Of a stretch of 64,000 bases of DNA, positions 1-64,000 are shown piece by piece. The notes under the pieces are model-generated. The model was not told where the DNA came from. It did no database searches and saw only the letters and a program-made list of their open reading frames with translations. Where the stretch lies: NCBI RefSeq assembly GCF_000263735.1, contig NC_017946.1, positions 909,348 through 973,347 on the forward strand, given 5' to 3'. Position numbers and translations under genes: made by a program. Source of the stretch: Pyrococcus sp. ST04 (GTDB lineage Archaea > Methanobacteriota_B > Thermococci > Thermococcales > Thermococcaceae). Within the stretch, counting starts at the first letter, position 1; each line of letters opens with the position of its first letter.

Positions 1-675
1 AACTTTTTCCGGATAATTCGGATTCATAGTTCCTGCAATGAAGGGTCTCTCGTCAATGGATATTCTTTCTCCTGTGGGAAGAATCCCTGAGAACATGAGT
101 CGTGCCATCTTGATCATGTTGGCTGAATCTAGATCAAAGACTGGCTTACTTTGGATCATGAATCCTGGCCAATCTCCAGTTGTTATCAAGACGCCTTCAA
201 ATCCAAATTCTATGGCGGTTCTGAACTCTGAAGCTATAGCAACGGCATTTCTATCTTTGGCTGTTAAGTGCGGCATTACACTGAAACCTCTGATCTTTAA
301 CCACGTGGCGAGGGCCGTGGGAGAGATGTGAGGATATCCAAGTGGATTATCGGGAACAGTATATATGTCTCCGACTTCTTTGAACTCTCTAATACCTTTC
401 TCAAAAACCCTTAGAGGAAATTCAACAGCCAAGGCTTTGCCTTTTTCCAGATTGCTGATGAATTTGCTTCTCCTTATTTTAACATCTCCCTCATATTTTC
501 TCTCCATTTCTATGATTATTGGGTGTTCTACTAAGAGAGGAGCTCCATCAAGGAGCTCGAACCTTTCCATAACTGAAAACCAAGGACATCTTCTACCATC
601 AACCTCGCATATTCCATTTAATGCTCCTCCACATGGACCGTTCAGCAGATCTTTTGGACATCCTGGGACTCTCAT
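1..675 (-). CDS. Methylenetetrahydrofolate reductase-like protein (C-terminus outside window)
   Basis: Reading leftwards from an ATG at 675, the frame stays open to base 1, so the C-terminus is beyond the window. The N-terminus has a cysteine-rich segment (CPKDLLNGPCGG, then CEVDGRRCPW) typical of the MTHFR_C zinc-binding module, followed by a TIM-barrel-like region with motifs such as FIAGTMNPNYPEK. The family reduces methylene- to methyl-tetrahydro(metho)pterin or folate. Its ATG overlaps the stop of the upstream cystathionine gene by 4 nt (672-675), so the two are translationally coupled, which fits methionine or one-carbon metabolism. The family call is firm. The cofactor (folate versus a methanopterin-like pterin) is not visible. 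Confidence 0.82.
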   Translation of the reverse strand, partial: MRVPGCPKDLLNGPCGGALNGICEVDGRRCPWFSVMERFELLDGAPLLVEHPIIIEMERKYEGDVKIRRSKFISNLEKGKALAVEFPLRVFEKGIREFKEVGDIYTVPDNPLGYPHISPTALATWLKIRGFSVMPHLTAKDRNAVAIASEFRTAIEFGFEGVLITTGDWPGFMIQSKPVFDLDSANMIKMARLMFSGILPTGERISIDERPFIAGTMNPNYPEKV

Positions 676-1775
676 TTTACCACCTCCAAGGCATGATCCA
701 GATCTTCAATAAGCTCTTCTAAAGGCTCCAACCCAACAGATAGTCTTATTAATCCCTTAGTTATCCCTAAAAGTTTTCTTTGGCTATCATCCATGTTTTT
801 TGCGGCACTCTTGACTGGATACGTTGCTATACTTTCGACACCACCAAGAGAGGGGGAGGGGAAGATTTTCTTGAGGGCTCTTAAGAAGGCGAGAGCGTTA
901 GCCTCATTTCCAATGTCAAACGCTACAACGCCTCCGTAAAGGTTTCTTGCAAAGAGCTTCTTTGCGATTTTATGGTATGGGTCATCTTTCAGGCCAGGAT
1001 AGTGAACCTCTCTAACTTTTGGATGCTCCCTAAGAAACTCGGCAATTGCTAGAGCGCTTTTACTCTGCCTTTCAAATCTAACTTCCAGCGTTCTCATTCC
1101 TCTTTCAATCATCCAGGCATCAAAAGGCTGAATTATTGTTCCGAGTCTTCTCCTCCAGTCCCAAAGCTCTTGATTGAATTCTCCATTCCACAAGACTGCT
1201 CCTCCAACAACATCGTTGTGGCCGGCAATGTACTTCGTAAGACTGTGCACCACAAATCTTGCTCCATCTTCAAGGGGCTTATAGAGGATTGGAGTAACGA
1301 ACGTATTATCCACTATGAGTGTCGCTCCAACTTCGTTACACCTTTTTGCCACCTCTGGAATGTCGATGACTTTTAGTGTGGGGTTCGTCATTGTTTCCAC
1401 TAAGACTAGTTTGGTTCTCTCTGTTACGGCCTCGCATATCTTTTCAGCGTTTGGATAGGCTAGCCTGACTTTTATTCCAAACTTGTCAAGAAGCCTCGCG
1501 AGTTCTATTGTGGTTCCATATCCTTCCATTGATAGAACTACTTCATCTCCGGATTTAAGTAGGGTAAAATATAATGTAGCAATTGCTCCCATTCCGCTGT
1601 TAAAGGCGAGGGCATTATCAGCATTTTCAAGCTTGGCTAGTTTTTCTTCTAGATATTTTGCAGTTGGATTCTCCTCTCTTGAATATTTTAGCTCAGTCCC
1701 CCTCTCGGTCAGATAAGCGTCACCCACTTGTTTAAACACGGCTGTGATGTAGAGGGGAGAGTGAAGGGGTTTCAT
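672..1775 (-). CDS. Cystathionine gamma-synthase/gamma-lyase family PLP enzyme
   Basis: A 367-residue Cys/Met-metabolism PLP enzyme. The PLP lysine is K181 in HSLTKYIAGHNDVVGG and the cofactor aspartate is D156 in LIVDNTF. The SREENPT motif (residues 32-38) and the C-terminal SLGGVESIATYP segment are typical of the family, which interconverts homocysteine, cystathionine and cysteine. The ATG at 1775 gives full length. It lies upstream of, and overlaps by ATGA, the MTHFR-like gene, implying a methionine or transsulfuration operon. Synthase, gamma-lyase and methionine gamma-lyase activities cannot be separated by eye. Confidence 0.9.
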   Translation of the reverse strand: MKPLHSPLYITAVFKQVGDAYLTERGTELKYSREENPTAKYLEEKLAKLENADNALAFNSGMGAIATLYFTLLKSGDEVVLSMEGYGTTIELARLLDKFGIKVRLAYPNAEKICEAVTERTKLVLVETMTNPTLKVIDIPEVAKRCNEVGATLIVDNTFVTPILYKPLEDGARFVVHSLTKYIAGHNDVVGGAVLWNGEFNQELWDWRRRLGTIIQPFDAWMIERGMRTLEVRFERQSKSALAIAEFLREHPKVREVHYPGLKDDPYHKIAKKLFARNLYGGVVAFDIGNEANALAFLRALKKIFPSPSLGGVESIATYPVKSAAKNMDDSQRKLLGITKGLIRLSVGLEPLEELIEDLDHALEVVK

Positions 1776-1915
1776 TTATGCCACCTTAGCTAACTCGACA
1801 TACCCTTTTATATCTTTTTCGACATAATTTTTGTCACAAAAAATAACTACTGGGAATAATACCTTGAAATGTAAGGGAAAATGCTTTATAACCACTTCAA
1901 AATTTCCAAGATATC

Positions 1916-3265
1916 ATGGAGCTGTTTTACAGAGTAACACTTCATGAAATAGTTGCAGATGCTCTAATGTTGGTTGAAGAGAAGGAACTCTCATCCAAAC
2001 ATGCCCTCGAGAGGATATTTAGAAAAGTTGAGGGAAGCGATAAGGAAAAGGCTAGGGGAATAGCCCATGCATACGTCTTTGAAATTGAAAAGTGGAGAGC
2101 AAAAATTGACTTCATAATAAACTCCGTACTGAAGGGATCCAATATTGAAGATCTTGACCTTTACTTAGCAAATCTTCTCAGAATTGGAACGTTTGAAATG
2201 AAGTTCAAAGGAGTTAACCCGGCTATAGCGACTGATTCTGTGGTGAGAGTTGTAAAAGATAAATTTGACCTAGCAAGAGCAAAGTTTGCAAATGCAGTTC
2301 TTAGGGAAGTTGAGAGGTTTAATGTTGAAAAAGCCTTGAGGAAGTTAAAGGAAAAAGATAGAATAGAGTGGCTTTCAGTAAGGTTCTCTCATCCAAGATG
2401 GTATGTTGAGTACATTATAGATGTTTTGGGTTATGACGAGGCAGTAAGGCTTCTCTTAAGCAACCTCAGGCCTCAGAGGTACTACATTAGAGTTAACACC
2501 CTCAAGACAGATATTGACAAAGTGAAGAAATACCTAGAAGAGCATGGAGTTCGAGTTGCATTAACTCCTGTTGATGATGTTCTCAAGGTGCTTGAGTACG
2601 ATACTCCAATAACTAGGTTGGAATGGTATAGGAAAGGTTATTTTGTCATTCAAGACTTGGCCTCAGCCTACGTTGCCCATGTTCTCTCACCCGAGCCTGG
2701 GGATAGGGTACTCGATCTTGCAGCAGCTCCTGGAAGTAAAACCTTTCATGCGGCTGCTTTAATGGAGAACAAGGGAGAAATTGTAGCGGTGGATTACTCA
2801 TATGACAGGTTGATGAAAATGAAGGAGAGGATGAAAAGGCTTGGCGTAAAGAATGTGAGGCTTGTCCACGCTGACGGTCAGAGTTTTTTTGATAAGGAGA
2901 AGTTTGATAAAATAATCTTGGATGCACCGTGTTCGTCATCAGGAACTTATAGGCAGTTTCCCGAGGTCAAGTGGAGATTCGATGAAAAGAAGATAAGAAG
3001 AGTTATCAACGTCCAAAGAAACATGCTTCTAAATGCAATGAGGAACCTTAGAGAAGGAGGGGAGATGACGTATTCGACATGTTCGGTAAGAATCGATGAA
3101 AACGAAGAGAACGTCTTATTTGGGATAGCAAAGGGCCTTAAACTTGCTAGATATGACTTTTCGTGGGGGGACAGAGGATTTTTGGAGATAGGGGATAAGG
3201 TGTTCAGAACATGGACTCATAGACACGACTGTAACAGTTTCTTTATAGCCAAGCTACAGATTTAA
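1916..3265 (+). CDS. NOL1/NOP2/Sun-family RNA m5C methyltransferase (RsmB-like, with NusB-like N-domain)
   Basis: 449 residues. A helical NusB-like domain fills roughly residues 1-140, followed by a SAM-dependent fold. The SAM motif is LDLAAAPGSKTFH (267-279). The two cysteines of m5C methyltransferases are C339 in LDAPCSSSG and C389 in YSTCSVRIDENEENV. The enzyme methylates C5 of cytosine in rRNA or tRNA, and the substrate is not evident. The ATG at 1916 follows a TATA-like tgctttataacc about 30 nt upstream, consistent with a short leader. The gene is divergent from the cystathionine gene. Confidence 0.93.
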   Translation: MELFYRVTLHEIVADALMLVEEKELSSKHALERIFRKVEGSDKEKARGIAHAYVFEIEKWRAKIDFIINSVLKGSNIEDLDLYLANLLRIGTFEMKFKGVNPAIATDSVVRVVKDKFDLARAKFANAVLREVERFNVEKALRKLKEKDRIEWLSVRFSHPRWYVEYIIDVLGYDEAVRLLLSNLRPQRYYIRVNTLKTDIDKVKKYLEEHGVRVALTPVDDVLKVLEYDTPITRLEWYRKGYFVIQDLASAYVAHVLSPEPGDRVLDLAAAPGSKTFHAAALMENKGEIVAVDYSYDRLMKMKERMKRLGVKNVRLVHADGQSFFDKEKFDKIILDAPCSSSGTYRQFPEVKWRFDEKKIRRVINVQRNMLLNAMRNLREGGEMTYSTCSVRIDENEENVLFGIAKGLKLARYDFSWGDRGFLEIGDKVFRTWTHRHDCNSFFIAKLQI

Positions 3266-3303
3266 AGGTAGCAACGACAATTAAACCATTGGGGGAGTTG
3301 GAA

Positions 3304-4227
3304 TTGAAGATCATCCCACTTGCATCGGAGAGCCTTGGTGTTAGAAGCTTAGCTGTTTTTGTTAAAATAGGGAAGTCTGGAATATTAATAGATCCAGGAG
3401 CTGCATTGGGTCCAAAGAGATACTCTCTTCCACCTGCGGATATTGAAATGAAAGCACTGAGGCTTGCAAGGGAGAAAATACAAGAGTACTCCAAGAAAGC
3501 TGAGATAATAACAATTTCCCACTATCATTACGATCACCATACTCCCTTCTTTGAGGGGATATATGAAAGCTCCTCACCAGAAATTGCGAAGGAACTTTAT
3601 TCTGGAAAGATTCTTTTGATAAAGCATCCGATGGAAAATATAAACCACAGCCAGAAGAAAAGAGCTCACGAGTTCTTAAGGCATGCAAAAAGAGTTGCTA
3701 AGGGGATTGAATTCGCCGATTCAAAGTTGTTTGACTTTGGAAAATTCACAGTGGAATTTTCACCACCCGTTCCACATGGAAGGGAAGGTTCAAAGCTTGG
3801 CTTTGTGATAATGGTTTTAATCGACGATGGAAAGAAGAGCATTCTTCATGCAAGCGATACTCAGCTTATAAATGATAAGGCGGTTGAGTGGATAATAGAA
3901 AAGAATCCCGATGTTTTAATAGCTGGAGGACCCCCAACTTACCTCTCCTACAGGGTCGGAAATGTAAGGGAGATAGGGCTTAAGAACATAAACAGAATAA
4001 TCTCCGAAACAAATGCTACTCTGATAATAGATCATCATATAGTTAGGGATAAGAGTTATCCTCAATTCTTTGAGCAGCTTGATAAAACTCCTCTTACATT
4101 CGCCGAATTTTTAGGAAAAGAATCTGCACCCTTGGAGGCATACAGAAAGGAGCTTCACAAAATTGAGAGGGGAGAAAATGTTGAAGTGCCAGGAGGAATT
4201 AAAAAGTTCCTAGGTGATGTAGGATGA
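3304..4227 (+). CDS. UPF0282 family metallo-beta-lactamase-fold protein
   Basis: About 307 residues. The HYHYDHH motif (H73, H75, D77, H78 from the chosen start) is the metal site of the beta-lactamase fold, and LIIDHHIVRDKSYP near residue 240 adds further ligands. The N-terminus after the chosen start (KIIPLASESLGVRSLA) matches UPF0282 proteins. A TTG at 3304 is preferred because GGGGGAG lies 7 nt upstream. TTG at 3289 is in frame but has no such site. It overlaps the downstream helicase by ATGA (4224-4227). Its substrate is unknown, and the coupling to a DNA helicase hints at a nucleic-acid role. Confidence 0.85.
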   Translation: MKIIPLASESLGVRSLAVFVKIGKSGILIDPGAALGPKRYSLPPADIEMKALRLAREKIQEYSKKAEIITISHYHYDHHTPFFEGIYESSSPEIAKELYSGKILLIKHPMENINHSQKKRAHEFLRHAKRVAKGIEFADSKLFDFGKFTVEFSPPVPHGREGSKLGFVIMVLIDDGKKSILHASDTQLINDKAVEWIIEKNPDVLIAGGPPTYLSYRVGNVREIGLKNINRIISETNATLIIDHHIVRDKSYPQFFEQLDKTPLTFAEFLGKESAPLEAYRKELHKIERGENVEVPGGIKKFLGDVG

Positions 4228-6845
4228 TTGAGATTTTTAAAGGGCTTGAGAGTGAGATTGTTAACACGCATGAAATCCCACCAAGGAAAGGAGAGTATGA
4301 AGAGTTCGAATTTAAGCACAGGGAAGTTAATGAGCTTGTTAAAAGGTTAGGCTTTAGACTTTACTCTCACCAAGTCGAGGCACTCAAAAAGCTATACTCT
4401 GGGAAGAATGTTGTTGTTTCAACTCCAACGGCGAGTGGAAAGAGCGAGATATTCCGGCTTTTCATATTTGACCAGTTTCTCGAGGATCCAACTTCAACTT
4501 TCCTCTTGGTATATCCAACTCGTGCATTGATAAACAATCAGATTGAGAAATTTGAAAGAGAGAATGAAATATTTGGAGAGATCACCGGGAAGAAGATCAA
4601 GGCAAGCATTCTTACTGGGGACATTGAGTGGAATGAGAGGAAGAAAATACTTCGAGAAAAGCCGAATGTTCTCTTCACAACGCCTGATATGTTACATCAC
4701 AACATCCTCCCCAAGTGGGTTGACTACAGGTGGCTTTTGAAAGGTTTGAAGCTTCTTGTTGTTGATGAAATCCACATATATAGGGGAGTTTTTGGAACAA
4801 ATGTTGCATTCCTTCTGAGGAGGTTATTCTTCAGACTTAAAAGGCTTGGAACTGCTCCAAGGATCCTCGCTCTCTCTGCAACTCTAAGGAATCCAAAAGA
4901 GTTTGCAGAAGAGCTTTTTGGTGTAGAATTTGAGGAAGTTAAGAAACCGGGTAATCCGAGTCCAAGAAGGCTAATAATAATGTTTGAACCAAGGAGATTT
5001 ACTGGAGAACAATTAATTAAGCAGGTCGTTGAGAAACTAGTTAAGAATAATGTTAAGACACTTGTCTTCTTTGATTCCAGACGGGGAACGGAGAGAATCA
5101 TGAGGATGTTCCTGACATCTGAAATATTTGATAAAATAACAACGTACAAGGGAACTTTGACCAAAGAGGAAAGATGGATAATTGAGAGGGACTTTAGGGA
5201 TGGAAACTTGAGCGTTCTATTGACTACAAATGCGCTAGAACTTGGGATTGATGTTGGTGACCTTGACGCGGTGATTAACTATGGCATTCCCTCGGATGGA
5301 TTATTTTCCCTGATACAGAGGTTTGGGAGAGCGGGGAGAAATCCTGAGAGAACTGCTATAAATGCGATAATATTGAGGAAAAATGGTCTCGACTATTACT
5401 ACAAGGAGCACTTTGAGGAACTCGTTGAAGGTATTGAAAAGGGTCTTGTTGAAAAAATCCCCGTTAATCTTAACAATGAAAGGATAGGAAAAAAGCATAT
5501 CCTTTACCTAGTGTCTGAACTAGGAGCCGTTGAGATGGATGAACTTCCAGACTACTGGAAAACTCATGTTCAGGCTCTTAAAGAGGAGGGAAGCATAGAG
5601 ATTTATGAGAATCCAATAACTGGGAAGATTGAACTAAGAATAAGAAAGCCGGTTGTGTACTCATCAATAAGGACAACGAGTGATGAAAGTTACTTCCTTG
5701 TTCTAGATGAGCCATGGATTAGGGGAGGATTGCTAAAGAAAGAGGGAGGGGAGTTACTTAGGTTCATAAACTATCTAAAGAAAGAGAGGAAGATAATTGA
5801 GGAAGTTGATGAGCTCGAATTCCATAGGAGCCTGCTTCCGGGAATGGTTTATCCATCAAGAGGAAAGCTTTACATGGCCACAGATAAGCTTAGGAAAGAT
5901 AAGTTCCACTTTGTCTTCGCAAGGGAGATTCCGATGTACGAGGACATTGATACCAGCGTAAGCAAGACTGAGCATATAGAAGTTCTGAATGTGTACAAGG
6001 AGAAAAATGTTGGTCCCATAAAAGTTTTCATGGGCAGGCTTAGGGTCAGGCATGAGTACTCAGGGTACGCGGTTAAGGGGAAGGATGTGGACAGGCATGT
6101 GGAGAGGTTAGAAAGGCTGAAGGAGGAAGGAATTTTAAGAGGTGAGATAGACTACAGGATTACATACTTTGAAGATTGGTGGAAATTTGCGAGGGTTGAC
6201 TTCCACGAACCATATTTTAGGGAATTTGAAACCGAAGGAATTTGGCTTGTATTCCCTAGGGAAATAGACTCCATTGCCGATGAGGAGTTTGCCCACTTCT
6301 TTAAGATAGCTGCTGAAGTGAATCCAGAGCTTGCCAGCTTCTTATACAGCAGGATAAGCAGAAAGAGTCTCTTCCCAACGCTCTTAGGAGCAACAACCCA
6401 TTATATAAGAAGTGTCATAACGAAGTATTCACGTGACGCTGGGATTAATGATCCAGAATTTTCGTTTGCGGTTAAGAAGATGATAGACAGCAAAGATGGG
6501 ATTGGTTCGGGATTACATGCGATAGAGCACAATCTAATAAAGCTCGCTCCCGTTGTTACTCATGTTGATTCCAGGGAGCTTGGTGGCTACAGCTATGATA
6601 ACTACAAAGGTCTACCTGTGATTTTCATATATGATGGAAACGAGGGAGGTTCTGGAATAATAAGGCCAGTATTTGAAAACATTGAAAAGTTGATGCAGAG
6701 AAGCCATGAACACATAATGAAGTGTCCCTGCAGAGATGGATGCCCAGCATGCATATACTCCCCCAAGTGCGGAACGTTTAACGAGTTTCTAGACAAGTGG
6801 ATGGCAATCAAAATATGGGAGAGAACTCTGAATCAAAAGGTTTAA
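4224..6845 (+). CDS. MrfA/Hrq1-like superfamily 2 DNA helicase with C-terminal DUF1998 cysteine cluster
   Basis: 873 residues. Helicase motifs in order: Walker A STPTASGKS (66-74), DEIH (181-184), SAT (218-220), then LTTNALELGIDVG and IQRFGRAGRN. Near the C-terminus a cysteine cluster (C834, C836, C840, C843, C849, in CPCRDGCPACIYSPKCG) marks the MrfA-type DUF1998 domain. Bacterial MrfA and yeast Hrq1 translocate 3'-5' on DNA in crosslink or alkylation repair. The same repair role here is inference. The start overlaps the UPF0282 stop by ATGA, so the two are one transcription unit. Confidence 0.93.
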   Translation: MIEIFKGLESEIVNTHEIPPRKGEYEEFEFKHREVNELVKRLGFRLYSHQVEALKKLYSGKNVVVSTPTASGKSEIFRLFIFDQFLEDPTSTFLLVYPTRALINNQIEKFERENEIFGEITGKKIKASILTGDIEWNERKKILREKPNVLFTTPDMLHHNILPKWVDYRWLLKGLKLLVVDEIHIYRGVFGTNVAFLLRRLFFRLKRLGTAPRILALSATLRNPKEFAEELFGVEFEEVKKPGNPSPRRLIIMFEPRRFTGEQLIKQVVEKLVKNNVKTLVFFDSRRGTERIMRMFLTSEIFDKITTYKGTLTKEERWIIERDFRDGNLSVLLTTNALELGIDVGDLDAVINYGIPSDGLFSLIQRFGRAGRNPERTAINAIILRKNGLDYYYKEHFEELVEGIEKGLVEKIPVNLNNERIGKKHILYLVSELGAVEMDELPDYWKTHVQALKEEGSIEIYENPITGKIELRIRKPVVYSSIRTTSDESYFLVLDEPWIRGGLLKKEGGELLRFINYLKKERKIIEEVDELEFHRSLLPGMVYPSRGKLYMATDKLRKDKFHFVFAREIPMYEDIDTSVSKTEHIEVLNVYKEKNVGPIKVFMGRLRVRHEYSGYAVKGKDVDRHVERLERLKEEGILRGEIDYRITYFEDWWKFARVDFHEPYFREFETEGIWLVFPREIDSIADEEFAHFFKIAAEVNPELASFLYSRISRKSLFPTLLGATTHYIRSVITKYSRDAGINDPEFSFAVKKMIDSKDGIGSGLHAIEHNLIKLAPVVTHVDSRELGGYSYDNYKGLPVIFIYDGNEGGSGIIRPVFENIEKLMQRSHEHIMKCPCRDGCPACIYSPKCGTFNEFLDKWMAIKIWERTLNQKV

Positions 6846-6902
6846 ATACCTGAAAACTTTTAGTTAATTTTGGTAAAGAAAAAATTCTAGGGGTGGTGGG
6901 AG

Positions 6903-7661
6903 ATGGTGTACGTAGCAGTTCTAGCAAATATTGCAGGTAACTTACCTGCTTTAACGGCGGCACTAGCAAAGATAGAGGAGATGAAGGAGGAAGGCTACGA
7001 TATAGAGAAGTATTACATTCTGGGGAACATAGTTGGATTGTTCCCCTATCCAAAAGAGGTTATAGAGGCTATAAAGAACCTTGCAAAGAACGAGAAAGTT
7101 AAGGTGATTAGGGGTAAGTATGACCAGCTAATAGCGATGAGCGATCCACATGCTCAAGGCCCAGAGTATTTGGACAAGCTCGAAATTCCAAAGCACCTGA
7201 AAGCTTCCCTTAAATTCACATGGGAAAAACTCGGTCATGAGGGAAGAGAGTATTTAAGAGATCTCCCCGTCTATCTTGTGGATAAAATTGGAGATAATGA
7301 AATTTTTGGCGTTTATGGAAGTCCAATAAACCCCTTCGATGGAGAGGTTTTACCAGATCAGCCCACCAGCTACTATGAGGCTATAATGAGACCAGTAAAG
7401 GATTACGAAATGTTAATCGTGGCAAGTCCAAGGTATCCAGTAGATGCAATGACGAGGTACGGAAGGGTTGTATGTCCAGGAAGTGTAGGGTTCCCACCAG
7501 CCAAGGAACACAAAGCAACATTTGCCTTGATAGATGCTGAAACCTTGAGAGTGAAGTTTGTTGAAGTCGATTACGATAAGAAGATAATTGAAGAAAGGAT
7601 TAAGACTGAGGGCCTTCCAGAGGAGATCGTCAAAATCTTATACCACGGAGGAAAAGCTTGA
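6903..7661 (+). CDS. Calcineurin-like phosphoesterase fold with degenerate metal site
   Basis: 252 residues, resembling the P. furiosus PF1291-type protein of the YfcE/calcineurin-like fold. The layout is canonical but the metal ligands are replaced. The DxHGN position reads ANIAGN (N9, A11), the GDxVG position reads GNIVG (N42), and the GNHD position reads GKYD (K72, Y73). Later motifs (VASPRYP, VCPGSVGFPP) are kept except for histidines. A catalytic phosphoesterase is therefore unlikely, and a binding or scaffold role is more plausible. A GGTGGGAG site lies just before the ATG at 6903. The 3' end overlaps the convergent flippase gene by 32 nt. Confidence 0.88.
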   Translation: MVYVAVLANIAGNLPALTAALAKIEEMKEEGYDIEKYYILGNIVGLFPYPKEVIEAIKNLAKNEKVKVIRGKYDQLIAMSDPHAQGPEYLDKLEIPKHLKASLKFTWEKLGHEGREYLRDLPVYLVDKIGDNEIFGVYGSPINPFDGEVLPDQPTSYYEAIMRPVKDYEMLIVASPRYPVDAMTRYGRVVCPGSVGFPPAKEHKATFALIDAETLRVKFVEVDYDKKIIEERIKTEGLPEEIVKILYHGGKA

Positions 7662-8919
7662 ACTCTTTCTTTAAATCTTTAAATTCAAACAAAAGGAACA
7701 GCAGAAATACAAAAGGTGTTTTTTCTACAAGAACTTGCAAGGGGATTGCGAGAAGTACGGGCTTGATTATTAAAGCACTAACCTTAAAGGTGTTCCTAGA
7801 CTTCATAACCACGAGAATAAAAATCGTAAAGTATCCAAGAAGAAGGCCCAAGGAAGCTCCAATCTCTTTGAAGCTTGGTATGAGAACAAGCCAAGAGATC
7901 CCAGCAACTGAGGCACCAACTAGTGAGTAGAGGGCTGAATCTTTTATGTAGTTAGTTGCCGATAGCATATTTATTAGGGGATTAAACGTAACATAGAGTT
8001 CAACAGCTATAAGGGCTATCAGAAAAGTCCCTCCAAATTCTATCTTGAACATACTCTCAATATACGGAGCGAATATCTGGAGGATGAATACCGAAATCGA
8101 TGAAAGCAGAGCTAGGGATAGTGTAGATTCCTCTGCAAGCTTCTTTATACTCTCCTTTTCACCTCTTCCGAACTCGTAAGCGTAGAGAGGAACTATTGCA
8201 GACTGGACAACCTGGGGAAGATAAGAGAGTAGGAATGATGTAGAGAGAACGGCAGATACAACTCCAGCAGTTTTTGCTCCAGCAAGCTCTTCAGATAAGA
8301 AATAAGGTCCCTGCAAAAGGAACATTCCTGAGATACTCCCAACAAACGCCCAAAAGGAGTATTTTGCTAAATTTAGAACTTCAGCCCTTCCGGGAATGCC
8401 AAAATATCTTCTGGAATATAGAATTCCCAACACGGAGATAGTTCCTAATAGCAGGTAGTAGGGAGCAAGAACGCCAATATGAAAGCCAAGTAGGAATGCA
8501 AAAAATCCTAGGAGAACGAAGTATGCATAAACTTCTCCCTTGTGGAGGCCATAGATGAATGATCTGAATGTTAGTTGTAAAGCCCGGAGTGTTGAGAGAA
8601 CAGCTAGGTGAATATTTACAAGAGAAAATGCAAGACCCAGTAATGGAAGAGTAAAAGAAACCCCAGTGATTTTCTTAATTCTGCTCTCTTCTCCCTTTCC
8701 AAGGAATTCTGCGGTGTACTTTCCAAGTCCAACCGAAAAGAACGATAAGAAGCCGGCGAGTAAAAACGCCTGTGAGATTAAAGAGTTTACATTGCCAAGC
8801 ACGCTAACCCCATATTCCCTGGCAACTATAAGGTTGTAAATGAATCTACTCCCCCCAAAAACAGCCAGTGCAATGATACTCGCTATCGAGTGCCTTATTA
8901 TAACTTCTCTTTTCCCCAT
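7630..8919 (-). CDS. Polysaccharide flippase-like (MOP/Wzx) membrane protein
   Basis: 429 residues with about 12 hydrophobic segments and the N-terminal signature of polysaccharide biosynthesis flippases (FGGSRFIYNLIVAREYG, then a loop and VGLGKYTAEFLGKGEE). The family flips lipid-linked oligosaccharides or related polyprenol intermediates across the membrane. In Thermococcales such genes often serve protein N-glycosylation, but no glycosyltransferase lies nearby to support that here. It is monocistronic, divergent from proS across 92 bp and convergent with the phosphoesterase-fold gene. Confidence 0.85.
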   Translation of the reverse strand: MGKREVIIRHSIASIIALAVFGGSRFIYNLIVAREYGVSVLGNVNSLISQAFLLAGFLSFFSVGLGKYTAEFLGKGEESRIKKITGVSFTLPLLGLAFSLVNIHLAVLSTLRALQLTFRSFIYGLHKGEVYAYFVLLGFFAFLLGFHIGVLAPYYLLLGTISVLGILYSRRYFGIPGRAEVLNLAKYSFWAFVGSISGMFLLQGPYFLSEELAGAKTAGVVSAVLSTSFLLSYLPQVVQSAIVPLYAYEFGRGEKESIKKLAEESTLSLALLSSISVFILQIFAPYIESMFKIEFGGTFLIALIAVELYVTFNPLINMLSATNYIKDSALYSLVGASVAGISWLVLIPSFKEIGASLGLLLGYFTIFILVVMKSRNTFKVSALIIKPVLLAIPLQVLVEKTPFVFLLFLLFEFKDLKKEFKLFLRGIRF

Positions 8920-9011
8920 GCACTTTGATGGATATTTTGTAAATTAAAACCTTTTCAATGAGAAAACGAAAAATTAAAAATTGATCTGTTCGGCTAACTT
9001 TAGGTGGTTTC

Positions 9012-10469
9012 ATGGTGGAGAGGAAGAGGTGGAGCGAGAACTTTAGTGAGTGGTTCAATGAGGTTATAGAGGAGGCTGGCATATTAGATAAGAGGTATCC
9101 AGTAAAAGGAATGAACGTCTGGTTACCCTATGGGCTTAAAATAATGAGGAACATTGAAAAGTTTATCCACGAAGAAATGGAAAGAACTGGTCATCAAGAA
9201 GTTCTGTTTCCAGCCCTAATTCCCGAAACAGAGTTTAAGAAAGAGGCAGAACATATAGCCGGATTTGAAGGTGAAGTTTTTTGGGTAACTCATGCTGGTC
9301 ATGATCCCCTTGACGTTAAACTAATTCTCAGACCAACAAGTGAGACCGCAATATATCCGATGTTCTCCAAGGATAGAGGGGGCTGGATAAGGTCTCATGC
9401 GGATCTTCCTTTTAAAATATACCAGATAGTTAATGTGTATAGGTACGAAACAAAGCATACAAGGCCTCTCATTAGAGTCAGGGAGATTAGTAGATTCTTT
9501 GAGGCTCATACAGCTCATGCGGATTTTGAAGATGCTGAAAGACAGATAAGAGAGGATCTTGAGATATTTGACAACCTAATGAAGAAGCTTGCAATGGCAT
9601 ATATAATTTCCAAGAGGCCGGAATGGGACAAATTCCCAGGTGCCTTCTATTCCCTGGGAGCAGAAGTTGTAATGCCCGACGGGAGAACCCTTCAGATAGG
9701 AACCATGCACAACTACAAGCAGAATTTTGCAAAGGCTTATAATATTGTTTATGAAAAAGAGGACGGAACTCACGATTACGTTCACCAAACAACGTTTGGA
9801 ATGAGCGAGAGACTACTTGCCGCCGTCATAGCAGTACATGGCGATGACAGGGGGATGGTTTTACCTCCCACCATAGCCCCAATTCAAGTTGTGATAGTTC
9901 CAATTCCTAAGAAAGGTGAAGACGAGAAGGTCTACTCATACGCTAAAGAGATCGAAGAGGAGCTTAGGAGCGCTGGCATAAGGGTTCATCTCGACATGAG
10001 GGACAAAAGGCCAGGCTGGAAGTTCTACGACTGGGAGCTCAAAGGAGTACCAGTGAGGGTAGAAGTTGGACCTAGAGACGCCGACAATGGAACTGCTGTT
10101 CTTGCAAGAAGGGACAAGCTGGAGAAGATGACCATAAAGAGAGAAGAGCTTGTAGATAAGGTTAGAGAGCTCTTTGATGATATAATGAAGTATCTCTATG
10201 AGAGATCCAGGGAATGGCTCGAGAGTCATATAAAGAGGGTTGACACACTTGAGGAAGCTAAAAAAGTTTTCGAGGACAGAAGAGGAATAGTTGAGATTCC
10301 ATGGTGTGGTAGAGAGGAATGTGGTCTTAAGATGGAGGAAGAGCTTGAGGCGAAAATGTTAGGGATTCCATATCCAGAGGAGAAGGCTAGGGAGGGTGCT
10401 GAAGGAAAGAAATGTCCTGTTTGTGGTAGGGAAGCGAAGTTTATAGCAAGGTTTGCAAGAACTTACTGA
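9012..10469 (+). CDS. proS: Prolyl-tRNA synthetase (archaeal/eukaryotic type)
   Basis: 485 residues. Class II motif 2 is visible as [17 protein letters not shown] and motif 3 as [15 protein letters not shown]. The anticodon-binding domain follows ([21 protein letters not shown]). A C-terminal zinc-binding domain has WCGREECG and CPVCG cysteines and ends in ARTY, the usual terminus of archaeal ProRS. It charges tRNA-Pro. GGTGG lies about 8 nt before the ATG. The kinase-like gene starts 10 nt after its stop, so they form one operon. Confidence 0.97.
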
Positions 10470-10479
10470 GGGGCTCTCT

Positions 10480-11037
10480 ATGATTATTCTTTTAACTGGA
10501 ATGCCTGGCTCTGGAAAAGGAGAAGTTGCCAAGGCATTCCAGAAGAGGGGAATACCTGTAGTTTCAATGGGAGATGCCATTAGAGAAGAGGCGGATAGGA
10601 GGGGCATACCAAGAACACCAGAAGGTCTGAAACATGTAAGCCTAAAGGTTAGAGAAGAACTCGGGCCAGGTGCCGTTGCGATTCTTACTATTCCCAAAAT
10701 AAGGAAACTGCTTGAGATTGAACCAGTTGTCGTCATTGAAGGAGTTAGGAGCCCCTATGAGGTGGAAGAGTTTAGAAGAGAGTTTTCTGAAGAGGAGATT
10801 TTGATATTGGCCGTTCACTCACCTCCTAAGATTAGGTTTGAGAGGTTGAGAAAAAGAGGAAGGAGTGATGATCCCAAGACGTGGGAAGAGTTTGTTGATA
10901 GAGATAAGAAAGAGTTGAAGTTTGGGATTGGAGAGGTAATAGCCCTGGCTGATTATATGATAGTGAATGATTGTAGCTTTGACGAATTTCAAAGGAAAAT
11001 CCAAGAAGTTGTTTCAAGGATAATTAGAAATGTTTGA
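10480..11037 (+). CDS. UPF0200 family P-loop nucleotide kinase-like protein
   Basis: 185 residues beginning MIILLTGMPGSGKGEVAKAF, a Walker A (GMPGSGKG) within the first 15 residues. A lid-like basic region follows (ERLRKRGRSDDPKTWEEFVDRD). The architecture matches UPF0200, a family close to adenylate and dephospho-CoA kinases. A dephospho-CoA kinase role has been suggested for archaeal relatives and is not proven here. The ATG at 10480 is chosen over an in-frame TTG at 10453 that lies inside proS. GAGGGG lies about 6 nt upstream. Confidence 0.85.
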   Translation: MIILLTGMPGSGKGEVAKAFQKRGIPVVSMGDAIREEADRRGIPRTPEGLKHVSLKVREELGPGAVAILTIPKIRKLLEIEPVVVIEGVRSPYEVEEFRREFSEEEILILAVHSPPKIRFERLRKRGRSDDPKTWEEFVDRDKKELKFGIGEVIALADYMIVNDCSFDEFQRKIQEVVSRIIRNV

Positions 11038-11083
11038 ATTTCCAACTATCCGTAGTTAGCTTGACTTTCTTCAAACTGGATAA

Positions 11084-11133
11084 GGTTTAAAAAGGAAAGC
11101 CTCTGTATTTATAAAGGGCTTTTTAAAGGGGTG
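11084..11133 (+). promoter_or_regulatory. Two candidate TATA boxes and RBS of the TBP gene
   Basis: Two TATA-like elements precede tbp: TTTAAAAA at 11086-11093 and TATTTATAAAG at 11106-11116. The upstream one would start transcription near 11117 and leave a short leader with the GGGGTG ribosome binding site (11128-11133). The downstream one would give an almost leaderless message. TBP binds such boxes itself, so either could serve autoregulation, which is inference. Confidence 0.5.
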
Positions 11134-11138
11134 TAAAT

Positions 11139-11714
11139 ATGGTGGATACAAGTAAGGTTAAGCTCAGAATAGAAAACATTGTAGCATCTGTAGATCTCTT
11201 TGCTCAGCTTGATCTCGAAAAGGTTCTTGATATATGTCCAAATTCAAAGTATAATCCCGAGGAGTTTCCCGGTATCATCTGTCGCTTCGATGACCCTAAG
11301 GTTGCACTTTTAATATTCAGCTCGGGTAAACTTGTTGTAACCGGAGCGAAGAGCGTTCAGGACATAGAAAGGGCCGTTGCAAAGCTTGTTCAGAAGCTTA
11401 AGGGGATTGGAGTCAAATTTAGAAGAGCGCCCCAGATCGATATCCAGAATATGGTATTTAGTGGAGACATTGGGAGAGAATTTAACCTTGATAACGTTGC
11501 CTTAACCCTTCCAAACTGCGAGTATGAACCTGAACAGTTCCCCGGAGTGATTTATAGAGTTAGAGAACCAAGGGCCGTGATACTGCTATTCTCGTCAGGA
11601 AAAATTGTGTGTTCAGGAGCTAAAAGCGAGGCCGATGCTTGGGAGGCCGTTAGGAAGCTTCTAAGAGAGCTGGAGAAGTACGGTCTTATGGAGGAAGAAG
11701 AGGAAGAACTCTAG
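11139..11714 (+). CDS. tbp: TATA-box-binding protein
   Basis: 191 residues made of two direct repeats of the TBP saddle half. Compare [20 protein letters not shown] (residues about 44-63) with [20 protein letters not shown] (about 135-154). It ends in an acidic tail, MEEEEEEL. The general transcription factor binds box A and recruits TFB and RNA polymerase. Length and sequence match Pyrococcus TBP. The stop codon region overlaps the convergent coiled-coil gene by 4 nt. Confidence 0.98.
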
Positions 11715-11995
11715 TAGAAGTCCTGATTGTTCTCTTTTTCAAGTTCCTCTTCCTCAATTATTATAAACGGAATTTTCATCTTCTTTAAAAGTTCTATCAG
11801 CTGGTTATACCTCTTTTGAAGTCTCTCCAACTTATATCGGAGATTTCTGTTTTCAATTGCTAGACTTGTGATTTCCTCACTCTTTGCCCTTAACTGTCCT
11901 TTAAGTTCTATTATCTGCTCTTCGAGCTCTACTATAGATCTCTCCAATCTCTCTATCTCTTCAATGTACTCCCTGCATACTTTCTCCTTTATCAT
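11711..11995 (-). CDS. Small coiled-coil protein of unknown function
   Basis: 94 residues, almost entirely heptad-rich ([20 protein letters not shown], then a further leucine-rich stretch to about residue 75), with an acidic tail. No catalytic motif or membrane segment is visible. It ends inside the tbp stop codon in convergent orientation. The composition matches surrounding core genes. It could be a dimerising partner protein, but nothing in the sequence says of what. Confidence 0.65.
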
Positions 11996-12028
11996 GACTT
12001 TTGAAGTTATGTCTAAGTGGTATAAATA

Positions 12029-12442
12029 TCATTCTATTGGAACTCCATTTTTTGTTCTAGGTGCAAGCCACTTCATGAGCTTCTGAGGCTCTTTTGTTCT
12101 GATTATTATGGTTATTGGACCAAGAGGGCTCTCTTCGTTAAAATTGACCTTTCCGACGTATGCAACCTGTTTGTTAACCTTGATTATGATCTCTTCTCCA
12201 AAGTATCCGTCTTCGAGCATCATTCTTGCCGTGTCAAGAATCTGCTGTCCACGGAACAATTCATACAGCCTCTGAAGGGCTCTCTTATCGCTCGTTTTTC
12301 CAATAAGAACCATGTACTCTCCATGGTCGAAAGCCTCAAATTTTAAGCCAGGAACCAGGTTGAGCATGGCTTTCTTGACTTTTTCAATGTCCTCAGTTGG
12401 GTATACATAAGCCTCAACTTGGACTTCTTCAAACATCTCCAT
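12029..12442 (-). CDS. UPF0201 family (DUF54-type) predicted RNA-binding protein
   Basis: About 137 residues from the chosen start. [20 protein letters not shown] is the usual beginning of UPF0201 proteins, a small alpha/beta family of predicted RNA-binding proteins. The open frame extends upstream to 12502 inside the nuclease gene. ATG at 12442 is preferred because a TATA-like TTTATTAAT lies about 28 nt before it, implying a leaderless message, and because homologues begin near here. ATG at 12436 is equally possible. Function is unproven. Confidence 0.75.
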
Positions 12443-12486
12443 CGATAGCAACGAAATTAAATCCATTAATAAAGATTTGGTATCAA

Positions 12487-13002
12487 TTAATTGCAACTCC
12501 ATAAGCCAATCTTGTTCCTCCTTGCGCTTTTCTCAGCCTTCAAATACTCTTCCATTTTGTCGAACTTTTTTTCGTAAAACACCCTTGCTAAACCTTTCTC
12601 AACAAGTAGTTCGTTAATATCCGTGGAGTTTATGTACAGGTAGACGAGTAGTCTCCCATATTTATCTTCTCGGCCCTGCTTTGAATCAAAAACAAGGATA
12701 ACCTCCTTTCCAAGCGTTGCATTCTTAAGGAAATCTCTCGCAACATAGGCATACTTCACAAGGCATGAAATATTTGTAACCCCGGGATACTCTCCTGGGT
12801 GCATTAATTCCGGCTCTAACTCTGGAGCATCTATTCCCACCAACCTAACTTTAACAAGTTTCCCATTCTCAAGTTTTACATATAAGGTGTCTCCATCAAC
12901 TACCCTAATAACTTCGCCGTGAAGTTCGGAGCTTGAAGATATGCACCCAGTCACCAAGAGCGCTACTATGAGAGCAATTATTAGCTTTGCAACTCCATTC
13001 AC
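12487..13002 (-). CDS. Lipoprotein with staphylococcal nuclease (thermonuclease-like) domain
   Basis: 171 residues. A signal peptide ends in a lipobox-like VTGC (C20), suggesting a lipid-anchored extracellular protein. The SNase fold follows with RVVDGDT (D36, D38), [11 protein letters not shown] (R53, D58) and [12 protein letters not shown], which contain the metal and catalytic residues of the family. It would degrade DNA or RNA outside the cell, perhaps for nutrition. It ends near the start of the UPF0201 gene. Confidence 0.87.
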
Positions 13003-13066
13003 AATACTTCAAAAAATATGAGAAAATAAAAAGGTGATGTTTGACTAATTTATAGAGAAAAGTTAA

Positions 13067-13321
13067 TTAGTGTTCTTTTCGCTTTTTACTTTCCCAAACA
13101 ACTCTTCCATCTTTCCTAACTATTCTGATTATCCTATGATAAGGAATCTGCGTCTCGCCAACGAAAAAGTATCCGTGACCGAGATCTATAAGTTTCACGG
13201 GAATTTTCTTTATATTGCCGTAGCTACCCCTATGTTCTATCACTATATAGTAATCTTCCTCATTCTCCCTAGGATCATACTTTATCTTAGCGAGAGCCTC
13301 TTTAACGCTCCCTTTTCTCAT
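13067..13321 (-). CDS. UPF0248/DUF504 family protein
   Basis: 84 residues. The sequence (KEALAKIKYDPRENEEDY at the N-terminus, then IPYHRIIRIVRKDGRVVW) matches DUF504, a small archaeal beta-rich family with a histidine in the PYHRI motif. Some members occur next to RNA-processing genes, and no function is established here. It starts 2 nt after the stop of the upstream MBL-fold gene and is probably cotranscribed with it. Confidence 0.8.
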   Translation of the reverse strand: MRKGSVKEALAKIKYDPRENEEDYYIVIEHRGSYGNIKKIPVKLIDLGHGYFFVGETQIPYHRIIRIVRKDGRVVWESKKRKEH

Positions 13322-13323
13322 GT

Positions 13324-14007
13324 CTAAACCCCCAAGTGGGCTAGTACTCTCTCAATGTTTTCCTTCCAGTTTTGAATAACTTTCCCATGGCCAGGAAGTC
13401 CAAGCCTAACCCTAAACTCAAGCAACTTTTCCAATGACTCGAGCAATGATTTCTCATCTCCCGTTGGTAGATCTGTTCTGCCATAAGTTCCCGCAAAGAT
13501 TGTGTCCCCGGTAAACATTATCTCTTCTTCCTCATAATACAAGCAAGCACTTCCCCTTGTATGTCCAGGGGTTTCAACGAGGGTTAGTTCAACATTCCCA
13601 ATCTTTATCCTATCTCCCTCTTTGAGTTTTCTCTCTACTTTGTGACTTTCAAACTTTCTGCCGTAGTAGAAGGACAAAATAATATAGTCATCACCCCTCT
13701 CAAGGGTCTCAGCGGTTTTTCTACTCGATGCAAATTCAACTTTAGCACCAACTCTCTGAAAGAATTCTTTGAATACTTTATTACCTCCCACATGGTCGAA
13801 GTGCTCGTGGGTGTTAAAGATTATAACCCTCTTTATGTCCGAAATCCACCCCTCACTCTCGGCAGTTCTCACGTATCTGTTCCAATAAACACCCGTTCCT
13901 GTATCTACTATCAACAGCTCCTCCCCGCTCTTTAGAAAGTATATGTTCGAGTCTAGTCCGATGCCCTTAAGCATGAGAATATTTGGTCTTATTTCTATTG
14001 GAATCAT
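13324..14007 (-). CDS. MBL-fold metal hydrolase (glyoxalase II-like)
   Basis: 227 residues. The binuclear metal motif THEHFDH (H67, H69, D71, H72) is intact. VETPGHTRGSACLYY and MFTGDTIFAGTYGRTDLP supply the next histidine and the bridging aspartate, and GLPGHGKVI the last histidine. This arrangement is that of glyoxalase II and related thioesterases. The substrate is unknown. GGTGAGAAAAG precedes the ATG at 14007. A small upstream ORF overlaps it by ATGA. Confidence 0.88.
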   Translation of the reverse strand: MIPIEIRPNILMLKGIGLDSNIYFLKSGEELLIVDTGTGVYWNRYVRTAESEGWISDIKRVIIFNTHEHFDHVGGNKVFKEFFQRVGAKVEFASSRKTAETLERGDDYIILSFYYGRKFESHKVERKLKEGDRIKIGNVELTLVETPGHTRGSACLYYEEEEIMFTGDTIFAGTYGRTDLPTGDEKSLLESLEKLLEFRVRLGLPGHGKVIQNWKENIERVLAHLGV

Positions 14008-14144
14008 CTTTTCTCACCTTCAAAGAGGGCTCCAGGGGGGACCGCCTCCTCATCCGGGGGAGCGAGACCGTCAGGAGGGGTTAAACTCTTCATCGCCCAT
14101 CTTACTTTTGTGAAGGGCATTTTTATCAGTTCTGCTATTCTCAC
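14004..14144 (-). CDS. Possible small protein, proline-rich C-terminus
   Basis: A 46-residue ORF from GTG at 14144, which has GGAGG 5 nt upstream. It includes [16 protein letters not shown], then [18 protein letters not shown], and ends with a 4-nt ATGA overlap with the MBL-fold gene. The overlap and start signal favour a real gene. The biased composition and short length argue for caution. The frame also extends upstream to a TTG at 14198. No family is recognised. Confidence 0.4.
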
Positions 14145-14190
14145 GAATCCCTCCACTTTTAGAGGTTTTGGATATGTTGCTTGAGTTTGA

Positions 14191-14240
14191 TGAACCAAAA
14201 AGTTTATATATCCGAACCATATTAGTTCTTATTGAGAACA
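14191..14240 (+). promoter_or_regulatory. Peroxiredoxin promoter with phased GAAC/GTTC half-sites
   Basis: TTTATATA (14203-14210) is the TATA box, about 50 nt before the peroxiredoxin ATG. GAAC occurs at 14192-14195, 14214-14217 and 14236-14239, and GTTC at 14225-14228. The last three are spaced by exactly 11 bp and the first lies 22 bp earlier, so all four fall on one helix face. They flank the TATA box and cover the expected start site, as a repressor operator would. The regulator is unknown. Confidence 0.55.
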
Positions 14241-14260
14241 AAATTATGGAGGAGATCGAA

Positions 14261-14911
14261 ATGGTAGTTATTGGAGAAAAGTTCCCAGAAGTTGAGGTAA
14301 AGACGACCCATGGAGTGATAAAGCTCCCGGACTACTTCGCCAAGCAGGGCAAGTGGTTTATACTCTTCAGCCACCCAGCTGACTTTACTCCAGTCTGTAC
14401 AACTGAATTCTATGCAATGCAGAAGAGGGTTGAAGAGTTCAGGAAGCTTGGGGTTGAGCCTATAGGATTGAGCGTTGATCAAGTGTTTGCACACATTAAG
14501 TGGATGGAATGGATAAAGGAGAACCTAGGTGTCGAGATAGACTTTCCAGTTATAGCAGATGACAGGGGAGAACTTGCCGAGAAGCTTGGAATGATACCAA
14601 GTGGTGCAACGATAACAGCAAGGGCCGTCTTTGTAGTCGATGACAAGGGAATAATAAGGGCAATAGTCTACTATCCAGCCGAGGTCGGTAGGGATTGGGA
14701 CGAGATACTAAGGCTCGTCAAGGCACTTAAGGTAAGCACCGAGAAGGGCGTTGCACTTCCACACAAGTGGCCGAACAACGAGCTCATTGGTGACAAGGTA
14801 ATAATACCTCCAGCTTCAACAGTTGAGGAGAAGAAGCAGAGAGAAGAAGCAAAGGCCAAGGGAGAAATAGAGTGCTACGACTGGTGGTTCTGCTACAAGA
14901 AGCTTGAGTGA
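14261..14911 (+). CDS. Peroxiredoxin (archaeal Prx6-like, 216 residues)
   Basis: It reduces hydrogen peroxide and alkyl hydroperoxides. The peroxidatic cysteine is C46 in [13 protein letters not shown]. The C-terminal C205 and C211 ([14 protein letters not shown]) match the resolving-cysteine arrangement of the P. horikoshii and Aeropyrum decameric enzymes. Length and sequence are almost those of the P. horikoshii protein. The ATG at 14261 has GGAGGAGAT upstream. An in-frame upstream extension to 14168 would run through the promoter and is rejected. It is the last core gene before the G+C-rich island. Confidence 0.95.
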
Positions 14912-14938
14912 GCTTCTCCCCCAATTTCGTTTCTCTTC

Positions 14939-15365
14939 TTACTCTTCACGGAACCAAACCACAAGGAAGGAACCCGTCATCGCCATTGCGTAGGCCACCG
15001 GCTTCAATGTCAGACAGCTCCCTTCAGGCACCTTTGAAAGTTCCGATGCAAATACGACACTTATGAAACTCAGGTATATTCCAATCCGAAACAGTGCTTT
15101 GTTCGCATTGAGTCCGCTCTTTGCCCTAAGTCCCGCGAGATAAGCGATCAACACCATCAAAGTTAATGAAATCCATTTGCTGATTCTTCCCATTGCTTCA
15201 TAACAGTCGGGAACGTTGCACGTTGTTGTAAAACCGTGCGGATCTATCCACGTGCCATTAGAGGGACATTGCTTTGGTTCCTGGGAATAGACAAGTGTGA
15301 TCAGGCCTGAAAAAAAAGATAGTGAGAATCAGAAGTTCGATAATTTTTCTCTTAAATGTCTGCAT
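14939..15365 (-). pseudogene. Secreted/membrane protein gene with a -1 frameshift at an 8-base homopolymer
   Basis: From ATG 15365 (GGGGGAGGGG just upstream) the frame encodes a signal-peptide-like MQTFKRKIIELLILTIFF and then runs into an 8-A/T run at 15310-15317. If one base is removed there, reading continues through a Cys-containing segment (QCPSNGTWIDPHG, CNVPDCYEAMG) into the 84-residue downstream ORF with two or three membrane segments, ending at 14939. Together this makes about 142 residues. No family is recognised. A TATA-like tcatataaag lies near 15437. Decay, slippage or a sequencing error could explain the break. Confidence 0.65.
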
Positions 15366-15542
15366 GCCCCTCCCCCAGCGCTGATCGATAACAACAATGC
15401 TCTGGGAGTTCCCCAGTCTAACCCTTGGCAGTATTCTCTTTATATGACTTTCCCGTAGTATTCCGTTATTCCAGCAGCAGTTTTGCTGGCTGTTTAAATC
15501 AAAAACCGAAGTAAACAAGTAAACACGAACGCTCCCTGGGCC

Positions 15543-16247
15543 TCAAAGCACCCTCCTCCTGAAGAGTACCACCAGCGGAACCAGCCAGGCCAGATGCACG
15601 AGCACCGCCATCGGGAAATCGCTGTAGTCGTTTAGGGCTATGCCCTCGAAGACTCTGTACGTCCAGTACGTCGGCAAAAACGCCGTGAGCTTGCTCCAGT
15701 CGGTTGAGAGGTTCCTCCAGAGGACAACGAGCTTTACCGCCACTGGCAAGATTAATAGCCAGCCGAGAATCTTGGAGACTGTGATAGCCTGCATTCTGGA
15801 TTCGGCGAAGATGGTTATCAGCAGTCCATAGATCCAGACCTCCAGCAGGAAGAGAAGAACCAGCGCCAGAACACCCTTTTGGGAAATCTCCATGTCGAGA
15901 ATATGAGGCGCTATCACCGTAAAGGCTACGGTCACCAGCGAAGCCCACGTGAGCCTGTAAACAAGGAACGCCTCGCTCGATATGGGAATCACCCGCAGTG
16001 CTTGTACTGTCTTGTTCTCCTTCTCGTCAGCCATCATGAAGCCGGGAATCATGCCGAATATCATGGGTATGAATATCAGCACGAAGAGCGCGATGGCGTA
16101 GTAAAGCTCGCCCATGCGATCCTTGAAATAGCGGACGATGAAGAGGAGCACCAAAGTCATCCCCACGCTGTATAGTAGTATGGGGTCCCTGCGGAGCAGT
16201 TTAAGGTCGGTCCTGTATATGGCAGCGAATTTTCGCACAAAGCTCAT
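15543..16247 (-). CDS. ABC-2 type exporter permease
   Basis: 234 residues with six predicted membrane segments. The extended N-terminal helix (YRTDLKLLRRDPILLY) and MADEKENKTVQALRVIPIS are typical of ABC-2 permeases. It overlaps the preceding permease by ATGA (16244-16247) and forms a three-gene exporter with the ATPase. Codons are G+C-rich, unlike the flanking core genes. The cargo is unknown. Confidence 0.87.
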   Translation of the reverse strand: MSFVRKFAAIYRTDLKLLRRDPILLYSVGMTLVLLFIVRYFKDRMGELYYAIALFVLIFIPMIFGMIPGFMMADEKENKTVQALRVIPISSEAFLVYRLTWASLVTVAFTVIAPHILDMEISQKGVLALVLLFLLEVWIYGLLITIFAESRMQAITVSKILGWLLILPVAVKLVVLWRNLSTDWSKLTAFLPTYWTYRVFEGIALNDYSDFPMAVLVHLAWLVPLVVLFRRRVL

Positions 16248-16945
16248 CTCACTCCCTCCACCGCGTACCTGTAAAAGCGGATTTTAGCGAGGTTATATGC
16301 CATGCCGCTCCAGATTATCAGGGCCAACGATGACCACAGCAGGGTATTCGTTGATATTTCTTCGAAGGGCGCCTTAAAGAAGTAGAGCGCCGGATAGCTC
16401 GGGATGACGTAGAGAACCTTCCATATCCCGTCCGTCAGGTAGCCGTGATAGTGGGCGAAGGGCAGGAGGGAGAGCACCATGACGCCGAGGAGCGGCACAA
16501 AGTAGTCGTCCAAATCGCGGTATTTTGAGGCTATTGCTATGCCAAGGAGCGTATAGACTACCGAAACTAACAGGGTACCTGCCAAAACGTAGGGAAGCCC
16601 GTTCAGGGAGCGCGTGCCGAGGCAGAATATAAGCACCGCCGCCGGGAGGGAAACCAGCGCCATAAGGAGAGCCTTGGCGAGGATGTAAGCCCTCCAGTCG
16701 AGTGGCGTAACCGCCAGAGCGCCTATCGTCCCGTCCTTCTTCTCCGCGAAGATGGCCGTACCGACGAAGGTGAAGCCGACCATCCCGGGCTCAAGGAGCA
16801 GGAAGAGGGGAACGACGGTTGAGCGGTACCCCTCTGGAAACGCCATCACCATGAGGCCATAAGCTAAAGCCACGAGCAGGTATATCGGATAGACGTAGCC
16901 CCTCGTTCCGACCTTCAGGTCGAGCCTCACCAGCTCGCCTATCAT
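16244..16945 (-). CDS. ABC-2 type exporter permease
   Basis: 233 residues with about six membrane segments. FAEKKDGTIGALAVTPLDWRAYILAK is the ABC-2 coupling region, parallel to that of the neighbouring permease, so the two probably make a heterodimeric channel. It overlaps both neighbours by ATGA (16942-16945 and 16244-16247). It shares the G+C-rich codon use of the island. The substrate is not indicated. Confidence 0.86.
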   Translation of the reverse strand: MIGELVRLDLKVGTRGYVYPIYLLVALAYGLMVMAFPEGYRSTVVPLFLLLEPGMVGFTFVGTAIFAEKKDGTIGALAVTPLDWRAYILAKALLMALVSLPAAVLIFCLGTRSLNGLPYVLAGTLLVSVVYTLLGIAIASKYRDLDDYFVPLLGVMVLSLLPFAHYHGYLTDGIWKVLYVIPSYPALYFFKAPFEEISTNTLLWSSLALIIWSGMAYNLAKIRFYRYAVEGVR

Positions 16946-17793
16946 ACGAGCCTCCTCCCCGTGACCTTCAGGAAGATGTCCTCGAGTGTCGGTTCTTCAG
17001 TGTTTATGCGCCTTATTTCATGCTCCCGCAGGATTCTCAGGAACTCCTCGTTTCCTCCAAGGTTCTCAAGCGGGAACTCGGCGGTTTTGACGCCCTCATT
17101 CGAAACGTATTCGACCTTTACGACCCTCTTTCCCATCTTCACCTTCAGTTCACTCGGGTTGTCGACGAGCCTCACCGAACCCTCCACGATGAAAGCCACC
17201 CTGTCGCAGAGCTCATCGGCGACGTACATGTTGTGGGTGGTCAGAAAGATCGTCTTCCCGTTTTCGCGCATCTCAAGGAGCAGGTCTTTTATCCTCCTTG
17301 CGCTCGCCGGGTCGAGGCCCTCTAAGGGTTCATCGAGGAACAGTATCTCCGGATCTGGAAGCAGTGCCCTGGCTAAATCGAGCTTCTTCTTCATGCCCTT
17401 TGAGAAGCTGGAGACGAGCTGGTCGGCTTCCTTGTCGAGGCCCACCATCTTGAGGGTTTCAACCGGGTCGAGATGCCTTTTATAGAACGACGCAAAGAAC
17501 TCAAGGTTTTCGAGGGCGGTAAGCCGGGAATAAACGGCAGGAAACTCGAAGGAGACACCAATTTTTCCGTAGTAGTCCTTCCCCCATTCGCGCAGGTCTT
17601 TCCCGAAGACCTTCACAGTCCCATGATAGTCCTTTATTATCTTCACAAGAATCTTGACAGTCGTGGTCTTCCCAGCCCCGTTAGGACCAAGGAACCCGTA
17701 GATTTCCCCCTCCTCAACCTCAAAGCTCAGGTTCTCAACGCCGCGCGTTTCACCGTAGTACTTCTTAACGTTCTCAACCTCTATGACGGGCAT
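16942..17793 (-). CDS. ABC transporter ATP-binding protein
   Basis: 283 residues. Walker A is GPNGAGKTTT (about 36-45), the signature is SSFSKGMKKKLDLARAL, Walker B is ILFLDEPLEGLDP, and the H-loop is LTTHN. A C-terminal regulatory extension of about 70 residues follows. It powers the two downstream permeases and is the first gene of the unit. AGGTGA lies before the ATG, and a TATA element with a 14-bp palindrome lies upstream. It is probably a drug, peptide or lipid exporter. Confidence 0.92.
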   Translation of the reverse strand: MPVIEVENVKKYYGETRGVENLSFEVEEGEIYGFLGPNGAGKTTTVKILVKIIKDYHGTVKVFGKDLREWGKDYYGKIGVSFEFPAVYSRLTALENLEFFASFYKRHLDPVETLKMVGLDKEADQLVSSFSKGMKKKLDLARALLPDPEILFLDEPLEGLDPASARRIKDLLLEMRENGKTIFLTTHNMYVADELCDRVAFIVEGSVRLVDNPSELKVKMGKRVVKVEYVSNEGVKTAEFPLENLGGNEEFLRILREHEIRRINTEEPTLEDIFLKVTGRRLV

Positions 17794-17828
17794 GCTTTCA
17801 CCTGTTGGTTAATTGGAAGTTCAGGTAG

Positions 17829-17854
17829 TTATAAGTAATGCCGCACATGTGCGG
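17829..17854 (-). promoter_or_regulatory. Exporter promoter with adjoining 14-bp perfect palindrome
   Basis: On the minus strand a TATA element (CTTATAAC, about 17829-17836) lies about 40 nt before the ABC ATPase ATG. Directly upstream of its BRE position is CCGCACATGTGCGG (17841-17854), a perfect palindrome. A dimeric regulator at this spot would contact or compete with TFB. The broken HTH regulator gene of the island is one candidate ligand, which is inference. Confidence 0.5.
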
Positions 17855-17889
17855 GTGTATCGCCCAGTGAGAGAGCTTGAATCTCTACC

Positions 17890-18537
17890 TCAGCCGGGCT
17901 TTTCACCCACAACCATTATCTCAATATCGTCAAAATCCACCTTCCTTTTTCCCACCGCCCGGCGGTGCCTCCCCAGATGGCCTTTACCTCAAACCCCACC
18001 ATTTTGAACATCAAATAAAGCTCGGTGGGGACGTAGACACGCTCCCTAATGGGGGACTTTTGTGCCATCGGGTGCCTCTATTTCCTCGAAGAACGTCATG
18101 GTGTTCGGATCAAAGGTCCCCCTGGCTATATCCTCATTCGATGCCCCCTTGATTCTCGAAAGAGCGCTCAGCGCCGTTAGAATGAATTTTCCACCAGGCT
18201 TTAGGGACGCATAAACGTTCCTGAGTATTGCCAAGTCATGTTCCACGGGGTCGTCGCTGGACCCGATTAACGAGAAGGCGCCCTCGCAGAGGCATATGGC
18301 AGCGTCAAATTTTCCTTCACGCTTAAACTCGGTGGCATCGGCCTTTATGAACTCCACCTCAACGTCTTCCTCTCTAGCCCGTTTTCTTGCCTCTTCGAGC
18401 ATTCCTCGGGAGATGTCGATCCCGGTAACTCTGTAGCCCCTCTTTGCGAGCTCTATTGAATGTCTTCCAACATCGCAGCCGACGTCCAGTATCTTTGCCT
18501 CTTTAGGCAACCGGAGCTCACTCAATAAAAACTCCAC
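17890..18537 (-). pseudogene. Class I SAM-dependent methyltransferase, broken by two frameshifts
   Basis: The first frame (18537 to 18046) carries the SAM motif ILDVGCDVGRHSIELAKRG and GIDISRGMLEEARKRA, then stops early. Dropping one base of the G5 run at 18051-18055 (plus strand) restores IRERVYVPTELYLMFKMVGF. Adding one base at the T5 run 17946-17950 restores RKVDFDDIEIMVVGEKPG and a stop at 17890. The start is a GTG without a good RBS. The open frame before it (QSDRQYTKEE) has no start codon, so the N-terminus looks lost too. A UbiE-like methyltransferase in decay. Confidence 0.75.
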
Positions 18538-18682
18538 TTCCTCTTTTGTGTATTGTCTGTCGCTCTGTCCGCAGGAGGAATGTGATGCCTCATCCCCCGA
18601 TCACGGAGGTGAAACCCTCTGGAACGTTCGTTCCACCGGGTTTCCAAAATACGTCTTCGCCCAATATCCCCTGGTGGTGGAT

Positions 18683-19498
18683 GTGGATAGGCTGAAGGCG
18701 CTTCTGGTGGTCGTCTTTATTGTTGACGTAGTAGCTATAGGAGTCGTTGCTAGTGCGTTTTTCGAGGGGAACGAAAGTTCCGACGCTGCGGCCGCAGCAG
18801 GAAAAATCGTTCCAGCGGCCATCAAGCTTTACAGCACGCCAATGGGATCCACCGAGGCCATCAACGGAACCCTCGTGGGTGATGTCCAGGTGATAGAGAC
18901 CCCCGCTGGAACAGCATTCCAGTTCAACGGCTCGGGATACGTAGATCTGAGCAGCGCGCTGCCTGATATCCAAGACCTTAAAGTCGGATCGATATCTCTC
19001 TTCTTCAGATTCGAGGAGACGAACCAAAACGTACTTCCCATACTGTACATCGGCGACAGGAAAGGAGAAAACATGTTCATTGTCGAAATAGGGCATCGGG
19101 GAGAGGACAACAGGAAGCTCTACGTCACGTGGGTCGAGAATGGAAAACCAGTCCTGTGCTTCGACAGCGGCTTTAACCTCAAGCCGGAGAGATGGTACCA
19201 CCTCTTTGTCGTTGTGAGTGATGAAGGAAACACTGCCTACCTCAACGGGAGGGAGCTTGTGGGAAGGCATTACAATTTTGGGAACAGTGGCATGAGGTTT
19301 TTCATCGCCGACATTCCGAACACGGAAATCATGACTGCCGGCTACGGCAAGACAGCCGATTCAATAACGCCAGAATTCCTGTATTTCAGAGGAGCTGTGA
19401 TGGGTCTGGAGGTGTACTTAAGACCCCTGAAAGCCTGGGAAGTCCAAAGCTTGCTGGATGAGGTTCGGCAGCGCGTTCGAAAAACTCAGACATCCTAG
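18683..19498 (+). CDS. Membrane-anchored protein with LamG/concanavalin A-like domain
   Basis: About 271 residues. An N-terminal transmembrane anchor (KALLVVVFIVDVVAIGVVAS) is followed by an Ala-rich linker and a beta-sandwich region. Its motifs GSGYVDLSS, GSISLFFRFEE, PERWYHLFVVVSDEGNTAYL and GAVMGLEVYLRPLKAWEVQ are characteristic of LamG/pentraxin-like lectin folds. It is probably extracellular and carbohydrate- or surface-binding. GTG at 18683 has GGTGGTGG upstream. GTGs at 18674 and 18677 are alternatives. It is G+C-rich like its neighbours. Confidence 0.72.
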   Translation: MDRLKALLVVVFIVDVVAIGVVASAFFEGNESSDAAAAAGKIVPAAIKLYSTPMGSTEAINGTLVGDVQVIETPAGTAFQFNGSGYVDLSSALPDIQDLKVGSISLFFRFEETNQNVLPILYIGDRKGENMFIVEIGHRGEDNRKLYVTWVENGKPVLCFDSGFNLKPERWYHLFVVVSDEGNTAYLNGRELVGRHYNFGNSGMRFFIADIPNTEIMTAGYGKTADSITPEFLYFRGAVMGLEVYLRPLKAWEVQSLLDEVRQRVRKTQTS

Positions 19499-19519
19499 AC
19501 CCCGATTTACTCCCCTTTC

Positions 19520-20175
19520 TCAGCCACTTATCGCATCATCCAGCACCTTCTTCAGGCCCTTCCGCAGGTGCTCCTTCACCGTTGAGGTACTTAAACCAAG
19601 CATATCGGCTAGCTCCCGCAGGGTGATCCTCCTGGGTTCATCGAAGTAGCCGCTCTTGTAGGCGAGGAGAAGAACCTCGGCCTGCCTCTTGGTCAGCTTT
19701 GAAATGGGGCTCGTTTCAGGCTCTGCATCCTCAACGCTGAGCACTCTCGCGCCGTAAGTTTCCCGGAAGGTTCTCACGACCTCTCCAACGAGCTCATCCT
19801 CGCAGAGAATCGAGAGAACGCTCTCGCCGGCCGCAAACGTCCCGCTCTCGAACACAACAAGTCCTCTCTTCTGAAGTTCGAAGAGCCTCTCCGCCTGCTC
19901 CTTCTGGGGTCCGAAGGAGGCCCGCAGATATATGAGGTAATGCTCGTTGCGCGGGAAGGCCTTGACGTCCTTCGTGTGCGGAAGCGATTTCAGCCGCTCA
20001 AGTATCTCCTCCGGATTTACGCCATCTTTGAACTTAATCTCAACCAGCTTAACGACGTCGGTGTCTATGGTGAAGTACGTGTCGCCGTAGGCCCACTCTA
20101 TCGCTTCGAGGAAAAGCCCCTGTAGAGACTCTCACTGTTGGGAATTACGATTTTCAGGCGCTTCATGACCATCAT
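19520..20175 (-). pseudogene. HTH_10 (bacterio-opsin activator type) regulator with one frameshift
   Basis: The C-terminal 111 residues (19855 to 19520) contain the HTH_10 domain: LTKRQAEVLLLAYKSGYFDE, ITLRELADMLGLSTSTVKEH. The frame is open further upstream through NPEEILERLKSLPHTKDVKA but has no start codon. The ATG cluster at 20166-20175 begins MKRLKIVIPNSESLYRG in another frame. Inserting one base in the C4 run at 20117-20120 joins them as LFLEAIEWAYGDTYF. The intact ancestor would be a helix-turn-helix regulator of about 218 residues. It sits beside the exporter island and may once have controlled it. Confidence 0.75.
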
Positions 20176-20215
20176 GGGATATACTGGGGCTATGGTATAT
20201 TACCCTTTTGCAGGT

Positions 20216-20530
20216 TCAGGAACGGGTCATCTCTTCAAACTGAATCAAGACCTCCTCCTTTCTCCTTATCAGGTTCTGCCTCGCCATTTCCTTTCCGTCC
20301 TTGAGGTAGACTAGGGTAGGGATGTTGAGAATCTCAAAGTGATTCACCAGCCCGTCCCACTCGCCGGCATTCACGTGAATGATCTTAACCTCCGGGAACT
20401 CCCCGCTCAGCTCTTCCATGAAGCCCTCCACCATCCTGCAGGGCGGACATCCAGGGATGGAGAACCACAGCACGACCTTCCCCTCCCGAAAGTTGGTTTT
20501 GCCCTCGTACTCGATTATCATCTCGACCAC
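20216..20530 (-). CDS. Thioredoxin-like protein (CPPC active site)
   Basis: 104 residues. The redox motif CPPC (C28, C31) follows VVLWFSIPG, and the cis-proline motif NIPTLVYLKDG is present, so this is a thioredoxin fold. CPPC rather than CGPC suggests an altered redox potential. It lies 1 nt downstream of copA and is likely cotranscribed, which suggests thiol protection or metal-related redox work during copper stress. It is G+C-rich, like the 3' part of copA. Confidence 0.87.
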   Translation of the reverse strand: MVEMIIEYEGKTNFREGKVVLWFSIPGCPPCRMVEGFMEELSGEFPEVKIIHVNAGEWDGLVNHFEILNIPTLVYLKDGKEMARQNLIRRKEEVLIQFEEMTRS

Positions 20531-20531
20531 C

Positions 20532-22934
20532 TCACACCTTGGCCCTCTTCAGCAGGAGCGAGTTGGTGACGACGCTGGCGCTGCTTATGCTCATCGCTCC
20601 GGCCGCCCACTCCGGCTGGAAGCTTACCCCGAAGAAAACGAACGCCAGACCGGCCGCGAAGGGGATCAGCATCGTGTTGTAGAACATCGCCCAGAAGATG
20701 TTCTGCTTAATCTTCGAGAGTGTCTTTTGGCTGAGCTTTATTGCCCTGACAACGTCCATGGGGTCGTTCTTTATGAGGACTATATCCCCGCTCTCCATGG
20801 CTATGTCCGTTGCATTGCCGACGGCTATGCCTATATCCGCCTGGGCCAGAGCAGGGGCATCGTTTATTCCATCTCCAACAAAAATGACTACCTCTCCCTT
20901 CTCCTGAAGCTTCTTCACTTCGTTTGCTTTATCCTGGGGTAAAATTTCTGCTAAAACGTAATCTATGTTAACCTGCTTAGCTATCGCTTCTGCGGTTCTT
21001 CTATTGTCGCCGGTAATCATTCCAACTTTCTTGCCCATTTTGTGAAGCTCCTCTATCGCTTCTCTCGCACCTTCTTTGATTGTGTCCGCTATCCCAATAA
21101 CCCCTACTATTTTTCCGTCAATTGCCACTATTATTGCCGTTTTAGCTTCATCTTCAAGCTTAAGGAGAGCTTTTTCAGCCTCTCCTTCTATTGAATAACC
21201 ATTCTCTTTGAACAGCTTTCTATTTCCGGCCAAGATTTCCTTCCCATCCACTACCGCCTTTACTCCCTTGCCGGTTATTGCCTCAAAGCTTTGGGGCTCT
21301 TTGTCCTCTAATCCGAGCTCTTGAGCTTTCCTAACTATGGCCTCTCCTAGTGGGTGCTCTGAGCGCTTTTCAGCTGAAGCTATTAAGCTCAAAAGCTCTT
21401 TCTTATCCATGCCAAAAGTCACTACATCTGTAACTTCAGGTGTCCCCTTTGTTAGCGTCCCCGTCTTATCGAAGAGAACTATCGTGGCTTTCCTTGCTAT
21501 TTCCAGTACTTCACCGTTCTTAATTAAAATGCCCATTTCGGCACCTTTACCCATTCCAACGGTTAAAGCCGTTGGAGTTGCCAAGCCAAAGGCACATGGG
21601 CAGGCAATCACCAAAACGCTAAGCAGTGTTGTGAAGGCGAAGAGCAAGGGCTGGTCAGCTATGAAGTACCAGTATCCAAAGGAGATTAGTGCTACTGTCA
21701 AAACGGTTGGAATGAAGTATGTAACGACTTTGTCCGCTAATCTCTGAATTGGTGGTCTTGTATTTTGTGCCTCCTCAACGAGCCTAATTATTTGTGCCAG
21801 AACGGTGTCCCTTCCGACCCTCTTTGCCTCGATTTTAAGCACGGAGTTCTTGTTAATCGTTCCGCCGATAACCTCGTCGCCCTTCTTCTTCAAATTTGGA
21901 ATTGGTTCTCCGGTAACCATCGATTCGTCAACGTAGCTTTCTCCCTCAATTACAATTCCATCGACTGGGATCCTCTCTCCAGGTTTGACTATAACAATAT
22001 CGCCGACTTTAACTTCGCTTATTGGAACTTCAATATCTTTTCCATCCCTAATTACGGTTGCCTTTTTAGCCTGAAGCCCCATGAGCTTTTTAATTGTCTC
22101 ACTCGTTCTTCCTTTGGCCAAGGTCTCCAAGTAGCGTCCAAGCAGGAGGAAGGCCATCAGCAAAACGCTTGCCTCATAAAAGTTGAACTCTCTCGGAATA
22201 ATTCCTATTGTAGCTAAAACGCTTGCAAAATAAGCAGACCCAATTCCCATGGAGTACATGACCTCCATGTTCAAGCTTTTGTGCTTCACTGAATTGAGAG
22301 CCTTTCCAAAGATATCCCTTCCAGCGTAGATTATTGCCAGAGTTGCCAGCAGGAATTGAATGTAAATTAAGCTGGGAATTTCAATTCCAAACCTGTGAAG
22401 CTGCGTTGAGGCGAAGAGAGGTATTCCTATCCCCCAAGCAACTGCAAGTTTTTTCTTCATTTCCCTTATGTGCTTCTCTCGAACCTCTTTTTCTACGTCA
22501 TAGCTTTCCTCACCTTCAACTCCCAAGAATTGGTAGCCAACCTCTTCAATTGCTCTTTTAATGTCTTCCATACTTACTAAACTTGGATCATAGCTTACCT
22601 TAGCCTTCTCAGTTGCCAAATTGATCTGGGCATCTAAAACCCCAGGGAGCTCTTTAAGAGCTACTTCAATGGTTTTAACACACATTGCACAGGTCATTCC
22701 ACCGATTTTTATTATTGCATTCCTCTTTTCCCTTACAACTGTATAACCGAGCTCTTCAATCGTCTTTATAATCTGATTCAGGCTGACCATTGACTCATCG
22801 AAGTCAACGTAAACATTTTCAGAGTTTAAATTGGCCCTGGCATCTTTAACACCATCAAGCTCTTTTAGAGCCGTTTCTATAGTTTTAACACACATTGCAC
22901 ATGTCATTCCATTAACCTTAAGCGTGAGCTTCAT
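20532..22934 (-). CDS. copA: Copper-translocating P1B-type ATPase
   Basis: 800 residues from ATG 22934 (an in-frame GTG at 22943 is an alternative). Two N-terminal heavy-metal domains carry GMTCAMC (C12/C15 and C82/C85). Then come the TGE actuator motif (341-343), the CPC transmembrane metal site (445-447), phosphorylated D489 in DKTGTLT, and GDGINDAPAL near the C-terminus. It exports Cu+. The adjacent regulator gene is broken. Base composition changes within the gene: residues after about 668 (below roughly 20.93 kb) are coded by G+C-rich DNA like the exporter island, the rest by AT-richer DNA. Confidence 0.96.
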   Translation of the reverse strand: MKLTLKVNGMTCAMCVKTIETALKELDGVKDARANLNSENVYVDFDESMVSLNQIIKTIEELGYTVVREKRNAIIKIGGMTCAMCVKTIEVALKELPGVLDAQINLATEKAKVSYDPSLVSMEDIKRAIEEVGYQFLGVEGEESYDVEKEVREKHIREMKKKLAVAWGIGIPLFASTQLHRFGIEIPSLIYIQFLLATLAIIYAGRDIFGKALNSVKHKSLNMEVMYSMGIGSAYFASVLATIGIIPREFNFYEASVLLMAFLLLGRYLETLAKGRTSETIKKLMGLQAKKATVIRDGKDIEVPISEVKVGDIVIVKPGERIPVDGIVIEGESYVDESMVTGEPIPNLKKKGDEVIGGTINKNSVLKIEAKRVGRDTVLAQIIRLVEEAQNTRPPIQRLADKVVTYFIPTVLTVALISFGYWYFIADQPLLFAFTTLLSVLVIACPCAFGLATPTALTVGMGKGAEMGILIKNGEVLEIARKATIVLFDKTGTLTKGTPEVTDVVTFGMDKKELLSLIASAEKRSEHPLGEAIVRKAQELGLEDKEPQSFEAITGKGVKAVVDGKEILAGNRKLFKENGYSIEGEAEKALLKLEDEAKTAIIVAIDGKIVGVIGIADTIKEGAREAIEELHKMGKKVGMITGDNRRTAEAIAKQVNIDYVLAEILPQDKANEVKKLQEKGEVVIFVGDGINDAPALAQADIGIAVGNATDIAMESGDIVLIKNDPMDVVRAIKLSQKTLSKIKQNIFWAMFYNTMLIPFAAGLAFVFFGVSFQPEWAAGAMSISSASVVTNSLLLKRAKV

Positions 22935-22943
22935 AACAGACAC

Positions 22944-23049
22944 CGATATTTACTAAACAGTAAGTCTTAAGGAGATTATTTTTATCAAAGTGTAAATATT
23001 AGCTGAAGAATTTTTATATTTTGAAAACAAATAATCATAGGTGTTTATC
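22944..23049. promoter_or_regulatory. Divergent copA/copR promoter region with inverted repeat
   Basis: The 106-bp spacer holds TATA-like stretches for both directions (tttttatatttt near 23010 for copR; gataaaaataat on the minus strand near 22980 for copA). An inverted repeat, TTACT-AAAC-AGTAA (22950-22963), lies where copA transcription should start. It is a candidate copper-regulator operator, as CopR-type proteins regulate this gene pair in related Thermococcales. No alignment was possible here. Confidence 0.45.
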
Positions 23050-23522
23050 ATGGTAAAGTTGGACGAAATAGATTTCTAGAACGTCTTGAGAAGGAGGGGG
23101 TTATTCAGCGCTACACAATTAAACTCAGCTCAGAACTCCAGAGGGCCCACAACGTCGTTGCTCTTATCATCAAAACAGACAAACCCGAGAAGTTACAGGA
23201 GTTCGAGGAAATCATTGAGATCAATCGCTTCACGAGTAAGAAGTACCTCATAAAAGTGGCTGTCGAAGACATGGAGGGGCTGAGAAACGTAATAGAAGGT
23301 GCCGGTTTTGAGGTGCTTGAGATAATGCCCATCCTAGAGAGCATCGAGAAAGAACACCCTCCAAAGATCAAAGTGCCGTTCAAATGCGACTATTGTGGAA
23401 AAGAGATTGTCGGAGAGCCAATAGTCTATAAGTACCACAATAGAGTTTACTTCTTCTGCTGTCCTACATGTTTGAGGGAATTCAAGAGAACAAGAGAAAA
23501 ACATATAGAAAATCCAAGCTAA
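23050..23522 (+). pseudogene. copR: CopR-type copper-responsive regulator lacking its HTH, out of frame
   Basis: It begins MVKLDEIDF and hits a stop at 23077-23079. In another frame from about 23080 the sequence resumes as ERLEKEGVIQRYTIKLSSEL and continues to a TRASH metal-sensing domain (FKCDYCGKEI, then FFCCPTCLREF) ending at 23522. Intact homologues have roughly 30 residues of Lrp-like helix-turn-helix between these points. An internal deletion with frame loss explains the structure. An 88-residue protein from ATG 23256 with only the metal-binding part could still be made. Confidence 0.82.
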
Positions 23523-23576
23523 AACACATTCACAAACATTGGAGGGGATTGATAAGTCTCCTTAAATTATTTTCTA

Positions 23577-23620
23577 CTTTTTCTTTTGAAAACTTCACCC
23601 TTTAGGATGGAGATGTAGTA
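23577..23620 (+). repeat. Degenerate copy of the IS-end-like hairpin element
   Basis: CTTTTTCTTTTGAAAACTTC followed by ACCCTTTAGGATGGAGATGT aligns with the element at 52488-52533 with scattered substitutions. The inner stem is weakened. It lies between the broken copR and the broken radical SAM gene, so it may mark an old transposition or deletion site. Confidence 0.5.
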
Positions 23621-23636
23621 ATTTTGATATTGCCCT

Positions 23637-24428
23637 ATGAGGAGTGAACTCTTAACTATCTTGGTTAACATTTTGGTTGACGAAAAAGAGGCATTGAGTG
23701 GCTGTATTAATAACTTATCTATCTATATAAGTCTATATAAGCTAAAGTATCCTCAGAGAACAGACTGATAATAAATCCAGGGACAATTGTAATTTATCTT
23801 GCGCTAAGATATTTGTTATGAGCCCTCCTATGATCCTGGCTATGTAGAGGAAATGTTATCTACGAGTAAAAATCTAAAATCTTAGTATTCCTGTTAGACA
23901 TTATTCTGCAATGACAAATGGAGTATTCGAGGATCCTGAGAGAACTTTAGTAATCATCACGAAGCATCCAATACATACAAATAACATTACCATTTATTTT
24001 GTTTTGTTATAATGTTCTATTGCCCGTAGGAAAAATTCTGCGTTTGTCGTGAATCCTTGGGGAAACATCTTCAGTGTGCACCTACAATAAAGACAACGAA
24101 CTAATTGTGGGTCCAGATGGTTCCATTTATAAGTGTACATCAGCCATTGGATTGGATAGATTCAAAGTAGCATCAAAAGAAGAGGTATTTTATAATCAAG
24201 AGTTATTTTTAGTAAAATTTTATTGAAGGAGGCAAGGGCGATAATTATTGCTGGAGCTGTCAGTATTTCCCGGTATGTGGGGGAGGATGTGTATACAATG
24301 CGTGGATTGAGGGTAAAAAGAAGGACTGCTGGGCTATATTTCACCAAAAAACACTACCAAAATTTGCAGAGATGTTATTAGAAATGGATGAAGTAGAACC
24401 CGATATTTGGGTACCCTTAGAAAAGTAA
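23637..24428 (+). pseudogene. Radical SAM/SPASM peptide-maturase, heavily decayed
   Basis: Fragments in several frames. A TGTAATTTATCTTGC at 23788-23802 encodes CNLSC, the start of a radical SAM CxxxCxxC, and after an indel the next stretch reads YCYEPSYDPGYVEEM. Further on, CTYNKDNELIVGPDGSIYKC (from 24077) continues to VKFY and a stop at 24224-24226. After a 1-base shift at a T4 run comes the SPASM segment YCWSCQYFPVCGGGCVYNAW, ending with the stop at 24426. Such enzymes install crosslinks or other modifications in ribosomal peptides. The intact exporter after it suggests a former RiPP-type locus. The 5' boundary is uncertain. Confidence 0.72.
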
Positions 24429-24506
24429 TCCCCACAGTATAACAAAACTATAAAAATTACAATATACTCCAAAAAAGACAAGATTATCAACGCATGGTGA
24501 CTTACT

Positions 24507-25343
24507 ATGAATAACGAGGTAATCCAAATTATTGGCGTCTCCAAATTTTTCGGAAATATCAAGGTGCTAAAGAATATAAATCTCAGAATTCGTGAGGGGG
24601 ACTTTGTGGTAATAGCAGGAGAAAACGGTTCGGGTAAGACAACACTTCTTAAAATAATGACAGGTCTGTTAATCCCAGATGAAGGCGAAGTTAGAGTCTT
24701 AGGGTTTGATGCCTCTAAAGACTGGAAAAAACTTTCTAAGTACATTGGTGTTGCATTGGCAAATGAAAGGAGCTTATATTGGAAGCTTACGGGCCTGGAA
24801 AATTTAGAGATATTTGCCGGACTTTATGGAGTCAAAAAAGGAAAAAGAAGGGCATTGGAGTTGCTGGATAAGCTCAATCTGATACATGCAAAAGATAAAC
24901 TCGTAGAGGAATATTCAAGCGGTATGCGGCGGAAATTGCTTTTAGCTAAAGCCACAATTCATGACCCAAAAATCTTGTTTCTTGATGAGATACTTAACGG
25001 TCTTGATCCCAAATCCTACATAGAGATTATAGAGTTCCTTAAGGAATTGAACCAAAATGGGACAACAATTGTTTTAATTAGCCATGTCCTTCATGATTTG
25101 CCCCAAGAAGCTAGGCTGATAGTTATGAAAGATGGCAGGATTATACTTGACGATAAGCTTTCGAAGTTCAAACTGGATGGTGGTATAAGAATTAAAGCAA
25201 CGATTAACGGAAGAGAAATTGAAAGAATAGTATCTGAAAATGAGCTTGATAAAACACTAATAGAGCTCACAAAAAGTGGGGCTAAGAACATTCAAATTGA
25301 AAGAGATGACTTATACTCCATTTTAAGGAGGATTCTTAAATGA
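24507..25343 (+). CDS. ABC transporter ATP-binding protein (exporter next to SPASM remnant)
   Basis: 278 residues. Walker A is GENGSGKTTL, the signature is YSSGMRRKLLLAKA, Walker B is ILFLDEILNGLDP, and the switch histidine is LISHV. The C-terminal extension is about 65 residues. It overlaps the downstream permease by ATGA (25340-25343). A TATA-like aactataaaaatt lies near 24448. The cassette is AT-rich and appears intact while the adjacent maturase is broken, so it may now serve another substrate or be on its way out. Confidence 0.92.
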   Translation: MNNEVIQIIGVSKFFGNIKVLKNINLRIREGDFVVIAGENGSGKTTLLKIMTGLLIPDEGEVRVLGFDASKDWKKLSKYIGVALANERSLYWKLTGLENLEIFAGLYGVKKGKRRALELLDKLNLIHAKDKLVEEYSSGMRRKLLLAKATIHDPKILFLDEILNGLDPKSYIEIIEFLKELNQNGTTIVLISHVLHDLPQEARLIVMKDGRIILDDKLSKFKLDGGIRIKATINGREIERIVSENELDKTLIELTKSGAKNIQIERDDLYSILRRILK

Positions 25344-26107
25344 TTAATGTAAAAGGCATTCTTACAATTGCCAAAAAGGAATGCAAGATACAGCTTCGAT
25401 ACCGGGTAGTGTGGCTTAACTTTGCCTTAACACCATTCTTTATGTTGGCCCCGTGGGTTCTAACCGCTAAGATGTTCTCCTCGGACTTCGGTGAAGCTGT
25501 TTTAGTTGGCTCTCTCATGTGGTACTGGCTCAATCAATACTTTTTTGGAGTTCAAGAAGCATTCGAAGAGGAGAGGGAAGAGGGGACTTTAATAAGTATT
25601 GCTTTAGCCCCAATCTCACTGCTGGAGTTTCTGATTGGAAAAGGAATGTGGATTCTTGTGGAATGTATATACATAACGGGCGTTACTATGATAATCTTCT
25701 GGGCTCTGGGAATATCGCAGGCAACGTCATTTCAGATGTTCGTCCTCTATATACTCTCCGGGTTGTATATGTTTGCATTTTCTATCCTCTGGGGGGCCTT
25801 AGTGTTGCAATTCAGAAGGATTGCAGGTATAAATTTTATAACTCAAGAAATCCTGGGGATGGCCTCTGGTGTCACCGCTAATATTACTGCTTATCCTAGA
25901 TTAGTGAGAATCGTAGCTTATGCTATTCCTCTATCATATACCATAAAAATCGGTAGGGGAATTTTGCAGGGGAGAACTTTCTTTGAAGTTCTTTTTGATT
26001 TTGCTATTCTGACTATCATAACGTTCTTGTATTTTTCTATAGGGGCGGTACTGCTCAAAAGGGCTGAAAATAATCTGAGGATTAAAGGGGGATGGGAAGC
26101 TTGGTGA
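25340..26107 (+). CDS. ABC-2 type exporter permease
   Basis: 255 residues with about six membrane segments. FEEEREEGTLISIALAPISL is the ABC-2 coupling region. It starts in an ATGA overlap with the ATPase and its 3' end overlaps the next permease by 16 nt. It probably forms a heterodimeric export channel with that protein. The cargo is unknown, and a peptide is the contextual guess because of the SPASM remnant upstream. Confidence 0.86.
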   Translation: MINVKGILTIAKKECKIQLRYRVVWLNFALTPFFMLAPWVLTAKMFSSDFGEAVLVGSLMWYWLNQYFFGVQEAFEEEREEGTLISIALAPISLLEFLIGKGMWILVECIYITGVTMIIFWALGISQATSFQMFVLYILSGLYMFAFSILWGALVLQFRRIAGINFITQEILGMASGVTANITAYPRLVRIVAYAIPLSYTIKIGRGILQGRTFFEVLFDFAILTIITFLYFSIGAVLLKRAENNLRIKGGWEAW

Positions 26108-26904
26108 GGTTCTTATATCTAGCAAAAGCATCCCTATTAACTGCAAAGCGTTATAAGATAGATTGGTATGGCAACGTTTTAATGCCCATTCTTGGTGTTC
26201 TCCCGGTCATTATTGCAGTCTGGTACGGAAACAGAATTGGCTTTCTGGATTTCTCAGATGTTGTTGGGACTGAAAAGTTCTTTGAATATTACATTCTTGG
26301 GGTTACATACTGGAACTATGTTGAGGCAGTCTGGGCATCAATTTTTATGCTGAGGGAACACATGAGAATTGGACAGTTAGAGGAACTCCTCCTTACTCCA
26401 GTTAAGCCGTGGGAATATATCCTCGGCTGGTCTTTCTTGGCAATAATCTTGACAACGGTTAGTTCCATGCCGTTGATTTTAATAGCTATTGCAGTAAACA
26501 TCTTTCATACGAGCATAAAAGCATACATTCTGGCAACCTTCATATTTTTAATTTCAATGATAGCCTCTTTTGGTTTTGCATTTTTAATTTTTGGTTTAAC
26601 GTTAGTGATTAGAGAAGGCGATGAAATAGTTTCATTACTTGGAAATGCTGCTCCTCTTTTAGGGGGCCTCTACTTTCCTGTAACTCTGCTTCCAACGCCA
26701 TTATTAATTATCTCCTATGTATTTCCATTCACCTGGGGGGTTGATCTACTCAGGACTGTTTTTTTAGGTTCCAAAACAATTCTCAGCTTTGAAACTGAAC
26801 TGATACTTCTCTTTATAATGTCCCTTGGGTACTTTGGAATGGGGATTCTAAGCTACAAATTACTCGAGATTAAAATGAGAAGAAAAGGAATTCAGGGATT
26901 TTAA
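26092..26904 (+). CDS. ABC-2 type exporter permease
   Basis: 270 residues with about six membrane segments. The N-terminal amphipathic part (LYLAKASLLTAKRYKIDWYG) and IGQLEELLLTPVKPWEYILG mark it as a second ABC-2 subunit. ATG 26092 lies inside the previous gene. TTG 26101 or GTG 26104 are possible later starts. It is the last gene of this exporter. The 170 nt that follow hold an open but start-less stretch and the NMD3 leader. Confidence 0.85.
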   Translation: MGSLVRFLYLAKASLLTAKRYKIDWYGNVLMPILGVLPVIIAVWYGNRIGFLDFSDVVGTEKFFEYYILGVTYWNYVEAVWASIFMLREHMRIGQLEELLLTPVKPWEYILGWSFLAIILTTVSSMPLILIAIAVNIFHTSIKAYILATFIFLISMIASFGFAFLIFGLTLVIREGDEIVSLLGNAAPLLGGLYFPVTLLPTPLLIISYVFPFTWGVDLLRTVFLGSKTILSFETELILLFIMSLGYFGMGILSYKLLEIKMRRKGIQGF

Positions 26905-26924
26905 TAGGAATTGTAGGAATAACT

Positions 26925-27072
26925 TTGGGAAAAGTTTCTAGAAAGAACCCAAAAATATGCCTCGCCAATCGTTAGAACGGTTATCTTTGTCCTTAATGTT
27001 ATTTTAGTACCCACTCACCATATGCAAAATATCAAAAATGCCATTTTCAAAATATCCTTGGAGGTGAGGATA
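26925..27072 (+). other. Possible gene remnant upstream of NMD3
   Basis: From about 26925 an open frame without a start codon reads LWEKFLERTQKYASPIVRTV and then a hydrophobic stretch (IFVLNVILV). It stays in frame through ATG 27022 into the NMD3 gene. The amphipathic/hydrophobic pattern looks protein-like, perhaps the C-terminus of a lost membrane protein. Stops lie just before it. It may equally be chance. Confidence 0.25.
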
Positions 27073-28236
27073 GTGAGATTTTGTTATAGGTGTGGAATCA
27101 GCGAGGATGAGGGTGGTCCTCTAATTAATGGCCTTTGTCAAGTTTGTTTTAGAAAGGAGAATCCAGTTCTTTTAATTCCCTCTGAGATAAATACTGAACT
27201 CTGTCAGAACTGTGGGAGCTATAAGAAGAGAGGTGTTTGGGTTGACCCAGTTAACTATGAGCTTGATGCCCTGATATTCGAGGTAGCTGAGAATGCGCTA
27301 CTTGAGGCTATAGAGGATTCCCTGTCCAATGTAAAGGAATATGAGGTAGTTGACTGGGAGGAGCTCGAAGAAATTAGGAACATTCCTGTAGGAAAGGCAT
27401 TTATAGCGTTTAGAGTGCTAGATTACCATATAGAGCACTTTCCTGCAATAGTCATCTATGAGGTTAGGGCCAAGGCTAGGATTCATGAACTTCAAGTTGA
27501 ACCCCACGACGAAGTCAGGACGACAACGGTTTTTGTAAGGCAAACCGTATGTCCGAGATGCCAGAAGTTTCTTGCAGGTTATTATGAGGCAATACTTCAA
27601 GTTAGGGTTGAGGATAGGAAGTTCACGAAAGAGGAAAGGGAAGAAATAACGAAGCTTGTTCAGGAGAAAGTCGATGAAATCATGAGGAAAGACAGGATGG
27701 GGTTTATACAGGACACCATAGAGAAGGAAGAGGGAATAGACTTTTACATGGGCTCAACGAGCGCAGCTAGGAAGCTTGCCAATGCAATAAAAGAGAAATA
27801 TGGGGGAGTTATAAGTGAGGCCTACGAGCTTGTAGGCTTGGACAGAATGACCAGCAAAGAAGTTTACAGGACGAGCGTTACAATAAGACTTCCAAAATTC
27901 AGAAAGGGCGACATAGTGGAGGATAGGCATGGGAGAGTGTATAGGGTTGAAAATGTCGATGGAAAAGGGATGAGGCTTAAGAACCTCGAAACATGGGAAA
28001 GCGAGCACTATGACTGGAAGACTATAAAAAGAGAAAAGATAGACAAAGTAGAGCATGAAGAGAGGAAGGCCCTCTTAATGGGACAAACCCCGAGAGAAGC
28101 CCAGTTCATGGACATGGAAACCTATGAAACCTTTGAATTGCCTAAGCCGAGAGAAAGCCTTGAAGATGGCCAGGTGTATAAGATCGTGAAGGTTAAGGGA
28201 AGGATGTATATAAAGGAAAAGGAGGGAGAGAAATGA
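27073..28236 (+). CDS. NMD3-like 60S/50S ribosomal subunit export/maturation protein
   Basis: 387 residues. Zinc-type cysteine pairs are CYRCG, CQVC, CQNCG and CPRCQ, followed by the conserved archaeal NMD3 body (DYHIEHFPAIVIYEVRAKAR, YMGSTSAARKLANAI). Eukaryotic NMD3 binds the large subunit at the A/P/E sites during maturation. Archaeal homologues are assumed to act in ribosome assembly or subunit quality control. GTG 27073 is chosen because GGAGGTGA lies at 27059-27066. An in-frame ATG at 27022 has none. The stop overlaps the next ORF by ATGA. Confidence 0.93.
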   Translation: MRFCYRCGISEDEGGPLINGLCQVCFRKENPVLLIPSEINTELCQNCGSYKKRGVWVDPVNYELDALIFEVAENALLEAIEDSLSNVKEYEVVDWEELEEIRNIPVGKAFIAFRVLDYHIEHFPAIVIYEVRAKARIHELQVEPHDEVRTTTVFVRQTVCPRCQKFLAGYYEAILQVRVEDRKFTKEEREEITKLVQEKVDEIMRKDRMGFIQDTIEKEEGIDFYMGSTSAARKLANAIKEKYGGVISEAYELVGLDRMTSKEVYRTSVTIRLPKFRKGDIVEDRHGRVYRVENVDGKGMRLKNLETWESEHYDWKTIKREKIDKVEHEERKALLMGQTPREAQFMDMETYETFELPKPRESLEDGQVYKIVKVKGRMYIKEKEGEK

Positions 28237-28238
28237 GC

Positions 28239-28544
28239 ATGATAATAGTCTACACAACATTTCCAAATTGGGAGAGTGCCGAGAAGGTGATAAAAACTCT
28301 GCTCGAGGAAAGACTCGTGGCATGTGCGAATTTAAGAGAACACAAGGCCTTTTATTGGTGGCAGGGAAGGATAGAAGAAGATACCGAAGTTGGCGCGATA
28401 TTAAAAACCAAGGAAGAGCTATGGGATGAAGTTAGGAGAAGGTTAAAAGAGTTGCATCCCTATACAGTTCCAGCAATAATAAAAATTAGAGTTGAGGATG
28501 TTAATGAGGACTACCTAAAGTGGCTTATTGAGGAGACTAAATGA
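28239..28544 (+). CDS. cutA: Divalent cation tolerance protein CutA1
   Basis: 101 residues from ATG 28239, which has GGAGGGAG at ideal spacing. An in-frame ATG at 28233 overlaps the NMD3 stop. The sequence (MIIVYTTFPNWESAEKV, ACANLREHKAFYWWQGRIEE, HPYTVPAIIKI) closely matches the trimeric P. horikoshii CutA1, known for extreme heat stability. The family binds copper in vitro and its physiological role is unsettled. A C/D box sRNA begins inside its last codon/stop. Confidence 0.95.
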   Translation: MIIVYTTFPNWESAEKVIKTLLEERLVACANLREHKAFYWWQGRIEEDTEVGAILKTKEELWDEVRRRLKELHPYTVPAIIKIRVEDVNEDYLKWLIEETK

Positions 28545-28595
28545 TGAGTACGGGGCCACCTGAGGGGGTGATGAAGTTTCTCCCAAGGCTGATAG
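28538..28595 (+). ncRNA. C/D box guide sRNA
   Basis: All four boxes are perfect and well spaced: C ATGATGA (28541-28547), D' CTGA (28560-28563), C' GTGATGA (28568-28574), D CTGA (28589-28592). The guides are GTACGGGGCCAC before D' and AGTTTCTCCCAAGG before D, each 12-14 nt, the archaeal norm. By the N+5 rule they point to a C in GUGGCCCCGUAC and a G in CCUUGGGAGAAACU. The C box overlaps the cutA stop codon, so the RNA is probably processed from the NMD3-cutA transcript. Targets would be rRNA or tRNA; I did not verify them. Confidence 0.9.
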
Positions 28596-28976
28596 TTATC
28601 TGTACATTATGAAATCTAAAAGGTTCTTTGCTTTAGTTTTTCTCTTTAGCTCAACATAAGCCTCGCTTCCGTCGCACTCTATAGAATAATCAACTCCCGC
28701 TTCCTCCAAGATGAACCTCATAATCCCAAACGCCAAATGAGATTTCTTTCCCTCCATTTCAACTGCCAAAAATGGGGTCTCGTTCTTTCTTCCCACGATG
28801 ATGTCGAAGTTTATTCCTCCACATATATCGGCATCAATGAAGCTTATTTTTTCACCAGTTTTCGTTTTTCTGACAAGTGGATTTGAAAATTTTGTCTTTA
28901 ACTTGTCGATTATTCTAAGAACCTTTTCAAAGTCTTCCTCCCTTAAATCCTCTCTTATTCTTATCCTTTCAATCAT
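28596..28976 (-). CDS. Conserved hypothetical protein
   Basis: About 126 residues from ATG 28976 (TTG 28988 is also in frame). The sequence is alpha/beta, with MIERIRIREDLREEDFEKVL at the start, ISFIDADICGGINFDIIVG in the middle and EAGVDYSIECDGSEAYVELK near the end. No known motif is recognised. It is convergent with cutA, with its stop just 3' of the C/D sRNA. Codon use is like core genes. Confidence 0.65.
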   Translation of the reverse strand: MIERIRIREDLREEDFEKVLRIIDKLKTKFSNPLVRKTKTGEKISFIDADICGGINFDIIVGRKNETPFLAVEMEGKKSHLAFGIMRFILEEAGVDYSIECDGSEAYVELKRKTKAKNLLDFIMYR

Positions 28977-29102
28977 TTTGCATCCCAAGTTACGGTAATG
29001 TTAAGAATTTAAACATTGCTAATGAACGCATTTGAACATTTGATTAGTTGAAAGCGGAAACATATTTTAAGCATTTGCCGAACTTATGAACGGTGATTGT
29101 CG

Positions 29103-30509
29103 ATGGTTTTAATAATCGACACAACATTTAGAGATGCACATCAATCTCTCCTCGCGACAAGATTAAGGACAGAGGATATGCTTCCAATAGCTGAGGACAT
29201 GGATAAAATAGGCTTTTACTCTATGGAAGTTTGGGGAGGAGCAACTTTTGACGTGTGTATAAGGTATTTAAATGAAGATCCTTGGGAAAGGTTAAGGCTT
29301 CTTAGGGAACGAATAAAGAAAACGAAGTTGCAGATGCTGTTACGAGGAAAGAACTTAGTTGGCTACAAACATTACCCCAATGAAGTTGTCGAAAAGTTCA
29401 TTGAAAAATCCTATGAAAATGGGATAGACATCTTCAGGATTTTTGATGCCCTTAATGACGTCAACAACATGGAACTTGCCATAAGAACCGCAAAGAGAGT
29501 CGGAGCAGAGGTTCAAGGTGTCATTGCATATACAACAGGCCCCATCTTTACGCTTGACTACTACCTCGCCAAGACCGAAGAGCTGATAGGGCTGGATGTA
29601 GATGTAATAACAATAAAAGACATGGCCGGGCTTCTCACACCGGAAATGGCGTATAAGCTGGTTATTGAAATAAAGCAGACGTATGGAATTCCCGTGAATA
29701 TTCATACCCATTCAACAACGGGAATGGCAGTTGCAACTTATCTAAAGGCTGTTGAGGCTGGGGTTGATTTCATAGATACCTCCATAAGTCCGTTGGCATT
29801 TGGAACCGCACAACCTGGTATCCAGACAGTTTATGAGATGCTACCGAGTGATGAAAAACCAAAACTGAACTTCAACATGATTAGGAAAGTCTCGAAGTAC
29901 CTCAAATCTATAATAGAAGGGAAGTACTCCACAATACTGAGGAAAGAAGTCCTCCAGGTGAACCCGAATGTTTTGATATATCAAGTTCCTGGAGGCATGA
30001 TGTCAAACTTGATAACTCAACTCAAGGAGATGAACGCTCTTCATAGGCTAGATGAAGTTCTCAAGGAGATACCTAAGGTGAGGGAAGATCTCGGATGGCC
30101 GCCACTTGTCACTCCTGCTAGCCAGATAGTGGGAACACAGGCAGTACTCAACGTTCTTTTTGGGAGGTATAAAATGCTAACAAGAGAAGTGAAAGCTTAT
30201 CTGCTTGGAAAGTATGGAAAGCCACCTGCCAATGTCAATCCAGAACTTCTAGAGAGGGTTAGGGGAGAGAAAATAAAAGATGATGTGAAATCTCTCGAAG
30301 CCTGTAGAAGAGAACTGGTGGAAAGGGGCTTTATAGAGGAAAGCGAGCGTGAAGAGGATGTTCTAACGTTCTGTCTGTTTCCGCAGGTTGCACTTGAATT
30401 TTTTAAGAAGAGGAGGCTGAATATAAAAGAGCATAAGCCATTGAAAAATGCTAGGATGTTTAAACTATTGATAAATGGACTTGAATTTGAAGTTGGGATA
30501 TTGGAATAA
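29103..30509 (+). CDS. Carboxyltransferase: pyruvate carboxylase subunit B / oxaloacetate decarboxylase alpha-like
   Basis: 468 residues from ATG 29103 (GGTGATT upstream; TTG 29097 is in frame). DTTFRDAHQS at the N-terminus supplies the metal aspartate D11. ITIKDMAGLLTP holds the carbamylated lysine, and NIHTHSTTGMA the metal histidines. It stops after the conserved-carboxylase domain, so the biotin carrier domain is absent and must be a separate protein not in this window. The reaction is biotin-dependent transfer of CO2 to or from pyruvate/oxaloacetate. The direction cannot be told. Confidence 0.88.
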   Translation: MVLIIDTTFRDAHQSLLATRLRTEDMLPIAEDMDKIGFYSMEVWGGATFDVCIRYLNEDPWERLRLLRERIKKTKLQMLLRGKNLVGYKHYPNEVVEKFIEKSYENGIDIFRIFDALNDVNNMELAIRTAKRVGAEVQGVIAYTTGPIFTLDYYLAKTEELIGLDVDVITIKDMAGLLTPEMAYKLVIEIKQTYGIPVNIHTHSTTGMAVATYLKAVEAGVDFIDTSISPLAFGTAQPGIQTVYEMLPSDEKPKLNFNMIRKVSKYLKSIIEGKYSTILRKEVLQVNPNVLIYQVPGGMMSNLITQLKEMNALHRLDEVLKEIPKVREDLGWPPLVTPASQIVGTQAVLNVLFGRYKMLTREVKAYLLGKYGKPPANVNPELLERVRGEKIKDDVKSLEACRRELVERGFIEESEREEDVLTFCLFPQVALEFFKKRRLNIKEHKPLKNARMFKLLINGLEFEVGILE

Positions 30510-30564
30510 TGGGAGTCTATACAAGTCTAAAATTCCATAAAGTTGCTTTGAAGAACCACACGGC

Positions 30565-30837
30565 CTAGAACCTACGATGAGGCTTTATATACCTCACTAT
30601 AACACCGGCTGTGGCATAACTCATAACTATAAGAATAGGCTCTGCCTTAAATAGAATCTCGTCATGCACGGTAGTTTTTTCGAGCAAAAGTGGAAAATTT
30701 ATTCCGTTGATCACTGATAATAGTGATAGTCCAATCACAAGTGCTTGGGCTAGAAGAGTTCCAAGTAGTATCGTCATGATGATTAGCAATATCTCATCCT
30801 TTATCCTATTCAAAGATAGCATTCGAATATCACCCAT
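30565..30837 (-). CDS. Small membrane protein, unknown
   Basis: 90 residues with two hydrophobic segments (ILLIIMTILLGTLLAQALVI and a C-terminal ILIVMSYATAGVIVRYI) separated by a short polar loop, ending in basic KPHRRF. No family is recognised. ATG 30837 and ATG 30822 are both possible. It stands alone between the carboxyltransferase and DUF72 genes. Confidence 0.55.
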   Translation of the reverse strand: MGDIRMLSLNRIKDEILLIIMTILLGTLLAQALVIGLSLLSVINGINFPLLLEKTTVHDEILFKAEPILIVMSYATAGVIVRYIKPHRRF

Positions 30838-30918
30838 AGTAAGTTTAATCTGTTATGGATTTTTTATTTTAATATCTCTTTCTAAGAACTTTATCGAAAT
30901 AATTACTACTAGAGATTA

Positions 30919-31647
30919 TCATAACTCTCTGAGGTACATTATGAGTCTCCTAGCATCTTCGCACATGTTTGAGTTGTTGAAATACACAAAGCTCTCTTTA
31001 ATGTGGAAGGAAAGAACCTTGTTCATTATCTTCTTTAGCTCCTCATCACTATACTTATGGGAGTAAATTATCTTACCTCCCTCATATTTCCCATGGAGCC
31101 GGTAGTACGTGATGTATCCGCTATGAAGGGGAACTGAAACTAATGGATCAACAACATCTATAACATCAAATTTTCTTGTGAACTTTTTCCTACCCCTCTC
31201 ACTCCATCCCCTAAGCTCAACTCCAATTTCAAAGTTGCCCCTATCTATCATCGAGAAGAACTTCTCTGCGTTTTCAAAGCTTTCTTCTGTTTCTCTGAAG
31301 CTTTTGGGCAGCTGGATTATTATGAACTTCGCCTCGAGAATCTTGGCCTCATGTAACGTAATTCTCCAGAACCTTAGAACATCAGAAGTTGGCCTAAGGA
31401 GACCGACGTTTTTTGTGGGTTTTACATTGCTTCTTCTCCATGTTGGGCTGTTTAAAGGGTGAGTTATCCCCTGAAAAGCCTTAAGTGAGAATATAAAGTT
31501 CTTGGGAGCTCTTTTTTTCCATTTTTCTAATGTCTTGTCTTGCAAGATTCTATAGAACGTTTGCTGTATCTCGACCGTTCGGAAGTCTTGGAAATATTTT
31601 TCTTGTCTTTCACAAAATCCGCAGGTTCCGACTATGATGCTCTCCAT
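30919..31647 (-). CDS. DUF72 family protein (TIM-barrel-like)
   Basis: 242 residues. The N-terminal VGTCGFCERQEKYFQDFRTV, the KWKKRAPKNFIFSLKAFQGITH segment, LPKSF and TYYRLHGKYEG are hallmarks of DUF72 (YecE-like). The fold is a TIM barrel with no established reaction. GFCERQ replaces the more common GWSY motif seen in bacterial relatives, and its cysteines may bind a cluster or metal. It is monocistronic. Confidence 0.82.
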   Translation of the reverse strand: MESIIVGTCGFCERQEKYFQDFRTVEIQQTFYRILQDKTLEKWKKRAPKNFIFSLKAFQGITHPLNSPTWRRSNVKPTKNVGLLRPTSDVLRFWRITLHEAKILEAKFIIIQLPKSFRETEESFENAEKFFSMIDRGNFEIGVELRGWSERGRKKFTRKFDVIDVVDPLVSVPLHSGYITYYRLHGKYEGGKIIYSHKYSDEELKKIMNKVLSFHIKESFVYFNNSNMCEDARRLIMYLREL

Positions 31648-31905
31648 AGAAAAGCCTCTGTATTATAAGCTTAAATAGCTTCTCGAAAAAATATTTAAAT
31701 TGCTAACACCAATACAACTAATTTAGATAAAATTAAAACTTAATGGCTTAGTTATAAAGAATAAATTCGGAATCGTCGTGGCAATCACATACTTTGCCAT
31801 TATGGACTTATTATGTATTCTCTCCTAGCATTGTTCTAGGGCGTCGGATGGATTAAGAGGATAAACACTGTAGGCCTTAAGCTTATATTCAAGAAGGAGG
31901 TCATA
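31648..31905. other. Intergenic AT-rich region with a possible coding fragment
   Basis: It holds TATA-like stretches for the DUF72 gene near 31690 and an open fragment on the plus strand (LVIKNKFGIVVAITYFAIMD, ending in a stop at about 31828) without start or RBS. This may be a scrap of a membrane protein. A TATA element (gcttatattc, 31881-31890) near the end fits the ncRNA that follows. Nothing else is seen. Confidence 0.3.
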
Positions 31906-31912
31906 GAAGTTT

Positions 31913-31986
31913 GGGTGGGCCGATGACGATGGTGGGCACTCGCCGAGCTGATGAGGTTGTGGGGGGAGGAGCCAGAGGCCCGCACA
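31913..31986 (+). ncRNA. H/ACA-type pseudouridine guide sRNA (candidate)
   Basis: A G+C-rich island in AT-rich DNA. GUGGGCC (31915-31921) pairs with GGCCCGC (31977-31983) as a 7-bp lower stem, and ACA follows at once (31984-31986). An upper stem starts with CUC (31939-31941) against GAG (31966-31968), 16 nt before ACA, the canonical distance. It leads to a CUGAUGA-containing loop that could form an L7Ae K-loop. Pocket strands flank both stems. The TATA element at 31881-31890 places the start near 31911. The target was not identified. Confidence 0.7.
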
Positions 31987-32027
31987 TTTATAAGCCAAAT
32001 GCAAGCAAATGTCATTAGGTGAGCCTA

Positions 32028-33083
32028 ATGAAAACCGAAAGGGCTAAGGAGATACTCCTCCAGCTCCTCAAGATTCCCTCCCCATCTGGAAGAGAAGACA
32101 GGATCGCGCTCTATATAATGGAGTTTCTTCACAGACTCGACTATGACGTTCATATTGAGAGTGATGGGGAGATAATAGATTTGGTTGTCAATCCAGATTC
32201 AGATCTGTTCTTAGAGGTTCATATGGACACCATAGAGCCAAGAGCCGAGCCCTTTGTTAGGGGAAACATTGTGTATGGCACTGGAGCCAGCGACATAAAA
32301 GGAGGCATCGCAGCGATCCTGCTAATGCTCGAACAACTCAGGAAAGAAGGAAAAGATCTAAACGTTGGTATAGTTTTTGTCAGCGATGAGGAAAAAGGCG
32401 GAAGGGGGTCGGCACTGTTTATGGAGAGATACAGACCAAAGATGGCAATAGTTCTTGAACCAACTGATTTAGAAGTGCATATAGCCCATGCTGGTAATAT
32501 AGAGGCGTATTTTGAGGTCGATGGCAAGGAAGCTCATGGAGCGTGTCCAGAAAGTGGTGTGAACGCAATTGAACAAGTGTTTGAAATGCTCCAGAAGTTG
32601 AAGGGGTTGGAACCATTTAAGGTTAAGGGGAAGTATTTCGACCCTCACATTGGAATTCAGGAACTCATATGTGAGAACCCCTATTACCTAATCCCAGGGC
32701 TTTGTAAGGGAAGGTTGGAAGCAAGGTTACTTCCAGAGCAGGAGGTTGAGGATATTCTGGATCTTATAGACCCAATACTTGATGAATACACTCTGAAGTA
32801 CGAGTATACTGAAATATGGGATGGTTATGAGTTAGATGAAAGTGAGGAAATAGTGCAGATAGCTAAGGAAGCTATGGAGGCTGTTGGGCTTGATGAATTT
32901 GGTGCAATGAGAAGCTGGACAGATGCAATAAACTTCACTTATAACGGGACGAAGACGATAGTGTTTGGTCCAGGTAATCTTGACATCTCACATACAAAGT
33001 TTGAAAGGATAGACGTGAGAGATGTCGTGAAGGCTAGCGAGTTCTTGATGAAGGTCAATGAAATATACTCAGGAGATAGATAG
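32028..33083 (+). CDS. M20 family metallohydrolase (ArgE/DapE/LysK-like)
   Basis: 351 residues. Metal and catalytic residues of the M20 fold are LEVHMDT (H65, D67), ASDIKGG (D89) and SDEEKGG (E121/E122). Candidates are LysW-lysine/ornithine carboxypeptidase, N-acyl amino acid deacylase or a carboxypeptidase. No LysW or lysine-pathway genes are nearby to decide. ATG 32028 follows GGTGA at proper spacing. GTG 32019 is in frame. TATA at about 31986-31995 directly abuts the ACA of the sRNA, so the sRNA end and the promoter overlap. Confidence 0.85.
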   Translation: MKTERAKEILLQLLKIPSPSGREDRIALYIMEFLHRLDYDVHIESDGEIIDLVVNPDSDLFLEVHMDTIEPRAEPFVRGNIVYGTGASDIKGGIAAILLMLEQLRKEGKDLNVGIVFVSDEEKGGRGSALFMERYRPKMAIVLEPTDLEVHIAHAGNIEAYFEVDGKEAHGACPESGVNAIEQVFEMLQKLKGLEPFKVKGKYFDPHIGIQELICENPYYLIPGLCKGRLEARLLPEQEVEDILDLIDPILDEYTLKYEYTEIWDGYELDESEEIVQIAKEAMEAVGLDEFGAMRSWTDAINFTYNGTKTIVFGPGNLDISHTKFERIDVRDVVKASEFLMKVNEIYSGDR

Positions 33084-33212
33084 TCTTCCAAAAATGACAT
33101 CCCTTACTGCCCAAAGAGTTAGCAAATAGAAAATTCCATACTTTGTTTCCAAATATATTTTAGTCTTAACCGATAAACTTATTAACATATTTGGTTTGTT
33201 AATAACTTCTTG

Positions 33213-34460
33213 ATGGCGGATAGGGTGATAGTAGCGTTAATAGTGATAATAATTTTACTTCAAAATAACGTATTAGCATATTCGATAGAATGTCAAAAAG
33301 AGGTTCACTTTGGTGACATGTTTGAATGCAAAGTAATGGGAAATGGTAGACTCAAGGACATTAAGATCGTCGAAATAAATGGAAAACCTGTAGATTGGAG
33401 CGATCCAATACTTATATTTTCTAGAGGCGTTGAAGTTATTAGCTATAAGCTTAATAACGTAAATGTCTCCCTCCCCGTCACCATTGTTGTCTCTTCATAC
33501 GGAATTCTTTCTAAATACTCTAGGACTACCCCCTTTTATAGGTACAAATGGGCTCTCTATAATAAGGATTTCGTCATAACTTTCAAGATTAACAATCAAA
33601 CTGTATCAACAACAATCAAAATAAGTGGAGAAGTTCTTGATGAAAAAATGAAGAAGAAATTGAATTTAACATTCTTATTTTTAGGGGTAGTAGTGTTGAT
33701 TTTCGGAGTTATACACATATTGCAGAAAATATTTAGACACAATGATACCTCTCAGAGGACCCAGATGAAATTGCCTGGAAACGTTTCGGTTAGAATTCAA
33801 TATGTTTCTATGGCGTGGAGCTTTACATGGTTGATGTTTCCTCTATCGGCTTCTCTCCACTATCTTTTAGGAACCTCCGGAAGAGAATTTGAAAATTTTG
33901 CACTGGCTGGCGGGATATATATGTTGCTTATTGCAATTCTAGTAACGGCTTCATATCTTGGTGAAATAAGGAAAAGAAAAATAAAGCCTGTTACAGGAGT
34001 AGAGTGGATACCTGGCTCTCTAATTTTTCCATTATTGGCTGAGGAAAGCAAATTGACGATACTGGTCCTTCTAATATTCCTCGTAGCGTTCCTCCTAAGC
34101 AAAGACGAAACTCTAAACGGAGTTTTTCAAAGAATGGGTGTTATTGTAACCCTTATATGGCCCTTTATCTTTTATATCCTTTATCCAGGAGATCTAGGAG
34201 TTTTCATAATTTTCCTTGTTCTATCCTGGATATATTTCTTCCTTCTAGCAAAGACACGTGAAGATGTTGTTGAGGATCTGGACGCAATAATAGATTCTCA
34301 TAGATCTGATTTGGTTCTTGCTCCACCCCCATCAGCAAAGGAGTTGGTGGAGAAACTTGATAAAGTAGTTAGAGCAATGAGGTGGGACTATGAGAAAAAC
34401 CGTGTATCTAGGTCTAATTTTGATTTTGATAATAATTCTTCCACAAGCAAGTGCGATTAG
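33213..34460 (+). CDS. Signal-peptide membrane protein, first of two tandem paralogues
   Basis: 415 residues. The N-terminal signal (VIVALIVIIILLQNNVLAYS) is followed by an extracellular beta-rich domain of about 150 residues with two conserved cysteines (IECQKEV and FECKVM), then about seven membrane helices. A cytoplasmic tail contains VLAPPPSAKELVEKLDKVV. The next gene repeats this architecture. The last 25 or so residues have no counterpart in the paralogue and lie in the 71-nt overlap with that gene. Function unknown. Confidence 0.75.
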   Translation: MADRVIVALIVIIILLQNNVLAYSIECQKEVHFGDMFECKVMGNGRLKDIKIVEINGKPVDWSDPILIFSRGVEVISYKLNNVNVSLPVTIVVSSYGILSKYSRTTPFYRYKWALYNKDFVITFKINNQTVSTTIKISGEVLDEKMKKKLNLTFLFLGVVVLIFGVIHILQKIFRHNDTSQRTQMKLPGNVSVRIQYVSMAWSFTWLMFPLSASLHYLLGTSGREFENFALAGGIYMLLIAILVTASYLGEIRKRKIKPVTGVEWIPGSLIFPLLAEESKLTILVLLIFLVAFLLSKDETLNGVFQRMGVIVTLIWPFIFYILYPGDLGVFIIFLVLSWIYFFLLAKTREDVVEDLDAIIDSHRSDLVLAPPPSAKELVEKLDKVVRAMRWDYEKNRVSRSNFDFDNNSSTSKCD

Positions 34461-35532
34461 TCTAAAGTGTCAGGAAAATCAAACTCTCGATTTAATAGTA
34501 TGCACAATAAGTGATGCAAGTCCACAAAAAGTTGAAGTTAATATAATTGCTGTAAATGGCTATCCAGTTGACTGGGGAGTTTTTGTTGTCGAGGATGATG
34601 GAAAAATTGTTTATACAAATACTGTTAAAATTCCTGGCAGGATAGCTTTTGATCCTAAATCTATCCTTAGGGATGTTCAGAGGGAAATAGTAGGTAATTC
34701 TTTCTCATTTGAGTGTATGCTTTGTGATAAGGTCAACTATTTCACGTTTAAAATTGGAAATTCAACTACGACGGTAAGGATATTCATAAAAAGATGGGGC
34801 GACAATAGCTTTGAAAATTTCGTACTAACTTTAATTTTTATTCTGGCCCTTATCAGTTCATTAATCTATGGAGGAGTACTGAAATTTGTTAAAAAGAGAT
34901 CAAAGAGGGAGGTTATTACAGGGGCAATAAGAGCCTTTTTAGTCGTTGTGGGTTTATTCTTTGGATATATTAATTCTTTCATGTCTTCTCTGATTTTCTA
35001 TATGCTTGGAAGTTCTGAACATATGGTTTCCGATTACATCCTTTCAAGTCTTATATTTGTGTTAGTATTTTTCATGGCGATGATGGTAGTGACTAAAGGA
35101 GGGGATGTTAGGTTTGAAATTCCAAAGAAAAAAGAAATTATGCTGAGTGAGGGACTTCTAGTTCTCTATGGGATTATGTTGTTTTTGAATAAGAATATCG
35201 AAAATGATGTTATAGTTTTCAGCACGATAGTGATAGGTGTCTTAGTGTATAGTTATAAAAAGCTTGAAGACGAAATATCACTCGTAATAGGTCATATGGT
35301 ATTCCTTGCGTGGAGTTTATTCTTATATACAATAAATCCCTCACTCCAAGTGTTTGGGACATATCTCCTTGCCACTATTTCTTTTGTTCTGTTAAGTAAT
35401 AAATTGACAAGTACTGTCGAGGAAAGTGTTTTAGTGTTTACTTCTCCCCAAAGGGAGAGAAAGTCAGTACTTGGTCCACCCCCAACAGCTAAAGAGATTA
35501 TAGAAAAGTTTGAAAGAGCGCTCAGAGAATGA
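34390..35532 (+). CDS. Signal-peptide membrane protein, second tandem paralogue
   Basis: 380 residues. It has a signal peptide (VYLGLILILIIILPQASA), an external domain with paired cysteines (LKCQENQ, IVCTIS and FECMLCDKV), about seven helices, and a tail VLGPPPTAKEIIEKFERALRE matching the tail of its upstream paralogue. ATG 34390 has GAGGTGGGA just upstream and lies inside the previous gene. The pair likely arose by duplication and may form a heteromer. It is convergent with thiD, overlapping by 11 nt. No function can be assigned. Confidence 0.78.
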   Translation: MRKTVYLGLILILIIILPQASAISLKCQENQTLDLIVCTISDASPQKVEVNIIAVNGYPVDWGVFVVEDDGKIVYTNTVKIPGRIAFDPKSILRDVQREIVGNSFSFECMLCDKVNYFTFKIGNSTTTVRIFIKRWGDNSFENFVLTLIFILALISSLIYGGVLKFVKKRSKREVITGAIRAFLVVVGLFFGYINSFMSSLIFYMLGSSEHMVSDYILSSLIFVLVFFMAMMVVTKGGDVRFEIPKKKEIMLSEGLLVLYGIMLFLNKNIENDVIVFSTIVIGVLVYSYKKLEDEISLVIGHMVFLAWSLFLYTINPSLQVFGTYLLATISFVLLSNKLTSTVEESVLVFTSPQRERKSVLGPPPTAKEIIEKFERALRE

Positions 35533-36862
35533 TTCTAATCTTTTCAAGGACTTCTTTTGGAGTCTTACCGAATATTAGGATCATAGGCTCCTTGCCGACA
35601 TCTCCCAGGTGGTATATGAGATCAGGCCTCTTCTTTGCCCTAGAAATTGCGGTTTCAATTCCCCATGGGATTGTTGCTCCTTCTCTTTCTTTAACTTCTA
35701 AGGGCTCCTCCCTTCTATCATAGAATGATACTATTAAGCCCTCCTCCTTTGCAAGGTCAATTATTTCTTCAGAGTACTTTATGTTTATCGCACTTCTGTA
35801 TTCCGGATAAAACTTCATATAAGTTAGAACTGCCCTGGCTAGGTGGTCACTTGCTCCAAATTCAACAGGTCCCACAGCTTTTACAGAGTTGCCGTATTTG
35901 ACTATCCTTCCTTTTACTCCAGCAACATCTTCTTTTGTTCTAGCGTATGGATGTGGTAAGGAATAGACAAAGTTTGTTCCAACCTCGGGAATTAGTTTGA
36001 CTGGATTTAGGTTCTCAAATTCCCTTACAGCTTTAGTCAGCTCTTCGTAGGTTCTCCACTTCTCTGCTGGAATCTCTATCCATGCAGATTGATTGACTGG
36101 GCAGTGACCCTTTCCTATTTTGTGTCCTGTAGCTATCCCCAAGGTTATGAATTCCTTTGCTATTTTTATTGCATCCTCCAGGGGAAATCCCTTCGCAAGA
36201 TTTGCAGTTATTGCTGCAGAAAAGCTACATCCAGTTCCATGTGTGCACCCTTCAACCCTGGGCGCTCTGTACTCTCTAAACGTTCCATTATGGTAGAGAA
36301 CGTCAATAGCTTCGTTCCCTTCTATGTGACCACCCTTGACTATAACAGCATGAGCTCCTGTTTCCTCGGCTATCTTTTTTGCGGCTGTTTTTGCGTCCTC
36401 CACTGTTTTTATCTTCATTCCGGACAGCTTTTCTGCTTCAAATCTGTTGGGAGTCACGAGTGTTGCTAGGGGAAGGATGTGTTTAATTAAAGCTTCCACA
36501 GCGTCTTCTCTGAGTAATGGGGCGCCGCTCTTGGCTATCATTACAGGATCTACAACTAGAGGGAAGTCATATTCCTTTACGGTCTTTGCAACTGCTTTTA
36601 TAATTTCTGCATTGCTCAGCATTCCTGTTTTTGCTGCATCTACCCCTATGTCTTCTGCAACCGCTTTAATTTGCTCTGAAACAACCTCGGGAGGTATGTC
36701 GTGGATGGCGGTGACGGCTTGAGTGTTTTGTGCAGTAACGGAGGTTATTGCAACTAGACCATGAACTCCAAATGCCGTGAATGTCTTAAGATCAGCCTCT
36801 ATTCCTGCTCCTCCTCCACTATCGCTTCCAGCTATCGTTAGTGCAGTTTTAACAAGTCTCAT
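35522..36862 (-). CDS. thiD: Bifunctional HMP/HMP-P kinase with C-terminal ThiN domain
   Basis: 446 residues. The ribokinase-fold ThiD domain occupies about 1-265 (IAGSDSGGGAGIEADLKTF; CTHGTGCSFSAAITANLAKG with the catalytic Cys-Gly anion hole). A ThiN domain of about 170 residues follows (GTNFVYSLPHPYARTKEDVAG, AIRYP-like central part, AISRAKKRPDLIYHLGDVGKEP). It phosphorylates hydroxymethylpyrimidine twice. ThiN-type domains can condense HMP-PP with thiazole phosphate, overlapping the job of ThiE encoded next to it. It is last in the operon, with ATGA overlap to thiE. Confidence 0.94.
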   Translation of the reverse strand: MRLVKTALTIAGSDSGGGAGIEADLKTFTAFGVHGLVAITSVTAQNTQAVTAIHDIPPEVVSEQIKAVAEDIGVDAAKTGMLSNAEIIKAVAKTVKEYDFPLVVDPVMIAKSGAPLLREDAVEALIKHILPLATLVTPNRFEAEKLSGMKIKTVEDAKTAAKKIAEETGAHAVIVKGGHIEGNEAIDVLYHNGTFREYRAPRVEGCTHGTGCSFSAAITANLAKGFPLEDAIKIAKEFITLGIATGHKIGKGHCPVNQSAWIEIPAEKWRTYEELTKAVREFENLNPVKLIPEVGTNFVYSLPHPYARTKEDVAGVKGRIVKYGNSVKAVGPVEFGASDHLARAVLTYMKFYPEYRSAINIKYSEEIIDLAKEEGLIVSFYDRREEPLEVKEREGATIPWGIETAISRAKKRPDLIYHLGDVGKEPMILIFGKTPKEVLEKIRIIL

Positions 36863-37482
36863 CTTAACACCTCCTCAACTATTTTTCTAAGTTCTTCCGT
36901 GGCTTTTCTAACATTTTCAGCACCCATAACAGCAGATATTACAGCTATTCCAGCCACTCCAGTTCTTAAAACCTCCCTAGCATTTTCAATGTTAATTCCT
37001 CCAATTGCAACGACGGGAATTTTAACGTTCTCTACAATTCTTCTCAGCCCTTTAATTCCTATAACTTTAACATCCTTCTTCGTTTTTGTAGGAAAGACCG
37101 AGCCAGCCCCAAGATAATCCGCTCCTTCTTTTTCTGCTCTTACAGCTTCTTCAAGGGAATAAACAGAGGCACCAACTATGAGGTTTGGGGCAATTTCCTT
37201 TGCCACTTTAATGGGCATATCTTCGGGGCCCAGCTGAACACCGTCTGCATCTACGGCTAGGGCCACGTCTATCCTGTCATCGACAAAGAACAGTGCCCCG
37301 TATTCTGTGGTTAGTCTCCTTATTTCTTTTCCCACCTCATACATTTCTTTTGTTGGAGCATTCTTTATTCTGAGCTGAATTGCGGTTGCTCCCCCCTCCA
37401 GAGCTTCTCTTACGGATTCAATTTCCGGTTTAAGTCTTCTATCGGTTATTACATATAGCCTTAATCTCTTCCTAAGGTTCAA
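36859..37482 (-). CDS. thiE: Thiamine-phosphate synthase
   Basis: 207 residues, TIM barrel. RLYVITDRRL, GGATAIQLRIKNA, FVDDRIDVALAVDADGVQLG, GASVYSLEEA, YLGAGSVFPTKTKKD and PVVAIGGI are the successive ThiE motifs. It joins HMP pyrophosphate and thiazole phosphate to thiamin phosphate. The TTG start at 37482 overlaps thiM by 11 nt, so translation is coupled. Confidence 0.96.
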   Translation of the reverse strand: MNLRKRLRLYVITDRRLKPEIESVREALEGGATAIQLRIKNAPTKEMYEVGKEIRRLTTEYGALFFVDDRIDVALAVDADGVQLGPEDMPIKVAKEIAPNLIVGASVYSLEEAVRAEKEGADYLGAGSVFPTKTKKDVKVIGIKGLRRIVENVKIPVVAIGGINIENAREVLRTGVAGIAVISAVMGAENVRKATEELRKIVEEVLR

Positions 37483-38266
37483 CTTTCACCACCCTCGCCA
37501 GCCTCTCTACTTCCTCTGGTGTTAAGGTGTATAGGTTGTCGTAGAGCTTAACATGGAAGCTCCCTGGAGCCTTTGCTTCTTCATAAGCCTTCTCCGCGGC
37601 CACTCCAAACACTACGAGGGCTGAAATGCTTGCATTTAGTGGAGTTTCAACGGCGAGGAATGCACCCGTTATTGCGGAAACCATGCAGCCGGTGCCAGTA
37701 ACCTTACCCAGCATTTCGTGTCCGTTGTAAATTGCATACACGCTCGTGCCATCACTTACGTAGTCAACCTTTCCAGTAACTGCTACCACCGTGGAGAACT
37801 CCTCAGCAGCCTTTATTGCGATCTCTTTTGCTTTCTCCTCTTCATAAGCTACAGAATCAACACCTCTTGTTTTCCCATGTTCCCCCAAAAGTGCCGAGAT
37901 TTCTCCGAAGTTACCCTTTAGGACGCTTATAGCATCTGAAGCGAGTATCTTTAGGGATACTTCTGTTCTTAATTTGGTTGCACCCGCACCAACTGGATCA
38001 AGAACTACTGGTTTCTTGTACTCACTTGCTAGCTCGACTGCCTTGAACATTGATTGTATCCAGTGTCTATCAAGGGTCCCGATGTTAATAACGATTGAAT
38101 CGGCTATCCTTATCATGTCTTCTAGCTCCTCCTCTGCATGGGCCATTACCGGAGATGCTCCAAGGGCAAGCAGGGCGTTGGCTGTTGTGTTCATAACTAC
38201 AAAATTCGTAATATTGTGAACCAGTGGTTTTCTCTCTCTAACTTTCTCTAGCGCCTCTCCAATCAT
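37472..38266 (-). CDS. thiM: Hydroxyethylthiazole kinase
   Basis: 264 residues. PLVHNITNFVVMNTTANALLA, LDPVGAGATKLR and KVTGTGCMVSAITGAFLA match ThiM, with the catalytic cysteine in GTGCM. It phosphorylates salvaged thiazole alcohol. ATG 38266 is chosen because GGTGGGAG precedes it and it forms an ATGA overlap with cytX. Confidence 0.96.
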   Translation of the reverse strand: MIGEALEKVRERKPLVHNITNFVVMNTTANALLALGASPVMAHAEEELEDMIRIADSIVINIGTLDRHWIQSMFKAVELASEYKKPVVLDPVGAGATKLRTEVSLKILASDAISVLKGNFGEISALLGEHGKTRGVDSVAYEEEKAKEIAIKAAEEFSTVVAVTGKVDYVSDGTSVYAIYNGHEMLGKVTGTGCMVSAITGAFLAVETPLNASISALVVFGVAAEKAYEEAKAPGSFHVKLYDNLYTLTPEEVERLARVVKVEP

Positions 38267-39513
38267 TTCTCCCACCTTGCGAGGATATAGTAAATCATGG
38301 CTGAAAGTAGAAATACCGGGATGCTGGCTCCTATTTTGTTTCCTATTGAACTGAGAATTGGGAAGCTAACGCCTATTAGGGATTCCATGGTAAGTCCAAT
38401 ATATACTATGAATCCAATAACCCATGCTATCACTCCTGATATCTTCAAGCTATTATCCTGGAGGAGCTCTTCGGGGTTGTAGCCTCTCTTCACAAGGAAG
38501 TAGTCTGTTATCATTATTGCGGCCAGGGGAACAAAAGCTCCACCAATTAGTAGTAGGAATGATTCGTACTTATCCACTGGAAATACGAGTGCTAGAAGGG
38601 TTCCAAGAGTTCCAACGAGAACAACGTGTAGCTTGGCATTTGCCTTAGGATTGATGTTCTTCCATGTCACAGATGCTGAGTATATATCCATGAACGTTGT
38701 GTTTAGTGTTGAAACAAGTACTATAAGCATAGCGGGGATTCCAAGCCCATAAGCTGCTATTATACTTATTGGGTCAGGTTGCTTTACGGCTATATTGCTT
38801 AGTGCCCCCAGGAAGTAACAGAAGGCAGATCCTACAAGATGACCAAGATAAGTTCCCCATGCGGCGTCATTTTTAGTTTTTGCAAATCTAGCATAGTCTG
38901 CTATTGTTGGGGCCCAGCTTAATGGCATTGCTATTACCAAATCCAAAGCTATCAACAATGGTAGTCCTCCCTCTCCAGGCCTGCTCCAGAGGTCTTGGAA
39001 GGAGTATTTTGAAAATATCACGAATAGGAGCCATATGCTTAGTATTCCGAGAAGAACTACGGAGGCCTTTTCTAGCCACTTCCACTTTTCTGGTCCAACT
39101 AAAGTCCATAGTGTAACGAGTATACCAAGTACGATGACCCATGCCATATAAGTTCCGGGAAATATTACATCCAAGGCCCTTCCACCAACTATCAACATTA
39201 TTGCAGTCCAGCCGATTAGCTGGAGGTAATTGAGGAAAGATGGAAGGACTGACCCGACTCTGCCCAGTGGACCTCTTGAAAGAACCATAGTCGGTAAACC
39301 AGTTTCCTGTCCCTCTATTGCTATCAAACTCATGACGGCATTCCCAAGCAAGTGACCTAGTATTATTATGAGGAGTGCTTCTTTAAGAGAGAGGTATGGA
39401 GTTAGAAGGGCTCCTGCCCATATAACAGCTATTCCAAAGTCCGCTCCAAACCATACTGAGAAGTTGCTCCAGAAGTCGAATACTCTCTCTTTCACGGGTT
39501 TTATGTCATACAT
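38263..39513 (-). CDS. cytX: NCS1-family transporter, predicted HMP transporter CytX
   Basis: 416 residues with about 12 membrane segments. Family features include FSVWFGADFGIAVIWAGALL, the LSRGPLGRVGSVLPSFLN loop and SWAPTIADYARFAKTKNDA. NCS1 proteins import pyrimidines and related bases. The position between tenA and thiM supports uptake of hydroxymethylpyrimidine or a thiamin breakdown product. ATG 39513 has GGGGTGGAG upstream and overlaps the tenA stop. Confidence 0.9.
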   Translation of the reverse strand: MYDIKPVKERVFDFWSNFSVWFGADFGIAVIWAGALLTPYLSLKEALLIIILGHLLGNAVMSLIAIEGQETGLPTMVLSRGPLGRVGSVLPSFLNYLQLIGWTAIMLIVGGRALDVIFPGTYMAWVIVLGILVTLWTLVGPEKWKWLEKASVVLLGILSIWLLFVIFSKYSFQDLWSRPGEGGLPLLIALDLVIAMPLSWAPTIADYARFAKTKNDAAWGTYLGHLVGSAFCYFLGALSNIAVKQPDPISIIAAYGLGIPAMLIVLVSTLNTTFMDIYSASVTWKNINPKANAKLHVVLVGTLGTLLALVFPVDKYESFLLLIGGAFVPLAAIMITDYFLVKRGYNPEELLQDNSLKISGVIAWVIGFIVYIGLTMESLIGVSFPILSSIGNKIGASIPVFLLSAMIYYILARWEK

Positions 39514-40147
39514 ATTCTCCACCCCTGTATGCTATATCCCAGAATAGTAGCTCGAACTTTGAGGTTTCCAGAAACACTTTCTTAGCCTTTAATTTCTCAA
39601 ATTCTCCATGTTTCTCAGCGAGCTCGTTGAGAATCCTTTCAATATTACTAACGTATTTTTCAAATTCTTTTGAGCTCCAATGGTCTATAAATTCCTGATA
39701 TGGACTTTCTTCCTTTAAATTGTTCTTTACCCAGTTCCATGCTTCATAGTATGCTTTTTCTTCACAATAAAATGCTGTAAAACCTTCGAGAAAGCTGCCC
39801 AATGAGGCAACATTTAGGAGATAGTTTACGTATGCCTTTGCTCTCCAGTCGATTTCTTCACTCCCCACATCAATGCCCAGCTCCTTTGCCTTCTTTTCGA
39901 ACATTTCGAGCTCTTTGGAGATGTAATATATGGACTCAGAAAAGAATGGCAACAGGTCATCTGGGGCTTTTGACATTAAGAGGGCCATAAATCTGAGGGC
40001 ATTCTTCACGAAGTAGTAGTCGTTAACAAGCCATTTAGCGAAGTTCTCTTTTCTTATTTTATTGTCTGCAATTTCTTGGAGAAATCTATGTGGGAGGAAT
40101 CTTTTCCATATTGGAGTGGCTTCCTTGAGTAACTCTTCAGAGAACAT
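39506..40147 (-). CDS. tenA: TenA-family aminohydrolase/transcription-activator homologue (second copy)
   Basis: 213 residues, all-helical haem-oxygenase-like fold. DYYFVKNALRFMALLMSKAP, ESIYYISKELEMFEKKAKEL and FEGFTAFYCEEKAYYEAWNW-like motifs (FLEGFTAFYCEEKAYYEAW) resemble the P. furiosus TenA structure. The FYCEEKAYYEAW motif suggests the glutamate-dependent TenA_E class. GGAGGGG precedes ATG 40147. It overlaps the upstream tenA gene. It probably salvages formylamino-pyrimidine products to HMP. Confidence 0.87.
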   Translation of the reverse strand: MFSEELLKEATPIWKRFLPHRFLQEIADNKIRKENFAKWLVNDYYFVKNALRFMALLMSKAPDDLLPFFSESIYYISKELEMFEKKAKELGIDVGSEEIDWRAKAYVNYLLNVASLGSFLEGFTAFYCEEKAYYEAWNWVKNNLKEESPYQEFIDHWSSKEFEKYVSNIERILNELAEKHGEFEKLKAKKVFLETSKFELLFWDIAYRGGEYV

Positions 40148-40781
40148 CGCTACCCCTCCATGCCATTTCCCAAAATGCAAGCTCAAACTTACTTCCTGTT
40201 ACGAAAATTCTCTTTAGACGCTCGTATTCTCCCCCAAGAGAGTCAATGATTTTCCTTAGCCTCTCTACAAGATTAAGATATTCTTTGCTTAGGTAAACCT
40301 CTCCCCATTCCTTGTAAATTCTGACTGGGTTCTTCTCAAGTCTCTCTTTGTGGTATTTAGCAATCTCAGCATAACTCCAGAAGCAGGGAAGAAGAGCTGT
40401 TAATCCTTCGGCAACAGTGCCCTTGTAGGCTGTTGAAAGCATGAAGTCCATGTATGCGGAGTTCACAAGGGTAGGTTCTGTTTTTATTGCCTCCTCGAGT
40501 GTAAGGTCAAGCTTTTGGAGAAGCTCCTCGTAATTCCTCATTTCAGTTGTTATCTCCTCCTTTGCTAGCTCTAGAATTTCTGCAATTAGTGGATACTCAG
40601 CTTTAGAGGCTATTACAGAGAGGGCTCTTGTTAAGCCAACCAAGTAATTGAAGTCTTGAAGGACATAAAATTTAAACTTCTCAATTGGAAGGTCTCCAGA
40701 ATACAGCTGAACAACGAAGGGGTGATTAAATATTCTTCTCCATATCTCATCTGATTCTTTCCTTAGTTTTTCGGTTATCAC
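40137..40781 (-). CDS. tenA: TenA-family thiaminase II-like (first copy, TenA_C type)
   Basis: 214 residues. LQDFNYLVGLTRALSVIASK, EEITTEMRNYEELLQKL and EGLTALLPCFWSYAEIAKYH are the TenA signature. The ALLPC cysteine is the nucleophile of thiaminase II enzymes, which the other copy lacks in this context. It would release HMP from damaged thiamin. GTG 40781 is favoured (GGTGG upstream); GTGs at 40787 and 40790 are in frame. It leads the operon tenA-tenA-cytX-thiM-thiE-thiD. Confidence 0.9.
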   Translation of the reverse strand: MITEKLRKESDEIWRRIFNHPFVVQLYSGDLPIEKFKFYVLQDFNYLVGLTRALSVIASKAEYPLIAEILELAKEEITTEMRNYEELLQKLDLTLEEAIKTEPTLVNSAYMDFMLSTAYKGTVAEGLTALLPCFWSYAEIAKYHKERLEKNPVRIYKEWGEVYLSKEYLNLVERLRKIIDSLGGEYERLKRIFVTGSKFELAFWEMAWRGSDVL

Positions 40782-40811
40782 ACCCACCACCGAGTAGTCA
40801 CTAGAATGATG

Positions 40812-40850
40812 TTTTTATAACTCTTTTGTTGAAAATCATAACATGGTTAT
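40812..40850 (-). promoter_or_regulatory. Thiamin operon promoter with inverted repeat
   Basis: On the minus strand the TATA element is gttataaaaac (about 40811-40822), some 30 nt before the tenA start. Upstream, ATAAC-ATG-GTTAT (40838-40850) forms a perfect 5-bp inverted repeat 20 nt from the TATA box. This is a plausible regulator site. No TPP riboswitch-like fold was seen in the very short leader. Confidence 0.4.
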
Positions 40851-40874
40851 AAAGTGGAATAAAAAATAAAGGGT

Positions 40875-41405
40875 TTATTTTCTCTCATATATGCCAACAA
40901 GCTCCGCTTCAGCCAGAATATGACCTTTCATAGCTTTCTCTAGCTCCTTTTTTGTACTACCTGGCTTTAATGAAAGCTCCGTGTCTAGGGCATAAATTTT
41001 GAAGTGATAATGATGAACTCCATGACTCCGAGGTGGGCATGGTCCATTATACCCAACCCTGCCAAAATCATTAATCCCTTGAATCATGTGGATAGGCTTT
41101 TCAACAACAGCTTCTTTGGGTATTCCTTCCGGAATTTCGGTAGTGACTGGAATGTTCCAGGCAACCCAGTGTATGAAAGTTCCACCAGGAGCGTCTGGAT
41201 CTTCAACAATTATTGCTAGGGTTTTGGCATTTTCTGGAATGTTCTCAATTCTCAGTGGAGGATTTATATCAGCTCCCTCGCAGGTATACTTTTTTGGTAT
41301 AATACCATTTTCTTCAAAAACAGAAGATACCTTCATTTTTTCTCCACCCCCGATGCAACCCGAAGCTAAAATTATTAAAATCAAGAGATAACTGGCTGTC
41401 TTCAT
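40875..41405 (-). CDS. PEBP/YbhB-family lipoprotein
   Basis: 176 residues. A signal peptide with lipobox LASGC (C17) is followed by the PEBP fold: EDPDAPGGTFIHWVAWNIP, GYNGPCPPRSHGVHHYHFKIYAL. The ligand-pocket DPDAP, HW and GPCPPxGxHHY motifs are intact. The family (phosphatidylethanolamine-binding protein/Raf kinase inhibitor) binds small anions or phospholipids. The extracellular partner is unknown. ATGA overlap with the upstream DUF257 gene. Confidence 0.9.
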   Translation of the reverse strand: MKTASYLLILIILASGCIGGGEKMKVSSVFEENGIIPKKYTCEGADINPPLRIENIPENAKTLAIIVEDPDAPGGTFIHWVAWNIPVTTEIPEGIPKEAVVEKPIHMIQGINDFGRVGYNGPCPPRSHGVHHYHFKIYALDTELSLKPGSTKKELEKAMKGHILAEAELVGIYERK

Positions 41406-42082
41406 ATAACGTTCCCCCTGAAGACATCTCTAATGGGGATCATTATTTTCCGAGTTTTCGCTTTCATAGCCCATATATCTTTAATGATATTTACTATTAA
41501 CGTGTCTTTATCCTGTTCAAGTCTCAGTACTGAGGTTACGAGATCCTCTAATATAGGGAGGGGTTTAGACATCAGGTTATCAACAAGGGGATACTCAAAG
41601 AAATAAAAGGCGATTCTGTTTTCGTTCGTTATAAATTCTTTTATTGCCCCTATTATTGTACTTATTTCTACTGGGTTATCATTTAGCACGAAAAGTCTAT
41701 CCAATCCAAACACAAGGTCAAAGAACTGCTCTTTGGGAGCGACTTTTTCGAAAGCTTCTCTGTATATGGTTAGGTACATTCTTAGATCACTTTCAAATGG
41801 TACCTTTTTTGCTATTTCTCCAATATCCTTAACGCCTCCTATTTTGAATATTTTCATGTTTTCAGCCTTTAATATATCAACTCCCATGAGCTTGAGATGT
41901 TCTGCATAGATGGGGAACGTGTCTAAAATATCTTCAACTAGGATGGGTACATTTAAAATTCTTGATGCTTCAAATATGGCCTTTATGAGAATTTCTATTC
42001 CTATTTTTGCTGAATTTTCAACTATTATTGTTTCTCCAAATTTCTTTTCAAGAATGAGTGAGTTTAGAAGCTGTAATGTCAT
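41402..42082 (-). CDS. DUF257 family protein (Thermococcales-specific)
   Basis: 226 residues. It resembles its upstream neighbour in layout (FGETIIVENSAKIGIEILIKAIFEASR; LRMYLTIYREAFEKVAPKEQ; FDLVFGLDRLFVL). DUF257 proteins look like degenerate RecA/KaiC folds without a P-loop, and none is seen here. ATGA overlaps join it to the neighbouring paralogue and to the PEBP gene. No function is known. Confidence 0.78.
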   Translation of the reverse strand: MTLQLLNSLILEKKFGETIIVENSAKIGIEILIKAIFEASRILNVPILVEDILDTFPIYAEHLKLMGVDILKAENMKIFKIGGVKDIGEIAKKVPFESDLRMYLTIYREAFEKVAPKEQFFDLVFGLDRLFVLNDNPVEISTIIGAIKEFITNENRIAFYFFEYPLVDNLMSKPLPILEDLVTSVLRLEQDKDTLIVNIIKDIWAMKAKTRKIMIPIRDVFRGNVI

Positions 42083-42738
42083 AACTCACCACCTATATCT
42101 ACTGTTATCTCTCTACCAATGAAATCTGGAGCGGTAGTTTTCAAAATTCTAACATGTGCATTAGTTGATATTGGTTCTATTTCTGCAATGCTACTTGCTA
42201 TCCTTTCTAACTCTATTTTAATTGGAAACGGAAGTGTTTCTAAGACGTCCTTGTTTACTAGGTAGAATGCCTTTCTTGAAGTGTTACCCAAAAACCTCTG
42301 AACTTCCATAAGAGAGAGGTATATTTCTAAAGGGCTATTCATTGACTTGAATAGTGCCTCAATGCCAAGAACTATGTTAATGTACTCTCCCAGCTCTTTT
42401 GATATTTCCTCAAAAATTTTTGAGTATTCTCTCAGGTATACCCTGGGTTCTGAAGTTCTTTTGATTTCCCCTACTACCTTTCCGATTCTCTGCTTTCCTC
42501 CCGTTTTTATTACATAAGCCTCACCAAGATTCAGATTAATCCCAAGAAGTCTAAGTCGGGTTATAAGGACTGCTAGAGCGTCGAAGTTGTCATCTATTAG
42601 GACGGGAATTTCTTTTTCTCTTGCATACTGCAACAGTTTTAAAACAACGAACTCGGGAACGAAGGAAGGTGGATAAGTTATTAGGATAGTTTCACCAAAT
42701 TTTGGAACGTCGAATAGTTTGAGTATGATATCCTCCAA
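42079..42738 (-). CDS. DUF257 family protein (Thermococcales-specific), paralogue
   Basis: 219 residues. FGETILITYPPSFVPEFVVLK, VLIDDNFDALAVLITRLRLLG and PRVYLREYSKIFEEISKELG correspond segment by segment to the downstream DUF257 protein, so the pair is a tandem duplication. No Walker A is visible. It heads the unit DUF257-DUF257-PEBP. DUF257 genes occur in multiple copies in Pyrococcus and their role is unknown. Confidence 0.78.
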   Translation of the reverse strand: MEDIILKLFDVPKFGETILITYPPSFVPEFVVLKLLQYAREKEIPVLIDDNFDALAVLITRLRLLGINLNLGEAYVIKTGGKQRIGKVVGEIKRTSEPRVYLREYSKIFEEISKELGEYINIVLGIEALFKSMNSPLEIYLSLMEVQRFLGNTSRKAFYLVNKDVLETLPFPIKIELERIASSIAEIEPISTNAHVRILKTTAPDFIGREITVDIGGEL

Positions 42739-42795
42739 AATACATCACCAATCTCTTTGATAATCCAAGAAATAAAAAATTTGTGAAGAATGGTA

Positions 42796-43992
42796 CTAAG
42801 TTTCTCTGAATAGTCCGTACTTCTTTGGATCATAGAAGGGTGGAGTGACTGTGACTGCTTTCTTTCTCTGTCCTCTTATCTCTATCTCAATCTCAATTCC
42901 AGGCTTTGCATATTCTTCTTTAACAAAGGCGATCCCTATTCCAATGCCAAGAAGTGGGGACATTGTTCCACTCGTAACTTCTCCTATTTCCTTACCTTCT
43001 GCATATACCTTGTATCCTTCCCTTGGAATTCCTTTATCCACCATCTTGAAGTGGACAAGTTTTCTTCCTAGCCCTCTCTCTTTCTGCTTGAGTAATGCTT
43101 CTTTTCCTATGAAGTCCTTATCCCAGTATATTGCAAACTCAAGGTTAGCTTGGAGGGGGGTAACCTCATCTATGTCCGTGCTTAAAAGCTGTAATTCTTT
43201 GGTCTCATTTCCGTAAAGCGTGTAACCGGCCTCAAGTCTCAGCGTATCTCTTGCTCCTAGGCCAGCAGGCTTAATTCCATACTTCTTACCTTCCTCAAGT
43301 ATTCTCTCCCAAACGTGGAGGGCCTTTTCTGGTTCTCCCCTCTTACTTTCATCTGGATGGTAGGGGTTTGCATCTTCTATGTACACTTCGAATCCATTTT
43401 CTCCAGTGTACCCGCTTCTTGAAAGTAGCATTTTAATTCCGTCGAGTTCCACCCATCTTGCTTGGAACCACCACATTTCGTTTATGTCTATTCCGAACAG
43501 ATCCTTGGCTAAATCCCTGGCTTTTGGACCTTGAACTGCAAACATTGCTATGTCGTAGGTTTTGAGCTCTATCTCTAAATCCAACTTCGTGAACTGTTCT
43601 ATTGTTTTCTTTAGGTATGTAAACCAAGCATAGAGCTTCTCAAAAGCATCAGCGTCACAAATCATAAAGTACTCGTTGTTTCCCATATTGAAGACGAGGG
43701 TTTCATCCTTTATTGCTCCCCTTTCATTTAGAACGAGAGTATAGGTTCCACTTATTGCTGGCGGTTTACTAATGTCGTTAGTTGTTACGTACTGGAGGAA
43801 CTTTAGTGCATCCTTGCCCCTAAATACAATTTCTCCCATATGAGAGACATCAAAAACTCCAACTGCATTCCTTACAGCTAGGTGCTCCTCCTTTATGCTT
43901 GAGTACCATATAGGCATCTCCCAGCCAGCAAAAACTTCAATTTTCTTTGCATGTTCCTTATGCCAATCAAAAAGATGGACCCTTTTTGCCAT
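42796..43992 (-). CDS. gcvT: Glycine cleavage system T protein (aminomethyltransferase)
   Basis: 398 residues. [72 protein letters not shown] and [15 protein letters not shown] are GcvT motifs along its full length. It transfers the methylene group of glycine to tetrahydrofolate (or a related pterin) in the glycine cleavage complex. The other subunits are not in this window. It is monocistronic, with GGTGG before the ATG. Confidence 0.96.
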
Positions 43993-44148
43993 TCAGACCA
44001 CCTCCTCGGAAAATATTTCACTTTCGTAATATAATTTTTGTGTCTTAAATTTTGAGCAGAGCATTGAAAGTTCTCTAGATAGTATAGAATCGTTCATCAT
44101 TTGTACAAGCGATAATCTGATATACTATTCCCACACAATGAGGTGTTG

Positions 44149-44688
44149 ATGGAGGGAAACTTGCCATTTATAATATTCAAAACAAAGAAAGGGAAGTTTG
44201 CAATTGATGCATATCTAATTACGAGGGTGGAAAAGATCGAAAGAATTGCTGTTTTGATAAGAAAAGCTGATAATATGTCTGAGATACCTGAGATACCTGA
44301 AAATTTGACAATAAACACAAAGAACTTTGAGGAATTCATTGAATATGCTATGGAAAAAATAAGGAGGAAATCTGGGAAAACAATGAACAGTAGGTTAAGG
44401 AAGATGAGACGATGGAATATTTTTAGGTTTCTTGGAATCCCTACGGGTCATTCCAGGCATATCTCGGAAGAAGAGAGGTTAGCAAAGGAAAATAGAGAGG
44501 CACTTTTAGCTCTTGGTATTATGGAGAACGTGTTTAGGGGAGAATTAGAGGTTCTTGGTTTTGGAATTGCAAAAGTTGAGTTGAGAGAGGGGCGAGTGTT
44601 CCTAAATGGTGCCTTTGATCCCGTGTATACAGAGTTAATAAAAACTGATATGAGAGCAGCAATGGGATTATTAGAGATCCTTAGATAA
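44149..44688 (+). CDS. Conserved hypothetical protein
   Basis: 179 residues from ATG 44149 (GAGGTG at 44140-44145; GTG and TTG in frame just before). It begins with a beta-rich part, FIIFKTKKGKFAIDAYLITR, then has a basic helical middle (KIRRKSGKTMNSRLRKMRRW) and a C-terminal FGIAKVELREGRVFLNG. No family is recognised. It contains a short near-tandem repeat, gagatacct, at 44280-44297. Convergent with prolidase, overlapping by 8 nt. Confidence 0.6.
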   Translation: MEGNLPFIIFKTKKGKFAIDAYLITRVEKIERIAVLIRKADNMSEIPEIPENLTINTKNFEEFIEYAMEKIRRKSGKTMNSRLRKMRRWNIFRFLGIPTGHSRHISEEERLAKENREALLALGIMENVFRGELEVLGFGIAKVELREGRVFLNGAFDPVYTELIKTDMRAAMGLLEILR

Positions 44689-45727
44689 GCTCTCTTTCAG
44701 TCTTTGTCAACCTTCTAGCTCCGTTCTTTGTAATCACGACAGTATCCTCTATTCTAACACCGCCAAATTTCGGTATGTAAATTCCTGGCTCTATAGTTAT
44801 TACCATGCCTTCCTTTAGAACTGTTTTGTCATACTGGCTTATTCTTGGCCATTCGTGTATCTCAAGGCCGACACCATGGCCTAGACTATGGATGAAGTAG
44901 TCCCCATACCCATACTCTTTTATGACATCTCTTGCTATTGAGTCAAGCTCTTTGGCAGTCATTCCGGGCTTTGCCGCTTCTACTGCCTTCTTTTGTGCTT
45001 CTAGAACTATTTCATAGATTTCCTTTTGTTTCTCATTCGGGGATCCAACAACTATTGTCCTCGTTATGTCGGAATTATAGTGATTGTAAAGGGCTCCCAA
45101 ATCAATAACTACTAAATCTCCTTTTTCTATTCTCTTATCGCTGGCTACTCCATGGGGCAATGCAGATCTGTACCCACTTGCGATTATTGTGTCAAATGCG
45201 GGCTTTTCAGCTCCGTTCATCTTCATTAAGTACTCAACTTTTGCCGCGACTTCTCTCTCCCTTTTTCCTTCGGTAATTTCCTCTATGGCTGCCATAACTG
45301 CTCTATCTGCTATTTCACAAGCTTTTTCAATTATTTCTAGCTCTCCTTTGTCTTTTACTATTCTTAGCTCCTTTATTATGTCATCGACCTTCTTGAACTC
45401 CCTAATATCGGCCTTGTTTCTTAACTCTTCAACAAACGAGAAGGAAAGAGAACCCTCTATACCAAGAGTTCTTATTCCTTTAAGTTCTTCATAGAATTCT
45501 TCTATTCTCTTAAACTTTTCAACGGGTATTCTGCTCTCTTCTTTTGCCATTTCAAACTCGAGTTCTGGGACATAGAGTTTAATCTCGGAATCTTTTAAGA
45601 GAACGTATCCCCCAGACAGAGGAGAAGCACCTGAGAAGTAATAGACGTTTGGAGATTTTGTTATTAATATTCCGTCAAGAGAATTTTTCTCAGCAAATTC
45701 CAAAAGTCTCTTAAACTTCTCTTCCAT
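44681..45727 (-). CDS. pepQ: Xaa-Pro dipeptidase (prolidase)
   Basis: 348 residues, the same length as the characterised P. furiosus prolidase. The metal ligands fall at the expected places: D209 (VVIDLGALY), D220 (NSDITRT), H284 (SLGHGVGLEIHEWP), E313 (ITIEPGIYIP) and E327 (RIEDTVVI). It cleaves X-Pro dipeptides with Co or Mn. ATG 45727 has GGTGAGGT upstream and is preferred to ATG 45748, which lies at a TATA-like tatataga. Cytoplasmic. Confidence 0.96.
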   Translation of the reverse strand: MEEKFKRLLEFAEKNSLDGILITKSPNVYYFSGASPLSGGYVLLKDSEIKLYVPELEFEMAKEESRIPVEKFKRIEEFYEELKGIRTLGIEGSLSFSFVEELRNKADIREFKKVDDIIKELRIVKDKGELEIIEKACEIADRAVMAAIEEITEGKREREVAAKVEYLMKMNGAEKPAFDTIIASGYRSALPHGVASDKRIEKGDLVVIDLGALYNHYNSDITRTIVVGSPNEKQKEIYEIVLEAQKKAVEAAKPGMTAKELDSIARDVIKEYGYGDYFIHSLGHGVGLEIHEWPRISQYDKTVLKEGMVITIEPGIYIPKFGGVRIEDTVVITKNGARRLTKTERELI

Positions 45728-45871
45728 TTTTACCTCACCAAGCTCCATATATCATCTATATAAAAATGTTTTTTGTTAGCTAACCCTGATCATGCAGGCG
45801 ATACTCGATACCTTTAAATCCCTCAAATTTTAATGCTGAGAAGAAATCTTCAAGACAAGTGAGGTGTTATC

Positions 45872-46582
45872 ATGTTTGGATGGAGGGGAAAGATAGGGCT
45901 TATAGTCCCATCATCAAACACCACGATGGAAATGGAGCTACATTCATACTTACCTGAGGGTGTATCTCTTCATACGGCAAGAATGCCATTGAAAAATGTT
46001 AATGAGGAAGAGTTAACTAAGATGAGTAGCTATGCAATAGATGCTGCAAAACTACTAGCCGATGCAGAAGTTGAAATAATAGCATTCGGCTGCACTAGTG
46101 GATCTTTCATTGGAGGGAAAGACTTTGAGAAGGAGCTGGAAATGAAGATAGAAGAAGAGGTAAACATTGAGACTTTCACCACGAGTACTGCAGTTTTAGA
46201 AGCATTGAACATCCTGGACGTTCATTCTTTAATGGTCGTTACGCCGTATATTGAAGAGATAAACCAAAAAGAGAAAGAGTTTCTCGAGGCAAATGGTTTT
46301 GAAGTTTTGGATATCAGAGGGCTTGGGATTGAAAGCAATACAGAGATAGGAAAACTTGAACCCTATGTCGCTTACAGGCTTGCAAAAGCAACGTACATAG
46401 AGGAGGCAGATGGGATATTCATAAGTTGTACCAACTTCAGAACTTTTGAAATAATAGAGAAGTTGGAAGAGGATTTAGGAATCCCCGTTGTTACGAGCAA
46501 TCAGGCAACTCTTTGGATGGCTCTTAGAGAGCTAGATATTAAGGAAAAACTGCCCTTGGGAAAACTACTTCGGGAGTACTAA
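45872..46582 (+). CDS. Asp/Glu/maleate cis-trans isomerase family protein
   Basis: 236 residues. IGLIVPSSNTTMEMELHSYLP and the two catalytic-type cysteines C74 (AFGCTSGS) and C186 (FISCTNFR) are those of maleate isomerase and arylmalonate decarboxylase relatives. The substrate is not evident. GAGGTG precedes the ATG. RNase Z starts 1 nt after its stop, so the genes are cotranscribed. Confidence 0.86.
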   Translation: MFGWRGKIGLIVPSSNTTMEMELHSYLPEGVSLHTARMPLKNVNEEELTKMSSYAIDAAKLLADAEVEIIAFGCTSGSFIGGKDFEKELEMKIEEEVNIETFTTSTAVLEALNILDVHSLMVVTPYIEEINQKEKEFLEANGFEVLDIRGLGIESNTEIGKLEPYVAYRLAKATYIEEADGIFISCTNFRTFEIIEKLEEDLGIPVVTSNQATLWMALRELDIKEKLPLGKLLREY

Positions 46583-46583
46583 T

Positions 46584-47501
46584 ATGATAACGCTTACATT
46601 CCTGGGGACTGGTGGAATAAAGCCAACTCCAGAAAGGAATGTTCCAAGCATAGCCATAAAAATTGGAAAAGAGGTTATTCTTTTTGACTGTGGAGAGGGA
46701 ACGCTCAGACAGCTTGAGATTTCTGGAATAAGTCCTATGAAAATATCAAAAATTTTCATAACGCACTTTCATGGAGATCATTACATTGGTCTGCTCTCCC
46801 TTATTCAAACAATGAACCTTTGGGATAGAAAAGAGCCTCTAGAAATTTATGGCCCTCCTGGGGCTGTTACATTTGTGAAAAATCTGTTGAGGACTGGATA
46901 CTTTTTACCAACATTCAAAATTATCATCAATGAAGTATGGGAGGGGGATGTAATAAAGAATAAGGAATACAAGGTTGTCCCTTTTGAGGTATCGCACGGG
47001 GTACCAGCACTTGGGTATGTCTTCAAAGAGAGGGATAAGAGAGGAAATTTTGACTTGGAAAAAATAAAGAGACTTGGATTGTCCCCTGGTCCGTGGATGA
47101 AAGAGCTTGAAAAACGAGGGAAGATAGAAATTAGCGGAATTGAGATAAGGTTGGAGGATGTTACAGGGCCTAAGAAAAGGGGGGCAAAAATAGTCTATAC
47201 TGGAGACACTGAGCCCATAACACTTGGAGACCTTTGTAAAGATTGTGATATGCTTATTCATGAAGCCACATATATCTCACCAGAGGACAGGGGAGAGAGC
47301 TACCACTCTACGATAGGGGAGGCTTGTAACTCTTTTGTGGAGAGTAGATGCAAAGTACTAGCACTCTTCCATAGAGGGCCTCGATACAAATATAGTGAAT
47401 ACAAAATTGCCGCAAAGAAAATATGTCCACAAGCTTATGTCCCCAGGGATTTTGACAGAATTCTAGCGGGGAATGGAAATGTCATATTTGAGGTACGTTA
47501 G
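46584..47501 (+). CDS. rnz: Ribonuclease Z (tRNA 3' endonuclease)
   Basis: 305 residues. ITLTFLGTGGIKPTPERN, the metal motif THFHGDH (H61, H63, D65, H66), SHGVPALGYVF, YTGDTEP and HEATY are the RNase Z series. It removes tRNA 3' trailers. The tRNA-Leu in this window already encodes CCA. It overlaps the downstream TraB gene by 29 nt. Confidence 0.95.
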   Translation: MITLTFLGTGGIKPTPERNVPSIAIKIGKEVILFDCGEGTLRQLEISGISPMKISKIFITHFHGDHYIGLLSLIQTMNLWDRKEPLEIYGPPGAVTFVKNLLRTGYFLPTFKIIINEVWEGDVIKNKEYKVVPFEVSHGVPALGYVFKERDKRGNFDLEKIKRLGLSPGPWMKELEKRGKIEISGIEIRLEDVTGPKKRGAKIVYTGDTEPITLGDLCKDCDMLIHEATYISPEDRGESYHSTIGEACNSFVESRCKVLALFHRGPRYKYSEYKIAAKKICPQAYVPRDFDRILAGNGNVIFEVR

Positions 47502-48150
47502 GGTTATTGGAACTGTACATGTACTGCGAGAGAGTATTGAGGAAGTCAGAAGGATAATACTTGAGGAAAGGCCTGACGCTGTTGCAATAGAGCTTGACCA
47601 CGGAAGACTAGTTGGATTGTTAAGAAAAGAGAAGCTAACTCTTTCTCAAGCATTAAGAATGGGGAAAGTTGGAATTCTAGGATATATTCTTCAGGAGGTT
47701 GAGAACTATATAGGAAGAGATTTTGGGGCATTTCCGGGAGAGGAAATGATTGAGGCTTATGAAATTGCAATGTCTTTGAGGATACCAGTCTATCTGATAG
47801 ATCAACCTATCCATATAACATTACAAAAGCTTCTCGCTGCGCCTACAGTAGAAAAGCTTAGGGCTCTATCTGAAATAGTAAGTATTCCTTTTATCAGGAG
47901 AGAGATAGACCTCTCCGACTATAGGGCGATGGAAAGGGAGTTCAAGAGTAAGTATCCAACGTTTTATAGAGTTCTTGTTGAGGAGAGGAACCAATATATG
48001 GCAAAAAACTTGATGAGAATTGTTGACTCAATCCTTGAGGAAAAGAAAAAAGCAAAGGTGATTGCTGTAGTTGGGCTTGGACATAAGAAAGGAATAGAAA
48101 AAATTCTAAATGCCTACAGCCCGAGAGCGTTGAAGAGCAAGTCTCTGTAA
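47473..48150 (+). CDS. TraB-family protein
   Basis: 225 residues. The N-terminal GTVHVLRES carries the GTxH motif of the TraB/TIKI metalloprotease-like clan, with VAIELDHGRLVGLL next and VVGLGHKKGI near the C-terminus. There are no transmembrane segments, unlike longer archaeal TraB proteins, so this is the short soluble form. Bacterial TraB regulates pheromone; archaeal function is unknown. ATG 47473 lies inside rnz. ATG 47479 is an alternative. Confidence 0.85.
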   Translation: MEMSYLRYVRVIGTVHVLRESIEEVRRIILEERPDAVAIELDHGRLVGLLRKEKLTLSQALRMGKVGILGYILQEVENYIGRDFGAFPGEEMIEAYEIAMSLRIPVYLIDQPIHITLQKLLAAPTVEKLRALSEIVSIPFIRREIDLSDYRAMEREFKSKYPTFYRVLVEERNQYMAKNLMRIVDSILEEKKKAKVIAVVGLGHKKGIEKILNAYSPRALKSKSL

Positions 48151-48380
48151 ATTCTAAGTCTCCTGAATTCTCTTTCACTAATTCTGTCCATCTTACTAAC
48201 TTCTTCGTAGAACCTCTCTAGGTCTCTGAGAACTTCTTCAACCATGTCAAAAGAGCCATCTGCTACAGCCCTCAATTTTCCCCTCAGAAAAGGCATAACT
48301 TCTTTTGGTCTTCCTAAATAGGCCCAATAAAGCCCTTCTCTTAGAACTGCCTCTAGTATCTCAACGTTCGGTTTCTCCAC
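48114..48380 (-). CDS. Small helical protein, unknown
   Basis: 88 residues, helical and charged: VEILEAVLREGLYWAYLGRP, VLRDLERFYEEVSKMDRI, SEREFRRLRIYRDLLFNALG. No motif. The ATG is preceded by GGAGGGGTGG on the minus strand. The 3' end overlaps traB by 37 nt in convergent orientation, which is common in this genome. Confidence 0.6.
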   Translation of the reverse strand: MEKPNVEILEAVLREGLYWAYLGRPKEVMPFLRGKLRAVADGSFDMVEEVLRDLERFYEEVSKMDRISEREFRRLRIYRDLLFNALGL

Positions 48381-48468
48381 CCCTCCTTGCCATATTGACC
48401 ACCAGAGTTTTTTAACCTTTGAGAGTCTATATAAAAATTGTGAAGAAAATGTTGGATAAAAGACAAAA

Positions 48469-48675
48469 TCAGCTGCTATCGTCGTAAACTATACCGGCAA
48501 ATTGACCATCTTCGAGGGTGACGAAGCTGACCTTTACCTTCTTTCCAGTTTTTGGATCAACGACTACAAAATCTGGTTTTTTGAGGTATTCGCTTGAGGG
48601 AATTCTCATGACTAGGTCATAGTGCTTTCTGAGCTCTTTCAAAAATCTCTCTGGGTTCTTTTTAATAACCACCAT
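48469..48675 (-). CDS. Small conserved hypothetical protein
   Basis: 68 residues from ATG 48675, with GGAGGTG 5 nt upstream. ATG 48690 would put that site inside the gene. MVVIKKNPERFLKELRKHYD is followed by a basic beta segment, FVVVDPKTGKKVKVSFVTLE. No family is recognised. A TATA-like agtatta lies near 48700. Confidence 0.6.
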   Translation of the reverse strand: MVVIKKNPERFLKELRKHYDLVMRIPSSEYLKKPDFVVVDPKTGKKVKVSFVTLEDGQFAGIVYDDSS

Positions 48676-48783
48676 TTCTTGCACCTCCATATATTAATAC
48701 TACTTAGAAGTATAAAAGAGTTTCCATAGCCATTTGTTAAAAATTGATTAGACAATAGTCGAAAATTAAGAAAGAAAGTAGTA

Positions 48784-49332
48784 TTAAGAGCTCTGAACTT
48801 TGGCAGCTTCAAAGAGTTCACTAACTAAAACAAGGGGATAAAGTTTGTATCCTTCCTTCTCAATATTTTCTTTTGCTCCTTCCTCTCTATCGACGACGAC
48901 AAATATTCCAACAACCTTTGCGCCTTCATTCTCTAAAATTTTTGCCGCCCTGAGAACGCTCCCGCCTGTTGTTGTCACGTCTTCTACGAGGAGAACTCTG
49001 TCTCCTTCCTTTATTTCCCCCTCTATCTGTTTTCCTGTTCCATATTCCTTTTTCTTTTTTCTAATTATTAGAAGGGGCTTCTCAGTCTCGAGGGAGAGGG
49101 CAGTAGCTATAGGAACTGCTCCAAGTTCTGGTCCTGCAACCTTGTCGTATTCTAAATTTAATTCCTCAGCCTTTTCTTTTATCATCTTTGCAATTATCTT
49201 TAGAGCCTTTGGATTTGTTATTAGCTTCTTTATGTCTATGTAGTAGTTACTCTCCTTCCCCGATGTGAGTACAAAGTGTCCAAACTTTATGCATCCTTCC
49301 TCTATAATCATACTTATCAGTTCATCCTTCAT
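48784..49332 (-). CDS. pyrE: Orotate phosphoribosyltransferase
   Basis: 182 residues. [36 protein letters not shown], the flexible-loop [15 protein letters not shown] and the PRPP site [20 protein letters not shown] are diagnostic. It makes OMP from orotate and PRPP in UMP synthesis. ATG 49332 is used (GGGTGATGG upstream); a start at 49347 is also in frame. The gene stands alone. Confidence 0.95.
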
Positions 49333-49389
49333 GCCATCACCCTTCATCCTCTCATCAGAAAAATTTTATAAATGCTCCATTTCAACCAA

Positions 49390-49482
49390 GCTTGAAGCTG
49401 GGGGTAAGGACCCCGTAGGTGATTATGATTGAAGAGGTTGAGGACTTCATTTTGTGATTAAAGTGATTAGGAGGGGTTTGGT
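49390..49482 (+). promoter_or_regulatory. Long L21e leader with a possible uORF and short GGGG/CCCC hairpin
   Basis: The likely TATA box is ttttataaat (49364-49373), giving a leader of about 90 nt. In it, GGGG-TAAGGA-CCCC (49401-49414) can form a small hairpin. A 10-codon uORF, MIEEVEDFIL (49425-49457), starts 2 nt after AGGTGA. The L21e gene then has its own GGAGGGG. Such an arrangement could allow autoregulation. Confidence 0.35.
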
Positions 49483-49776
49483 ATGGTTCAAAAGGCTCAC
49501 AGCTTTAGGAGAAAGACTAGAAAAAAGCTTAGGAAGCATCCCAGGAGAAGGGGACTTCCTCCACTTACAAGGTTCCTTCAGGAGTTTGAAGTTGGTCAAA
49601 AGGTGCACATAGTAATCGAGCCAAGCTATCACAAAGGTATGCCGGATCCTAGGTTTCACGGCAGAACAGGGACAGTAGTTGGCAAAAGGGGAGATGCATA
49701 CATAGTAGAAGTACCTGACGGAAATAAGGTAAAAACATTGTTCATCCACCCAGTCCATCTCAGGCCCCAGAAGTGA
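49483..49776 (+). CDS. rpl21e: Ribosomal protein L21e
   Basis: 97 residues. [61 protein letters not shown] and the C-terminal [12 protein letters not shown] match archaeal L21e. It is a component of the 50S subunit. The RNA polymerase subunit F gene follows after 6 nt, so it is one operon. Confidence 0.97.
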
Positions 49777-49782
49777 AGGGCC

Positions 49783-50148
49783 ATGATAGGCAGGAAAAAG
49801 CTTGGACAAAGGTATATAACGATAGCAGAGGCTAAAGAGATCTTGCTCAAAAAGCATGAGGAAGGTATCAAGGCAGGCATAGAGGAGCCTTTGTTCTACG
49901 AAGCAAGGCTTGCATTGGAGCATGCAGAGAAGTTTGCAAAGCTTCCAGCAGAGAAAGCCAAGGAGGCTGTTAAGGAACTTATGGAATCCTTTGAGTGGAT
50001 GAATGATAGGATAGCGGCAAAGCTAGTCGATATAATGCCTCAGGATTCACTTGACATAAGAGTTATCTTTGCAAAAGAAGACCACCAGCCTACTGAAGAA
50101 GAAATAAAGAAGATTCTTGAAATTTTAGATAAATACAGGGAAAGTTAA
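49783..50148 (+). CDS. rpoF: DNA-directed RNA polymerase subunit F (Rpb4 homologue)
   Basis: 121 residues. ITIAEAKEILLKKHEEG, EARLALEHAEKFAKLPAEKA and AAKLVDIMPQDSLDIRVIFAKE match archaeal RpoF, which pairs with subunit E to form the polymerase stalk. It sits directly after L21e, a conserved archaeal arrangement. A T-rich stretch follows the stop (50157-50200) and may end transcription. Confidence 0.93.
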   Translation: MIGRKKLGQRYITIAEAKEILLKKHEEGIKAGIEEPLFYEARLALEHAEKFAKLPAEKAKEAVKELMESFEWMNDRIAAKLVDIMPQDSLDIRVIFAKEDHQPTEEEIKKILEILDKYRES

Positions 50149-50278
50149 GCCCTCTTAGCTTTTTTCTCTTGTTCTTCTTTAAAATTCCTCCCGGTTCTTT
50201 TTCAAACCTTCTCATATTCTTCCCACGAATGAAAACAGTTTTATATGACTTCTTTTCTAATAATCTTGGGTGAGATGT

Positions 50279-50506
50279 ATGCAAACAATCATAATTGATG
50301 TGAAAGTTCCCCATGACATGAAAGGAGAAATATTAAGGAAGCTTGCTTATATAATTCATGGGAGAATTAGAAAGGCGAAACTCCTCCCTCCAGACAAATT
50401 TGGATATAGTGAGATAGTTCTAAACCTCGAAACTGACAATCCCAGAAAAATTTTGAGTGAGATATCAAAATTGAAGATAAAAACTGTGAGAGCTTCAAGC
50501 CATTAG
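50279..50506 (+). CDS. Small conserved hypothetical protein
   Basis: 75 residues from ATG 50279 (GGGTGAG 4 nt upstream; GTG 50270 is in frame). The pattern is beta-alpha-beta-beta-alpha: QTIIIDVKVPHDMKGEILRK, then FGYSEIVLNLETDNPRKILS. It resembles small RNA-binding or ferredoxin-like folds but no family is recognised. Convergent overlap of 12 nt with the next gene. Confidence 0.6.
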   Translation: MQTIIIDVKVPHDMKGEILRKLAYIIHGRIRKAKLLPPDKFGYSEIVLNLETDNPRKILSEISKLKIKTVRASSH

Positions 50507-51109
50507 GATGTTCTCGAGTATCTTCACTGCCTCTGCAATTCTTTTCTCTGGTTTTTCATCTGTCTTTGGAAGTTCTAGGTTTATGACGACAATTTCTTCA
50601 TTTCCTTCTTCCTCAATTTCAAAGATCTCTGACTCTTCAATGTCCACGCTTTCAAAAAATGCCTCAAGTTCTGGAGTCAGTATTTTCTTGTTCATTCCGT
50701 ATACCTCAACTCTCACGAAGTCATTCTTTGATGATACTATTATCGAGACATTGTATTCTCCAATCTTCTTTGTGAACTTCATAGCCTCCCCATACCCTAG
50801 GGACTCCTCTTTGAATCCCATATCTCTCAACGTCTTTCTAATTCTCTCAATCTTGTTCCTTATCTTCTTAACTAACTTTCCGCGAAGTCTCATGCTCTCC
50901 TCAACTGCCTTCTTTATTATCTCGCCGACTCTCTCAATGTCTCCTTCCCAAATTCCCACAAGCTTAATTCCAGAGCTCGTGGCTCTTATCTCGAGCTTAA
51001 TTTCATCAGTTTTAAATTCAGAAAGATCCTCTATTCTAAGCTCATTCAAACGGAGAATCTCGAATTCAAGTTTAACGTTTCTCCCAAAAGTAGTCCCTTT
51101 AAATTTCAT
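50495..51109 (-). CDS. Conserved hypothetical protein
   Basis: 204 residues from ATG 51109 (AGGTGAGG upstream; GTG 51121 is in frame). FKGTTFGRNVKLEFEILRL at the start, a basic helical middle (GKLVKKIRNKIERIRKTLRD) and an acidic C-terminal third (VDIEESEIFEIEEEGNEEIV). No enzyme motif or membrane segment. Divergent from GGGP synthase. Confidence 0.65.
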   Translation of the reverse strand: MKFKGTTFGRNVKLEFEILRLNELRIEDLSEFKTDEIKLEIRATSSGIKLVGIWEGDIERVGEIIKKAVEESMRLRGKLVKKIRNKIERIRKTLRDMGFKEESLGYGEAMKFTKKIGEYNVSIIVSSKNDFVRVEVYGMNKKILTPELEAFFESVDIEESEIFEIEEEGNEEIVVINLELPKTDEKPEKRIAEAVKILENILMA

Positions 51110-51184
51110 AAGGGGCCTCACCTAGTGAGGGAGATAGGTGGATTATTTAAAAACATTGCTAATGAATGAACTTCGGTGGTGCTA

Positions 51185-51940
51185 TTGAAGATAGGGAAAG
51201 TGGAAAAATACATTTTAGAAAAGCTAGAGCAGAAAAAACTTCATTTTGTTCTCATAGACCCTGATGACACAACTCCTGAAGATGCCAATCGGTTGGCTAA
51301 GCTCTGTGAGGAAGTAGGAGTAGATGCAATTATGGTTGGAGGCTCCACTGGAGCCGAAGGGGATGTTTTAGATTCTGTGGTTAAAGCAATAAAAGAAGGT
51401 ACATCCCTTCCTGTAATCCTCTTCCCCGGATCGCATGGGGGAATTAGCAAGTATGCGGATGCAATATTCTTTATGAGTCTCCTTAACTCTAGAAATCCAT
51501 TCTTCATAACAGGAGCTCAAGCCTTAGGAGCATTTACTGTGAAGAAGTTTGGGTTGGAGCCAATATCAATGGCGTATATCATAGTCGAGCCTGGAGAAAC
51601 CGTCGGATGGGTTGGAGATGCAAAGCCAATCCCAAGGCACAAGCCCAAGATAGCGGCCGCATATGCCCTGGCGGGACAGTATCTTGGGATGAGACTCGTG
51701 TATTTGGAGGCAGGTAGTGGGGCTCCAGAGCCGGTTCCCGCAGAGATGGTTAAAATCGTTAGGAGTGCCATTGACATTCCTTTGATAGTTGGCGGGGGAA
51801 TTAGAAGTGGAGAACAGGCTAAAAGATTAGTTAAGGCGGGCGCTGATATAATAGTAACTGGAACCGCAATAGAGAGAACCAGATCGATCGAAGAGGCCAG
51901 GAAAAAACTGGAAGATTTACGAAGGGGAGTGAGCCTTTGA
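51185..51940 (+). CDS. Geranylgeranylglyceryl phosphate synthase
   Basis: 251 residues from TTG 51185 (GGTGGTG upstream; GTGs at 51176 and 51179 are in frame). A TIM-barrel prenyltransferase: HFVLIDPDDTTPEDANRLA, VGGSTGAEGD, LFPGSHGGISKYADAIFFMS, YLEAGSGAPEPVPAEMV, VGGGIRSGEQA and VTGTAIE. It joins geranylgeranyl-PP to glycerol-1-phosphate, the first committed step of archaeal lipids. TTG of the next gene overlaps its stop. Confidence 0.95.
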   Translation: MKIGKVEKYILEKLEQKKLHFVLIDPDDTTPEDANRLAKLCEEVGVDAIMVGGSTGAEGDVLDSVVKAIKEGTSLPVILFPGSHGGISKYADAIFFMSLLNSRNPFFITGAQALGAFTVKKFGLEPISMAYIIVEPGETVGWVGDAKPIPRHKPKIAAAYALAGQYLGMRLVYLEAGSGAPEPVPAEMVKIVRSAIDIPLIVGGGIRSGEQAKRLVKAGADIIVTGTAIERTRSIEEARKKLEDLRRGVSL

Positions 51941-52356
51941 AGGGTTCTTATGTTCTTTTACTCTATTTGCCTGCAGATGTTACAATAAAGACCAAGGGAA
52001 AAACTTTTTTCCTTAGAAAAGGGTTTTATGCATACGTTGGATCTGCCATGAATTCTCTCGAGAAAAGGGTTATGAGACACTTTAAGAAGAATAAAAAGCT
52101 TCATTGGCACATTGATTATTTAACATTGTATGCAAAACCAATTATCGCTTATTTAATACCTTCCGATACAAAAATAGAGGAGGAATTATCTCAATTAATC
52201 TCAACTCTTGGGGAAGTTATAGCTGGATTTGGTTCTTCGGATTTGAGTGTGAAAGGAAATTTGTTCTTCTTTGGGGAGTATAACCCGAAGGATGTCATTC
52301 GAAGGCTTCTGAACAGGCATTACCAGGATATTCTCGAGTTTCCGACTTTTTCCTGA
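51937..52356 (+). CDS. DUF123/GIY-YIG nuclease-like protein
   Basis: 139 residues. GSYVLLLYLPADVTIKTKGK and FYAYVGSAMNSLEKRVMRHF correspond to the GIY-YIG beta-sheet (YVL and YVGSA), with HWHIDYLTLYAKP and E-rich middle. DUF123 proteins are GIY-YIG relatives with a histidine-containing core, probably nucleases. A TTG start (51937) overlaps the GGGP synthase stop. Confidence 0.87.
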   Translation: MKGSYVLLLYLPADVTIKTKGKTFFLRKGFYAYVGSAMNSLEKRVMRHFKKNKKLHWHIDYLTLYAKPIIAYLIPSDTKIEEELSQLISTLGEVIAGFGSSDLSVKGNLFFFGEYNPKDVIRRLLNRHYQDILEFPTFS

Positions 52357-52425
52357 AAGGCAAGCTTATAAAGAAAAAAGTCGGTTGGAATACTCAACTC
52401 AATTTTCTCTGTGTCTTTGGAGTGC

Positions 52426-52560
<135 letters not shown>

Positions 52561-52567
52561 AGAATAT

Positions 52568-54406
52568 TCAAAGAGAGGCCCAAATTGGTAGGCCTTCCTC
52601 GAGGTACCTCTTGAGTAGTCTACCAACAGGGGAGTTCTTTCCAACCTTAACAACACCCTTTTTACTTGGTGTTGCCGTGAACACGTACTCATTTCCGGCA
52701 TAGAATCTTAATGGCTTCCTAGCGAAGTCTGGAGAGACCCTTAAAACTATGCTCTTTTTCTTTTCCTCAACTTCAACTGGTATTTTCTCTCTGATCTCTG
52801 GCTGCTTTTCAGCGAAGCTCTTTACATCAATGCTTATTCCAAGCCTCTTTTCTAGTTCCTGAATTCTCTTTCCTTTCTTTCCTATTATTGCGGGGATATC
52901 AAATTCGTCAGCATATATTACTGCCTTGTGCGGGCTCACAACCTCAACCTCAGTATATACGTCAGGCAGGAACCTCTGAATTTCCTGCTTGAGCCTTTTT
53001 TCTGCGAGCTTTAATGCCGGTGCTTTTTCTTCCTTCTTTATTGGAACGACGCTGACCTCTTCGCCAAAGGTGTAAATCTCATACTCCAACTGGCCGGTTT
53101 CAAAGTCTCTCACTTCTATAACCGGTCTTGCAAGATCCTCTTCCTTCATTCCCGTTGGTACCTTTACCTTATATTCAAGGGTTAAGACCTTTGCAACATT
53201 TCCGGCTTTAATGAATATTACTGTGTCGACTATTTGGGGTATCATTCCGAGCTCAACTCTACCTATGAACCTTTGGATAGCGTCTATTGGTTTTGTTGCA
53301 TGAACTACTCCCACCATCCCAACTCCTGCAAGCCTGAGGTCGGTATAAATTAGGAAGTCGCTTGTTTTTCTCATTTCGTCGAATATAGTGTAGTCTGGCC
53401 TCACCAGGAGGAGAACATCTCCCGTTTTCTCCATACTTCCATTTAGTGCGGTATACTGAGTGATTTCTTCAGATACGTTTAAATCTCTAGGCTTTTCCAT
53501 TGTCTTGACGATCTTCCCCATAGATGCGTACCACTCTGCTAGCGCTTGAACGAATGTTGTCTTACCTGCACCTGGAGGCCCAGCAACTAGAATTCCCTCT
53601 GCTTTTTCCTTAAGCCTCTCTAGAAGCTTTTCACTGAGGTTGTAGTCTTCTATCGACAACTTTTTGACGGGTCTTACCGCGGTTATCTCTATCCTGTCGG
53701 CAAATGGCGGTCTCGCTATGACTATTCTATAGTTTCTGAGCTGAACAACGGTTGCACCTGGTTCGTCCAGCTCTATGAAGCTTTCTGGGTCTCTCTTCGC
53801 TCTCTCGACAATGTCATCTGCAATTTCTTCGAGCTCCTCCTCCGTTAGGGGCTCCTCCCTAATTGGAACTAATCTCCATTCGCCTGGCCTTCCTTTCTTT
53901 GCTAACGGTTTAACTCCAGCCTTAAGGTGGACGCTCATAGTTTCTTTGTCGAAAAAGTCCTCTAATCTTGTTTTTGGTTCTCTTCTGCTTTCTAGATAGA
54001 TGACCTCTATTCCCTTGGCTATAGCTATGTCTCTTTGAACTTGATCTCCGGTTATGAGGATAGCATTCAGCTCTCTGGCAACTTCTCTTACCATATGGTC
54101 TATTTCTCCAGCCTTTGCCCTTCTGATTTGCCATAGTTCTGGTCTCTCTCCGTAAAACTCTAGGAGTATTTTTCCCTTGTCCGCAAGCTCTCTAAGCTTT
54201 TTGAGTTCTTCTAGGCCTGTGTGACCTATTGCCTTTCCTTCATTCGCCTGGTGCTCTATTTCAGCAACAACAGCTTCTGGTACAACAACCTTAACTTTTT
54301 CCTTAACTCGCCTTAAGTACTGGGTGAGCCTCCCATCAACTATCACGCTCGTGTCGGGGACTATTACTCTCACCTCTCTCACCTCAGCCAATGGTGAAAT
54401 GGTCAC
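52568..54406 (-). CDS. PIN domain-ATPase-KH domain protein (COG1855-like)
   Basis: 612 residues. The N-terminal PIN nuclease has VIVPDTSVIVDGRLT (acidic D) and EIDHMVREVARELNAILITGD. A secretion-type (VirB11/PilT-like) ATPase carries VAGPPGAGKTTFVQAL and LLVRPDYTIFDEMRK. The KH domain is IPAIIGKKGKRIQELEKRLG. It is an archaeal protein probably acting on RNA, role unknown. The start is uncertain: GTG at 54382 or 54373 is better placed relative to a TATA-like ctaataaag near 54410 and GAGGTGA. Confidence 0.9.
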   Translation of the reverse strand: MTISPLAEVREVRVIVPDTSVIVDGRLTQYLRRVKEKVKVVVPEAVVAEIEHQANEGKAIGHTGLEELKKLRELADKGKILLEFYGERPELWQIRRAKAGEIDHMVREVARELNAILITGDQVQRDIAIAKGIEVIYLESRREPKTRLEDFFDKETMSVHLKAGVKPLAKKGRPGEWRLVPIREEPLTEEELEEIADDIVERAKRDPESFIELDEPGATVVQLRNYRIVIARPPFADRIEITAVRPVKKLSIEDYNLSEKLLERLKEKAEGILVAGPPGAGKTTFVQALAEWYASMGKIVKTMEKPRDLNVSEEITQYTALNGSMEKTGDVLLLVRPDYTIFDEMRKTSDFLIYTDLRLAGVGMVGVVHATKPIDAIQRFIGRVELGMIPQIVDTVIFIKAGNVAKVLTLEYKVKVPTGMKEEDLARPVIEVRDFETGQLEYEIYTFGEEVSVVPIKKEEKAPALKLAEKRLKQEIQRFLPDVYTEVEVVSPHKAVIYADEFDIPAIIGKKGKRIQELEKRLGISIDVKSFAEKQPEIREKIPVEVEEKKKSIVLRVSPDFARKPLRFYAGNEYVFTATPSKKGVVKVGKNSPVGRLLKRYLEEGLPIWASL

Positions 54407-54472
54407 TTTATTAGGGTTTCCTCCAAAAGCTTTAAATAACTAAAAGTAATTAAAAATGCTGGGGGTGGTAAA

Positions 54473-55072
54473 ATGCCGCTGGTCGAAACTATCAGAAAGA
54501 TAAAAGATGCTGAGGAGAAGACACTTAAGGATTACAAAGAACTCCTCAAAGAATTGAGGAAACCTGAAGATGCCGAACTTAAGAGAGTTATCTTGAGACT
54601 TGCAGTTGACAAGATCTTCCACAAGGAGTTAATGGAGGCAATTGAGAGAGCGTATAAAGAAGCAACATCTCTTCTTAGAGAGCATCTTGAACCATTCTAT
54701 CCGGAACTTGAACCAATAAAGGAATCTATTATGGAGCTTGACCAAGGGTTAGCCCTTATACCAGGAATACCCTCCCTACTGCTGCCATTGGATTTCGGAA
54801 AAGTTGGGTACAGAATTCCCCCAGAGGAAGCCCTCGAGGAGTTAGTTAAAGGGTTCCCTGATGTATCCATAATTCCTGAGGATAAACTGAACCTACTTAG
54901 AGAGAAGCTTAAGGAGATTATGGAACATGAAGAAGAAATGATAGAAGGGTATAGAGACCTTGAAGAAAAAGCAAAGCATCCCATTATCAAGGACATATCA
55001 AAATCCGTTCTCCACAACGAGGAGCAGCATGAAGCCGTGTTGAAGAAGATTGCTGAGAAGTTTAGGGAATGA
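54473..55072 (+). CDS. Ferritin-like helical protein, unknown
   Basis: 199 residues, nearly all helix. Residues 1-60 and 140-199 form a repeated pattern (AEEKTLKDYKELLKELRKPE ... VDKIFHKELMEAIERAY; EHEEEMIEGYRDLEEKAKHP ... LHNEEQHEAVLKKIAEKF). Exx and ExxH placements suggest a ferritin/rubrerythrin-like di-metal bundle. The middle is Pro/Gly-rich. GGGGGTGG precedes the ATG, and a TATA-like gctttaaata lies upstream. Confidence 0.65.
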   Translation: MPLVETIRKIKDAEEKTLKDYKELLKELRKPEDAELKRVILRLAVDKIFHKELMEAIERAYKEATSLLREHLEPFYPELEPIKESIMELDQGLALIPGIPSLLLPLDFGKVGYRIPPEEALEELVKGFPDVSIIPEDKLNLLREKLKEIMEHEEEMIEGYRDLEEKAKHPIIKDISKSVLHNEEQHEAVLKKIAEKFRE

Positions 55073-55190
55073 TTTTCTCAGAAATATCTTATTTTTTATC
55101 GGGAGAGTTTTTACACATATTTGTCCCAAAAGCTACAGAAAAGGGCAAAGCTTTTTAAGGTGGCCTAACTACTATGCACGGGTGAAGGTC

Positions 55191-56078
55191 ATGACAATAA
55201 AGGCTCCAACCTTAAATCTCCCAGGACTTGGCGTTGATCCCTTAACACAAAGAATTAAAGAGAAAGAAAAGAAATGGAAGTACAAAATAGCAGTTTTGAG
55301 CGGTAAAGGAGGTGTTGGCAAAAGTACAGTGGCAGTAAACCTAACAGCTGCCCTTGCAAAAATGGGATACTTCGTGGGAATATTAGATGCAGACATTCAC
55401 GGGCCCAACGTAGCTAAAATGCTTGGGGTAGACAAAGCAGAAGTTTTAGCAGAAAAGTTTGAAGATGGCCACTTTGAGATGATACCGCCAATCGCTGATT
55501 TCATGGGTCAGGTAACCCCGATAAAAGTTATGAGCATGGGAATGATGGTTCCTGAGGATCAGCCAATAATATGGAGAGGAGCCTTAGTTACAAAGGCAAT
55601 AAAACAACTCCTAGGAGATGTGAAGTGGGGAGAGCTGGATTTTATGATTATAGACTTTCCACCTGGCACCGGAGATGAAATACTTACAGTAGTTCAAAGC
55701 ATAAAGCTTGATGCTGCAATAGTAGTAACTACCCCACAAGAAGTGGCTCTTTTGGATACTGGAAAGGCAGTTAACATGATGAAGAAGATGGAAGTTCCCT
55801 ACATAGCAGTTATTGAGAACATGAGCTATCTAATCTGTCCACATTGTGGAAACAAGATCGACATCTTTGGTGAGGGTGGGGGGGAAAAGCTTGCTGAGAA
55901 GGAGGGAGTCGACTTCCTAGGCAAGGTTCCAATAGACCTCAAGGCAAGGGAGGCAAGTGATCTTGGAATTCCAATAGTCCTTTATGGCGACACCCCAGCG
56001 GCAAAAGCCTTTATGGAGATAGCAGAAAAGCTTGTAAATAAGTTGAAGGAAATGAAGAAGGATGCAGAAGAGGAGTGA
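55191..56078 (+). CDS. Mrp/NBP35-family Fe-S carrier P-loop ATPase
   Basis: 295 residues. The deviant Walker A is SGKGGVGKSTVAVNL (about residue 38 on), followed by DADIHGPNVAKMLG, DFPPGTGDEIL and the Fe-S CxxC in YLICPHCGNKI. It inserts or carries Fe-S clusters. ATG 55191 follows GGTGAAGGTC. An in-frame upstream extension to 55050 lies in the previous gene's tail and is rejected. Overlaps the transporter gene by 17 nt. Confidence 0.95.
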   Translation: MTIKAPTLNLPGLGVDPLTQRIKEKEKKWKYKIAVLSGKGGVGKSTVAVNLTAALAKMGYFVGILDADIHGPNVAKMLGVDKAEVLAEKFEDGHFEMIPPIADFMGQVTPIKVMSMGMMVPEDQPIIWRGALVTKAIKQLLGDVKWGELDFMIIDFPPGTGDEILTVVQSIKLDAAIVVTTPQEVALLDTGKAVNMMKKMEVPYIAVIENMSYLICPHCGNKIDIFGEGGGEKLAEKEGVDFLGKVPIDLKAREASDLGIPIVLYGDTPAAKAFMEIAEKLVNKLKEMKKDAEEE

Positions 56079-56874
56079 GGGCATACTCTTAGCTCTATTT
56101 GGAATGATCCTCTATGGGCTTGAGCCGATAGTTATAAAGGCTAATCCCTCAAACCCAGCAAGCTTTGCTTTCTTTTCTGCTTTCCTTGCATCCCTAATCT
56201 TGCTTCCTTTTGTAGATATGAACTCAGTGAAAAATAATATCAAAAAAGGTATACTGATAGGGTTTTTTGGAACTTTCCTTGCCTATCTATCCTATTCTGC
56301 AGGTGCGAGACTATCTACAGCAATAAATGCGGCTCTAATAACTAGAGCAGAGGTTCTATTTTCCTTTATTCTTGCCTACATATTCCTTGGAGAGAGAATC
56401 ACCATTAAGAGGGCTGTATATTCTTTTATAACTTTAGCCGGGGTAATAGCCGTTATAACTCGGGGAAAAATAGTTGAACCTAAAATGGGCGATATCTTGC
56501 TTCTTCTGGTTCCTTTCTTTTGGCAACTTGGTCACATAATTGCAAAGAAAACCAATGCAACTCCTCAGACAATAGCTTTCCTCCGTAATATTTTTGGATC
56601 CTTGTTCCTTCTACCACTTGCCCTTGTCAGTGGGATGGAATTCACGATTTATTCAGTGCCTGAGGGTGTAATAATAGCTCTTGGTCAAATTATTTGGTAT
56701 GCATCAATAAGGAGAATAGATCTCTCCCTGGCAACAGCTATAATAACTCCTGCTCCTGCTGTTGCGATCGCTGTCGCCCTTATAATGGGGGAGGAGCTAA
56801 CATCTTGGCATATCATTGGGTTCACTTTAATAACGGTGGGAACTCTTGGGCTTTCAATTAAAAGGGAACATTAA
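56062..56874 (+). CDS. EamA/DMT-family membrane transporter
   Basis: 270 residues with ten predicted membrane segments as two five-helix repeats: [20 protein letters not shown] in repeat 1, [20 protein letters not shown] in repeat 2. It is a drug/metabolite transporter family member; the substrate is unknown. It starts inside the Mrp gene and converges on panB with a 4-nt overlap. Confidence 0.87.
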
Positions 56875-57671
56875 GTACTTCTGGTCCAATAATGCTCTTT
56901 TTCAGGGAATTTTCCTTCCTTGACTTCCCTATTGAATTCGCTTATTGCCCTAAGTATCTCCTCCTTTAGATTTGCGTATCTCTTGGCAAATGGGGGTGAG
57001 AAATCTATTAACCCCAAAACATCGTGCCATACGAGCACCTGGCCATCAACGTAGGGTCCAGAACCTATTCCGATTGTTGGTATTGAGACTTCCTCTGTTA
57101 CGATTTTGGCAACATCTGCATACACAAACTCCAGAACAACAGCAAATGCTCCAGATTTTTCAAGTGCTTTGGCATCCCTAATTATCTCCTCTACTTCCTC
57201 ATCACTTCCTCCCATAATGCGGTATCCTCCGAGCCTCAGATACCTTTGGGGCGTTAAGCCTGTGTGTCCCATTACTGGGATTCCCATTCTTACAAGCTTT
57301 TTAACAAGCTTCCTGTGATCATACCCTCCTTCTATCTTAACTGCATCTGCTCCTGCCCGAATTAGTCTCATAGCGTTTTTAATGCCCTCTTCCACGCTAA
57401 CTTCATAGCTTCCGAACGGCATATCTGCAAGGACAAGAGCTCTTTTCACGGCCTTTGCAACTGCCTTAGTATGGAACACCATTTGTTCCATAGTTACGTT
57501 AAGAGTGTTTTCATCCCCATAAACAACCATACCAAGGGAGTCTCCCACAAAAATTATATCAAACCCAGCCTTATCTGCTAAGAGTGCTGATGGATAATCA
57601 TAAGCAGTTATCATTGAGATTTTTTCCTTCCCTTTCATCTCCATGATTTTCCTTGGGGTTACTTCTCTCAT
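56871..57671 (-). CDS. panB: 3-methyl-2-oxobutanoate hydroxymethyltransferase
   Basis: 266 residues from ATG 57671 (GGTGGAT upstream). [76 protein letters not shown] and [20 protein letters not shown] are the PanB series. It adds a hydroxymethyl group from methylene-tetrahydropterin to 2-oxoisovalerate for pantothenate and coenzyme A. It is related to other one-carbon genes of the window by cofactor use. Confidence 0.96.
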
Positions 57672-57764
57672 TTTATCCACCGTATTAAATTGTTAAGAAC
57701 GGTAATTAACGGTTTCGACGGTTAGTTTTTATATCCTTAAACATGACCTCTTTCGGTGAGAAGA

Positions 57765-58094
57765 GTGGAGTGGGAAATGGGTCTCCAAGAGGAATATCTC
57801 GAGCTAATAAAGGCAGGAAAAAAGAAAATTGAAGGGAGACTGTATGACGAGAAGAGGAGACAGATAAAACCCGGAGACATAATTTCCTTTGAGGGAGGAA
57901 GACTTAAGGTTAGGGTAAAGGCAATTAGGGTTTACAAGACCTTCAGAGAAATGCTCGAAAAGGAGGGGATAGAAAACGTTTTACCTGGAGTCGAGAGCAT
58001 AGAAGAGGGCGTTCAAATATATAGAAAGTTCTATGATGAGGAAAGAGAGAAAAAGTATGGGGTTGTTGCAATAGAAATTGAACCAATGGACTAG
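57765..58094 (+). CDS. ASCH domain protein
   Basis: 109 residues. [38 protein letters not shown] and [19 protein letters not shown] match the ASCH (PUA-like, probable RNA-binding) fold seen in P. furiosus. GTG 57765 is chosen because GGTGAG lies 5 nt upstream; GTG 57756 is part of that site. Convergent with pcp, overlapping by 4 nt. Confidence 0.87.
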
Positions 58095-58750
58095 ACATGC
58101 TCCTTTATATCGCTCTTATTCTTTCTCAAGAACTCAAGTGTTGTTTTTATTGCTATCTTAACGGCTTTGACCTCGAGCTCATAACACATGCTTGGAGTGC
58201 TCCTTCCAGCCAAAAACGTTTTGTTGACAACTTGATCTGGAGTGTAGGGGACATGGATAAAGCCCGCTTTCTTAGGAAATCCATTGATTTTTGAAAAATG
58301 TAACGTTAGAAACATTACATAATTGCAGAGGTATGTTCCAGCACTGTAAGAAAGTCTTGCTGGAATACCATTTTGCCTAAGTTCCTTGACTATAGCTCTA
58401 ACTGGTAAGGTTGCCATATATGCTAGGGGAGCACCTTCTACGATGGGTTCATCTATAGGCTGATAGCCATCGTTGTCTGGAATTCTTGCATCGAGGATGT
58501 TCACAGCTATTCTTTCCACGGCTATATTGCTATAAGTCGGGGCTAATCCGAGGTTTATCACGATATCTGGCTTTATCTCCCTCAAAAGTTCTTCAAGAAT
58601 TGGTCTAGCTCTCTTCACGGAAACTGGAAGAACTCTTCCAACTATTTCAGCTCCGTCAATAACATTTCCATCGAGCTCCTGGGCAATTCTTTGGGTTGGA
58701 TTTTTATCATCCCCTCCAAAGGGTTCGAAGCCAGTTATCAAAACCCTCAT
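58091..58750 (-). CDS. pcp: Pyrrolidone-carboxylate peptidase
   Basis: 219 residues. The catalytic triad is E79 (IAVERIAVN), C142 ([12 protein letters not shown]) and H166 (GFIHVPYTP), the same numbers as in the P. furiosus enzyme. [17 protein letters not shown] begins the fold. It removes N-terminal pyroglutamate. ATG 58750 has GGTGATC upstream; an extension to 58762 is in frame. The pxpA gene at the right edge also handles 5-oxoproline. Confidence 0.95.
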
Positions 58751-58805
58751 TAAGATCACCATCGAAATTAAGAAAAGCTATCCAATAAATTAGTTTCTGT
58801 TAGCT

Positions 58806-58855
58806 TTCCTGGACCTCCTCCCTGCCCTGAAGGGCGAGGCTTGAAAAATAAAAAG
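58806..58855 (-). repeat. Inverted, diverged copy of the IS-end-like hairpin
   Basis: Read on the minus strand: TTTTTCAAGCCTCGCCCTTC then AGGGCAGGGAGGAGGTCCAG, nearly identical in its core to 52495-52530. The GCCTCGCCC/GGGCAGGG stem is kept, while the outer arm is not. It lies between pcp and a small gene. It could also act as a transcription terminator for the latter. Confidence 0.55.
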
Positions 58856-58857
58856 AG

Positions 58858-59181
58858 TCATGCTACATATACCTCTAACAGTTCTCCCTCCTTAACACTC
58901 CCAAGTGAACCTTCTAGCATTAGGGCAACTTCATCTCCAGGTATTGCAAACTCTACTTTTTCCCTATTTTTCTCTATTTCCATTATGATGCCCGTTCCTT
59001 TGCCCTTAATTTTGTAGCCTACTTTTATTATCCCACTCTCCACAGTTCCTATAATGACTTCCCTTCCTAAGATTTTCATCTTCTTCTGGAACTTAACTAC
59101 AGCAACTGGTTTTTTAGAGACTATCGTAATTTTTTCATTTTTGCCCTCCTTCTTTCTTTTAAAGAACTCAAATATCCCCAT
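58858..59181 (-). CDS. Small EF-Tu domain II-like beta-barrel protein
   Basis: 107 residues from ATG 59181 (GAGGTG upstream). After a basic N-terminus (GIFEFFKRKKEGKNEKIT) the rest resembles the beta-barrel of translation factors: GTVESGIIKVGYKIKGKGTG, then VEFAIPGDEVALMLEGSLGS and KEGELLEVY. No GTPase domain. It overlaps the ABC permease gene region and is likely cotranscribed. Role unknown. Confidence 0.72.
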   Translation of the reverse strand: MGIFEFFKRKKEGKNEKITIVSKKPVAVVKFQKKMKILGREVIIGTVESGIIKVGYKIKGKGTGIIMEIEKNREKVEFAIPGDEVALMLEGSLGSVKEGELLEVYVA

Positions 59182-59186
59182 TACCA

Positions 59187-60647
59187 TCACCTCATCCTCC
59201 AGAGTAAGATTAAAGTCGTGAGAAGGTATGTTGCTCCCAAGAGAATTGTGCTAATTGGGAGTGGTATGAGAAAGAAAACTATGCCAGCTATAACAACAGG
59301 AACGAAGACCATTATTAGCAACGCTATTCCATCATATATCCTAAGTTCCGGAATCTCGACTCCCTCTATCTTAAACCCAACATAACTAACCCCAATGCTT
59401 GACGTGAGAAAGGGTGTTGAAAGTAAGGGCAGTAGGTATAGAGCACTTAGACCGTTAGACCATGAGGCTAATACAATGAAGACAATTGAGAACGTGAGTG
59501 GGCTTAGGGATATTGTGAGTGCTTTGGCAAGTAGGAATTGTCTCTTTGTTATTGGGAGATTTAGGAGAATATCCAACCCCTCCATTTCCATTTTAAAGAC
59601 AATGTCAAGGAGAATAACACCCAAGGATGAGATAACAACGATCATTAATCCTGTTTCCTCCAGGGGGAAGCCATCCTTGAAGAGGTTCCATATGAAGTAT
59701 AGACTCATGCCAATTGGAGACAAAAATGCTCCAAGGTAAGAGTTTCTTCGGAATATCATTTTGTAATCCCTTTGGACAAAGGCTAGAATTGGAGATGTTA
59801 TTGACAATGAATATTCCATTGGAGCTTTCCCGTAAACCTTTATCCCTTCGAGGATCTCGTTTATCTTTTTTATGCTGTATACATACGAAAATGCCGTAGG
59901 GATTGCATACAGCATGAACATAATAAATCCTCTTAGGGGCTCTACAACAGTTGCCGCCGCCATCGGGAATATAATCGGGTACTTTTGGAATACTGGAGCG
60001 AAGTACTCAACGTTTTTCAGAACGAACCTTGAAACCAGTTGCAGAACAAAAAATATTGCAATGAAGAACATTTGTCCTATTGTCTTTGCAATAGCCTTTA
60101 TTATACCTCCTTTCCCAACGTGAACACCGCCAAACTTGACTTGAAGAAGCACCCCAATTGCGTGACCAAGTAATATCGCAACTAAAACCCATCCTATGCC
60201 CAGCAGGATTGATAGGGGTTTCTTTAAGGCTAAGGCAGATGGAAGGAGAAGGAAAAATGCAGGAAGACATTCCAAAAGCAACGTGGCCGAAACTATTGAG
60301 TTGAAGTTTCTTAAGGGTAGTGGTTTGAGAGGGTCAATTGCCCTACTTGAGAGCAAATACCCAGAAGAGAGGGAGGTCGTGTAGAGGGCCATTATAAAGG
60401 CCACTATCAAGTAGGAGGAGAACACTATACCCCTGTACTCTTCTTTCGTCATAAATACTCCAATGCCGAACATTGCGCCAAATAGGAGATATGCAAGAGA
60501 CTGAAGGCCAACTCCGAGCTTTAAGCTCCCTGACCACTTGAGGGATTCTTCTACCTTCTTGGGATCCTTTACTGCGGACGGATTGTCTTTGATCATCTGA
60601 TAGTGTATCTCTCTGTATATTATCCTGATTATATCTAGCATCATCAT
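59187..60647 (-). CDS. Large ABC exporter membrane protein
   Basis: 486 residues with about 12 hydrophobic segments and an ABC-2-like middle region (MEGLDILLNLPITKRQFLLAK). A polar N-terminal helix (NPSAVKDPKKVEESLKWSGS) precedes them. It follows an ABC ATPase with 1-nt overlap, so it is the permease of that system. Two-domain size suggests a fusion of two ABC-2 units in one chain. Substrate unknown. Confidence 0.82.
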   Translation of the reverse strand: MMMLDIIRIIYREIHYQMIKDNPSAVKDPKKVEESLKWSGSLKLGVGLQSLAYLLFGAMFGIGVFMTKEEYRGIVFSSYLIVAFIMALYTTSLSSGYLLSSRAIDPLKPLPLRNFNSIVSATLLLECLPAFFLLLPSALALKKPLSILLGIGWVLVAILLGHAIGVLLQVKFGGVHVGKGGIIKAIAKTIGQMFFIAIFFVLQLVSRFVLKNVEYFAPVFQKYPIIFPMAAATVVEPLRGFIMFMLYAIPTAFSYVYSIKKINEILEGIKVYGKAPMEYSLSITSPILAFVQRDYKMIFRRNSYLGAFLSPIGMSLYFIWNLFKDGFPLEETGLMIVVISSLGVILLDIVFKMEMEGLDILLNLPITKRQFLLAKALTISLSPLTFSIVFIVLASWSNGLSALYLLPLLSTPFLTSSIGVSYVGFKIEGVEIPELRIYDGIALLIMVFVPVVIAGIVFFLIPLPISTILLGATYLLTTLILLWRMR

Positions 60648-61414
60648 TATAGGGCCTCCTTTAATGCCGAAACTATGTGGATTACCTCATCCTTAGCTTG
60701 TGTTAGCTTTAGGAAGACGTCTTCAAGACTTTCTTCCTTTGCAAGCGTTTTCAGCTCATCGACCGTTCCCTCTGCCACTATTCTGCCGTTATAAATTACT
60801 CCGATTCTATCGCATATCACTTCAGCAAGGGCAAGGATATGAGTGGAGAAAACTATGCTCTTTCCTTCCCTTTTAAACTCCAGAAGTAGTTCCCTGTATA
60901 TTCTTGCACTCTTTGGATCAAGCCCATTCATGGCCTCGTCCAGTATAAGAACCTTTGGGTCATGGAGAAGGGATGCTATCAAGGATATCTTCTGCCTAGT
61001 TCCAAAACTCAGCGTCCCTATAAGCTGGTTCATGTATTCTCTGATTCCAAATGCTTCAACGAATCTTTCGACTCTTTCTTCAAGGACTTCGCGAGGAATC
61101 CTTCTAATGCTACCAATGAAGCTGAAGAACTCTGCTGGGGTCAGACTTTCATAAAGGGCTGGTGTTTCAGGGACAAACCCAACTATCTTTTTGACCTCAA
61201 GCGGGGATTTGCTTACATCTATTCCCTCCACAAGCACTCTTCCGGATGTTGGAGGAATTATGCCGGCAAGTATTCTCATCGTCGTTGACTTACCACTTCC
61301 ATTCGGTCCTAGGAGACCATATATCTCTCCATCATTGACACTAAATGATATTCCTTTAATTACTTCATTTGAGCCAAACTTTTTTCTTAAATTAGAGACT
61401 TCTATCAAGACCAT
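60647..61414 (-). CDS. ABC transporter ATP-binding protein
   Basis: 255 residues. Walker A is GPNGSGKSTTM, signature LSFGTRQKISLIASL, Walker B VLILDEAMNGLDP, H-loop FSTHI. It lies just upstream of its permease, and the third gene encodes the EF-Tu barrel-like protein. A TATA-like element sits near 61440. Confidence 0.92.
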   Translation of the reverse strand: MVLIEVSNLRKKFGSNEVIKGISFSVNDGEIYGLLGPNGSGKSTTMRILAGIIPPTSGRVLVEGIDVSKSPLEVKKIVGFVPETPALYESLTPAEFFSFIGSIRRIPREVLEERVERFVEAFGIREYMNQLIGTLSFGTRQKISLIASLLHDPKVLILDEAMNGLDPKSARIYRELLLEFKREGKSIVFSTHILALAEVICDRIGVIYNGRIVAEGTVDELKTLAKEESLEDVFLKLTQAKDEVIHIVSALKEAL

Positions 61415-61466
61415 TCACCATAAGAACTGAAGGTTGGGATATTAAAACATTTTTCATTCATTTTTA

Positions 61467-62198
61467 TTAAACCATGATTAGCCGGGAGAGTTCCTGAAGT
61501 TTAGTTCTGAGTTTCTGGTCTAGATTACTTGCCTCTGCCCCTCCTGCAATTGGCCATATTATTGAATCTATATGGAGGGGAGGGACTCCTGATTCTTTTG
61601 CAACTTTTCTCCAGAATATTGTGGGTTTTTCTGATGTCAATTTTGATGTAATTTTCTTTATCCTCGAATCCTCTGGAATTGGGATGTCCATAGGGTAAGG
61701 GATAAAGTATCCAAATACTATTCTTGCTGCATATCCAAACATTTTTACTGAAAACACTATAGTCTTACTGTCTTCTCTAGCTCCCATTACTCTGGAGAGA
61801 GCCTTCCATAGGGATTTCATATTCATATAGTACTTCTCAAGGTCTTCCAGGGAAAGCGAAGCTAAAAATGGCTCAATTTTCCTTATTCTTCTGAGCTTTG
61901 ACGTTGTTAACCTCTTGTTCGTCCTTGTTGATGGGAGGAATCTGGCATACGCTTCGCTTATGCTTTCAATTTTTCTGATCTTGGAAAAGTACTCTGAAAA
62001 CTCCCACCACCACTCCTCACCTTTTCCCGTAAGCTGGTAACTAACGAGGGAGTTGGCTATTACAAGCTTTATGAAAGTCTCCCCATCATTCAAATTATCG
62101 TGTAGGTTTTTCAAGGCTTTAAACTGTTCATCGACTTTTTCCTCAATCTCTCTTGCTCCCTCTATTCCTATTTCCCTTATTAGTTCTGTGATTTTCAT
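61467..62198 (-). CDS. AGOG: archaeal 8-oxoguanine DNA glycosylase/lyase
   Basis: 243 residues. [20 protein letters not shown] and [20 protein letters not shown] are characteristic of AGOG, an HhH-GPD-superfamily enzyme that removes 8-oxoguanine. K145 and D177 are 32 residues apart, like the catalytic K140/D172 of the P. aerophilum enzyme. It overlaps beta-RFAP synthase by ATGA (62195-62198). Confidence 0.93.
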
Positions 62199-63169
62199 TT
62201 AGAGCCCCCAACAGACTTTATCAACCTTTCTAAAAACAGATTCTCTCCTACAATTTCTGCTCCTGTGTTCCTTGGAATTCCTAACTCAACCCTTGCCTTT
62301 ATCCCATGATCTTCTAAGAATTCTTGAATGCTAGCTTTGATAGGTTCGTACTCACTAATTCTTATGAGTCCATAAACTGTAGGCCCCCAACTGCTTTGAC
62401 CTGCCCCGTAGGTTTTTTCTTTAAGGAAGTTGACTATTATAGCTATGTCATCTCTGAACTCCCCTCCCTGAAAGGCTGAAAAGTGTCTTCCTACTAATGC
62501 CTGTATTTCTGAGAGTGCTTTTCCGAACTCTTTTATGTTCTTCTCAATCAGGGCAGGTAAAAGTTGGAGTAAAATTCTATGCGAGATTTCTTTAGCAGCC
62601 TTTTCGTCTCCAAACTTATCTTTCATTATCTCTTCCTCTTCTCTCTCACTTAACCCTCTTTTCACGTTTGGCATCACAAGGATAAATCCCCAGTCGGGGG
62701 GTAAAGTGTGTCTGACTATCAATGGAGGGATGTCCTCTTTAACTCCTCCATCGATGACGAGGCCACCATATTTGAAAACGTATAAACCTGCTCCACTTTC
62801 TTTGGCCCTTCCTAATGCCTTTGCTATATCTTCTTCTCCTATGGATAAGTGAGACAGCTTTGCAACAGCACTTCCAACTGCTAGAGACAGCTGAGTTACT
62901 GATCCAAGACCGACGTGTCTTGGTATAGATTTTCTGACTTCTATGTGATATTCAAAGCCGGTTCCGAATTTAGAATTCATAACCTCAATTACGTTCTTTA
63001 TGACCTCTTTGTCTTCATCGTTTGCCTCTATCCTCAGAGAATCGGAAGGAGTTATCTTAACCTCGTAACCATCCTCTAACGCAACTCCTATACTACCGAA
63101 TCTTCTACCGAATGTTCCTATTGGGTCTATGATCCCCAGGTGTAGCCTTTTGGGAGTTCTAACTATCAT
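62195..63169 (-). CDS. Beta-ribofuranosylaminobenzene 5'-phosphate synthase
   Basis: 324 residues, GHMP-kinase-like fold. [40 protein letters not shown] and [11 protein letters not shown] are visible. The enzyme couples PRPP and 4-aminobenzoate at the start of methanopterin synthesis, so its presence implies a methanopterin-like modified folate. ATG 63169 has GGGGGATAG upstream; the frame extends to 63232. It fits the MTHFR-like, GcvT and PanB genes of the window. Confidence 0.92.
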
Positions 63170-63297
63170 GACTATCCCCCCGCATTTATTCATTGGGCTC
63201 TCTAATAATCCTTTGTATTTACGGTGATGCAAGAGAAACTTTGTTTGGTTGCGAAAACTTTATAAGTGCCATTTAGAGGAAGATATCTCGGGACGGA

Positions 63298-63385
63298 GCG
63301 GGGGTTGCCGAGCCTGGTCAAAGGCGCGGGATTGAGGGTCCCGTCCCGTAGGGGTTCCGGGGTTCAAATCCCCGCCCCCGCACCA
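63298..63385 (+). tRNA. tRNA-Leu (GAG)
   Basis: Acceptor GCGGGGG (63298-63304) pairs with CCCCCGC (63375-63381), followed by discriminator A and encoded CCA (63383-63385). The D-loop begins TTGCCGAGCCTGG. Anticodon stem CGGGA/TCCCG holds GAG at 63334-63336. A long variable arm and GGGG-TTCAAAT-CCCC T-arm make it a type II Leu tRNA, 88 nt. TTTATAA at 63259-63265 is its TATA box. Confidence 0.97.
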
Positions 63386-63615
63386 TTTTCCTTCTGAGTT
63401 CGATGTTAAAAGAGGCTTCTCTGGTAATTGTTGCTTCATTTTAATATGCCTCTTGAACCCATCTGAACCGGAGACACTCCTATGTATGTTCTTGAAGATT
63501 GGGTAATTTCTCCCTTCACCTAGGTGATTGTGTAATTATTTAAATAATTAATTGCATTATTATGTAGACCTAAGTTTTAATGTTATCTTCCTTATAGTAC
63601 CCTGTGGTGATTCTC
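63386..63615. other. Intergenic region between tRNA-Leu and pxpA
   Basis: AAGAGGC (63413-63419) and GCCTCTT (63451-63457) form an inverted repeat with a loop of about 31 nt. The end of the region is AT-rich (aattatttaaataattaatt) and holds the probable pxpA TATA box. No gene is seen on either strand. Confidence 0.35.
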
Positions 63616-64000
63616 ATGAATGTTGACCTGAATTCTGATTTAGGAGAAAGCTTTGGGAGATACAAACTCGGTCTCGATGAAGAAGTTATGAAGTATATAA
63701 CATCAGCAAATATAGCTTGTGGGTGGCATGCTGGAGATCCAATTGTCATGAGAAGAACTGTGAAACTCGCAAAAGAAAACGGAGTAGCGGTTGGAGCACA
63801 TCCTGGGTATCCAGACTTGATGGGATTTGGAAGAAGGTATATGAAGCTTTCTCCAGAGGAGGCTAAAAACTACATCTTGTATCAGATTGGAGCCCTCTAT
63901 GCCTTCGCAAAGGCAGAAGATGTTCCTTTACAACATGTAAAGCCCCATGGGGCATTATATAATGCAATGGTTAAAGAAGAAGATTTGGCAAGGGCGGTTA
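63616..64000 (+). CDS. pxpA: 5-oxoprolinase subunit A, LamB/YcsF family (C-terminus outside window)
   Basis: 128 residues visible. [51 protein letters not shown] and [11 protein letters not shown] are the PxpA motifs, including metal/active-site residues in the first 100. It is part of the ATP-dependent 5-oxoproline hydrolase PxpABC. GGTGATTCTC lies upstream of the ATG. The partner subunits should follow beyond the window. Confidence 0.93.

Follow-up and report, generated by a model that had tools for sequence, protein, structure and literature searches.

In the 64,000-nucleotide stretch of the Pyrococcus sp. ST04 genome that was analyzed here (the window), the wreck of a radical SAM/SPASM maturase gene (positions 23669-24428) lies directly upstream of three intact ABC-2 exporter genes (24507-26904; Table 1). 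The exporter genes overlap or nearly so, and all three reading frames are open and of full length, in line with the earlier note on this DNA, which described an intact exporter next to a ruined SPASM gene. The region is flanked by an intact gene for a CopA-type P-type ATPase, beside which a copR-like regulator gene carries an in-frame stop near 23080 and a frame change, with its N-terminal DNA-binding part disrupted, and, on the other side, by the gene for an NMD3-like core protein.

Table 1. Features of the maturase-exporter locus and its flanks (window coordinates)
Feature	Position	Strand	Remarks
CopA-type P-type ATPase, intact	20532..22943	-	flank
CopR-like regulator, broken	23050..23522	+	flank; C-terminal TRASH domain open, N-terminal part disrupted
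43-codon ORF	23637..23768	+	from about 23669, N-terminal maturase stump, codons 44 to about 64
SPASM maturase remnant, codons 44-54	23669-23698	+	alignment to G062
SPASM maturase remnant, codons 55-84	23727-23805	+	contains CNLSC; alignment to G062
SPASM maturase remnant, codons 129-184	23820..23989	+	CYEPSYDPGYVEEM... corresponds to GGEPFYDPSYVEEM... of the intact gene
SPASM maturase remnant, codons 184-208	23999..24070	-	inverted in place relative to G062
SPASM maturase remnant, codons 308-429	24071..24428	+	two frames; VGPDGSIYKC and CWSC...CGGGC
TATA-like element aacaaaactataaaaattac	24441..24460	+	before the exporter; putative function
ABC exporter ATPase, intact	24507..25343	+	PF00005, 100 bits; best NCBIfam match drrA, 192 bits (cut-off 312)
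ABC-2 permease 1, intact	25340..26107	+	PF01061 and PF12698 over cut-off
ABC-2 permease 2, intact	26092..26904	+	PF01061, 27.6 bits (cut-off 26.9)
NMD3-like protein	27022..28236	+	core gene, yardstick for horizontal transfer

The wreck was mapped by alignment of the window to the intact homolog in another genome of the family (G062, locus L080) and by reading positions 23550-24520 in three frames. The gene has been disrupted by deletions, stop codons and frame changes, and one 71-bp piece of it, 91.7% identical at the nucleotide level to the reverse strand of G062, is inverted; codons 1-43, 85-128 and 209-307 of the maturase are absent. The surviving pieces are 67-97% identical to the intact homolog at the protein level, the best two scoring 151 and 97 bits, compared to never more than 25 bits in 1000 shuffles of the region. 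All seven cysteines of the SPASM domain are still recognizable in the last piece. At the other end of the protein, the intact enzyme contains the sequence CNLSCTYCMQQ, of which the window retains CNLSC, followed by a loss of 44 codons; neither the third cluster cysteine nor the GG of the GGEP motif survives. The Pfam SPASM model does not detect the wreck in the window genome, where it finds only two other, intact SPASM genes.

Fragments in three frames had been assigned to a SPASM enzyme from the letters alone, and they are present as described; the exception is YCYE, which is not a cluster-binding motif. As a candidate for the third cysteine of CxxxCxxC it was rejected, given that CYEPSYDP in the window aligns to the later GGEPFYDP of the intact enzyme. 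The 43-codon ORF noted as overlapping the wreck is located where it was reported but is itself part of the wreck; it was rejected as a precursor because its ILVDEKEALS and KLKYP match ILVDGEEALS and KLKYP of the intact maturase. We further observed that the last 207 bases of the remnant (24219-24425) are 97.6% identical to G062, compared to 86.6% for the adjoining ATPase gene, with dS values of 0.09 and 0.51, respectively, a possible sign of a recombination tract.

The search that the earlier note had proposed, for relatives with an intact SPASM-ABC cluster and its short precursor ORF, identified two such loci, in the Thermococcaceae genomes G062 and G099, which share the same gene order: a conserved 31-codon ORF, the SPASM maturase, the ATPase and the two permeases. 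These are the only intact SPASM genes matching the window pieces among the 94 Thermococcaceae genomes (92% for G062 and 91% for G099 over the query); the proteins are 86% identical to each other, and among 115 genomes of the phylum no further intact homolog was found, the next best matches being only 29-31% identical. Both maturases contain the radical SAM domain (PF04055, 69.6 bits) with the CxxxCxxC motif complete as CNLSCTYC, in contrast to the window, where the gene is broken, and a SPASM domain (TIGR04085, 44-45 bits, cut-off 27) with a seven-cysteine pattern (C310...C396), to which Pfam PF13186 gave no match. The exporter adjoins the enzyme in all four loci that hold a SPASM gene or its remnant, the other two being the window and a third relative, G013. 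Neither intact loci devoid of a precursor nor a consistent separation of exporter and enzyme, which the note had named as grounds for giving up its interpretation, were encountered in the genomes searched. Thus, the G062 and G099 loci support the interpretation of the window as a former ribosomally synthesized peptide (RiPP) modification and export locus, with modification and export of the product themselves predicted. Scans of genome contigs yielded only 22-24% matches, in two bacterial MAGs; viral contigs contained no match for the maturase or the precursor, and among the plasmid matches listed, no maturase exceeded about 27% identity. The solved structures related to the maturase by sequence are limited to anSME, a SCIFF-type enzyme, ChlB and SkfB, and for permease 2 none was found by sequence.

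The 31-codon peptide, MVKTILSRLISGPTPAGGCCNRSQRCKNLLF, is encoded directly upstream of the maturase in both G062 and G099 and is identical in all 31 residues, whereas its genes differ at 10 nucleotides, all of them synonymous (dN 0, dS 0.70; with 22 of the 93 sites synonymous, the probability of this outcome by chance is about 5e-7). Each of the two genes has a GGAGG-type ribosome site and is the first gene after a common upstream block, AACYATAAGTTTACGAAAA..ATAAATA, which resembles an archaeal promoter and could serve as one. G013 encodes the same peptide as far as a point shortly after the third cysteine; what follows is a stretch of just 50 maturase codons, fused to the region in front of the ATPase gene. 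A degenerate pattern for the first half of the precursor matches three of the 94 genomes (G013, G062 and G099), in each case at the cassette, compared to none for the reversed control, and a protein search of the 115 genomes found the peptide in these three, at E <= 2.5e-15, with no match in the others better than 0.02; weaker matches in other genomes (E 0.02-0.5) were taken as chance. Neither search found the precursor in the window genome, which bears out the earlier statement that no convincing precursor is present there. In Pfam and NCBIfam, no model matched the peptide, and its gene appears to be new to the libraries searched.

Judged by its genes, the cassette qualifies as a SPASM-RiPP cluster, the chemistry of which is predicted, although neither the maturase nor the precursor scores above a cut-off specific to any named peptide system in NCBIfam. 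The nearest maturase models, CefB, geopeptide, TIGR04463 and Clo7bot, all remain far below their cut-offs. The CefA/CefB ('Cys-every-fifth') system, the best match, similarly has a short cysteine-containing precursor ahead of a SPASM enzyme; however, the maturase reaches only 141-143 bits against the NF038107 cut-off of 600, which does not place it in that family, and the precursor has three cysteines rather than one at every fifth residue and gives no match to NF038108 at E <= 10. The CefA-like peptide of a control genome (G034) scores 46.6 bits with the latter model (cut-off 30). The SPASM architecture is shared with the maturases of ranthipeptides (SCIFF/CteB, PapB) and with those of TIGR04463 and Clo7bot, and the SCIFF-type protein among the few solved relatives is PDB 5wgg, which we take to be CteB; by analogy, ranthipeptide-like thioether chemistry would be a reasonable guess for the cassette. 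Nevertheless, the maturase scores 51 bits with TIGR03974 (cut-off 425) and 74-80 bits with NF047865 (cut-off 340); with all these models its scores lie between 51 and about 120 bits, where the cut-offs are 340-600, which leaves it outside the ranthipeptide families, and the precursor lacks six-Cys or CX3D-type repeats. As in the sactipeptide and epipeptide clusters (thurincin H, thuricin CD, SKF, YydFGHIJ), a precursor, a radical SAM enzyme and an ABC transporter with several components (thnD/E/T, trnF/G and yydIJ in the bacterial clusters; PMC8172795, PMC7026026) are found together, but those clusters are bacterial and employ different maturase subgroups, and the archaeal cassette showed no protease gene that could account for removal of the leader. 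The exporter resembles DrrAB-like and lantibiotic-protection exporters (TIGR01188, TIGR01247, TIGR03740), with drrA as the best match of the ATPase and drrB a weak match of permease 2. It differs from them in that it has two different permeases instead of one and in that all scores are below the curated cut-offs (for the ATPase, 192 bits with TIGR01188, cut-off 312, and 139 bits with TIGR03740, cut-off 310), so that it belongs to neither family.

Several other loci in the family resemble RiPP clusters. In G062 (L080, reverse strand, about 14310-16893) and G073 (L089, 5488-8038), a second candidate precursor, MK(K/R)KLKI(R/K)KL(S/T)NAGCYHWNSHDSVGL, directly precedes a further SPASM enzyme and an MFS exporter, for which the two genomes show 80% and 61% identity, respectively; the 15-residue core of the precursor is identical in both, and the peptide is found in only these two of the 115 genomes. 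In G062, on the reverse strand, the promoter-like block that precedes the first precursor (9761-9812) recurs before the second precursor at 14214-14265 (81% over 52 bp), which suggests shared regulation or duplication, and the island with both RiPP systems is bracketed by fragments (9497-9751 and 18560-18825, 72.6% similar) that, by eye, look like parts of a transposase. In G034 (L090, about 4500-8265), a member of the same archaeal family that served as the positive control for the approach, the CefA-like precursor is followed by a SPASM enzyme, an ABC ATPase and a permease. Roughly four SPASM genes within 19 kb are present in each of G021 (L084) and G088 (L088), an apparent hot spot for such systems. 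A copA gene (79% identical) is found near the cassette in two genera (window, 20532-24428; G013, C1:1457391-1470937), and the metal P-type ATPases in the vicinity possibly belong to a metal-resistance island that carries the cassette.

Close orthologs of permease 1 are present in only 10 of the 94 genomes: the window genome, G062, G099 and G013, and G003, G004, G006, G008, G012 and G023. Tblastn over 15 kb found no SPASM gene or precursor beside the exporters of G003, G004, G006, G012 and G023, nor, on a short contig where less than 15 kb was searched, beside that of G008; the upstream stretches of five of these six were also read by eye. Thus, with six of the ten orthologs devoid of a SPASM gene, the exporter is not exclusive to the cassette, and another substrate is possible. 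The six occupy a separate part of the exporter tree, and the possibility that other members of the genus carry an orthologous cluster was rejected, since the exporters of G003, G004, G006 and G008 are only about 62-67% identical to those of the window and are preceded by neither a SPASM gene nor a precursor. The window, G062 and G013 have exactly the same TATA-like element, aacaaaactataaaaattac, which is absent in G099, and the deletion in the SPASM gene of G013 ends just upstream of it; its position before the ATPase gene fits separate expression of the exporter, which does not by itself prove selection after the loss. On a clostridial plasmid, a 48% identical permease adjoins genes for another ABC exporter and a VanZ-like protein, a setting that would also suit peptide export or resistance.

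The exporter proteins of the window are 88-91% identical to those of G013 and 81-89% identical to those of G062 and G099, and the four linked exporters, from three genera, form a single clade (support 99/99). By contrast, NMD3 of the window is 75-88% identical within the genus and 66-69% identical to its counterparts in G013, G062 and G099, and in the NMD3 tree the window genome groups with its own genus. Because the exporter is more conserved across genera (79-91%) than the core gene (66-69%), and the clade of linked exporters conflicts with the NMD3 tree, we conclude that the cassette crossed genera horizontally. The upstream neighbors of NMD3 differ in the same-genus genomes, and no simple empty site was seen among them. 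The maturase was lost twice and in different ways, by scrambling with an inversion in the window and by one clean deletion in G013, and the exporter was spared both times. The dN/dS ratio of the exporter between the window and G013 is 0.10-0.13, and the lineage-specific changes in the exporter are mostly synonymous in the window (56 synonymous vs 26 non-synonymous) and, similarly, in G062 (51:24). The ratio is reversed in the SPASM remnant (about 12:29), a difference with a Fisher p of about 5e-5, which is rough, since the counts are of two kinds. The constraint on the exporter cannot be dated to after the loss of the maturase, the constraint before and after the loss being inseparable.

Taken together, these observations are best explained if a Thermococcaceae RiPP cassette was acquired horizontally and has since decayed to the present locus, a reading to which we assign a probability of about 0.8. 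This explanation builds on the gene order, the conservation of the precursor, the losses, the transfer and the constraint on the exporter, with only two intact copies (G062 and G099) in the genomes searched, and extends from there to putative promoters, chemistry, export and role. The cassette is best read as a new, small family of predicted RiPP clusters that decayed in the window to an orphan exporter, with chemistry and function surmised from the genes. The intact form would comprise one promoter, followed by the 31-codon precursor, the radical SAM/SPASM maturase, the ABC ATPase and the two ABC-2 permeases. Once the precursor is synthesized, the maturase, by analogy with other SPASM systems (PMC8172795), should bind the N-terminal leader and cross-link the conserved core, GGCCNRSQRC, using SAM and Fe-S clusters; the cross-links would most simply be thioethers from the cysteines, a first guess that follows from the three cysteines in the core. 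The three-part exporter would then carry the product out of the cell or pump it out of the membrane, and outside the product could act as an antimicrobial or a signal. The linkage points to a part for the pump in export or immunity, and in bacterial systems ABC-2 pumps are credited with one or the other (PMC8172795; PMC7026026). In the window genome, with the precursor and the promoter gone and the maturase scrambled, no product can be made; the exporter would be kept most simply because it still expels the peptide of neighbors or some other substrate.

A sharper form of this explanation, to which we give somewhat less than even odds, is that an antimicrobial peptide system of archaea has the exporter as its means of immunity, such that production was lost and selection for resistance keeps the pump in resistant non-producers. 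The orphan exporter of the window genome may provide immunity in this manner: it survived both independent losses of the maturase, the TATA-like element before its ATPase gene is retained in the window and in G013, it stays constrained, and the related permease on the clostridial plasmid has another ABC exporter and a VanZ-like protein for neighbors. In the epipeptide system, the transporter YydIJ was likewise postulated to confer immunity but proved to be only a minor resistance factor (PMC7026026), and the constraint after the loss merges with that before it. Bolder still, and in our estimate doubtful, is the proposal that the intact cassette yields a hitherto undescribed modified peptide with the GGCCNRSQRC core and that hyperthermophilic archaea use it against close kin, the window genome and G013 being resistant non-producers that independently lost the maturase and kept the pump as immunity, like bacterial bacteriocin cheaters.

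Alternatively, the exporter could be a general ABC-2 pump for drugs or lipids that is a chance neighbor of the SPASM gene in one clade, with the SPASM gene and the precursor forming a two-gene system of their own that has no dedicated transporter. Although most of the exporter orthologs (6 of 10) lack a SPASM gene and, in G062, G013 and the window, a promoter seems to be dedicated to the ATPase gene, this is unlikely, given that the exporter follows the maturase (G062, G099) or its remnants (G013, window), that the linked exporters form one clade, and that the whole unit moved between genera together. Lower still is the probability that the product binds metal, as a cysteine-rich peptide of a copper or metal resistance island. 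The copA and copR-like genes that flank the cassette in the window, the G013 copA ortholog (79%) at 8.4 kb with another metal ATPase just downstream, the related metal ATPase downstream in G062 and the three cysteines of the core are compatible with such a role, but the intact cassette of G099 has no such genes on its 11-kb contig and the arrangement varies between genomes, so that both may simply share a plastic region. The chance that the wreck reflects fortuitous similarity, or a sequencing artifact with the stops and frame changes as errors, is negligible: nothing was found in favor of either, the internal deletions, the inversion and the lost 5' end are unlike base-call errors, and the 67-97% protein identity of the pieces is far above that of shuffles.

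The decayed cassette is a modest finding for the window genome, whose own maturase gene is dead. For the family, literature searches that covered RiPPs of archaea and of Thermococcales turned up nothing on this system and no paper describing such a modified peptide from Thermococcales, and a named precursor, maturase and exporter are now available from two genomes, all small enough for direct expression; a hyperthermophilic maturase would, moreover, be convenient for structural work. The loss of the producer genes and the retention of the pump make it testable whether archaea, too, have bacteriocin-like producer, immune and sensitive types.
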